Assembly: GCA_017534965.1 (NCBI GenBank) | Contig: JAFXVA010000014.1 | Span: forward strand, 1 to 32,156 | Reading direction: 5' to 3' | Source: Elusimicrobiaceae bacterium | GTDB taxonomy: Bacteria; Elusimicrobiota; Elusimicrobia; Elusimicrobiales; Elusimicrobiaceae | DNA: 32,156 nt | Shown here: positions 1 to 32,156 of the stretch, in pieces | Position numbering within the stretch: the first letter of the stretch is position 1 | Layout of the letters: the number at the start of each line of letters is the position of its first letter | Translations under genes and position numbers: made by a program | The notes under the pieces: generated by a model | The model's input: the letters and a program-made list of their open reading frames with translations, nothing else | The model's database searches: none | What the model was told of the DNA's origin: nothing

Positions 1-37
1 GGCCGCTAGGCATCAGTTAGCCAAAAAATATTTATGA
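1..37 (+). CDS. 3' end of an upstream gene (partial)
   Basis: Reading from base 2, an open frame gives the tail AARHQLAKKYL and stops with TGA at 35-37, overlapping the ATG at 34 of the next gene as ATGA. This overlap style recurs in this window, so the bases are probably the end of a translationally coupled upstream gene. The next gene lacks a clear Shine-Dalgarno sequence of its own, which fits coupling. Only about 11 codons are visible, so no function can be given. Confidence 0.35.
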   Translation, partial: AARHQLAKKYL

Positions 38-1278
38 ATTTACCAAAGGAATTTATTACTTATACTTCCGCTTTATTTGGCGCAGAAATGTGGCAACGTT
101 TTTTATCGGCTTTTGAGGGGGAAACTTTAACAAGTATCCGCCTAAATCCATGGAAGTTGCCCTCTGAACCTATTTTTAAAAATGCCCAGCCTGTGCCGTG
201 GTGTAAAAATGGTTTTTGGCTTAATGAAAGGCCTAATTTTACAAAAGATCCGCTTTTACACGCCGGTTCTTATTATGTGCAGGAAGCAGGATCAATGTTC
301 TTAGACCAAGTTTTGCACGAACATATTAAAACCCCTGTCCTTGCTTTAGATTTATGTGCCGCCCCCGGCGGTAAATCAACTTTAATGCGTGCTGTTTTGC
401 CAAGCGGTTCAATGCTTGTTAGTAATGAAGTTGATAGAAAACGCGCAAATATCTTGCTTGAAAATATGCAAAAGCAAGGCCACGCAGATGTTTTAATAAC
501 TCACAATTATCCGCAAGATTTTAACAAAACGCATTGGCTTTTTGATTTAATTTTAGTTGACGCCCCTTGCTCTGGCGAAGGCCTTTTTAGAAGAGATAAA
601 GAAGCCATAAAAGAGTGGAGTTTAAATAATGTCCTTTTTTGCCAAAAACGCCAACGCCAAATTTTAAGTGATATTTGGCCTTGCCTTAAAGAAGGGGGAT
701 TTTTAATTTACAGCACTTGCACTTTTAATACTCGCGAAAACGAGGAAAATGTTAAATTTATTAAAGAAGAACTCGGCGCGGAAATATTGCCTGTTTCAAT
801 TAAACCCGAATGGCATATAACAGGTTCTTTACTTAAAGATTGGCAAGAACCCGTATATCGTTTTATTCCCGGCACAACAAAAAGCGAAGGGCTTTTTATG
901 GCAGTTTTACGTAAAAAAGGTTCTTCTTCAAATCCCGCAATTTTACCGCAAAGCGCAAGAAAACACGCTTTAGCAAATAAACTTATTCATTTACTTTATG
1001 ATGGCAAAGCTTTGCCCGAGCAAAAAGGTAAGGAAGAAATACCCACTGCAGCGCAAGCCCTTTCTTTAAATTTTCCAAAAGATAAATATCCGCAAGTTGA
1101 TTTAACTTTAGAACAAGCCCAACATTATTTACACCGCGAGGCCCTTATTTTGCCCAAAGATACGCCAAAAGGTTTTGTTATTGTCTGTTATCAAAATCAA
1201 GCGCTTGGTTTTGTCAAAAATCTTGGCGATAGAGCCAATAACTTATACCCAAAAAACTGGGCTATAAAAAATTTGTAA
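34..1278 (+). CDS. RsmF-like 16S rRNA (cytosine-C5) methyltransferase, NOL1/NOP2/Sun family
   Basis: This is a cytoplasmic SAM-dependent methyltransferase expected to make m5C in rRNA. The SAM-binding motif DLCAAPGGKST lies near residues 106-116. Motif IV VDAPCSGEG is near 175-183, with its Pro-Cys. Motif VI YSTCTFNTRENE starts near 226 and holds the second, catalytic Cys. This two-cysteine layout is typical of the RsmB/RsmF/NOP2 families. The C-terminal ~130 residues resemble the RNA-binding extension of RsmF-type proteins. At 414 aa it is shorter than E. coli RsmF (about 480) but similar to compact homologues in other phyla. It ends 7 bp from the convergent dipeptidase gene. The exact target base cannot be read from sequence. 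Confidence 0.88.
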   Translation: MNLPKEFITYTSALFGAEMWQRFLSAFEGETLTSIRLNPWKLPSEPIFKNAQPVPWCKNGFWLNERPNFTKDPLLHAGSYYVQEAGSMFLDQVLHEHIKTPVLALDLCAAPGGKSTLMRAVLPSGSMLVSNEVDRKRANILLENMQKQGHADVLITHNYPQDFNKTHWLFDLILVDAPCSGEGLFRRDKEAIKEWSLNNVLFCQKRQRQILSDIWPCLKEGGFLIYSTCTFNTRENEENVKFIKEELGAEILPVSIKPEWHITGSLLKDWQEPVYRFIPGTTKSEGLFMAVLRKKGSSSNPAILPQSARKHALANKLIHLLYDGKALPEQKGKEEIPTAAQALSLNFPKDKYPQVDLTLEQAQHYLHREALILPKDTPKGFVIVCYQNQALGFVKNLGDRANNLYPKNWAIKNL

Positions 1279-1285
1279 TTTGCTT

Positions 1286-1963
1286 TTATTCAACATCAAA
1301 GTTAAAATAAGTATCTGTATATGGCTCATCTTTTAAGGTAAAGTGCCACCACTCAGAATCAAGTGGCTTAAAGCCCGCCTTTACCATAGCATCTCTTAAA
1401 ATTTTTCTGTTCTTTTTTTGCTTTTTGGTAAGTTTTTTATAATCGGGGTGGGAAACTTCCGAAAACAAATCAAAAGTTCCGCCCATATCAACAAAACCGC
1501 CGTCTTTTGTAATAATAGTTAAATCAACGGTGCTGCCGCGGGTATGGCCTGATTTTGGCATAATATAAACACCTGCAATTAAATCATCTTTTTCAAGTTT
1601 GGGGTAAAAACTTTTATCGCCGGGGTCGCTGGGGTCATTTATCCATTTAACAAAATTATCAACGGCTTTTTGCGGTCTGTAAGAATCCCAAATAAGCAAG
1701 CGATAGCCCTGCGCTCTTAAATCATCAGCGGCAATTTTTAAAGCGGCAAGGGCTTTTTTTGTCATATAAGCGCGCGGTGCTTTATAGCCGGTTATTTTAT
1801 TTCCTGTAAAATTGTTTGGCGAAAAGTAGCGTATATCATAAGCCGCATCATCAATAACGTTGCTGATTTCGGCAAAGTCCGATTTATCTGTTGAAATTTT
1901 ATCTGCCAAGGCCGCAGTAGTAAAACTTGCAAGTATTACAAACGAGAGTAAAAGTTTTTTCAT
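1286..1963 (-). CDS. Exported D-alanyl-D-alanine dipeptidase (VanX/DdpX-type, peptidase M15D)
   Basis: This zinc peptidase hydrolyses D-Ala-D-Ala; here it most likely acts outside the cytoplasm in peptidoglycan dipeptide salvage. The start is placed at 1963, where AGGAGA sits 7 bases upstream and the protein opens with a Sec signal peptide, MKKLLLSFVILASFTTAALA. An in-frame ATG 13 codons earlier would put charged residues ahead of the signal. The zinc motif SGHTRGSTVD is near residue 137 (SxHxxGxAxD in the family) and the second motif EWWHF is near 203. Together they supply His, Asp and His ligands plus the catalytic Glu. The mature length fits the family. There are no vanH, vanA or vanS/R neighbours, so a resistance role is unlikely. 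Confidence 0.88.
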   Translation of the reverse strand: MKKLLLSFVILASFTTAALADKISTDKSDFAEISNVIDDAAYDIRYFSPNNFTGNKITGYKAPRAYMTKKALAALKIAADDLRAQGYRLLIWDSYRPQKAVDNFVKWINDPSDPGDKSFYPKLEKDDLIAGVYIMPKSGHTRGSTVDLTIITKDGGFVDMGGTFDLFSEVSHPDYKKLTKKQKKNRKILRDAMVKAGFKPLDSEWWHFTLKDEPYTDTYFNFDVE

Positions 1964-2002
1964 ATAGATTTTCTCCTGTTTATAAAAACAAGTAAAACAC
2001 AA

Positions 2003-2008
2003 ATTATA
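2003..2008 (-). promoter_or_regulatory. Putative -10 for the dipeptidase gene
   Basis: Reading the minus strand, TATAAT lies 40 bases upstream of the ATG at 1963, in the divergent gap with preA. No good -35 is seen at 17 bp, so this rests on the perfect -10 and its position. Confidence 0.4.
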
Positions 2009-2044
2009 TTTTGCAATATTTCATGCTGATGTGCAATTTAAATT

Positions 2045-2053
2045 TGCTACAAT
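2045..2053 (+). promoter_or_regulatory. Putative extended -10 promoter of preA
   Basis: TGC-TACAAT forms an extended -10 (TGn plus hexamer) 23 bases before the preA ATG at 2077. The -35 region is weak, which an extended -10 can tolerate. It lies in the divergent gap with the dipeptidase gene. Confidence 0.4.
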
Positions 2054-2076
2054 TAAATTTTAAAGAGAGGTTTTTT

Positions 2077-3252
2077 ATGTCAGCAACTTTACAAACTAAT
2101 ATTTTAGGAATAGATTTTGAAAATCCTTTTTTGCTTGCCTCTGCCCCGCCGACGGCTTTAATTGAAAGCATAGATATCGGTTTAGAAATGGGCTGGGGCG
2201 GTGCTGTTTTAAAAACAATCACTCCAGATGATTTAGAAATGATTGAAGCAAGCCCGCGTTATGCTGTTTTGCGAGATAAAAAAGATATTATCGGTCTTCA
2301 AAATATAGAACTTTTAAGCCATAAAACCATAAAATATTGGTGCGACGGAATTAAATTTTTAAAACAAAAATATCCGCACAAAGTTATTATTGCAAGCCTT
2401 ATGGCCCCTGTTAATAAGAGCGCTTGGCAAGAACTTGTTAAAACTTTTAACGATACCCCTGCCGATGCTTTTGAGTTAAATTTTTCCTGTCCGCACGGCA
2501 TGCCGGAAAAAGGTATCGGTATGGCTATCGGCACGGATGAGCATATCTCTGCTGAAATTACAAAATGGGTAAAGGAAGTTGCCAAAAAACCTGTCTTTGT
2601 TAAACTTTCGCCAAATGTTTCAAATATCGCAAGCATTGCTAGCGCGGTGGAAGAGGTCGGTGCTGATGGTTTAGCTGCCATAAACACCGTTCAAGGTTTT
2701 ATGGGGTTTGATTTAGAAACTTTAAAACCTGTTCTTAATGTAAACGGAAAAACAACTTACGGCGGTTGCTCGGGTGCAATAGTCAGGCCGATTGGGCTTC
2801 GCTGTGTTGCACAAATACGCCAGGCAAGTGCTTTGCCGATTTTAGGCCAAGGCGGTATTTCCACTTGGCAAGATGCAGTGCAATATATGCTTGTCGGTTC
2901 TGATGCGGTGCAAGTCTGCACCGAAGTTATGCTAAACGGCTATAAAATTATTGGCCCTATGTTAAAAGGTTTAAAAAATTATCTGGAAGAAAAGGGCTTT
3001 AAAGATATAAGCGAGTTAAAAGATAAAGCAATACCTTTTATTTCCTCTCACAAAGATTTGCCAAAAACACCGCTTGCTTACCCGCAAATAGATCACACCA
3101 AATGCGGACGTTGCGGTAAATGTGTTAGTATTTGTATGGAATCAGAACACCAGGCCTTGCAATTAAATGATGGCAATATTGTTGTAGATAAAGAACGTTG
3201 CGAAGGCTGCGGCCTTTGCCATTTAGTTTGCCCTGCCGGCGCAATAAAATAA
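2077..3252 (+). CDS. preA: PreA-type dihydropyrimidine dehydrogenase (NAD+) subunit with C-terminal 2x[4Fe-4S] ferredoxin
   Basis: This subunit reduces uracil/thymine to dihydropyrimidines, or catalyses the reverse reaction, at an FMN site. The TIM-barrel N-terminal domain resembles class I dihydroorotate dehydrogenase and carries NFSCPHG near residues 133-139, with the active-site Cys. The C-terminal ferredoxin domain has two clusters, CGRCGKCVSIC near 342 and CEGCGLCHLVC near 374. GAGG with 6 bases to ATG 2077 favours this start over one 22 codons upstream, giving 391 aa against about 411 in E. coli. In E. coli PreA pairs with the flavoprotein PreT, but no preT is adjacent, so the electron partner must be elsewhere or different. 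It is divergent from the dipeptidase gene. Confidence 0.9.
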   Translation: MSATLQTNILGIDFENPFLLASAPPTALIESIDIGLEMGWGGAVLKTITPDDLEMIEASPRYAVLRDKKDIIGLQNIELLSHKTIKYWCDGIKFLKQKYPHKVIIASLMAPVNKSAWQELVKTFNDTPADAFELNFSCPHGMPEKGIGMAIGTDEHISAEITKWVKEVAKKPVFVKLSPNVSNIASIASAVEEVGADGLAAINTVQGFMGFDLETLKPVLNVNGKTTYGGCSGAIVRPIGLRCVAQIRQASALPILGQGGISTWQDAVQYMLVGSDAVQVCTEVMLNGYKIIGPMLKGLKNYLEEKGFKDISELKDKAIPFISSHKDLPKTPLAYPQIDHTKCGRCGKCVSICMESEHQALQLNDGNIVVDKERCEGCGLCHLVCPAGAIK

Positions 3253-3262
3253 AAATATAAAT

Positions 3263-4282
3263 ATGAAAAAACATTTTTTACTTTTTATCGGTATTTTACT
3301 AACAGGTCTTTTAACAGGTTGCACCCAAGTTAAAAAAGATAATCTTTCCCTCTGGTATAATCAAGCACCCGCAAAACAGGCCCTTGTCAGTTATATGCAA
3401 GATATAACAAACAAAAAATCTCCAAATTTTATACCTGTTGAAAACCGCATTGCCGTTTTTGACCTTGACGGAACGCTTATTTTAGAAACAGACCCCACCT
3501 ATTTTGACTGGGCTTTATTTGAACACCGCGTGCTTGATGACAAAAATTATAAAGCAACAAAAGAACAACTTGCCGCTGCCAAAAACTCGCGAGAAAAGGG
3601 CATATTTCCAACTTTAAATGCTAATCGCGAAAAAATGGTTTCAGAGGCCTATAAAGGTATGACTCTTGAGGAGTTTTATTCTTATGTCCGCACTTTTATG
3701 CAACAAGAACAACCCGGCTTTACCAATATGAAACGCGGCGATATTTTTTATAAACCTATGGTGCAAGTGGTTGAGTATCTTGTAAAAAACAAATTTACGG
3801 TTTATATTTGCAGCGGTTCCGATCGCTTAATGGTGCGTCCTTTAATTGAGCAAAACTTGCCCTATATTCCAAATAAACAAATTATCGGCTCTGATAGCAC
3901 AATTATTTCAAGCAATCAAGGGACCCAAGATGGCCTAGAATATACTTTTAAATCAGGCGATACTTTAATTTTAGGTGGCAAAAATCTTGTCAAAAATCTT
4001 CAAATGAATAAAGTTTCCGTAATTATGCAGGAAATTGGCGTGCAACCCGTTCTTGCTTTCGGCAATACTTTAAGCGATGCCAGCATGGTAAACTACACAA
4101 TAAACAACAATAAATATAAAGCCCTTGGTTTTATGCTTTTGTGTGATGACCTTGAACGTGAATACGGCAACCTTCAAAAAGCCCAAAAAATGCGCCAAGA
4201 TGCCGCCAAATACGGCTGGATACCCATATCCATGCGTGATGATTGGCAGACCATCTACGGCCCCAACATCCAAAAACGCTAG
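3263..4282 (+). CDS. HAD-family phosphatase lipoprotein
   Basis: This is an exported phosphatase of the haloacid dehalogenase superfamily, of the phosphoserine/phosphorylcholine phosphatase-like type. It starts with a lipoprotein signal whose lipobox LLTGC places the lipidated Cys at residue 20. HAD motif I VFDLDGTLI is near 66-74 and carries the nucleophile and acid/base Asp. Motif II is the Ser in ICSGSDR near 182. Motif IV, AFGNTLSDASM near 266-276, supplies the Mg2+-binding Asp. The long insertion between motifs I and II is the cap domain. It follows preA by 10 bp without a convincing ribosome-binding site, so it may be coupled to it. The substrate is unknown; a periplasmic phosphomonoester is the safest reading. 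Confidence 0.8.
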   Translation: MKKHFLLFIGILLTGLLTGCTQVKKDNLSLWYNQAPAKQALVSYMQDITNKKSPNFIPVENRIAVFDLDGTLILETDPTYFDWALFEHRVLDDKNYKATKEQLAAAKNSREKGIFPTLNANREKMVSEAYKGMTLEEFYSYVRTFMQQEQPGFTNMKRGDIFYKPMVQVVEYLVKNKFTVYICSGSDRLMVRPLIEQNLPYIPNKQIIGSDSTIISSNQGTQDGLEYTFKSGDTLILGGKNLVKNLQMNKVSVIMQEIGVQPVLAFGNTLSDASMVNYTINNNKYKALGFMLLCDDLEREYGNLQKAQKMRQDAAKYGWIPISMRDDWQTIYGPNIQKR

Positions 4283-4311
4283 AATAATCGGCCTAAAATC
4301 TTATAGTTTAT

Positions 4312-4333
4312 ATAGACTAAAATGTCTATTTTT
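4312..4333 (+). terminator. Rho-independent terminator after the HAD lipoprotein gene
   Basis: A 6-bp stem ATAGAC/GTCTAT with loop TAAAAT is followed directly by a T run (4329-4333). The stem is short and AT-rich, so termination may be partial. It separates the preA-HAD unit from the glycan operon promoter. Confidence 0.5.
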
Positions 4334-4370
4334 GTCTCCTTTATAGAGAAACATAAATATACTCTTAAAA

Positions 4371-4379
4371 TGATATAAT
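4371..4379 (+). promoter_or_regulatory. Extended -10 promoter of the polysaccharide operon
   Basis: TGA-TATAAT (extended -10, with TATAAT at 4374-4379) lies 35 bases before the wecC ATG. No good -35 is present at 17 bp. It is the only clear promoter ahead of the long run of tightly spaced glycan genes, and AAGGAGA (4403-4409) follows as the wecC ribosome-binding site. Confidence 0.55.
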
Positions 4380-4413
4380 ATATATTTACGATAAGAGGGT
4401 TAAGGAGATTTGT

Positions 4414-5628
4414 ATGAAAGCATGTTTTATGGGGCTTGGCTATATTGGCTTGCCAACAGCAATAATAACAGCCAAAAGCGGTATTAATGTATTAGGTTGT
4501 GATATAAATCAAGAAGTTGTAAATAAGACAAATCAAGGCAAATTACATATTGTAGAGCCCAATTTAGAAGAACTTTTACAAGAAGTTATAAAAACAGGCA
4601 AATTTCGTGCCAGCATAAAACCGGAAAAGAGTGATGTTTATTTAATCGTGGTTCCAACTCCTTTTAAAGAAGATCACGAACCGGATATCTCTTATGTAGA
4701 GTCCGCTACCGAAATGCTTATCCCTCTATTGAAAGAAGGGGATTTATTTATTATCGAAAGCACTTCCCCTGTAGGCACAACCGATTTAATGGCAAAATTA
4801 ATTTTCAAAAAACGCCCGGAACTTAAAGGCAAAATTTATATTGCCTATTGTCCGGAAAGGGTTTTGCCCGGCAAAGTTATTTATGAACTTGAGCATAATG
4901 ATAGAGTTATCGGCGGTATTGACGAAAAATCTACTTTAAAAGCCCTTGAATTTTATAAACATTTTGTTAAGGGAAATCTCCATAAAACCAATGCAAAAAC
5001 GGCTGAAATGTGTAAACTTACCGAAAATTCCAGCCGCGACGTGCAAATTGCTTTTGCTAATGAACTTGCTATTATTTGCGATAAAGCAGGTATAAATGTT
5101 TGGGAACTTATCTATTTGGCAAATAAACATCCGCGTGTAAATATCTTGCGTCCTGGTTGTGGCGTCGGCGGTCATTGTATAGCGGTTGACCCTTATTTCA
5201 TTACAGCGGAATTTCCTGTTGAAAGCCAACTTATTGCTAAAGCACGCCAGATAAACAACTATAAAGCGTTTTGGTGCGCTAAAAGAGTTCAGCAGGAAAT
5301 AACTAACTTTGAAATAAAAAATAACAGAAAACCTGTTGTTGCCTTAATGGGCCTTGCTTTTAAACCCAATATTGATGATTTAAGAGAATCCCCAGCAAAA
5401 TATATTGTAAGCCGTATTATACAAGGTTCTGGCGAAAGTGAAATTTTGATTGTTGAACCTTATATTACCGAGCACCCCATATATAAATTAACTCAGTATC
5501 AAGAAGCTTTTAAAAAAGCAGATATTGTGGTTTATTTGGTAGCGCACAATCAATTTAAAGAATTACCAAAAACAGCTAAAAATAAAATTATTTTGGATTT
5601 CTGCGGAGTTAATGAGGAAATAAAATAG
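4414..5628 (+). CDS. wecC: UDP-N-acetyl-D-mannosaminuronate dehydrogenase (WecC-type)
   Basis: It oxidises UDP-ManNAc twice, using NAD+, to UDP-ManNAcA, a uronic-acid donor for surface polysaccharide. The N-terminal Rossmann motif [10 protein letters not shown] is at residues 7-16. The catalytic Cys is C255 within [13 protein letters not shown], the hallmark of the UDP-glucose/UDP-ManNAc 6-dehydrogenase family. A C-terminal UDP-binding domain with [15 protein letters not shown] is also present. The 404-aa length is normal. The downstream epimerase gene, which makes its substrate, overlaps it by one base, so the pair is clearly one pathway. The WecC assignment over UDP-glucose or UDP-GlcNAc dehydrogenase rests on N-terminal similarity and on the adjacent wecB. 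Confidence 0.9.
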
Positions 5629-6776
5629 TGAAAAAGATTCTTCTTGTATTCGGCACAAGGCCCGAAGCCATAAAAATGGCTCCTTTAGTAAAAGCCTTGC
5701 AGAAAGATAAGGATAACTTTTTGCCTGTTGTTTGTGTTTCGGCGCAGCATAGGCAGATGTTAGACCAAGTTTTAGATCTTTTTGAAATTAAGCCGGATTT
5801 TGACTTAAATATTATGCAACCTAAGCAAGATTTATATGATGTAACAAGCAGAGTTTTAACTGCTATCCGCCCAGTTTTAAGCGAAGTTAAACCGGATATT
5901 ATTTTAGTCCATGGCGATACAACAACCACTATGGCAGCAGCATTAGCTGCTTTTTACCAACAAATACCTGTCGGACATGTGGAAGCAGGCCTTAGAACAA
6001 ATAATATTTATAGCCCCTGGCCCGAAGAAATTAATAGGCAAATAACAGGCAGAATTGCTACCTATCATTTTGCGCCTACCCCGTTAAGTAAAGAAAATTT
6101 ACTTAAAGAAAATGTAGCAGATAATAAAATTTTTGTTACAGGCAACACCGTAATTGATGCTTTATATTCCGTTATAGATAAAATTAAACAAGATAAAAAT
6201 TTGCAAACAGAACTTGCTACTAAACTTAAAAATTGCGGTTATAATACAGGGCGTTTATCAAACGGCAAAAAACTTGTTTTAATAACAGGTCATAGAAGGG
6301 AAAATTTCGGCCAAGGTTTCATAAATATTTGTGAGGCAATTAAATATCTAAATCAAAAATATCCTGAGGTTGATTTTGTCTATCCTATGCACTTAAACCC
6401 AAATGTTCGCAAACCTATACAGGAGGTTTTTGGCAAAAATGTTCCTCCAAATATGTTTTTTATAGAACCGCTTGATTATTTGCCTTTTGTTTATTTGATG
6501 GAAAAAGCAAATATTATCTTGACTGATAGCGGCGGTATTCAGGAGGAAGCCCCTTCTCTAGCCAAACCGGTTCTAGTTATGCGTGATAATACTGAACGTC
6601 CGGAAGCTCTTAAAGCGGGCACAGTTAAACTTGTTGGCACTTCTTTTGAAAAAATTACAAGCGAAGTTAGTTTACTTCTTGATGATAAGGCAGAATATAC
6701 CCGCATGAGCCAAGCGCAGAATCCTTATGGCGATGGCAAGGCCTGCCAAAGAATATTAGAGGTATTAAAGGAATGA
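5628..6776 (+). CDS. wecB: UDP-N-acetylglucosamine 2-epimerase (non-hydrolysing, WecB)
   Basis: It interconverts UDP-GlcNAc and UDP-ManNAc in the cytoplasm, feeding WecC. Family motifs are visible: [13 protein letters not shown] at the N-terminus, [30 protein letters not shown] and [11 protein letters not shown]. At 382 aa it is full length. The start is GTG, sharing its first G with the TAG stop of wecC, so translation is probably coupled. An in-frame stop immediately upstream excludes a longer protein. Together with wecC this commits the locus to a ManNAcA-containing glycan. Confidence 0.92.
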
Positions 6777-8161
6777 GTTCGGGAATTTCTTTTAGTAAAA
6801 TTATTTCCATCTTATTATCTGTTGTTGTCTTAATAATCATTATATTTATGTTTAGTATTACGACTAATTTCAATAAAATAAATATAATTGATTTAAGTGT
6901 TTTAGCAACTTTTATTTTTAATGGTTTAATTTGGTTATTTTTGTTAATTAAAGAAACTAATAAACGGCCTTTTTCTTTAATGATGATAAATTGGGCTTTT
7001 TGTATCTTGTTTTTTTTCATGGCTCCTGTAGTTCAATACACAAATTTCCTTTTTCCTTGGGTTGGTAATAGGTCGGATGATATAATTTTGTATGCTAATA
7101 TTTGTTTGTTTGTTTGGACAATCTTTATCATTATAGGATCATTTTTTGCTAAAAGATCTAAGACTAATAATCTGAAAAATGCGAAGACAATATATTTATC
7201 ATTTTCACTTATTTTAATATTAACAATTTTTAATATTTTAATAATGTTTTGGAATGTTTATAATGTCGGTTTTGCTAATATTTTTTCACGTGCCACTCGT
7301 TCTTTTATTATTTTAGAAGAGAGAAGCATTACTATACTTATTTCTCACCTTTCTCAGGCTATAGCATATTTTGCATTTATCTATGCTTTATTGTATGTAA
7401 AGAAAAATAGAAAGGGGTTTTTATTTATGTTTATAAATGGCATAGCATTATTAATTTCATGTTTTCCTACTGCATTGTCACGTCACGCAGCGGCTGTTAT
7501 ATATTTTGGGATATTACTAATTTCAACAAAATTATTTAGAATTAAAGGGGTTTTTTTAACAGTATTACTTTTTTCTTTTATTATTGTTTTTCCTTTTATG
7601 GAAGTATTCAGAAATCTTTCTATACAAGATATTGATATATTGGGATATCTTTCTAATGTTTTTAGCAATATATCAAGTATTTGGTTAGGAGGAGGATATG
7701 ATGCTTATTCTAATTTTACTTTAGTAATAGAATATGTTAAGCAATATGGTCCCACTTGGGGATATCAGTTATTAGGAGTTTTGTTCTTTTTTATACCTAG
7801 AGCCATTTGGCCCTTAAAACCTATTGGAACAGGGGCTTTTATTGCTTCTAGTCTTGGTTGGAGATTTACAAATATATCTGCACCTCTTCCAGCGGAAGGT
7901 TTTATAAATTTTGGAATTTTTGGCCTTATCTTATTTGCTTTTATATTAGGTTATGCTATAACTAGAGCAGATGAATATTATTGGAAAAATATGATAAATG
8001 GAAGTAAAGAAAATATAACTAATTTTTCTGTAATTTATCCGGTCTGTGTGATGTTTTTATTTTTTATTTATAGGGGAGATTTGCTTTCCTCATATGCTTA
8101 TTTGATGGCATATATTTTTGTTTGGTTTGTGATAAGTAGACGGTTTTTTATACACATTTAA
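6773..8161 (+). CDS. wzy: Oligosaccharide repeat-unit polymerase (Wzy-like)
   Basis: This is an inner-membrane protein of 462 aa with about a dozen hydrophobic segments from end to end and a long loop in its second half (roughly residues 285-380). These are Wzy/EpsG-type polymerase features. Wzy proteins share little sequence, so the call rests on topology and on lying between sugar-nucleotide and glycosyltransferase genes in a locus that also has a flippase. The family joins flipped repeat units on the periplasmic side. It overlaps wecB by ATGA. The gene is visibly more AT-rich than wecB and wecC, as is common for horizontally exchanged wzy genes. An O-antigen ligase-type protein is the main alternative. 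Confidence 0.72.
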
Positions 8162-8183
8162 ATATAAATTAGGAAAATTTTAT

Positions 8184-9350
8184 ATGACTAAAAAAAATAT
8201 TTTAATTTTTTTAAATACTTATGTTCCCGGTTATAAATCAGGCGGGCCTGTGCAAGCCATTAAAAATTTAGTTGAAAACTTGGGGGAAAGCTATAATTTT
8301 TATGTCGTTACGCGTGATAGAGATTTTGGGGAGACTAATGCTTACCCAAATATAGAATATGGTGTTTTTCAACAAGTAGGCAAAGCAAAAGTTATGTATC
8401 TAGCACCTAGGGAAAGAAATTTTAAAAACTACCTTAACATAATTAATCAAACAGATTTTGCTTTATTTTATTTACAATCCTTTTGGAATTTTAAATTTTC
8501 AATATTGCCGCTTATGGCATTATTAAAATCGGCAAAAAGAAATTTACCTGTATTGATACATCCACGCGGGGAATTTTACCCCGGCGCTTTAAAACAAAAA
8601 GCATTTAAAAAGAGATTTGTTTTGTTGCTTTGGAAAATATCGGGGCTATATAAAAAAGTCTTTTTTAACGTATCAAGTGAAGAAGAAAAACAAAATATAA
8701 TTGAATTGTTTGGTAAAGATTGTAATAAACAGATTAAAATTGCAATGGATTTTCCAAAACAATATCCGATAATTGACTATAATAAGGAATTTTCATTGCC
8801 GTTAAAATTAGTTTTTTTAGCCAGAATAGATCCTAAGAAGAACTTATTATTCCTAATAGAAATAGTAAAGAAATTAAAGATAGAAGTGTTATTGGATATT
8901 TATGCTTCTGTTTCAGATCAAGAATATTGGCAAAAATGTCAAAATGCCTTGCAAAACACCTCAAAGAATATTGCTATAAATTATAAGGGTATATTGCCAC
9001 ATAATCAAATACAAGAAGTTTTATCTAAATATGATTTATATTGTTTCTTAACTAAAGGGGAAAACTTCGGTTATACCATTCACGAAGCACTTGCAAGCGC
9101 TTTGCCCGTTATAATCAGCGATAAAACAATTTGGCACGATTTAGCAAAATATAATGCCGGGTGGGAAATTCCACTTTCAAAGCCACAAGAATTTATAGAG
9201 AAAATTAAAGAATATCAAGCAAAAACTGATAAAGAAAAACTTGCCATGCGTAAAGGCGCTTTGGCCTATGCCCAAGCAATGGCAAAAGATGAAAAAATAT
9301 TAAATGATAATAAGAATATGTTTGATTTATTGATGGAGGGGAGATGTTAA
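8184..9350 (+). CDS. Glycosyltransferase family 4
   Basis: This is a retaining GT-B enzyme that should transfer a sugar from a nucleotide donor to the growing lipid-linked repeat unit on the cytoplasmic face. The N-terminus has a glycine-rich acceptor loop, VPGYKSGGPVQAI. The C-terminal donor domain has LVFLARIDPKKNLL near 210 and ENFGYTIHEAL near 293, matching the GT4 ExFGxxxxE signature. It is 388 aa, a usual length, with no transmembrane segment. AGGAAA precedes the ATG, and its stop overlaps the CapA-like gene by 7 bases. The sugar and linkage cannot be determined. Confidence 0.85.
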   Translation: MTKKNILIFLNTYVPGYKSGGPVQAIKNLVENLGESYNFYVVTRDRDFGETNAYPNIEYGVFQQVGKAKVMYLAPRERNFKNYLNIINQTDFALFYLQSFWNFKFSILPLMALLKSAKRNLPVLIHPRGEFYPGALKQKAFKKRFVLLLWKISGLYKKVFFNVSSEEEKQNIIELFGKDCNKQIKIAMDFPKQYPIIDYNKEFSLPLKLVFLARIDPKKNLLFLIEIVKKLKIEVLLDIYASVSDQEYWQKCQNALQNTSKNIAINYKGILPHNQIQEVLSKYDLYCFLTKGENFGYTIHEALASALPVIISDKTIWHDLAKYNAGWEIPLSKPQEFIEKIKEYQAKTDKEKLAMRKGALAYAQAMAKDEKILNDNKNMFDLLMEGRC

Positions 9351-10306
9351 CTTTTGTCGGTGATTATGCCCCTTATCATAAAGTTAAATTTGATAATAAA
9401 AGTTTTCTAGTGGGCAACTTAGAGTGTGCTTTTAGTGATATTAAAGCAAATTCTTGGAAAAGTTATACAAGTGTTTTGCCTTGTAAAAATATGGATTTTA
9501 TTAAAGAAATAAATTTTTCTGCTTTATCTTTGGCAAATAATCATACTTATGATGCCGGAAATTTTGAAGAATTTTATAAAAAACTTGAAACAGAATATCC
9601 TAATATTCAATTTTTTGGCACAATAGAAAAACCTTATGTTGTGATAGAAGAGGTAGCAATTATCGGTTGTCTTGAAAAAAACAGAAGCAGGGGGGAAAAT
9701 ATTTTCCCGGAAGAAGCTGTTTTATCTTTAATAAAAAAAATAAAAAGTAAATTTTCTAAAGTATATATATATCCGCATTGGGGTAAAGAGGGGGAATATA
9801 CCCATTATCCTTCCCCAAGGCAACAAAAACTAGCACATAAGTGGATTGATGCTGGGGCAAGCGGTGTTTTTGGTAGCCATAGCCACGTCTTTCAAGGTAA
9901 GGAGATTTACAAAAATAAACCTGTTTATTATTCTTTGGGTAATTTTTATTTTCCTCATCCGGAGTCAAAAATATACCCAAATACTAATGTAGGTTTAACG
10001 TTAGAAATAGGAAATGGTATTAAGGAAAAATTTATTGAATTCAATGAAAACAAAATAGAATATATTATTGGTAAAGAAAAAGATATTCTAATTAAAATAA
10101 GTGCACCGTTAAAAAATTGGGGCTATTTTAGTTGGGCTAAATATATAGGGAAAATATACTTGAATAAAAATACTGCCTCTTGGCATATCCGTTTAAAAAA
10201 TAATTTTTTAAAAACTTTACCGTTGTTTTGTTTGTGGCAAATAATGCCAAAAACTTTATTATTTAGGATAGCAAGTTTATTTTCTGTTGAGGATAAAAAA
10301 TGCTAA
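9344..10306 (+). CDS. CapA/PgsA-like metallophosphatase-fold protein
   Basis: It belongs to the poly-gamma-glutamate capsule CapA family (calcineurin-like fold). Visible motifs are VGDYAPY at the N-terminus, GNLECAF, SLANNHTYDAG near 62-72, HWGKEGEY near 145, GSHSHVFQ near 178 and YYSLGNFYF near 196. The Asp, His and Asn residues could bind two metals. At 320 aa it is a short member and has no signal peptide or anchor, so it seems cytoplasmic, unlike the classic membrane CapA. It overlaps the GT4 gene before it by 7 bases and the ligase gene after it by 7 bases, so it belongs to the glycan pathway. Its reaction is unknown; no CapB/CapC partners are seen, so poly-glutamate synthesis is unlikely. 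Confidence 0.75.
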   Translation: MLTFVGDYAPYHKVKFDNKSFLVGNLECAFSDIKANSWKSYTSVLPCKNMDFIKEINFSALSLANNHTYDAGNFEEFYKKLETEYPNIQFFGTIEKPYVVIEEVAIIGCLEKNRSRGENIFPEEAVLSLIKKIKSKFSKVYIYPHWGKEGEYTHYPSPRQQKLAHKWIDAGASGVFGSHSHVFQGKEIYKNKPVYYSLGNFYFPHPESKIYPNTNVGLTLEIGNGIKEKFIEFNENKIEYIIGKEKDILIKISAPLKNWGYFSWAKYIGKIYLNKNTASWHIRLKNNFLKTLPLFCLWQIMPKTLLFRIASLFSVEDKKC

Positions 10307-11592
10307 AAACACTTAAAAATTTTGTTGAAAATATACCTTATCCTATCGGCAAACAACTAGCGAAAGTACCGTTTTCTTTACGCCTTGGCAATATGTATAC
10401 AAAGGAAAAGCAACTTATAAAAATTTTAAAAGATATTAATGCACAAGATGATTATATTTTGCAAGGACTTAATAAAATTTTTCAATTTGCTAAAAATAAT
10501 TTTGCTTGCTATCATAATTTATACAAACAAGCAGGGGTTTTAGATTTAGAGATAAAAACCTTTGAAGATTTTAAAAAATTACCGATAACAGATAAAGAAT
10601 TTTTTAGAAAAAATATCAGAGAATTTAATGGTTCTTATAAATTAAATACCGGTGGTACTACGGGTGAGCCGTTTATGTTTTTTATGGATAAGTTTTGCTG
10701 GGCTAGGGAATGGGCTGCTATGCACACAATTTGGGAAACTTTAGGATATAATTATCACGATTTAAAACTTACTTTAAGAGGCAAAAATATCGGAAATAAA
10801 AATTATGTGTATAATCCCGTCCATAATGAATTTATTCTTAATACTTATAAGCCTTTTAAAGAAATAAAAACATCTTTAATTTCTTTATTTAATAAATATC
10901 CTATTAAGTTTTTACATGGATACCCCTCAACTATTTACAACCTTATTTGCGAAATGGAAGAAAGTTTATCAGAAGCTCAAATAAAGCAAATTTTGTCAAA
11001 TATTAAGGGATTATTTTTATCTTCCGAGTTCCCTCTTCCTTATATGGTAGATAAATTTAAAAAATATAATTTAAATTTTGTTTCCTGGTATGGTCATAGC
11101 GAAATGTGCATATTAGCATATAATGAGGGCGAATTTACAAACACTTATAAACCATTTGCAAGTTATGGCTATGCAGAGATAGAAGAAGGTAATTTGCTTG
11201 GTACTTCTTACCGTAATTTTTCTATGCCTTTAATCAGATATAATACAGGCGATAAAGTTAATGTGATAGAAAAATCAAATAGTGGTAGATGCCTTGCTTT
11301 TGCTGTAAAAGAAGGTAGAACGGCTGATTTTGTAATAGATAAAGAAGGTGAAAATATTTCTTTAACTTCTTTGATTTTCGGTCGTCATCATAAAATTTTT
11401 GATTATGCTAAATTCGTGCAAGTAAAGCAAGAGGAAAAAGGTAAAATAACTATATATATTGTTGCAAACACTGCTTTGCCATCAGATTTAAGCAGTTTAT
11501 TTGATATGACAAATATTAATATGAAAGTAGATTTTAAAATTATTGAAAAACCTATCTTAACAAAAGCGGGTAAATTCCGCTTAAAAATTTAA
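10300..11592 (+). CDS. Phenylacetate-CoA ligase (PaaK/CapK)-like adenylate-forming enzyme
   Basis: This is an ANL-superfamily enzyme expected to activate a carboxylic acid as acyl-AMP and possibly pass it to CoA or an amine. The P-loop-like motif TGGTTGEP begins at residue 117. YGHSE near 263 and the later PLIRYNTGD motif match PaaK/CapK proteins. A conserved Lys-rich C-terminus, TKAGKFRLKI, resembles the lid with its catalytic Lys. It is 430 aa with no membrane segment. CapK-type proteins are frequent in capsule loci with unassigned substrates; acylation or amidation of a sugar or uronic acid is an inference. It overlaps the previous gene and is followed after 9 bp, with AAGGAG, by the oxidoreductase. 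Confidence 0.8.
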   Translation: MLKTLKNFVENIPYPIGKQLAKVPFSLRLGNMYTKEKQLIKILKDINAQDDYILQGLNKIFQFAKNNFACYHNLYKQAGVLDLEIKTFEDFKKLPITDKEFFRKNIREFNGSYKLNTGGTTGEPFMFFMDKFCWAREWAAMHTIWETLGYNYHDLKLTLRGKNIGNKNYVYNPVHNEFILNTYKPFKEIKTSLISLFNKYPIKFLHGYPSTIYNLICEMEESLSEAQIKQILSNIKGLFLSSEFPLPYMVDKFKKYNLNFVSWYGHSEMCILAYNEGEFTNTYKPFASYGYAEIEEGNLLGTSYRNFSMPLIRYNTGDKVNVIEKSNSGRCLAFAVKEGRTADFVIDKEGENISLTSLIFGRHHKIFDYAKFVQVKQEEKGKITIYIVANTALPSDLSSLFDMTNINMKVDFKIIEKPILTKAGKFRLKI

Positions 11593-11601
11593 GGAGAATT
11601 T

Positions 11602-13725
11602 ATGAAACAAATTATTCAGGATTTAAAAAATGGGGCAACAATTTTGGAAGAAGTGCCTATGCCACAAGTAAAGGCGGGTTATGTTTTAATTCAAACGACT
11701 AGAACCTTAGTTTCCCTTGGCACAGAGCGTATGCTTGTGGAGTTTGGCAAAGCAAATTTAATAGATAAAGCCCGCCAACAACCCGATAAAGTTAAACAAG
11801 TTTTGGATAAAATGCATACCGATGGCATTATGCCCACCTTAGAAGCAGTTTTTAATAAATTAAACCAGCCCTTGCCACTTGGTTATTGTAATGTGGGCAA
11901 AGTTATTGCTGTCGGACAAGGGGTAACAGAATTTAAAATTGGCGATAGAGTTGCCTCAAACGGAAATCATGCGGAATTTGTTTGTGTGCCTAAAAATTTA
12001 GTTGCCAAAATACCTGATAATGTTAGTGATGATGAGGCAACTTTTACTGTAATATCTTCTATTGCTTTGCAAGGCATACGCAATTTAAAACCGCAATTTG
12101 GGGAAAGTATTGTCGTTATCGGTCTTGGTCTTATAGGTTTAATTACCGCGCAACTTTTAAAAGCAAACGGTTGCCAAGTTATCGGTATTGATTATCAGCA
12201 AAGTAAAGTTGATTTAGCTAAAACCTTCGGTATTACGGCAATAAATCCGGCAAAAGACGGAAACGCTATTGAGTATGTAAAAAATCTAACAAAAGGTATT
12301 GGGGCAGATGGCGTTTTAATAACTGCTTCTACTAAAAGTGATGAAGTTATTCACGAATCTTGCGAAATGTGCCGCAAACGCGGTCGTATAATTTTGGTGG
12401 GTGTAATCGGTTTAAATATGAGGAGGGATGATTTCTATAAAAAGGAACTTACATTCCAAGTTTCCTGTTCTTACGGAGCCGGTAGATATGATGAAGAATA
12501 TGAAAACAAAGGCCATGATTACCCTCTTGCCTATGCCAGATGGACGGAAAAACGCAATTTTGAAGCAATTTTAGCGGCAATATCAAGCGGTAGTCTGCAA
12601 GTAAAACCCTTGATTTCACAAATTGTGGAACTTAAAGATTATTTACAAATTTACGGCGATATGCGTGGGGGCAGTATCGCTTCCATAATTAAATTCGCCG
12701 AAAAACCTTCACAATCAAAAACTATCTCGCTTGAAGAAGGCAAAACTTTTGCCAAAGGCAAAAATAAAATTGCCTTAATCGGTGCGGGTAATTTTGCCAG
12801 CTCCACTATTGTGCCTTGCCTTAAAAAATGTGGCGCAAAAATTAAATATATTTCAAGCGCACAAGGGTTAAGTGCAAAAATTCTTGCTAAAAAAGCAGGC
12901 GCTCAGTTTGCAACAAGCGATAATAAACAAATTTATGAAGATAAGGAAGTTGGCCTTATTATCGTCGGCACGCGCCATAATTTGCACGCAAAATTTATTT
13001 TAGAAGCACTAAAAAATAATAAAAGTGTATTTGTGGAAAAACCGCTTTGTTTAAACAAACAAGAACTTGCCGAAATTGAAGAAGCGTATAAAAAATCTTC
13101 AAAAGATTTGACAATAAATGTCGGCTTTAACCGCCGTTTTGCCCCTCTTGCAATTAAGATGAAGCAACTTTCCGGCAAAGGGCCTAAAAATATTATTGCC
13201 ACAATGAACGCCGGTTTTATTGCCCCTGAAGTTTGGGTGCAGGATTTACAAATTGGCGGTGGTCGTATTATTGGCGAGGCCTGCCATTTTATTGATTTAT
13301 GCTCTTTTATCGCAGATAGTAAAGTAGTGGAAGTTTGCATGAATGCTCTAGGGCCTAATCCGGCGGAAAATACAGATAATGCAAGCATTTTGCTTAAATA
13401 TGAAAATGGCTCAAATGCCGTTATAAATTATTTTGCCAATGGCTCAAAAAGTTATGCCAAAGAAAGAGTGGAAGTTTTTGCACAAAATTCCGTTTTAATT
13501 TTAGATAATTGGCGCAAATTAAAAGGTTACGGCGTTAAAGGTTTTACTTCCGAAAGTTCCGCTTTAGATAAAGGCCATAAGGCCGAATTTGCTTTGTTAA
13601 ACAAAAATTTGCAAGAAGGCAAAGAACCTTTAATACCTTTTGAAAGTATCAAAAATACAACGCTTGCTTCTTTTGCGTGTATAGAAAGTTTAAAACAAAA
13701 TAAATGGATTAAGGTGGAAGATTGA
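11602..13725 (+). CDS. Two-domain oxidoreductase: MDR (alcohol dehydrogenase-like) + Gfo/Idh/MocA
   Basis: This 707-aa cytoplasmic fusion has an N-terminal medium-chain dehydrogenase/reductase domain (about 1-365) with the nucleotide motif GLGLIGLITAQ near 178. The C-terminal Gfo/Idh/MocA domain (about 385-707) has GAGNF from residue 394, EKP at 479-481 and GGGRIIGEACHFID near 552. In the MDR half the usual zinc positions are changed: VSLGTE where Cys-Gly is expected, and GYC in place of GHE. It is therefore probably a non-zinc member. Such two-domain proteins recur in polysaccharide clusters next to a heparinase-like gene, exactly as here (4-base TTGA overlap). The pair presumably modifies a sugar nucleotide or lipid-linked sugar; the substrate is unknown. 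Confidence 0.85.
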   Translation: MKQIIQDLKNGATILEEVPMPQVKAGYVLIQTTRTLVSLGTERMLVEFGKANLIDKARQQPDKVKQVLDKMHTDGIMPTLEAVFNKLNQPLPLGYCNVGKVIAVGQGVTEFKIGDRVASNGNHAEFVCVPKNLVAKIPDNVSDDEATFTVISSIALQGIRNLKPQFGESIVVIGLGLIGLITAQLLKANGCQVIGIDYQQSKVDLAKTFGITAINPAKDGNAIEYVKNLTKGIGADGVLITASTKSDEVIHESCEMCRKRGRIILVGVIGLNMRRDDFYKKELTFQVSCSYGAGRYDEEYENKGHDYPLAYARWTEKRNFEAILAAISSGSLQVKPLISQIVELKDYLQIYGDMRGGSIASIIKFAEKPSQSKTISLEEGKTFAKGKNKIALIGAGNFASSTIVPCLKKCGAKIKYISSAQGLSAKILAKKAGAQFATSDNKQIYEDKEVGLIIVGTRHNLHAKFILEALKNNKSVFVEKPLCLNKQELAEIEEAYKKSSKDLTINVGFNRRFAPLAIKMKQLSGKGPKNIIATMNAGFIAPEVWVQDLQIGGGRIIGEACHFIDLCSFIADSKVVEVCMNALGPNPAENTDNASILLKYENGSNAVINYFANGSKSYAKERVEVFAQNSVLILDNWRKLKGYGVKGFTSESSALDKGHKAEFALLNKNLQEGKEPLIPFESIKNTTLASFACIESLKQNKWIKVED

Positions 13726-15314
13726 ATAAGTTTTTAAAATATTTTAACACATTAAAGTTTTTGCGTTTTGAACAATTTTACTATAGGGCTATCTTTAAAT
13801 TTTATAAACCCAAAATTGTTTTAAATGCAGGACCTTTACTTGATAAAAAATGTAAAAATGAAACTGCTTTTCCAATAAAAAACACTTCTCTTTTAGATAG
13901 CGCTAACGGGCGTTTTTGTTTTTTAAAAGAAGAGCATATAATTTCCAAAAAACAGGATTGGAATAATCATAAAATAAATAAACTTTGGCTTTATAATCTT
14001 CATTATTTTGATTTTTTGCAGCAAGAAAATTTACCTGCTAAAGACGGCGAATATTGGATAAATAAGTGGATAGAAGAAAATCCTTTTCCTATCGGCAACG
14101 GGTGGGAGCCATACCCAATATCGCTAAGAACAGTTAACTGGATTAAATGGTTTTTGCGCGGGAATAATTTAACTGCCAAACAACAAGAAAGTTTATTTAT
14201 TCAAGTGCGTTATTTAAGAAAGCGCCTAGAATATCACTTGTTTGCAAATCACTTGCTCGCAAATGCAAAAGCGCTTGTTTTTGCCGGTATGTTTTTTGAC
14301 GGCGCAGAAGCAAAAGAATGGCTTAAAAAAGGCCTGTTAATTTATAAAAGAGAATTGCCCGAGCAAATACTTAAAGACGGCGGACATTTTGAACTTTCTA
14401 CAATGTATCATAATATTATTTTAGAAGATTTACTTGATTTAAAAAATCTAGCTGTTCCCATAGAAAATCTTGATAAGTATATTTCTAAAATGTTGTTTTG
14501 GCTTTCCGCTATGATAAAAAAGGATAAGGAAATTTCTTTTTTCAACGATGCAGCACAAAATGTTGCTTTAACTCCTAAACAACTTTTTGATTATGCAGGC
14601 AAACTTAATATTAAATATGAAAAAGCGGAAACTTCCTGTAATCTTAAATATTCGGGTTATGCCCGTTTAGCAAATAATAATTGGCTTTGTTTGTGCGACG
14701 GGGCGGAAATCGGCCCGAGCTATCAAACAGGGCACTCCCATGCTGATACTTTAACTTTTGAACTTTGGTATAAAGATACAAAATTAATTACAAACAGCGG
14801 AACTAAAGAATATATCTGGGGAAAAGTGCGGGAATATCAAAGAAGCACAAAAGCCCATAATACAATAGTTATAAACAGCAAAAATTCATCTGAAGTTTGG
14901 CATTCTCACAGAACGGCAAACAGAGCGCATATTATAAATAGAGTATTCAAAGATAATATGTTTAGCGCCGAACATAACGGATATAAAAATATTACTTGCA
15001 AAAGAACTTGGCAGCTTGAAGAAAATAAAGTGATAATAGAAGATATAATAAAAAGTAAAAAAGACTTTTCGGCAGAGATATTTTTTCATTTCGTTCCCGA
15101 TATAAAAATAAAAATTATTTCTAAACAGGAAGCCGAAATTATTCAAAATAAAGATAAGTTCTTGATATCTTTTAATACAGAAGATTTTAATTTACTATTA
15201 AAAAATTTACCTATTAGTAATAATTTCGGGGAAGAACTTTTATCTCCCTGTTTAATATTAAAAACACAAGGCAAAAAAGAAAAAACTATTATTACAGAGA
15301 TAAAAAAATTATGA
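13722..15314 (+). CDS. Heparinase II/III-like (alginate lyase superfamily) protein
   Basis: It has an (alpha/alpha)-toroid N-terminal region and a heparinase II/III-type beta-sandwich. Signature GHSHAD is at 337-342, followed by LTFELW and NSGTKEY, the usual catalytic/metal-site neighbourhood. It is 530 aa. There is no signal peptide, so it should act in the cytoplasm, which is odd for a degradative lyase and suggests a biosynthetic role on uronic acid or its lipid-linked form. The start is TTG at 13722 inside the previous stop, with AAGGTGG upstream; no ATG occurs for roughly the first 200 codons, so the TTG is well supported. It overlaps the next gene by ATGA. Confidence 0.85.
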   Translation: MNKFLKYFNTLKFLRFEQFYYRAIFKFYKPKIVLNAGPLLDKKCKNETAFPIKNTSLLDSANGRFCFLKEEHIISKKQDWNNHKINKLWLYNLHYFDFLQQENLPAKDGEYWINKWIEENPFPIGNGWEPYPISLRTVNWIKWFLRGNNLTAKQQESLFIQVRYLRKRLEYHLFANHLLANAKALVFAGMFFDGAEAKEWLKKGLLIYKRELPEQILKDGGHFELSTMYHNIILEDLLDLKNLAVPIENLDKYISKMLFWLSAMIKKDKEISFFNDAAQNVALTPKQLFDYAGKLNIKYEKAETSCNLKYSGYARLANNNWLCLCDGAEIGPSYQTGHSHADTLTFELWYKDTKLITNSGTKEYIWGKVREYQRSTKAHNTIVINSKNSSEVWHSHRTANRAHIINRVFKDNMFSAEHNGYKNITCKRTWQLEENKVIIEDIIKSKKDFSAEIFFHFVPDIKIKIISKQEAEIIQNKDKFLISFNTEDFNLLLKNLPISNNFGEELLSPCLILKTQGKKEKTIITEIKKL

Positions 15315-16537
15315 ATATATTATTTTTAAGTCATTATTATTTTCCAGAAGGTAACGCCGCTGCAACAAGAGTTAGTGCTCTTGCAGGTAGATGGGTTAAA
15401 ATGGGTCATAAAGTAACAGTCGTTACTTGCGCGCCTAATGTGCCAAACGGCAAAGTTTATAGCGGTTACAAAAATAAATATACACTAGAAGATATTGAAG
15501 GGGTAAAAGTTATCCGTATTAAAACTTTTATTGCCGCAAATAAAGGCGCTTTTAAAAGAATTTTAAATTTCCTTTCTTATATGTTTAGTGCTTTTGGAAC
15601 CTGCCTTTTTATGAAAAAGCCGGATATTATAATTGCTACAAGTCCGCAATTTTTTTGCGGCTTTTGCGGGACTTTACTTAAATGGTTTAGAGGTTTTCCT
15701 TTTGTTTTGGAAATCAGAGATATCTGGCCGGAATCCATTTCTGCCGTCGGTGCAAAAGTGCCGGGTATAGGGTTAAAGTTTATTTCTGTTTTAGAAAAAT
15801 TAATGTATAAAAGTGCTTTACATATAGTAACCGTTGGCGAGGGCTATAAACAAAAACTTACTAAAGAACGTGGCGTGCCGGAAAGTAAAATTTCAATTAT
15901 TATGAATGGCGTTGATAGCACTTTATATTATCCTGGCCCGAAAAATAAAGAACTGCTTAAACAATATAATTTAGAAGGCAAATTTATCTGCAGTTATATT
16001 GGGACAATCGGTATGGCTTGTGGCTTAAAAGTGGTTTTAGAAGCAGCAAAAAATTTAAAGACAAAAGGGAAAAATGATATAGTTTTCTTATTAATTGGCG
16101 GTGGGGCTACAAAGGAAGATCTTGAAAATCAAGCCAAGGCGGAACATCTTGATAATATTTTATTTCTTGGTCTGCAACCAAAAAATAAAATTGCTTCTTG
16201 GATAAATACTTCCGATATCACTTTAGCGCATTTAATTAAAACAGATCTATTTAGAACGGTTATGCCCTCAAAAATCTTTGAAAGTGCCGGTTGCGCTAAA
16301 CCAATTTTGCTTGGGGTTCAGGGCTTTGCCGAGAAATTTGTTAAAGATAACTCTTGTGGTCTTTGTTTTGAACCGGAAAATGCTCAAGATTTAGTTGAAA
16401 AACTTTTACAACTTTATGAAAATAAAGAGTTATGTAAAACTCTTGGTGAAAACGGACTAAAAAATATTGCTACAAAATATAATAGGGATTCTCAAGCTAA
16501 AAAATATATAGAGATTTTGAATGATTATGTTAAATAG
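15311..16537 (+). CDS. Glycosyltransferase family 4, WbuB-like
   Basis: This GT-B retaining transferase resembles WbuB, the family annotated as putative N-acetyl-L-fucosaminyltransferase. Evidence is the opening LFLSHYYFPEGNAAATRV, LEIRDIWPESI near 135, NGVDSTLYYPG near 198, and the donor-site segment MPSKIFESAGCAKPI near 318. It is 408 aa; hydrophobic stretches near 80-120 probably contact the membrane. It overlaps the heparinase-like gene by ATGA. WbuB-type proteins commonly follow wecB/wecC-type pathways, which fits. Donor specificity is not provable here, and no fucosamine synthesis genes are in the window. Confidence 0.85.
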   Translation: MNILFLSHYYFPEGNAAATRVSALAGRWVKMGHKVTVVTCAPNVPNGKVYSGYKNKYTLEDIEGVKVIRIKTFIAANKGAFKRILNFLSYMFSAFGTCLFMKKPDIIIATSPQFFCGFCGTLLKWFRGFPFVLEIRDIWPESISAVGAKVPGIGLKFISVLEKLMYKSALHIVTVGEGYKQKLTKERGVPESKISIIMNGVDSTLYYPGPKNKELLKQYNLEGKFICSYIGTIGMACGLKVVLEAAKNLKTKGKNDIVFLLIGGGATKEDLENQAKAEHLDNILFLGLQPKNKIASWINTSDITLAHLIKTDLFRTVMPSKIFESAGCAKPILLGVQGFAEKFVKDNSCGLCFEPENAQDLVEKLLQLYENKELCKTLGENGLKNIATKYNRDSQAKKYIEILNDYVK

Positions 16538-16582
16538 TGATAGATATATTACTTTGGTAGAGTGATTTTTAAAGGTGATTTT

Positions 16583-17806
16583 ATGAATTATAGAATTGTG
16601 AAAAACACTTCTATGTTATATTTACTGAATGTGGCAAAAATGATTTTTCCATTTTTGACATTTCCTTATTTAACACGTGTATTAAGCGTGGATGGCTATG
16701 CTTTGGTGATGTATGTGCGTGCATTAATGCAATATATGCAAATTTGGGTGGATTTTGGATTCATGCTATCAGCCACAAAACATATTGTAAATGCCGGGAA
16801 AAATATGGAAAAAATAGGGCACTTAGTTAGTGATACAATACTAGCCCGTTTGGTTTTAGCTTTTATTGGTGGTTTTATTTTAGTTTTTGCCGTTATATTT
16901 ATTCCCTTGTTGAGTCAGAATATACTTTATACGATCTTGTCTTTTATAAGTATAATTATCTCCTGTTTTTTTGTGGATTATTTGTTTCGTGGTTTAGAAG
17001 CCATGCATGAAATCACTATTCGTTATGTGGTATTACGTGGTTTAGCCACAGTTTTTACTTTTGTATTAGTCCATTCTGACGAAGATATTTTGTTAATTCC
17101 TTGTTTAGATATAATCTCGTTTTTAATTTGTATAGTATTGGTACGTTGGCAATTAAAAAAATATAAAATTAAATTATTTTGGCCCCGTATACGCACTACT
17201 TTATTTCATTTAAAAGATTCCTTTACATATTTTATTTCAAATATTGCGACTACGGCTTTTGGGGCATTAAATACTTTATTAATTGGTATTTTTTTACCGG
17301 TGGCAAGTGTTGCAATATGGACTGTTGCAATGCAAATAATATCAGCCATTCAGATGTTATTTACCCCAATTAATAATGGTATATATCCTGAAATGGTGCG
17401 TAATAAACGATGGGGACTAATTAAAAAAACTCTATTAATATTTATGCCTTTAGTTTTAATTGGTAGTTTATTATTATATTTCTTTGCACCTCTTGCTATT
17501 AGGATTGTAGCTGGGGGAAAATATATTGATGCAGATTATTTATTACAATTATTATTACCTGTTTTGCTTCTTAGTTTTCCGGCTATGCTTTTAGGCTGGC
17601 CTTCTTTAGGGGCAATAAATAAAGTAAAACAGACTTCTTTTACTACAATTATAGCAGCTCTAGTGCAGTGTGGTGGTATTGGAATATTAATTTTATGCGG
17701 TCAATTTACTTTGTGTGCCTTAGCTATTGTGCGTTGTATTAGTGAGGGGGTATTATTTGCTACTCGCGCTTGGCTGTGTTATAAATATAGGAAGTTATTT
17801 AATTAA
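16583..17806 (+). CDS. wzx: O-unit flippase (Wzx-like, polysaccharide biosynthesis/MATE-MVF superfamily)
   Basis: It should translocate undecaprenyl-linked repeat units across the inner membrane. The 407-aa protein is almost entirely hydrophobic helices, around twelve, and opens with VKNTSMLYLLNVAKMIFPF and FPYLTRVLSVDGYALV, the typical Wzx N-terminus (FPYLxRxLGxxxYG). The start is set at ATG 16583, with AAAGGTGA 7-12 bases upstream; a GTG seven codons earlier has no such site. It pairs functionally with the Wzy-like gene upstream, defining a Wzx/Wzy-dependent pathway. Base and codon use differ from wecB/wecC, consistent with mosaic assembly of the locus. Confidence 0.88.
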   Translation: MNYRIVKNTSMLYLLNVAKMIFPFLTFPYLTRVLSVDGYALVMYVRALMQYMQIWVDFGFMLSATKHIVNAGKNMEKIGHLVSDTILARLVLAFIGGFILVFAVIFIPLLSQNILYTILSFISIIISCFFVDYLFRGLEAMHEITIRYVVLRGLATVFTFVLVHSDEDILLIPCLDIISFLICIVLVRWQLKKYKIKLFWPRIRTTLFHLKDSFTYFISNIATTAFGALNTLLIGIFLPVASVAIWTVAMQIISAIQMLFTPINNGIYPEMVRNKRWGLIKKTLLIFMPLVLIGSLLLYFFAPLAIRIVAGGKYIDADYLLQLLLPVLLLSFPAMLLGWPSLGAINKVKQTSFTTIIAALVQCGGIGILILCGQFTLCALAIVRCISEGVLFATRAWLCYKYRKLFN

Positions 17807-17836
17807 ATGATATTTGCAGTATAGTTAGGAGAATAT

Positions 17837-18658
17837 ATGGATAAAAAAACTTTAAGGAAACTACAACTCGTGCAGTTAGAAATTGCTAAAGAAATAAAGC
17901 GCGTTTGTAAAGAATATAATATCCGTTAATTTTTAACTGCAGGGACTTTACTTGGGGCTGTGCGTCATAAAGGTTTTATCCCTTGGGATGATGATTTGGA
18001 TATCGGTATGTTACAGGAAGATTACGATAAATTTTGCCAAATTGCTCCTAATGCTTTATCAAAAGAATATAAACTTGTTACTTGGAAAACAGATTCTCTC
18101 TATGCTCTCCCCTTTGGTAAAGTTTATAAAAAAGGGACAATTTTTCAAGAAAGCAAAAGTTATCAAGATAATAAAAATGGTATTTATGTCGATATTATAG
18201 TTTATAATAATGCTCCTGTTAATTCTATAACACGATATTATTTAATTAACAAATTGAGAATCTTAGAAAGACTTATTTTGATGAAAAATCACTACCGGCC
18301 TTGGATGGAAAATGATAAAATTAATTGGAGAAAACGATTTATATATTTGCCAATTCAATTTCTTTCTTGTTTTTTTACACGTAAATATCTTGTTAATAGG
18401 CATATTTCTCTAACCATAAAACAAGCAAAGACAGGTTTTGTATATGGCCCGGCAAGTTTAAAAAAAGTGCCTATCTTTCAAAGGAAAAACTTAGAAAAAA
18501 CTTCAGAGTATCCTTTTGAAGATACTAAATTTGCCATATTTGATAAAGCGCAAGATTATTTGCAGGTTGTATATGGGGATTATATGCAATTACCGCCGGA
18601 AAAAGATAGGCAAAACAAACATCAAGTTGTCAAATTGGATTTTGGAAAAGAAAAATAA
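17837..18658 (+). pseudogene. licD-family phosphotransferase gene interrupted by a nonsense codon
   Basis: Translation from ATG 17837 (AGGAG upstream) gives an intact LicD-type N-terminus, then TAA at 17927-17929 (codon 31), then the same frame continues FLTAGTLLGAVRHKGFIPWDDDLDIGM to a stop at 18658. Apart from that codon the 273-codon frame is full length and carries the nucleotidyltransferase-fold motif GTLLGAVRH and the acidic DDDLDI. LicD proteins normally have an aromatic residue at this site, so a single T/C to A change in a Tyr codon explains the stop. Restart at GTG 17960 would lose GTLLGA and give a probably inactive 232-aa product. LicD enzymes transfer phosphocholine or similar phospho-groups from CDP-activated donors to glycans. 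It could be recent inactivation or a base error. Confidence 0.85.
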
Positions 18659-18660
18659 TT

Positions 18661-19491
18661 ATGAATAAAATTGAAACTTATAGCGCACAAATTAATTCAA
18701 AGTTATATAGCTTATTAAACATGGATATATTACAAAATCCATATTTATATATTGATGTTAATACTTATGGCTTTCAGGGCAGTAATATTCAAACATATTT
18801 TGCTACTTGCGCGGAGAAAATATCTGTAATAATTTATCAGTATTATAACTCCATACAATTATTAGTTAACCAAAAGGAACTTCCAAACGAACAGACAATA
18901 AAAGAAATAGCTAATTTTATTGCTACTCGTAAAGTTATTATGGTTTCAGGGGTAACTTCCCTAATAACAAAACTAAAAACCTATTTACCCAACTATAAAC
19001 AAACAAATGGCCATCTTTTTGAATATCAAGGAAAGATTGAACAAAAACTGATAAATTTTCCTAAATTTCAATGGGCCCATAGTGAACAAGATTTTGAGCG
19101 TTTAGCAATTTTTATCACTTCTGATTCTAGTATAGGTTCCCACTATAATATTGCTCAATTAAAACAGCAACTTTTAGAGCGTCACCAAAAATATGGTTGC
19201 CAAAATGTTTTTTTAGAGGAAGATAAAAAAATAATTGCTCATGTCGGAACTTATGCTTGTTATAAGGATTTAGCCGTAATAGGTGGTTTATTGGTTGATC
19301 CAAGCCAAAGAGGTAAGGGGCTGGCTCGCAAAATAATGACTTTTATATCTTGTCAATGCGTAAAAACATTTAAACAGAAGCCAGTTTTTTATTGTTATAT
19401 TCCTGACCTCTTTAAATTTTATAAGACCTGTGATTATAAAGAAATTTACGATTGTTCAAAATTAGAATTAATAGGAGATAAAAATGCTTAA
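18661..19491 (+). CDS. GNAT-family N-acyltransferase
   Basis: This is an acetyl-CoA-dependent acyltransferase. The C-terminal half carries the GNAT fold, with the CoA pyrophosphate loop in [15 protein letters not shown] near 218-232 (Q/RxxGxG/A) after beta-strand LAVIGGLL. The N-terminal ~130 residues are not a standard GNAT domain and resemble the extension seen in two-part GNAT proteins. It is 276 aa. It follows licD by 2 bp and overlaps the aminotransferase by 8 bases, implying that it acylates the amine made by that enzyme or another intermediate of the same side pathway. That role is inference; the acceptor is unknown. Confidence 0.75.
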
Positions 19492-20557
19492 TTTTACAGT
19501 AGGTCCCGTTCAATCTTCCGAAGAAATTTGTAATATCGGTTCAGAACAAGTTCCATATTTTAGGACTGCTGAATTTTCTAAAATTATGTTGGAAAACGAA
19601 CAGCTGATGTTGAAATTTTCTAATGCGCCGAAAGATTCTCGCGCCGTATTTCTAACAGGTTCCGGCACAGCTTCTATGGAGGCAGCTGTAATTAATACTC
19701 TTACTTCTTCTGATAAAGTCCTTATTGTCAATGGGGGAAGTTTTGGTCATCGTTTTGTTGAAATTTGCAAAACATATAATATCCCTTATGATGAAATTAA
19801 ACTTTCTTTTGGTGAAGCATTGAAAGAAAAACACTTAAATCTATATGACGGCAAAGGTTATACGGCTTTTTTGGTAAATATTCACGAAACTTCTACCGGC
19901 GTTTATTATGATATAGATTTAATTAGCAGTTTCTGCCGTAAAAATAATCTGTTTTTAATTGTGGATGCTATTAGTTCTTTTTTGGCTGATCCTTTTGATA
20001 TGTCTGCCTGCGGAGCAGATATAATGCTTACAGGATCGCAGAAAGCCCTTGCTTGCCCGCCGGGGATATCTATTATGGTTTTAAGTCCTAAAGCCTTAGC
20101 CAGAATTGTTAAATCTAAAACTCCGTGTTATTATTTAGATTTAAAAAGTGCTTTGAAAAATGGCGAACGTGGGCAAACCCCATTTACTCCTGCTGTCGGT
20201 ATTCTTAGACAAATACATGCTAGATTAAAAAATATTGAAAGAGAAGGCGGAGCCCAAGAGGAAATCAAGAGAGTAGCTGCCCTAGCAAAAGATTTTAGAA
20301 ATAAAATTAAAGATTTGCCTTTTGAGATAGTTTCAGAGTCTATGTCTAATGCCGTAACGCCTTTACATCCCAAAAATGTTAGTGCTTATGATATCTTTCT
20401 TAAATTAAAAGATGAATATGATATTTGGATTTGTCCAAATGGCGGAGAATTAAAAGATAAAATATTTAGAGTGGGCCATATAGGAGCACTTACGGCTAAG
20501 GATAATGATGTTTTAATTGCAGCATTTAGAGATTTACAAAAAAAAGGAGTTTTGTAA
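19484..20557 (+). CDS. Class V PLP-dependent aminotransferase (AEP-transaminase/alanine-glyoxylate-like)
   Basis: This is a fold-type I aminotransferase. The Schiff-base Lys is K187 in [22 protein letters not shown] near 64 and GGSFGHR near 85 form the cofactor phosphate site, and the opening [12 protein letters not shown] is typical of this subgroup. It is 357 aa. Relatives include 2-aminoethylphosphonate:pyruvate and alanine:glyoxylate aminotransferases, but no PEP mutase or phosphonopyruvate decarboxylase gene is nearby, so a phosphonate product is not established. AGGAGA lies 4-5 bases before the ATG. It is placed between a GNAT gene and a CTP-transferase fusion, so it probably aminates a small phospho-alcohol-derived carbonyl for LicD-type transfer. 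Confidence 0.85.
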
Positions 20558-20560
20558 ATT

Positions 20561-21895
20561 ATGAAAAAAGTTATAACCTATGGAACTTATGATTTATTAC
20601 ATTATGGGCATATTCATCTATTAGAACGCGCCAAAGCTTTGGGGGATTATCTTATAGTTGGCATAACTTCTGAGGCCTTTGATAAAGCGCGCGGTAAAAT
20701 AAATGTTCAACAATCTCTTATGGAAAGAATTGCCGCCGTTCGTGCAACAGGCCTGGCAGATAAGATAATTGTAGAAGAATATGAAGGGCAAAAAATAGAT
20801 GATATACAGCGTTATGATGTTGATGTTTTTGCTATAGGTTCCGATTGGAAAGATAAATTTGATTATTTAAAGGAATATTGTCAGGTCGTTTATTTAGATA
20901 GAACAGAAGGGGTATCTTCCTCAGATATAAGAACAGAACAACGCCAGGTTAAATTAGGTTTAGTAGGAGATCCTAGATATTTGTTAAAAATCAGTCGCGA
21001 AAGTAAGTTCGTTAATGGTCTAGTGGTAACTGCTATTTGCACTAATACTCCAAAAGAAAATATTGTTCTGCCACAGGAAAATTTATTTATTACACAAGAT
21101 TATTCCAAAATGCTTAAGGAAGTGGATGCTATTTATTTAATTTCTCATCCAAGCCGTCACTATGACCAAATTAAACAAGCCTTACTTGCCGGCAAACATG
21201 TATTGTGCGAAGCTCCTTTAACAATAAAAATAGCTGAATTTGACGAGCTGACAGAATTAGCACAAAAACAGAAATGTATTTTTATGCCGGCACTAAAAAC
21301 GGCTTATTCCATGGCTTATTATAGGTTAATCTTACTTGCTAAGACGGGGAAAATAGGGAAAATTGTATCTGTTGATGCTACCTGCACCAGTCTTCAAGAA
21401 AAGGATTCCATTAACTTAAATACCACTTGGAACAGTCTTTGTTATTGGGGACCTGCGGCCTTATTACCAGTGTTTCAATTATTAGGTACAGAATATAAAG
21501 ATAAGAATATAGTATCGCAGTTTTTTGATAAAAAAGAATTATTTGATAATTTTACTAAAATAGATTTTTATTATCCTGATGCTGTTGCCTCTATTAAAGT
21601 AGGTAAAGGTGTTAAATCAGAAGGGGAACTTATTATTTCCGGCACTAAAGGGTATATTTTTGTTCCTGCCCCTTGGTGGAAAACAGATTATTTTGAAATC
21701 CGCTATGAAGACCCTAACCAAAACCGCCGTTATTTTTATCAATTAGAAGGCGAAGGCATACGCTATGAACTTGTTAGTTTTGTTAAAGCTATAACTAGCG
21801 GACGTTCTTTTACTTATATAGATTCTTCCGTTTCTCGTGCCATGTGTGGCATTATGGAAGATTTTTATGCCCATAAATTAAAAGAAATAAATTAA
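20561..21895 (+). CDS. Cytidylyltransferase (TagD-like) fused to a degenerate Gfo/Idh/MocA domain
   Basis: The N-terminal ~128 residues are a glycerol-3-phosphate-type cytidylyltransferase: GTYDLLHYGH (residues 8-17, HxGH) and RTEGVSSSDIR (114-124), both nucleotide-binding signatures. It should load a phosphorylated compound with CMP. From about residue 131 a Gfo/Idh/MocA-like domain follows, but its dinucleotide loop is only GLVGDPR and the usual EKP is EAP (217-219), lacking the conserved Lys. That half may therefore be altered or non-redox. It is 444 aa. It is the last gene of the operon, 3 bp after the aminotransferase, with AAAGGAG inside that gene's end. Its likely product is a CDP-linked donor for LicD. 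Confidence 0.8.
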   Translation: MKKVITYGTYDLLHYGHIHLLERAKALGDYLIVGITSEAFDKARGKINVQQSLMERIAAVRATGLADKIIVEEYEGQKIDDIQRYDVDVFAIGSDWKDKFDYLKEYCQVVYLDRTEGVSSSDIRTEQRQVKLGLVGDPRYLLKISRESKFVNGLVVTAICTNTPKENIVLPQENLFITQDYSKMLKEVDAIYLISHPSRHYDQIKQALLAGKHVLCEAPLTIKIAEFDELTELAQKQKCIFMPALKTAYSMAYYRLILLAKTGKIGKIVSVDATCTSLQEKDSINLNTTWNSLCYWGPAALLPVFQLLGTEYKDKNIVSQFFDKKELFDNFTKIDFYYPDAVASIKVGKGVKSEGELIISGTKGYIFVPAPWWKTDYFEIRYEDPNQNRRYFYQLEGEGIRYELVSFVKAITSGRSFTYIDSSVSRAMCGIMEDFYAHKLKEIN

Positions 21896-21928
21896 AATTA
21901 AGCCTCGTTTAAAAGCGAGGCTTAATTT
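21895..21928. terminator. Bidirectional rho-independent terminator ending the glycan operon
   Basis: There is a perfect 13-bp inverted repeat (21895-21907 and 21916-21928) around an 8-base loop, with core AAGCCTCG/CGAGGCTT. T-rich tracts follow on both strands. On the plus strand it ends the wecC-to-cytidylyltransferase operon; on the minus strand it ends the three-gene cassette that starts near 23690. The 21896-22124 gap between longer genes thus holds this terminator and one small gene. Confidence 0.88.
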
Positions 21929-21951
21929 GTTTATTATTCAATACTTGTATT

Positions 21952-22116
21952 TTAGGTTAAATGCCAAAAAGCTAATGCTTCTTGTAAACTCTCAAATTCT
22001 ACAAACTCACCAGCTCTAGGGCCGATTGCTTCGTGGCACTCAAGAACATCATATCTCTTGCTTTCTTCCTTGTTTATATACTCCCCTTCGTCATTTGGTA
22101 TTAAAAGATATTTCAT
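21952..22116 (-). CDS. Small hypothetical protein (54 aa), end of phage-like cassette
   Basis: On the minus strand an ATG at 22116 opens a 54-codon frame beginning MKYLLIPNDEGEYINKEES and ending in TAA at 21952. TAGGAGC, 5 bases upstream, is a good ribosome-binding site; it begins at the TAG stop of the preceding 395-aa gene, so the two are probably coupled. The product is acidic and soluble, with no signal or transmembrane segment. I do not recognise a family. Position, strand, ribosome-binding site and the terminator just downstream all support a real gene. Confidence 0.65.
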   Translation of the reverse strand: MKYLLIPNDEGEYINKEESKRYDVLECHEAIGPRAGEFVEFESLQEALAFWHLT

Positions 22117-22124
22117 AAATGCTC

Positions 22125-23312
22125 CTATTTAGTTATAGTCCAACCCTTTGCGGTGGCAATGGCTTCATCATCGGCGGTTAAATCGCTTGCGCCTGTTGCG
22201 CCCACAATGCTGATAATTTGCCCTGCACTAACAATAGGCAAATCATTAAACAGTTGCACTAAAGCATTTCTGTCTAGGCCTGTCCTAGAAACATTTATTT
22301 GAGGTGGTGTAGCATTATTAAATGGGGCTTGATTTGATACACGCAAACCTTTAAGTCCGCCCATAAAACGAGGGGCCGTTGCGTAAGTTCCTATTTTAGT
22401 TAAATTTACTCCTTCGCTAGTATCTAATACTATATCTTCTAAACTTGTATCGTCAAATAATACAAGGTTTGCATTTGTTGCGGAAGTGAAATTAAGTTTA
22501 GGAAAAGATTTTAAATTATAGCAAGATTGAAATGCGCCAGAAAAAGTAGTGCAATTAGGTGTTTTTAGACTTCCTTTCACTCTTTCAATACCTGATATAT
22601 AAAAAAGATATTGCATAGTCGTAAAGTTAGTATTTTCAAATCTTACTTCTTTTATAGCAGATGTCTGATAAAAAACGCCGTAAGCAGTCATAGAAATATT
22701 TTGGCAGTCAAGAACAGGAACATAAGTTAAACTTGTTGCCCTTAAAAACAAACTATCAATACCGCTTAATTTAAGAGTATTATTTTTAGCGGTGCAGGCC
22801 TGCATAAGAGGTTGTTTATAATAGTTATATCGCCCGAAACCTTGATATAGATTTATTGAATTAGTTAAATTAAAATGCGCCCACAATACGCCTTGCTCCT
22901 CTTCACTACTTTCTACAATTCTTGCACAATGAAAAGTATTTATACTTTCATTTTCTGTTTGTGGGTAAATATCAATTATATGGGCTTTTGTTGCGCCTGT
23001 TGGTTCACTTATATCATAGCCTGGGGTATCGGTATAATCTTCCCAATCAGCCATAGAAAATTGGGCATTACTTGCATAATCTGCATAAGGTGTTCCGTCA
23101 ATAGCAACGGAATATCCTGCTGTTGTTGTTACAACAAATCCTATTGGGTAGCGTGTATCTACCAGCAAATAAACATGCCCTTCTTCTGCATTTTTTCTAA
23201 TATCGGGCCAACTTTCGGGTTTGTTCTTCCAATCGTTTTTCCCGGTATTTTCTACTGAAGTTTGTAAAGTAATAGTTTCTTCGTTTATATATTCTGGAGA
23301 AATATCTTTCAT
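22125..23312 (-). CDS. Phage-tail-associated-like leucine-rich-repeat (BspA-type) protein
   Basis: This 395-aa protein has no signal peptide or membrane segment. Its N-terminal ~150 residues form an unassigned domain rich in Tyr, Asp and Thr. Residues ~185-330 carry irregular repeats of the BspA/LRR_5 kind, for example LTYVPVLDC, IKEVRFENTNF, LKSFPKLNF and LEDIVLDTS. The C-terminus, with LDRNALVQLFNDLP and AIATAKGWTITK, matches an ending I know from phage tail or baseplate-associated and other LRR surface proteins. CGGAGAAA precedes the ATG. It lies 12 bp after the 99-aa phage-like gene. A receptor-binding or adhesion role is possible; lack of a signal peptide argues against an ordinary host adhesin. 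Confidence 0.6.
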   Translation of the reverse strand: MKDISPEYINEETITLQTSVENTGKNDWKNKPESWPDIRKNAEEGHVYLLVDTRYPIGFVVTTTAGYSVAIDGTPYADYASNAQFSMADWEDYTDTPGYDISEPTGATKAHIIDIYPQTENESINTFHCARIVESSEEEQGVLWAHFNLTNSINLYQGFGRYNYYKQPLMQACTAKNNTLKLSGIDSLFLRATSLTYVPVLDCQNISMTAYGVFYQTSAIKEVRFENTNFTTMQYLFYISGIERVKGSLKTPNCTTFSGAFQSCYNLKSFPKLNFTSATNANLVLFDDTSLEDIVLDTSEGVNLTKIGTYATAPRFMGGLKGLRVSNQAPFNNATPPQINVSRTGLDRNALVQLFNDLPIVSAGQIISIVGATGASDLTADDEAIATAKGWTITK

Positions 23313-23324
23313 AAAATTTCTCCG

Positions 23325-23624
23325 CTATTGAATAGAAATTTTTAAATCTTCCGAGCTAACTCCTGTTAAATCAACTCTTAAATATAAATCTACAAAATTT
23401 ATATAAATTATTTTATTGGCAACTAGTTCAATCTGCTCGCCTTCTTCGTTATATAAGGGGTAAAAGTTTACTTTGTCTTGGGATACTTCTAGTTTAGGGG
23501 TGCCAGTAAAAGTTCCTGTAGTTAAAATGCTTAAATATCTAATAGGGCCTTTATGCAAAGCTAATTCTTTGATATTTACTATTTCGTTTGTTGTAGGACT
23601 GGTAGATAAATCTGTAATAATCAT
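23325..23624 (-). CDS. Small phage-structural-like hypothetical protein
   Basis: This 99-aa protein is predicted mostly beta, with a central TTGTFTGTPKLEVSQDKVNFY segment. The pattern is 'tolerance/measurement'-like, recalling small beta-sandwich proteins encoded next to phage tail-fibre genes. There is no signal peptide. AAAGGAG, 8-9 bases before the ATG at 23624, and a consensus promoter upstream make it the first gene of the minus-strand cassette. I cannot assign a precise function; the phage link is inferred from sequence flavour and from the downstream tail-like gene. Confidence 0.55.
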   Translation of the reverse strand: MIITDLSTSPTTNEIVNIKELALHKGPIRYLSILTTGTFTGTPKLEVSQDKVNFYPLYNEEGEQIELVANKIIYINFVDLYLRVDLTGVSSEDLKISIQ

Positions 23625-23668
23625 AAAAAAGAACTCCTTTATGATTTTAAACGGCTCTACCTTATTTA

Positions 23669-23697
23669 ATTATAGCAAATTTCGTCTGAGATATCAA
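23669..23697 (-). promoter_or_regulatory. Consensus sigma70-type promoter of the phage-like cassette
   Basis: On the minus strand TTGATA (23692-23697) and TATAAT (23669-23674) are separated by exactly 17 bp, the best -35/-10 pair found in the window. It lies 45 bases upstream of the 99-aa gene start, so the cassette has its own strong, apparently constitutive promoter. Confidence 0.75.
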
Positions 23698-23882
23698 GTT
23701 TTATGAAATATTTTTTAAAGATTTTACTTCTTTTGCCATATTTTTAAATTTGAGTAAATTTTGATATTTAACTAAATTTTATAGTTCTAACATTTTTTTC
23801 AAAATTATATTTAATCTTGTATCTTTTGTTTTTTGATATACTATTAATATATTGTGTTAAAGAGGTCTTTTATTCTATTAAA

Positions 23883-24995
23883 ATGACGGAAAATTATAAA
23901 AATTTAATTGTCGGCGCCGGCATCAGTGGGGCAGTTTTAGCCCGCTTACTGGCCGAAAAAGGCCAAAGTGTTCTTGTTATAGATAGGCGTAGCCATATCG
24001 GCGGTAACTGCTATGATTTTTTAGATGAAAACGGCCTAAATATTCATAAATACGGCCCGCATATTTTTAGAACAGATAAAGAAGAAGTCTGGCAGTTTCT
24101 ATCGCGCTTTACTTCTTGGCAGGAATATAAACACAAAGTTCGCGCTAAAATTGATGGCAAAGAGGTGCCTATTCCGTTTAATTTTACCTCTATAGATGCT
24201 TTATTCGATGCACAAAAAGCCCAAGTTTTTAAAGAAAAACTTATTTCAAATTACGGCGAAAACAAGAAAGTTCCAATTTTAGAATTAAAAAAATCTGCCG
24301 ATAAAGATTTACAAGAACTTGCCGATTATGTTTATGAAAAAGTTTTTTATCACTATACTTTAAAACAATGGGATTTAAAACCCGAAGAGCTTGAAGGCGA
24401 TGCTCTTGCAAGAGTGCCTGTTTATACGGGTTATTACGACGGCTATTTTACCGAAAAATACCAAGCCATACCAAAGTTTGGTTATACTAAAATGTTTGAA
24501 AATATTTTAAATCATCCTAATATAAAAGTTCAACTTAACACTGATTTTAAAGATTTAAAAGATATTAGTTGCGAACGCATGTGTTATAGTGGTTCTATCG
24601 ACGAATTTTTTGATTATAAATTTGGACCCTTGCCTTACCGCAGTTTAAATTTTGAATTAAAAACTTTAGAGCAAGAAAAATTTCAAAGTGTAGCAGTTGT
24701 TAATTATACCGGCAAAGAACCCTATACCAGAATAACCGAATTTAAACATTTTTTAAATCAAAAATCGCCAAAAACAACTATTGCCTATGAGTATCCCACT
24801 GCTTTTGAACTTGGTAAAAATGAAAGATATTATCCTATCCCCAAACAAGAAAACGAGCAGCTATATCAACAATATTTAAAACTTTCCCAAAAACAAAAAA
24901 ATCTTTATTTTATCGGTCGTTTGGGGGAGTATAAATATTATAGTATGCAAAGTGCAATTTTAGCCGTTTTTGAATTGTTTAAAAAAATAATCTAA
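23883..24995 (+). CDS. glf: UDP-galactopyranose mutase
   Basis: This flavoenzyme converts UDP-galactopyranose to UDP-galactofuranose, the Galf donor for surface glycans. The FAD-binding motif VGAGISGAVLA starts near residue 10. IGGNCYD and KYGPHIFRTD, near 43-64, match the Glf active-site region, and the C-terminal YKYYSMQSAI motif closes the FAD site. The start at ATG 23883 gives 370 aa, the usual length. Upstream extension to TTG 23817 would add an unneeded hydrophobic leader. The ribosome-binding site is poor (AAAGAGG about 17 bases away). It lies outside the main glycan operon, past the phage-like cassette; a weak -10 (TATACT, 23837-23842) may serve it. Confidence 0.92.
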   Translation: MTENYKNLIVGAGISGAVLARLLAEKGQSVLVIDRRSHIGGNCYDFLDENGLNIHKYGPHIFRTDKEEVWQFLSRFTSWQEYKHKVRAKIDGKEVPIPFNFTSIDALFDAQKAQVFKEKLISNYGENKKVPILELKKSADKDLQELADYVYEKVFYHYTLKQWDLKPEELEGDALARVPVYTGYYDGYFTEKYQAIPKFGYTKMFENILNHPNIKVQLNTDFKDLKDISCERMCYSGSIDEFFDYKFGPLPYRSLNFELKTLEQEKFQSVAVVNYTGKEPYTRITEFKHFLNQKSPKTTIAYEYPTAFELGKNERYYPIPKQENEQLYQQYLKLSQKQKNLYFIGRLGEYKYYSMQSAILAVFELFKKII

Positions 24996-25026
24996 TCAAA
25001 AAAAGTCTTAAAAGAATACATAAAAA

Positions 25027-25056
25027 TTGTCATAAAAAATAGTAAAATAATAAATA
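25027..25056 (+). promoter_or_regulatory. Possible promoter of the AGCS symporter gene
   Basis: TTGTCA (25027-25032) is followed, 18 bp later, by a weak -10 TAAATA (25051-25056), 28 bases before the ATG. The -35 is good and the -10 poor. TAGGAGA follows at 25064-25070. Confidence 0.35.
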
Positions 25057-25083
25057 TATCGTCTAGGAGAAAAATACTTTTTT

Positions 25084-26607
25084 ATGGATATTTTTTTACA
25101 ATTAACAAGCGCATGCGGGCGCTTTTTTTCTGACCCTTCTTTACAAAGTTTTTATGATGTAATGAATTATTTTAATGCTCTTATTTGGGGCCCGCCGATG
25201 ATTTTTCTTTTGTTATTCTTGGGTATTTATTTTACTTTTAAATTGCGCTTTATCCAAAGATACACTTGGTCTGCTATGAAACTTTCTTTAGCCAAGGCCG
25301 AAGCGGAAGGTATGGTAAGCAGTTTCGGTTCCCTTGCTATGATGATAGGGGCAACCGTTGGCACAGGCAGTATTATTGGTGTTACCACCGCCGTAGCGGA
25401 AGGCGGCCCCGGTGCATTATTTTGGATGGTGGTTGCGGGTTTCTTTAATTTCGCTATTAAATATAGTGAGTGTTTAATTGCTTTTAAATATCGTGTGCGC
25501 TTGCCAACGGCCGAATATGTCGGCGGTCCTATGTATTACTTAACTAATATTTTAAAGCTTAAATGGCTAGGTATTATTTTTGCAATAGGAACATTGCTTT
25601 TAGGTTTTACAGCAGGCAGTGCCTTACAGGCAAATTCCATTGCTGATGCCTTACGTGAAGGTTATAATCTTAATCCTTGGTATGTTTCTTTATTTATAGC
25701 TTTTTGCTCGGCAATAGTTATTTTAGGCGGAGTTAAGCGTATTGCTTCATATTCAGAATGGCTAGTGCCTATAATGGGGGCTCTTTATTTGTTTATTGCA
25801 ATAGTTGTTATTATTATGAATTTTAATAGTATTCCCGCAGCTATTATAACGGTTATAAAAGGTGCTTTTACCGGTAAAGCGGTTGCCGGTGGTGCTATAG
25901 GCGTGGGTATTATTGCTTTGGTTAAAGCTATGCTCCCCGGTATTACAGCCGGAGTAACCCGCGCTGTCCTTGCGACGGAAGCCGGCCTTGGCAGTGCTTC
26001 TATTGCTGCTGCAGCTGCGCGCACGCGTAGTGCTACACAAATGGCTATTGTTTCTGCTACGTCAGTTTTTTGGACTATTTTTATTTGTAGTTTAACCGGT
26101 ATAGTAATTGTTCTGGCAGGAGATTATACTAACCCAAATGTTTATGCGGCAAATTTATGTAATAGTGCTTTTAAAACGGTTCCTTATATAGGCACGCCTA
26201 TTTTAGTATTTTCTTTAGTTATATTTTCATTTACTACCATTATCGGTTGGGGCTATTATATAGAAAAGGCACTTCAGTTTTTATGTAAAGGTTCTAATAT
26301 ACTTGTAAAGCCTTCCCGCATTGTTTTTATTTTACTTGTGCTTGTGGGGGGTGTTATCGGCACGAGTTTTTCCACAGATTTATTTATAGGTGATTCTGTT
26401 TTGCGCACCGCTCAGGCCAATATGTCAACCCGTTTTATGTGGGCTTTGGCTGTTTTTACTATGACTATGATGACTGTTCCTAATATTTGGGCTTTATGGT
26501 GCTTTCGCAAAGTAATTTATAAAACAACCCAGAAAAATTTGCATGCTTTAGTCGGCAAAAAAGCGGAAGAATTTCGTCAAGAACAGGCAGAAAGCAAATC
26601 TAAATAA
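25084..26607 (+). CDS. Sodium:alanine symporter, AGCS family
   Basis: This is an inner-membrane Na+-coupled uptake carrier for alanine/glycine-type amino acids. The 507-aa protein has about 11 hydrophobic helices and the family-defining GATVGTGSIIGVTTAV...GGPGALFWM region near 96-120 (substrate/Na+ site). YVGGPMYYL near 147 and GLGSASIAAAAA near 300 are also AGCS landmarks. A lysine/glutamate-rich cytoplasmic tail ends it. AGGAGA lies 13 bases upstream, longer than ideal, but no in-frame alternative start fits better. It ends 7 bp from the convergent DUF3795 gene. Alanine is the most usual substrate; glycine or D-alanine are alternatives. Confidence 0.92.
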   Translation: MDIFLQLTSACGRFFSDPSLQSFYDVMNYFNALIWGPPMIFLLLFLGIYFTFKLRFIQRYTWSAMKLSLAKAEAEGMVSSFGSLAMMIGATVGTGSIIGVTTAVAEGGPGALFWMVVAGFFNFAIKYSECLIAFKYRVRLPTAEYVGGPMYYLTNILKLKWLGIIFAIGTLLLGFTAGSALQANSIADALREGYNLNPWYVSLFIAFCSAIVILGGVKRIASYSEWLVPIMGALYLFIAIVVIIMNFNSIPAAIITVIKGAFTGKAVAGGAIGVGIIALVKAMLPGITAGVTRAVLATEAGLGSASIAAAAARTRSATQMAIVSATSVFWTIFICSLTGIVIVLAGDYTNPNVYAANLCNSAFKTVPYIGTPILVFSLVIFSFTTIIGWGYYIEKALQFLCKGSNILVKPSRIVFILLVLVGGVIGTSFSTDLFIGDSVLRTAQANMSTRFMWALAVFTMTMMTVPNIWALWCFRKVIYKTTQKNLHALVGKKAEEFRQEQAESKSK

Positions 26608-26614
26608 TATAAAG

Positions 26615-26947
26615 TTATTTTTTTAGATTTTCTAAAGCTTCTTTATTGTTTTTATGTATTTGTGCTACTATTTGGCAAGTTTTCAAATCGGTACAAGCGG
26701 CGCAGGTTTCAAAATTTTTACTTTTTACGCATTTGCGCACTTGGCAAAGCGAACTGCAGAAAAATGTTTTTGCACCAGCAGTTCTGCAACCGGTGCAGTT
26801 AATCATTTCCGGCATAATTTCGGTCTTATTTAACTTGCTCCACAAATTGGCAGTTTTTTCTCTTAATTTATTATCGTTATTAAGGGTTGCGATGTAAGCG
26901 TCGCAGTTTTCACAATCAAGTCCGCAACAGGCTATAAGTTTTTTCAT
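26615..26947 (-). CDS. DUF3795 cysteine-rich protein
   Basis: This 110-aa small soluble protein has twelve cysteines: CCGLDCENC at residues 7-15, then CTGC and four further Cys pairs. The opening CGLDCENCDAYIAT is the hallmark of DUF3795, a family of unknown role likely to bind metal (zinc or iron-sulfur). The start at 26947 puts the protein at the family's normal N-terminus; an upstream in-frame start 8 codons earlier adds nothing recognisable. No Shine-Dalgarno sequence is present, but TATAAT lies 6 bases before the ATG, suggesting a leaderless message. It converges with the symporter gene. Confidence 0.82.
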   Translation of the reverse strand: MKKLIACCGLDCENCDAYIATLNNDNKLREKTANLWSKLNKTEIMPEMINCTGCRTAGAKTFFCSSLCQVRKCVKSKNFETCAACTDLKTCQIVAQIHKNNKEALENLKK

Positions 26948-26953
26948 AGCTAC

Positions 26954-26959
26954 ATTATA
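26954..26959 (-). promoter_or_regulatory. -10 element directly before the DUF3795 start
   Basis: On the minus strand TATAAT is followed by 6 bases and then the ATG at 26947, so transcription would begin at or next to the start codon. No -35 is convincing. Confidence 0.4.
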
Positions 26960-27020
26960 GAATATTAACAAAATTTATGCTTTTCTAAAAGTTGCAAAAT
27001 AAATATAGAGGTTTTTATGA

Positions 27021-27224
27021 TTGTTTTTTGTGTGCTTTATTTTACTAGTTTTATCTTTTTTTACCTATGGCAAATATGTGGAGCGCGTTTTCGGTCCGAC
27101 GGATGCTCAAAAGCCGGAAGTCCGCTTTGCTAATGGGGTTGATTATGTGCCAATGCCGCTTGGCCTTATTTTTACAGGGATAATTGCTACTTATTTCATA
27201 ATAAAAATGAAAAAAAGCAAATAA
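27021..27224 (+). pseudogene. cstA (carbon starvation protein) remnant
   Basis: A 67-codon frame encodes a hydrophobic helix followed by TYGKYVERVFGPTD and GVDYVPMP, which match the N-terminus of CstA peptide/pyruvate transporters (normally about 480-700 aa). Straight after PMP comes one more helix and a lysine-rich end, so the remaining helices are missing, as if an internal deletion joined the two ends. The only nearby ATG, at 27017 (AGAGG upstream), is out of frame by one base; the visible frame must start at TTG 27021 or be frameshifted. It could be translated as a two-helix microprotein, but decay of cstA is the simpler view. Confidence 0.55.
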
Positions 27225-27247
27225 CCAAAATATAACTTTTACCAATG

Positions 27248-27265
27248 ATGCTATTTTAATAGCAT
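27248..27265 (+). terminator. Weak hairpin after the cstA remnant
   Basis: The inverted repeat ATGCTAT/ATAGCAT around TTTA is followed by a T-rich but interrupted tract. It may end the upstream transcript before the MerR promoter. Confidence 0.35.
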
Positions 27266-27294
27266 AAGATTCCTTTATTTTTACAAATTTTTGC

Positions 27295-27325
27295 TTGACT
27301 TAGAGTCAACTCTAACTGCTATAAT
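27295..27325 (+). promoter_or_regulatory. MerR-type promoter with embedded operator
   Basis: TTGACT (27295-27300) and a perfect TATAAT (27320-27325) are separated by 19 bp, the over-long spacer typical of MerR-activated promoters. A perfect 7-bp inverted repeat TTAGAGT-CA-ACTCTAA (27300-27315) sits in that spacer. This matches the CTTAGAGT..ACTCTAAG type of operator known for AdhR/NmlR-like regulators. It precedes the merR gene, so it should control that gene and the operon behind it. Confidence 0.85.
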
Positions 27326-27342
27326 TTATGTAGGAGGTTTTT

Positions 27343-27720
27343 ATGACGATTTCCGAAGTAAGTAAAAAGTGTAATATTTCCGCTGATACTTTAAGATATT
27401 ATGAAAAGGTCGGTTTAATATCTTTTGTAAACAGAACTTCAGGCGGTCTTCGCGATTATAAGGAAGAAGACTGCAAGCAAATAATGTTTGTTAAATGTAT
27501 GCGCAGTGCGGGGCTTTCTATAGAAGTATTAAAAAAATATTTTGATTTATTTAAACGCGGTAAACGCACCTTAAAAACACGCAGAGATTTACTTGCAACG
27601 GAACGGGAAAAACTTAAAAAACATTTAACGGAACTACAAGATACAATTAAGCGTTTAGATTATAAAATTTCCGTTTATGATAAAGCACTAAAATCAAAAG
27701 ATAAAGAACTTAAATTTTAG
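27343..27720 (+). CDS. MerR-family regulator, AdhR-like
   Basis: This is a 125-aa DNA-binding activator. The winged helix-turn-helix lies at 1-40 (TISEVSKKCNISADTLRYYEKVGLI), followed by RDYKEEDCKQIMFVKCMRSAGLSIE and a long dimerisation coiled coil to the end. Cys52 in FVKCMRSAGLS aligns with the thiol that makes Bacillus AdhR respond to formaldehyde and methylglyoxal. There is no C-terminal metal-binding loop of the MerR/ZntR kind. TAGGAGG lies 5-7 bases before the ATG. The promoter in front carries a matching operator, so autoregulation and control of the downstream flavoprotein operon are likely. Response to aldehydes or other electrophiles is inference from Cys52. Confidence 0.9.
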   Translation: MTISEVSKKCNISADTLRYYEKVGLISFVNRTSGGLRDYKEEDCKQIMFVKCMRSAGLSIEVLKKYFDLFKRGKRTLKTRRDLLATEREKLKKHLTELQDTIKRLDYKISVYDKALKSKDKELKF

Positions 27721-27729
27721 GAGGTTATA

Positions 27730-28344
27730 ATGTTAAAAAAGATAATTATTATACTTGTAATTCTTGCTTTTATAGGTGCGCTAATAGCAATAATACATAA
27801 TTTAAGGGTTGCTTATAAAAACAAAAAAGAATTATCAAAGTTTAATCAGACAGAGGATTATAAAGCAAATTTAGGCAAAGTGCTTGTGGTTTATTATTCT
27901 TGGACGGGCCATACCCAAGATATTGCAGGGCAAATTGCCTCCTTAACAAAGGGCGATGTTTACCGCATTGAAACAGAAGAAGATTTTAAATCTTCTCCTG
28001 CTTTTTATGCTCGTGTTAAAAAGAACTTAAAGGAAAAGAATTATCCTAAATTAAAAGGTCAAATGCCAAATATTGATAGTTATGATACTATCTTTGTCGG
28101 CGGGCCTGTTTGGTGGTATACAATGGCAACACCGCTTTATTCTTTCTTGGGGCAAATGGATTTTAAAGGTAAAAAGATTATACCTTTTTCCACTCAAGGC
28201 AGTAATCCGGGCACATTTTTACAAGATTTTAAAAATGAAGCAAAAAATGCCCAAGTTGGCACTTATGCAAACTTTAATAATGTAAGTGCAAAATATAATA
28301 CCGAAGTTCATAATAAAATTATTCATTGGATAAATAATTTATAA
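27730..28344 (+). CDS. Membrane-anchored flavodoxin
   Basis: This flavodoxin-fold FMN protein has one N-terminal transmembrane helix (residues ~4-25) and a basic linker. The FMN phosphate loop YYSWTGHTQDIA is near 55-66, GGPVWWYTMATP near 122-133 supplies the isoalloxazine loop, and FSTQGSNPG near 153 completes the flavodoxin_4-type site. It is 204 aa. It starts 9 bp after the regulator gene, with AGGAGG overlapping that gene's stop, so it is co-transcribed. It should carry electrons at the membrane; which face it occupies cannot be settled from charge distribution, because both sides of the helix are basic. Confidence 0.82.
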   Translation: MLKKIIIILVILAFIGALIAIIHNLRVAYKNKKELSKFNQTEDYKANLGKVLVVYYSWTGHTQDIAGQIASLTKGDVYRIETEEDFKSSPAFYARVKKNLKEKNYPKLKGQMPNIDSYDTIFVGGPVWWYTMATPLYSFLGQMDFKGKKIIPFSTQGSNPGTFLQDFKNEAKNAQVGTYANFNNVSAKYNTEVHNKIIHWINNL

Positions 28345-28354
28345 GAGGAGCTTT

Positions 28355-28984
28355 ATGAAAGTATTATTGATTAACGGAAGTCCCCATAAAGAAGGTTGCA
28401 CTTTTACGGCTTTAAGCGAAATTGCAAAAACCTTAAATAAACATAATATTGAAACAGAAATTTTCCATATAGGTGCAAAACCTATTGCCGGATGTATTGC
28501 TTGTGGCAAATGCAAAGAAAATGGTAAATGTATCTATGAAGACGGAGTAAATGAAATTGGCTCAAGAATTGATACTTTTGATGCTATTGTTCTTGGTTCG
28601 CCTGTTTATTATGCCGGTCCTAGCGGGCAACTTTGTTCTTTTTGTGATCGTTTATTCTTTGCCAATTCCGGTAAAATGGCCGGTAAACTTGCCGCTGCGG
28701 TGGTATCTTGCCGAAGGGGCGGGGCAACGGCTTCTTTTGATAGATTAAACAAATATTTTACAATTACCAATATGCAGGTAGTAGGTTCGCAATATTGGAA
28801 TATGGTTCATGGTTTTACGCCCGAAGATGTTCGCAAAGATTTAGAAGGATTGCAAACTATGCGCACCCTTGGCGAAAATATGGCCTGGCTTTTAAAATGT
28901 ATAGAACTTGGTAAACAAAACGGAATTAATAGACCGACTTATGAACCTATAACATTTACTAATTTTATTAAAGGAGATAAATAA
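28355..28984 (+). CDS. Iron-sulfur flavoprotein (Isf-like) NAD(P)H-dependent oxidoreductase
   Basis: It is a flavodoxin-like fold of the NADPH-dependent FMN reductase superfamily. The N-terminal phosphate loop is INGSPHKEGCT. The compact cluster motif CIACGKCKENGKC (CX2CX2CX5C, near 47-59) matches that of iron-sulfur flavoprotein and should bind one [4Fe-4S]. GSPVYYAGPSG near 86 is the flavin loop. It is 209 aa with no signal peptide, so it is cytoplasmic. AGAGGAG lies upstream of the ATG and it begins 10 bp after the flavodoxin gene. It probably reduces a small electrophile, quinone or oxidant, or passes electrons to the flavodoxins. Confidence 0.82.
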   Translation: MKVLLINGSPHKEGCTFTALSEIAKTLNKHNIETEIFHIGAKPIAGCIACGKCKENGKCIYEDGVNEIGSRIDTFDAIVLGSPVYYAGPSGQLCSFCDRLFFANSGKMAGKLAAAVVSCRRGGATASFDRLNKYFTITNMQVVGSQYWNMVHGFTPEDVRKDLEGLQTMRTLGENMAWLLKCIELGKQNGINRPTYEPITFTNFIKGDK

Positions 28985-29946
28985 TGAAAAAAATAATCAG
29001 TGTAATTGTTGCATCAGTAGTTTTCTGTGCTTGTAGTAGCGCACAAAAGGAAGTAAATAAAGTTGAAGCTGTATCCCAAGATAAACCCATTGTTTATTTT
29101 ACAAAGGATATTAGCCCGGAAGGTCTTATAAAAATTTATGATAAGATTTCCCAAAATATTGACGGTAAAGTAGCCATTAAATTTCATACAGGCGAGCCGC
29201 ACGGCCCAAATATTTTACCGGTGCCTATGGTAAAAGCTTTATGGGAACATATTCCAAACAGCCGCCTTGTGGAAACAAATGTTTTTTATACTTCTCCGCG
29301 TCAAACAACAAAAGGCCATAGAGAAACTTTAAAAACAAACGGCTGGACCTTTACCGAAGTTGATATTTTAGATGAAGACGGCACAACAATGCTTCCTATC
29401 AAAGGGGGGAAACATTTTAAAGAAATGTCTATGGGTAGCCATATTTTAAATTATGATTCTTTAGTCGTTCTTACACACTTTAAAGGTCATGCTATGGGCG
29501 GTTATGGCGGCAGTATGAAGAATATTGCTATCGGTATGGCTGATGGCAAAATCGGCAAAAAAATGATACACCAAAAAGGCGATAATCAATGGGGTTATAC
29601 CGGTGGGCGTTTCCAAGAAAATATGGCAGAATCCGCCAAAGCAACGGTGGACCATTTCGGCAAAAAAATTGTATATATCAATGTTTTGCGCCGTATGTCT
29701 GTTGATTGTGATTGTGCAGGCACTTCTGCTGCAGAACCAAAAGCGCATGATATCGGTATTTTGGCTTCTACCAATATTGTAGCGGTGGACCAGGCCTCAC
29801 TTGACCAAGTTTATGCCTTGCCTGAAGCAGAATTGCACGATTTACAGGAACGCATAGAATCACGCGAGGGCTTACGCCAAATTTCCTATATGAAAGAACT
29901 CGGTATGGGCAGTGGCGAATATACTTTGGTAAATATTGATAAATAA
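28984..29946 (+). CDS. DUF362 domain lipoprotein
   Basis: This 320-aa protein has a short signal and possible lipobox VFCAC (Cys17). The body is a DUF362 domain: VAIKFHTGEPHGPN near 62, ETNVFYTSPRQTT, LTHFKGHAMGGYGGSMKN near 162, and INVLRRMSVDCDC near 238, followed by DIGILASTNIVAVDQAS. Many DUF362 proteins carry an extra ferredoxin domain; this one does not, but the conserved His, Cys and Asp residues could hold a metal or cluster. Its ATG shares one base with the TAA of the Isf-like gene, so it is coupled to it. Function is unknown; the redox operon suggests an envelope electron-transfer or metal-linked role. Confidence 0.8.
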   Translation: MKKIISVIVASVVFCACSSAQKEVNKVEAVSQDKPIVYFTKDISPEGLIKIYDKISQNIDGKVAIKFHTGEPHGPNILPVPMVKALWEHIPNSRLVETNVFYTSPRQTTKGHRETLKTNGWTFTEVDILDEDGTTMLPIKGGKHFKEMSMGSHILNYDSLVVLTHFKGHAMGGYGGSMKNIAIGMADGKIGKKMIHQKGDNQWGYTGGRFQENMAESAKATVDHFGKKIVYINVLRRMSVDCDCAGTSAAEPKAHDIGILASTNIVAVDQASLDQVYALPEAELHDLQERIESREGLRQISYMKELGMGSGEYTLVNIDK

Positions 29947-29964
29947 AATCTAGAGTATAAAAAA

Positions 29965-29986
29965 TTTAGGTGCTTGGAAACCTGAA
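29965..29986 (+). other. Hairpin inside the redox operon
   Basis: TTTAGGT (29965-29971) can pair with ACCTGAA (29980-29986), with one G-U pair, around an 8-base loop, in the 80-bp gap between the DUF362 and second Isf-like genes. There is no T run, so it is not a standard terminator; it could be an mRNA processing or stability element. Confidence 0.3.
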
Positions 29987-30026
29987 GATTAAGAGATTTT
30001 AAAAAAGGAAATTATAAGGAGATTAT

Positions 30027-30566
30027 ATGAGTAAAAAAGTTTTAATTATTTCTGCTTCACCGCGCAAGGGGGGCAATTCTGATGTTTTATGCGACCAATT
30101 TTTACTTGGTGCAAAAGAAGCTGGCCACGAGGTGGAAAAAGTGTTTTTGCGCGATAAAAAAATAAATTATTGTATGGGTTGCGGTGTGTGTAATAACACT
30201 CATACCTGCGTGCAAAAAGACGATATGAAAGACCTTCTTGAAAAAATGGTTAAGGCAGATGTTCTTGTGCTTGCTACCCCGGTTTATTTTTACACAATGG
30301 ACGGCCAACTTAAAACATTTATTGACCGCTGTGTTTCCAGATATACCGAAATGACAAATAAAGAAGTTTATTTTATCGTAAGTGCCGCCGATACCGAAAA
30401 AGCAAATTTAAAACCTACAATAGAGGGCTTGCGCGGTTTTACGCGTGATTGTCTTGAAGGCACAAAAGAAAAAGGCATTATTTACGGAACAGGTGCTTGG
30501 CAAGTCGGCGAAATCAAGAATTTACCCGTCTATCAAGAAGCTTATGAAACAGGCAAAAAGTGCTAA
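30027..30566 (+). CDS. Second iron-sulfur flavoprotein-like NAD(P)H-dependent oxidoreductase
   Basis: This 179-aa flavodoxin-like protein is related to the first Isf-like protein but shorter. It opens with ISASPRKGGNSD (FMN phosphate loop). The CMGCGVCNNTHTC motif (CX2CX2CX5C, near 50-62) should bind a [4Fe-4S] cluster, and ATPVYFYTMDGQLKTFIDR near 91 is the flavin/dimer region. No signal peptide is present. AAGGAG lies 7-8 bases before the ATG. The 80-bp gap upstream is the largest in the operon and contains a hairpin. Two such reductases in one operon suggest different substrates or a relay. Confidence 0.82.
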   Translation: MSKKVLIISASPRKGGNSDVLCDQFLLGAKEAGHEVEKVFLRDKKINYCMGCGVCNNTHTCVQKDDMKDLLEKMVKADVLVLATPVYFYTMDGQLKTFIDRCVSRYTEMTNKEVYFIVSAADTEKANLKPTIEGLRGFTRDCLEGTKEKGIIYGTGAWQVGEIKNLPVYQEAYETGKKC

Positions 30567-30576
30567 AAGGAAAATT

Positions 30577-31590
30577 ATGAAAAAACTATTATTGTTAGCA
30601 GTTATTTTACTTGGAGGTTTAACAATGGCAACAGCAAAAAGTTGGGATAAAGTGTTTACAAAAAGCGATAACGTTTCTGTTAAAAAAGTGCATTTTAACA
30701 ATCGCTATGGCATAAAATTAGCAGGAGATTTATATATGCCAAAAAACATTAAAAAAGGTGATAAACTAGCGGCAATTGCCGTCAGCGGTCCTTTTGGCGC
30801 GGTTAAAGAACAATCTTCCGGTCTTTATGCGCAAACTATGGCAGAGCGCGGTTTTATTGCGCTTGCTTTTGACCCTTCTTATACAGGAGAATCTTCCGGC
30901 AAACCAAGAAATGTTGCTTCCCCCGATATTAACACAGAAGATTTTAGCGCAGCAGTAGATTATTTAACTACTTTACCTAATGTAGATGAAGATAAAATCG
31001 GTATTATCGGTATTTGCGGTTTTGGCGGTTGGGCTTTAAATGCGGCCGCTATGGATACGCGCATTAAAGCAACGGTTGTTTCTACAATGTATGATATGAC
31101 GCGTGTGGCCGCTAAAGGTTATAATGATTCTATTGACGAAAATGCCCGTTATGAAATGCTTAAAGCTTTAAATGCTCAGCGCACAAAAGATTATAAAAAC
31201 GGCACCTATGCCGGAGCCGATGGCTTACCGGAAAAATTAACAGGCCAAGAACCGCAATTTGTGAAAGATTATTTTAATTATTACAAAACACCGCGCGGTT
31301 TTCACCCACGCTCAATTAACTCTAACGGCAAATGGAACACAACTTCTTCTTTAGGGCTTATAAATCAACCGGCTTTGCAACGTTCCGGTGAAATTAGAAA
31401 TGCCGTTTTAGTTATCCACGGCGAAAAAGCCCACAGCCGCTATTTTGGCGAAGATGCCTTTAAAAAATTAAAAGGCACAAATAAAGAATTGCTTATCATC
31501 CCGGGTGCAAGTCATGTTGATTTATATGATAATATGGCAAAAATTCCGTTTGATAAAATAGAAAATTTCTTTAAAACTAACTTGAAATAA
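30577..31590 (+). CDS. Exported alpha/beta hydrolase with Cys nucleophile motif (YcjY/dienelactone hydrolase-like)
   Basis: The start at 30577 (AAAAGG upstream, 10 bp after the previous stop) gives 337 aa with a Sec signal peptide, MKKLLLLAVILLGGLTMATA. An open frame running 44 codons further upstream overlaps the previous gene and would bury the signal. The hydrolase core follows: the oxyanion region is AVSGPFG near 67, and the nucleophile elbow GICGFGG places Cys147 where Ser is usual. The acid probably lies near 283-292, and the base is H313 in PGASHVD. Cys-for-Ser elbows are seen in dienelactone hydrolases and in YcjY-type proteins. It probably hydrolyses a small ester or thioester outside the cytoplasm. 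Substrate is unknown. Confidence 0.82.
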   Translation: MKKLLLLAVILLGGLTMATAKSWDKVFTKSDNVSVKKVHFNNRYGIKLAGDLYMPKNIKKGDKLAAIAVSGPFGAVKEQSSGLYAQTMAERGFIALAFDPSYTGESSGKPRNVASPDINTEDFSAAVDYLTTLPNVDEDKIGIIGICGFGGWALNAAAMDTRIKATVVSTMYDMTRVAAKGYNDSIDENARYEMLKALNAQRTKDYKNGTYAGADGLPEKLTGQEPQFVKDYFNYYKTPRGFHPRSINSNGKWNTTSSLGLINQPALQRSGEIRNAVLVIHGEKAHSRYFGEDAFKKLKGTNKELLIIPGASHVDLYDNMAKIPFDKIENFFKTNLK

Positions 31591-31602
31591 AAGGAGCAAT
31601 AT

Positions 31603-32156
31603 ATGAAGAAAATATTAGTATTTTTAACAGCAGTTTTATTTGTTATGGCCTGTAATGCCAAACCTACTGCAAAACAGGCCACAAAGCCCGCACCGGCGCA
31701 AAAGAAAAATGTGTTAGTTGCTTATTTTTCCGCCACAGGCACAACAAAAAAAGTGGCCCAAAATTTAGCCCAAATAACTAAGGGCGATATTTACGAAATA
31801 AAACCTTTAACACTTTATACAAGCGAAGATTTAGATTGGACTAATCCCAATTCACGCACTTCCTTAGAGATGAAAGATCAAACTTCCCGCCCGGGTATAG
31901 TGCCGGAAAATCTTTCTCTTAAAGATTATGATACTATTTATCTTGGTTTTCCTATTTGGTGGGGAACGGCACCAACAATAGTAAGAACTTTTCTTGAAAA
32001 ACAAGATTTTTCAAACAAAAAAGTTATTATCTTTGTTACTTCAGGAACCAGCGGTATTGGTAATGTAGATCAAGATTTAAAATCAAGTATATCTTCTTCT
32101 GCGATAATTATTAAAGGCAAAGCCCTAAACGGCAACCCTTCTATTGAAGAATTAAC
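31603..32156 (+). CDS. Flavodoxin lipoprotein (partial, runs off the window)
   Basis: From ATG 31603, AAGGAG lies 7 bases upstream, and 184 codons are open to the window edge without a stop. The signal MKKILVFLTAVLFVMAC ends in a good lipobox with Cys17. A proline/alanine/lysine linker follows, then a flavodoxin domain: LVAYFSATGTTKKVA (FMN phosphate loop), LGFPIWWGTAPT (flavin loop) and FVTSGTSGIG. It is a paralogue-type partner of the membrane-anchored flavodoxin at the operon start, but attached by lipid. Gene order and spacing (12 bp) put it in the same operon. The C-terminus, roughly the last helix and strand, is missing here. Confidence 0.85.
   Translation, partial: MKKILVFLTAVLFVMACNAKPTAKQATKPAPAQKKNVLVAYFSATGTTKKVAQNLAQITKGDIYEIKPLTLYTSEDLDWTNPNSRTSLEMKDQTSRPGIVPENLSLKDYDTIYLGFPIWWGTAPTIVRTFLEKQDFSNKKVIIFVTSGTSGIGNVDQDLKSSISSSAIIIKGKALNGNPSIEEL

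What the first reader, a model, noticed from the sequence alone, without database searches (positions are those of the whole stretch)
21952..23697. Self-contained phage-like three-gene cassette between the glycan operon and glf
A consensus TTGATA-17-TATAAT promoter, three genes with good ribosome-binding sites and a shared perfect bidirectional terminator form a compact unit on the strand opposite its neighbours. Two proteins look phage-structural, but no integrase, capsid or lysis genes are present. It may be a domesticated tail-fibre module or cargo dropped at a glycan locus, where a receptor-binding or phage-defence role would make sense.
Basis: partly seen in the sequence, partly recalled or inferred. 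Interest (0 to 1): 0.6.

Follow-up and report, generated by a model that had tools for sequence, protein, structure and literature searches.

The report
Gene-transfer-agent tail fibre beside glycan genes
The three small genes are a phage tail-fibre unit that this bacterium's genus appears to keep as the docking part of a domesticated virus particle (a likely gene transfer agent, its other genes scattered round the chromosome), placed beside the genes for the sugar coat it probably recognises.

Summary
In detail: three minus-strand genes (A 99 aa, B 395 aa, C 54 aa), a near-consensus promoter and a perfect bidirectional terminator. The cassette is not self-contained. Homologues show a tail-fibre module: B is the C-terminal part of podoviral fibres in a sister genus, C follows those fibres, and A precedes a fibre in prophages of this genus. 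Yet 11 genomes of the genus carry A and B stand-alone, once each, always at a surface-glycan locus.

Every genome of the genus at least 90% complete also has one HK97 capsid, portal and terminase of a vertically inherited, dispersed siphovirus-type element without a recognisable fibre gene: a GTA-like viriform. Its portal, terminase and capsid operons share with the cassette a leader, GGGAGAGCCGYC, folding into a promoter-proximal terminator-like hairpin. A regulator locus (CI-like repressor plus structured RNA) carries an invariant sequence complementary to it, located in 11 genomes but not in this one.

B alleles appear to track glycan-gene content rather than phylogeny. Best reading: the cassette is the receptor-binding module of a GTA, linked to its receptor's genes and co-regulated by an RNA. 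Particles, DNA transfer, binding and antitermination are inferred.

The parts
23669..23697 (-). extended -10 promoter TTGATA-17-TATAAT of the cassette
   Evidence: 11 of 12 consensus matches; most relatives have aTTTGCTATAwT at the same place
23625..23661 (-). leader GGTAGAGCCGTTTAAAATCATAAAGGAGTTCTTTTTT: terminator-like hairpin abutting A's start codon and including its RBS; AGAGCCGTTT (23658-23649) is complementary to the regulator RNA seed found in relatives
   Evidence: best hit in the window of a model built only from portal and TerS leaders, 11.0 bits, E 0.11; relatives; duplex -19.9 kcal/mol against background -11.6 +- 3.0
23325..23624 (-). gene A, 99 aa: conserved phage tail-fibre partner, possibly the adaptor to the tail (adaptor role inferred)
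   Evidence: homologues in 12 other genomes of the genus; a 55% homologue directly upstream of a 483-aa fibre in podoviral prophages (L107, L108); dN/dS 0.06-0.24
22125..23312 (-). gene B, 395 aa: tail-fibre receptor-binding protein; beta domain, variable LRR-like middle (about 170-290), conserved C-terminus (about 291-395)
   Evidence: homologous to the C-terminal part of podoviral tail fibres; model pLDDT 91.8; Foldseek hits to phage BspA/LRR surface proteins, best E 2.8e-12
21952..22116 (-). gene C, 54 aa: small fibre-associated protein, perhaps an assembly factor (role inferred)
   Evidence: homologues follow the fibre by 4-9 nt in sister-genus prophages and start within -19 to +17 nt of B's end in 7 genomes of the genus
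21895..21928 (.). bidirectional intrinsic terminator shared by the glycan operon and the cassette
4414..21895 (+). surface-glycan operon (WecC, WecB, polymerase-like, transferases, flippase, LicD and others by inspection): proposed source of the receptor
   Evidence: ORFs; names assigned by inspection; cassettes of the other genomes also lie at glycan loci
23883..24995 (+). glf, UDP-galactopyranose mutase, next gene beyond the cassette promoter
   Evidence: glf is the next or a near gene in the cassettes of G002, G004, G010, G013, G014 and G006

Best explanation
The cassette is the receptor-binding (tail-fibre) module of a dispersed, vertically inherited gene-transfer-agent-like particle of this genus (probably Elusimicrobiaceae). 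Shown by sequence: A, B and C are phage tail-fibre proteins; the genome has exactly one HK97-type capsid, portal and terminase, located elsewhere; the cassette carries the same kind of promoter-proximal hairpin leader as those modules; B is a fast-changing, exchangeable allele inside a surface-glycan locus. Inferred: when a CI-like repressor releases its operator (present at the capsid operon and at a regulator locus), a structured RNA is made whose invariant GAGACGGCUCUCCC pairs with the GGGAGAGCCGYC arm of each leader, opens the hairpin and lets the portal, terminase, capsid-tail and fibre modules be expressed together. A joins B to the tail, C helps B fold, and B binds the glycan made by the neighbouring genes, so that particles and the DNA they carry go mainly to cells of the same glycan type.
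For: Phage fibre identity. One capsid, one portal, one TerL and no podoviral portal in this genome, and the same conserved HK97 set in all 11 genomes at least 90% complete. Capsid single-copy in the four other family genera that have it, with a tree that recovers genus g2 and g1 subclades; genes contiguous in g3 and g5 but split in g1; tail module next to FeoB in both g1 and g2. Purifying selection: capsid dN/dS 0.03-0.06, hub 0.05-0.18, A 0.06-0.24. Shared leader: TTTGCTA-N6-16-GRRAGWGC hits 11 sites in 0.98 Mb of genus DNA, all before A (5) or portal (6); a model from portal and TerS leaders ranks A leaders first to seventh in 259 kb of cassette loci; in 1.06 Mb, 25 of 25 GG-arm leader hairpins are at portal (9), capsid (7) or A (9). 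Regulator: operator palindrome at the capsid operon and one other conserved site; RNA with an invariant seed and covarying stems; seed-leader duplexes A -19.7, capsid -23.0, portal -20.8 kcal/mol against -11.6 +- 3.0. Glycan link: G007 and G017 share glycan genes and have the closest B (70%); G001 and G011 have 96% capsid but differ in polymerase and transferases, and B is 43%.
Against: No particle, packaged DNA, transfer or binding has been observed. A and B were not found in the other family genera that carry the same capsid module, so those particles must use another fibre or none; absence of a fibre gene from the tail module is by inspection, and its last small genes are unassigned. The window's own leader is a weak hairpin and departs from the tight motif. 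The regulator locus was not found in this genome: the operator search found only the capsid site here (also in G013 and G014), and only 646 kb of 1.32 Mb could be read for the RNA. Three capsid leaders (G002, G010, G014) lack the hairpin and TerS pairing is weak in part of the genus. The glycan covariation rests on one clade of four genomes. G005 (91% complete) has capsid and terminase but no cassette was found. C is missing in four genomes.
Confidence: 0.72

Rival explanations
1. The cassette supplies an alternative tail fibre to visiting prophages, or belongs to a tail-only bacteriocin (tailocin), and its leader is shared by chance or shared ancestry.
For: A has a homologue in podoviral prophages of two genomes, and B is homologous to prophage fibres.
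Against: This genome has one capsid, one portal, one terminase and no podoviral portal. The conserved element includes capsid, protease, portal and terminase, which a tailocin does not need. The leader is confined to these modules.
Confidence: 0.12
2. The fibre genes were recruited as a cytoplasmic or surface decoy, or another phage-defence factor, at the glycan locus.
For: Location in a glycan locus; surface glycans are common phage receptors (general knowledge).
Against: The leader is that of the particle genes. No Pfam family above its cut-off supports a secreted or defence protein; no defence-library search was run. A decoy does not explain A, C and the shared regulation.
Confidence: 0.06
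3. A decaying prophage remnant without function.
For: C is missing in four genomes, and the cassette was not found in G005 or several incomplete genomes.
Against: A and B together in 11 genomes, A in 13 of 18; A dN/dS 0.06-0.24; leader stems kept with changed sequences.
Confidence: 0.04
4. A variant of the best explanation: the GGGAGAGCCGYC element is a DNA site for a protein activator or Q-like antiterminator rather than the target of a trans-acting RNA.
For: It lies just downstream of the promoter, and GTA control by a protein antiterminator is known in Caulobacter (PMC11150451).
Against: Leader hairpins are kept with different 3' arms, and the regulator holds the element in antisense orientation inside a covarying structured RNA in all 11 genomes where it was located.
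Confidence: 0.35

Closest known systems
RcGTA (Rhodobacter capsulatus gene transfer agent), with tail fibre rcc00171 and a head-spike fibre that bind capsular polysaccharide (PMC10218006)
   Same: Tailed-phage particle encoded in the host genome over several loci; HK97-type head and short tape measure (own knowledge for RcGTA); fibre-polysaccharide link
   Different: Different phylum; here the fibre lies at the glycan-synthesis locus and its receptor-binding part is exchanged; shared hairpin leaders and a putative trans-acting RNA were not found described for a GTA in the papers searched
Caulobacter CcGTA with GafY/GafZ antitermination (PMC11150451)
   Same: A repressor and terminator read-through switch on GTA genes (proposed here, shown there)
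   Different: There GafZ is a protein antiterminator acting on one cluster; here each dispersed module starts with its own hairpin and the candidate regulator is an RNA
Brachyspira BhGTA/VSH-1 and Bartonella BaGTA (PMC9662315)
   Same: Independently domesticated tailed-phage elements; BhGTA genes are also likely dispersed over several loci
   Different: Sequence relationship was not examined here; the fibre at a glycan locus and the shared leaders are the distinctive features of this one
T7 gp17-like podoviral tail fibres of the sister-genus prophages (PHROG 1640 N-terminus)
   Same: B is homologous to their C-terminal receptor-binding part; C follows B in the same way
   Different: B lacks the N-terminal anchor domain; A is the first gene of the unit instead

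Membership tests
Gene transfer agent (definition in PMC9662315) | Uses tailed-phage-derived proteins to form particles | tested here: met
   Similarity part met: capsid PF05065/PHROG10, portal PF04860, prohead protease PF04586, TerL PF04466, head-tail, tail and tape-measure PHROGs; particles not observed
Gene transfer agent (definition in PMC9662315) | Fully endogenised, often across multiple loci | tested here: met
   Portal, TerL and capsid in separate places; contiguous in g3 and g5
Gene transfer agent (definition in PMC9662315) | Vertically inherited, co-diversifies with host | tested here: met
   Single-copy capsid, identity falls with taxonomic distance, tree recovers g2 and g1 subclades with several open forks, tail module next to FeoB in g1 and g2; no host marker tree was built; B itself is exchanged
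Gene transfer agent (definition in PMC9662315) | Packages mostly random host DNA | not testable with these tools
   Needs particle DNA
Gene transfer agent (definition in PMC9662315) | Particle cannot hold the whole element | not testable with these tools
   Dispersal makes it likely; head size unknown
Gene transfer agent (definition in PMC9662315) | Delivers DNA to other cells | not testable with these tools
   Needs transfer assay
T7 gp17-type tail fibre | N-terminal virion-anchoring domain | tested here: not met
   B lacks the region matching PHROG 1640 in sister-genus fibres
BspA-type LRR protein | Pfam LRR_5 above cut-off | tested here: not met
   16.8 bits against 27.7; Foldseek finds phage BspA/LRR proteins
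Tailocin | Tail without DNA-packaging genes | tested here: not met
   Capsid, portal, protease and terminase conserved; capsid under purifying selection

The most novel reading that the evidence does not exclude
A gene transfer agent whose receptor-binding protein is inherited together with the genes that make its receptor, so that DNA is shared preferentially among cells of the same glycan type (a greenbeard-like arrangement), and whose scattered modules are released together by one structured trans-acting RNA pairing with terminator leaders.
Probability: 0.35. Interest if true: 0.93.

Novelty: new variant of a known kind. Interest (0 to 1): 0.84.

Why it matters
No paper found in the library searched reports a gene transfer agent in Elusimicrobia. 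Placing the fibre gene at the glycan locus would let ligand and receptor be inherited as one unit and would make 'who receives GTA DNA' testable. The shared leader and its complementary RNA suggest how genes scattered round a chromosome could still be switched on as one virus-like programme, and give a sequence tag for finding further modules.

Tried and rejected
Pfam and PHROGs gave no family for A, B or C above cut-off (sub-threshold LRR_5 for B, DUF3986 for A). PDB search by sequence and by fold gave nothing significant; the A model is only medium confidence (pLDDT 72). Scans of viral contigs found no relative, of genome contigs one weak one, and phage records only weak partial matches. The sister-genus podoviral capsid is absent from this genus, so that cluster is not the particle served. 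A bare search for GRGAGAGYCGYC with one mismatch was not selective. Rfam has no credible family for the regulator RNA. The defence reading was dropped for lack of support. MAFFT could not align the leader 3' arms well, so no covariance model was built.

Full report
1. Observation. The 37 bases before A's start codon form a hairpin ending in a U-run that abuts the ATG and includes the ribosome-binding site; in the window it is weak (-6.5 kcal/mol), in relatives strong.

2. What the genes are. Family libraries are almost silent, but related genomes are not. Among 18 genomes of the same genus (g1, G000 included), B was found intact and directly after A in 11; A was found in 13, in G004 followed by a different 216-aa protein and in G016 at a contig end. 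In a sister genus (g6) B's homologues are the C-terminal parts of longer tail fibres inside podoviral clusters with GP7 capsid, podoviral portal, tail proteins and endolysin, and C homologues follow those fibres by 4-9 nt. A, 55% identical, sits directly before a 483-aa fibre in podoviral prophages of G013 and G014. B folds confidently (pLDDT 91.8) and matches phage BspA/LRR surface proteins. So this is a tail-fibre unit: A as possible adaptor, B as receptor-binding protein, C as fibre-associated small protein; the roles of A and C are inferred.

3. Which particle it serves. This genome has one HK97 capsid, one HK97 portal and one terminase, and no podoviral portal. The same conserved HK97 set is present in all 11 genus genomes at least 90% complete; G006 and G017 have an additional ordinary siphoprophage. 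In G000 the capsid-tail module (capsid, adaptor, neck, major tail, chaperone, short tape measure, 780-aa hub) is on contig 41, while portal-protease and TerS-TerL are on contig 13. No fibre gene was recognised in that tail module. The capsid is single-copy in genera g1-g5 at 60-100% identity, leaving aside distant prophage capsids, and absent from g6 except for such distant hits; its tree recovers g2 and g1 subclades, though several forks are open. Genes are contiguous in g3 and g5 and split in g1, and the tail module adjoins FeoB in g1 and in g2. Capsid dN/dS is 0.03-0.06. These are the sequence features of a gene transfer agent as defined in PMC9662315; packaging and transfer were not testable.

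4. Shared control. Upstream of A (in most genomes), portal and TerS lies aTTTGCTATAwT, and upstream of the capsid another promoter; each is followed by GGGAGAGCCGYC or a variant that in most cases starts a hairpin with a U-run. A strict pattern hits 11 places in 0.98 Mb of genus DNA, all before A or portal. That pattern was written after seeing both groups, so a model trained only on portal and TerS leaders was used as a blind test: its seven best hits in 259 kb of cassette loci are A leaders, and its best hit in the window is the cassette leader, though weak (11.0 bits, E 0.11). A separate hairpin scan found 25 GG-arm leaders in 1.06 Mb, all at module starts, plus nine weaker hairpins elsewhere.

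5. A candidate switch. The capsid promoter palindrome TTTGATACAKTYGTATCAG occurs at one further conserved site in most of the genomes, between a CI-like repressor (HTH_3, weak Peptidase_S24, PHROG 4) and a two-gene operon. The leader of that operon is a five-helix RNA with covarying stems, unknown to Rfam, carrying an invariant GAGACGGCTCTCCC, the reverse complement of the module leader arm. Predicted pairing with leaders of A, capsid and portal is far stronger than with 256 other upstream regions. I infer that this RNA opens the leaders in trans. The complementarity was noticed after the leader motif was known, and a protein acting on the same sequence is not excluded. The locus was found in 11 genomes but not in G000, of which 646 kb could be read.

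6. Glycan link. Every cassette with both A and B lies at a surface-glycan locus: next to or near glf, next to the Wzb/ligase/Wza/Wzc-like genes, or (G009) beside sugar-nucleotide genes (gene names by inspection). In one clade, G001 and G011 are 96% identical in capsid and hub and 93% in A, yet 43% in B (dS 2.9 against 0.2-0.4), and differ in polymerase and transferases; the more distant G007 and G017 share the glycan genes (78-89%) and B (70%). This fits a receptor-binding protein matched to the local glycan. It is one clade of four genomes, so it is suggestive, not proven.

7. Comparison and novelty. It works like RcGTA, whose tail fibre and head spike bind capsule (PMC10218006), and like CcGTA in using read-through of terminators (PMC11150451). 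The location of the fibre, the shared leaders and the RNA are the new parts. No report of a GTA in Elusimicrobia was found in the library searched. That the genus belongs to Elusimicrobiaceae rests on G018's contig length of 1,643,562 bases, which I recall as that of E. minutum Pei191; it was not checked by name.

Noticed in passing
L034-L036, L039, L041, L042, L045-L047 (genus g6): A podoviral cluster (GP7 capsid, portal, tail, fibre) whose capsid occurs once per genome, 86-91% identical, in 11 of 12 g6 genomes checked, at a few shared chromosomal places; perhaps a second, independent GTA-like element replacing the HK97 one.
   Followed up: partly
L193, L196, L207, L210-L217: CI-like repressor, structured RNA with invariant GAGACGGCTCTCCC and two small genes of unknown family (about 102 and 120-163 aa), next to acetate kinase in several genomes.
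   Followed up: partly
L033 9547-11016; L032 15862-17604; L045-L047: Fibre proteins with an inserted, possibly LamG-like domain at different positions, in cassettes and in sister-genus prophages: domain shuffling between them.
   Followed up: no
L103 (G019), L102 (G021): The HK97 element is a contiguous cluster in genera g3 and g5, suggesting its dispersal happened within the family.
   Followed up: partly
L099 10205-10678, L104 17474-17905: A peptidase-type endolysin (PHROG 894 in L099) lies in the tail module of g2 and g4 but not in that of G000 or G001; the lysis gene of this genus is unknown.
   Followed up: no
L112 12160-13124 (G004): A is kept next to glf but followed by a different 216-aa protein instead of B.
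   Followed up: no
L164 (G025): A similar CI-like gene with GATAC half-sites nearby in genus g2, possibly a related regulator.
   Followed up: no

Follow-up and report, generated by a model that had tools for sequence, protein, structure and literature searches.

The AdhR box of Bacillus reads CTTAAAG-N4-CTTTAAG. MerR proteins, as outlined in the excerpts of a review used here, bind a long promoter spacer of 19 to 20 bp, repress from there and, on activation, kink the DNA to fit RNA polymerase (PMC9909328). In the portions of the respective papers that we draw on, AdhR is described as having a "single conserved cysteine" (PMC3499171), its targets are given as adhA-yraA and yraC (PMC11577753), and the C52A exchange is said to abolish its induction (PMC4776306). 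The AdhR and NmlR regulators in general need the cysteine at position 52 or 54, and the excerpted text of the 2016 review that states this reports no adduct (PMC4776306). According to the same excerpts, NmlR-type regulators occur mostly in Gram-positives, Clostridium included, and those of Gram-negatives come from Neisseria and the Pasteurellaceae only (PMC4776306).

Here we compare with these systems a merR locus of the Elusimicrobiaceae that lies in a stretch of 32,156 nt analyzed at its full length (the window); as contig 30, it belongs to a genome of 1.32 Mb estimated to be 96.5% complete. In our reading, to which we give a probability of about 75%, the locus is an autoregulated, electrophile-triggered MerR switch of the AdhR/NmlR type that would drive merR and at least six redox or detoxification genes as one operon, with a presumed electrophilic inducer, presumed cysteine chemistry, and predicted induction of the whole operon. 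The promoter and the regulator comprise the following features.

27295-27300, + strand: -35 element TTGACT, read directly
27300-27315, + strand: operator TTAGAGT-CA-ACTCTAA, an AdhR-type box, read directly; the same kind stands upstream of the Bacillus spizizenii regulator and across the family
27301-27319, + strand: spacer of 19 nt, read directly
27320-27325, + strand: -10 element TATAAT, read directly
27333-27337, + strand: Shine-Dalgarno sequence GGAGG of merR, read directly
27343-27720, + strand: merR, predicted AdhR/NmlR-type regulator of 125 aa without a separate effector domain (Pfam MerR_1 3.9e-17; NmlR model 1.8e-38; structure model)
27472-27474, + strand: codon of Cys44, read directly and placed by alignment
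27496-27498, + strand: codon TGT of Cys52, the position that AdhR of Bacillus subtilis needs for activation (PMC4776306, as excerpted)

A preliminary description of this DNA had announced a TTGACT-19-TATAAT promoter, and both its coordinates and its letters were right on direct reading. It had also placed a perfect inverted repeat inside the spacer; the repeat is indeed perfect, but it overlaps the end of the -35 element by one base, its initial T, and 15 of its 16 bases lie within the spacer. Transcription is predicted to start at about 27332, leaving a leader of some 11 nt before merR, so that the merR transcript would open directly with its Shine-Dalgarno sequence. The coding frame opens with the ATG at 27343, and its stop codon ends at 27720. 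Within the window, every Rfam family stayed below its gathering score, and an RNA element at the locus was rejected on this ground. Just upstream of the promoter, at 27021-27224 on the + strand, there is a 67-aa frame that is hydrophobic at both ends and whose stretch GKYVERVFG...NGVDYVPM presumably resembles the beginning of CstA carbon-starvation proteins.

The regulator contains three cysteines (Cys10, Cys44, and Cys52) and, apart from MerR_1, matches the Pfam family MerR-DNA-bind (4.5e-07). Its structure model (mean pLDDT, 90.8) predicts helices at residues 3-10, 14-23, 41-55, 60-71, and 74-123; the last would form the chain end as a single helix, without a C-terminal metal-binding loop, and Cys44 and Cys52 would both lie on helix 41-55. 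The best fold matches of the model were the Listeria MerR protein 3gp4 and NmlR of Haemophilus influenzae (HiNmlR; 5d90/5d8c). Starting 9 nt after merR, six genes follow on the same strand.

27730-28344, + strand: F1, flavodoxin-like protein with an N-terminal hydrophobic segment (Flavodoxin_4 1.6e-22)
28355-28984, + strand: R1, NADPH-dependent FMN reductase family (FMN_red 6.4e-32)
28984-29946, + strand: D, DUF362 protein with a lipoprotein-like start, judged by eye (DUF362 3.1e-40)
30027-30566, + strand: R2, NADPH-dependent FMN reductase family (FMN_red 6.5e-26)
30577-31590, + strand: H, alpha/beta hydrolase, dienelactone hydrolase-like (Pfam; at 11 sites in relatives, a homologue is the first gene after the box); the ATG at 30577 was taken as the start, the mechanical frame opening at 30445
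31603-32156, + strand: F2, second flavodoxin, incomplete, the contig and the window both ending within it (Flavodoxin_4 1.1e-55)

The intergenic gaps are 9 to 12 nt or a one-base overlap throughout, except before R2, where 80 nt separate 29946 from 30027 and a terminator scan found nothing on the + strand. This tight packing, together with the same box standing before homologues of the operon genes in relatives, supports the prediction of a regulated operon. AdhA, YraA, and YraC are absent among the operon genes read (by Pfam), and no CMD protein was found in the genome. The preliminary description had taken the host to be probably an anaerobe, which fits, since no protein of the cytochrome bd family and no haem-copper oxidase subunit I (COX1) was found in the genome (controls positive in 10/14 and 8/14 genomes, respectively). 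The named relatives closest to the regulator come from Elusimicrobiaceae assemblies, including those from goat abomasum, sheep rumen, and yak rumen and rectum. Elsewhere in the window, a single frame at 20561-21895 (+) combines a cytidylyltransferase domain with a Gfo/Idh/MocA dehydrogenase domain; it follows a class-V aminotransferase gene and lies near a LicD gene, by appearance in a surface-polysaccharide cluster. Two adjoining frames of 395 and 99 aa at 22125-23624 (-) gave no Pfam match at an E value of ≤0.001.

A full-length merR homologue is present in 54 of the 90 family genomes, the window's own included; a 55th genome (G040) has two merR fragments and four boxes and was excluded from the orthologue counts. 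The orthologue set, in which the window's copy is joined by a single stretch per genome from the 53 others, falls into clade A, to which the window belongs (17 homologues, at least 75% identity), and clade B (37 homologues, 53 to 59%), and the two were never found together in one family genome (E ≤1e-10). As in the MerR superfamily, where the operator lies in the 19- to 20-bp spacer of a sigma-70 promoter, the -35 element, both half-sites, and the -10 element stand directly upstream of merR in 47 of the 54 orthologues, a count in which other spacings are undetectable because the pattern fixes the spacer at 19 nt. The seven failures were inspected by eye: all belong to clade A, have no operator directly upstream, and carry a gene for an Fe-alcohol dehydrogenase (Fe-ADH; named after one scanned representative) ahead of merR, with the box before the Fe-ADH gene in 7/7 cases, although in one locus (L036) this gene is split into two frames. 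Each of the 54 regulators thus stands behind a box. The host genome itself has three Fe-ADH proteins, but these are at most 30% identical to the regulon Fe-ADH, and for this reason they are not likely to be its unboxed orthologues.

In the 47 promoters with a direct box, the -35 element begins TTGAC in all but one (TTAAC), and the -35, half-site, and -10 columns mostly hold 1 to 2 bits, compared with 0.03 to 0.30 bits at positions 30 to 10 upstream of the -35 element and 0.6 to 0.9 bits in a stretch rich in A at positions 9 to 5 upstream. Behind merR, the 16 other clade A loci carry the operon gene set in shuffled order (DUF362 in 14, F1 in 13, R2 in 11), counts that are too low wherever the picking of open reading frames favored a frame on the opposite strand or the contig broke off; for these reasons, 8 of the 37 clade B loci show no downstream run. 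The reactive-cysteine position named in the preliminary description is encoded and kept in every one of the 54 family orthologues, the window's included. Cys44 is equally constant, being present in 54/54 family orthologues and in 58 of 60 other relatives (L149, a 23-aa frame, left aside). Another set, of 80 loci, was retrieved with a pair of peptide patterns; as Cys52 is part of one pattern, the conservation of this residue among these loci is biased, whereas the 54 family orthologues are free of this bias.

The box reaches beyond merR. A relaxed 31-mer (≤2 mismatches) matched in 64 of the 90 family genomes, its reversed control in none of the 90, and of 198 genomes sampled from the whole phylum, 43 contained a relaxed site with ≤1 mismatch, again with reversed controls of zero. 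The box is present in every one of the 54 genomes with a full-length merR and in 9/35 without one (Fisher 3e-15, ignoring kinship and excluding G040); for three of these nine, the box lies no more than about 400 nt from a contig end. Clade A genomes have fewer boxes (23 in 17 genomes, 1 to 3 each) than clade B genomes (148 in 37, 1 to 11 each; Mann-Whitney p 5e-8, kinship ignored), which, together with the mutual exclusion of the clades, possibly reflects replacement or a contraction of the regulon. In another family of the phylum, three genomes (G107, G182, and G186) hold two or three boxes each, partly close together on one contig.

Within 93 loci, we found 116 boxes, 112 with a downstream frame and 4 without (those of L174, L196, and L197 and the second box of L044). 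The frame directly behind the box is merR at 46 sites, a YraC-like protein of the CMD type at 17, the alpha/beta hydrolase H at 11, and Fe-ADH at 10; flavodoxins and DUF362 proteins follow with 5 each; cupin or CMD-cupin proteins, aldo-keto reductases, FMN reductases (one cut by the stretch end), and DXP-synthase-like proteins with 3 each; metallo-beta-lactamase folds and DUF1893 with 2 each; and an outer-membrane barrel and a probably spurious 61-aa frame (L064) with 1 each. The family names come from a Pfam scan of cluster representatives only, and since 40 of the loci were hand-picked from a listing of box positions in the family genomes that, unlike the counts per genome, is incomplete, these cluster sizes are not frequencies. 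Homologues of the operon genes have a box of their own in relatives: those of H are 72 to 81% identical and those of DUF362 66 to 77%, F1 (73%) and R1 (79%, over a stretch that is cut) are represented at one site each and R2 (53 to 55%) at two, while boxed flavodoxins at four sites are 30 to 34% like F2. At L188, L189, and L190, the box lies 49 nt before the DXP-synthase-like gene (one representative scanned), an unexpected target with no obvious role in detoxification. Among the matches listed in our search of the titles and abstract openings of the open-licence literature, no such regulon is described, and the excerpts of the literature on Clostridium beijerinckii and Thermoanaerobacterium draw no link between a MerR regulator of this type and its targets.

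One of the 80 pattern-fetched loci is that of Bacillus spizizenii, which we take to be adhR from its divergent neighbors resembling yraC, adhA, and yraA. Its regulator is 52% identical to ours over 124 aa, and the locus carries the box TTGACTTAAAGTTAACTTTAA and a divergent yraC-like gene. The product of that gene is 46% identical to a boxed CMD-cupin protein of an Elusimicrobiaceae genome (G012), one of the nine boxed genomes in which merR was not detected. Among 61 loci outside the Elusimicrobiaceae, a box scoring ≥20/25 lies within 400 nt of merR in 34 (shuffles, 0/1220), and no box reached this score within that distance in the other 27. Within 4.5 kb on either strand, one type of aldo-keto reductase occurs in 18 of these 61 loci, CMD-cupin proteins in 10, and DUF362 proteins in 9, and flavodoxins and FMN reductases also recur.

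We propose that a MerR dimer would sit on TTAGAGT-N2-ACTCTAA in a promoter whose 19-nt spacer is presumably too long for efficient initiation. A reactive carbonyl or another soft electrophile may then modify Cys52, perhaps together with Cys44, and the modified dimer would kink and unwind the DNA such that the -35 and -10 elements come into register, upon which merR and at least six downstream genes would be transcribed as a single operon. An electrophile-triggered, autoregulated activator is suggested because AdhR and NmlR need the cysteine at position 52 or 54, the protein is predicted to be of the short form, both Cys44 and Cys52 are modeled on helix 41-55, and the nearest folds are 3gp4 and HiNmlR.

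Could the repeat be a chance inverted repeat in an ordinary promoter, without regulatory meaning? Taken singly, its two parts are unremarkable in this DNA: the window has 8 perfect 7-N2-7 repeats and 10 promoters with a 19-nt spacer and at least a 5/6 match in both boxes, and ordinary promoters with 16- to 18-nt spacers number 26 in 26600-32156 against a shuffle mean of 20.8 (sd, 5.0). From base composition, this very repeat, its two middle bases left free, would occur 0.0004 times in the window and 0.017 times in the genome, and the combined 31 nt of -35 element, operator, and -10 element about 5e-8 times per genome; the latter was observed once. A scan for more copies of the operator, proposed in the preliminary description, yielded none in the 1.32-Mb genome besides the merR box, whether for the exact operator, the -35 element plus operator with ≤3 mismatches, or the relaxed 31-mer with ≤3 mismatches (reversed-pattern controls, 0 in each case). 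It is conservation, rather than either DNA part alone, that makes the case for more than chance, and we reject the chance reading, whose probability we regard as practically nil, on the joint conservation of all three promoter parts in 47 orthologues, the empty reversed-pattern controls in the 90 and the 198 genomes, and the co-occurrence of the box with merR across the family.

Two other alternatives concern the signal rather than the DNA. That the protein is a MerR-family autoregulator sensing a metal or a small noncovalently bound ligand, with a merely structural Cys52, seems improbable: the fold is common to metal sensors, and claims of zinc dependence for NmlR are mentioned in the excerpted review (PMC9909328), but the model lacks the C-terminal metal-binding loop and ends in a predicted helix, the NmlR model outscores that of CueR by 66 bits, and the related 3gp4 has a Gln at the Cys52 position, which indicates that the MerR fold does not need this cysteine. 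It is less far-fetched, although we still consider it rather unlikely, that the same switch responds to a quinone, a nitro compound, or redox stress, in which case the DUF362 protein would join the flavodoxins and FMN reductases in a chain for reductive detoxification. Of the six downstream genes, four encode flavodoxin or FMN_red proteins, and the lack of an adhA homologue in the operon and of a detected CMD protein in the genome points the same way; however, the box before Fe-ADH, aldo-keto reductase, and YraC-like genes in relatives fits carbonyl stress, and the carbonyl and quinone or redox classes are not mutually exclusive. We retain the electrophile-triggered switch as the preferred reading. 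Against it count the NmlR score below the curated cut-off, a tree that does not place AdhR, the missing Cys44 of the Bacillus protein, the nine boxed genomes in which merR was not detected, the three boxed DXP-synthase-like genes, and the 27 outside loci without a box of sufficient score. As a more tentative extension of the preferred reading, for which we would claim some plausibility but not the better odds, a two-cysteine (Cys44/Cys52) AdhR-like branch found in many anaerobes may govern reductive detoxification without the thiol-dependent AdhA, through flavodoxins, FMN reductases, DUF362 proteins, Fe-ADH, and aldo-keto reductases; in the lineage of the window, the regulon would be gathered in a few merR-led operons (1 to 3 boxes per genome), while a second lineage of the family would have kept it scattered (1 to 11).

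The locus provides a testable stress switch and a candidate regulon for the Elusimicrobiaceae, a scarcely cultured family of gut dwellers represented here almost only by metagenome assemblies, and adds another phylum, with its box and target set, to the NmlR-type regulators. The regulon and the second cysteine are of more interest than the switch itself, which belongs to the known AdhR/NmlR kind. The function of DUF362 and that of the small alpha/beta hydrolase also gain a lead, because relatives carry homologues of each immediately after the box, and the merR promoter is short enough for a laboratory reporter.

Compared with the NmlR proteins of H. influenzae, Neisseria, and Streptococcus pneumoniae, which according to the PDB titles are short MerR proteins without a sensor domain, the regulator is alike in its form, and with HiNmlR, to which it is about 30% identical, it shares the fold and the conserved cysteine (Cys54 in H. 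influenzae; PMC4776306, as excerpted). The same excerpts give glutathione-dependent adhC-estD targets for Haemophilus and Neisseria, unlike the genes found here (PMC4776306). The closest solved structure, by both sequence and fold, is Listeria 3gp4, which however has a Gln at the Cys52 position and, like HiNmlR, a Leu at that of Cys44. NmlR is the best family model for our protein (131 bits, against 65 for CueR), but this score lies below the curated NmlR equivalog cut-off of 175; the AdhR-type protein of B. spizizenii (150 bits) and five further proteins (128 to 152) also stay below it, and the cut-off is thus narrower than the AdhR/NmlR group. In a tree of 128 columns, 43 of the 84 inner branches are open, and the placement of AdhR relative to our protein is not fixed.

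The label "AdhR-like" from the preliminary description holds for the sequence identity to the B. spizizenii regulator, the layout of box and promoter, and Cys52, but not for the whole system. The B. spizizenii box (CTTAAAG-TTAA-CTTTAAG, against CTTAGAG-TCAA-CTCTAAC in the window) resembles ours in its arrangement with the -35 element, whereas its -10 element, TACCTT, is poorer than the TATAAT found here, and YraC-type proteins behind the box in relatives are a further likeness. In contrast, position 44 is an Ile in B. spizizenii and a conserved cysteine in our group, AdhR is described with a single conserved cysteine against the three cysteines present here, and where AdhR controls adhA-yraA and yraC, merR is followed here by flavodoxins, FMN reductases, a DUF362 protein, and a hydrolase. 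Judged by model score, box, layout, and the conserved Cys52, the regulator is best filed in the AdhR/NmlR group, of which it is a member with an added Cys44 and targets of its own rather than an AdhR in the strict sense.
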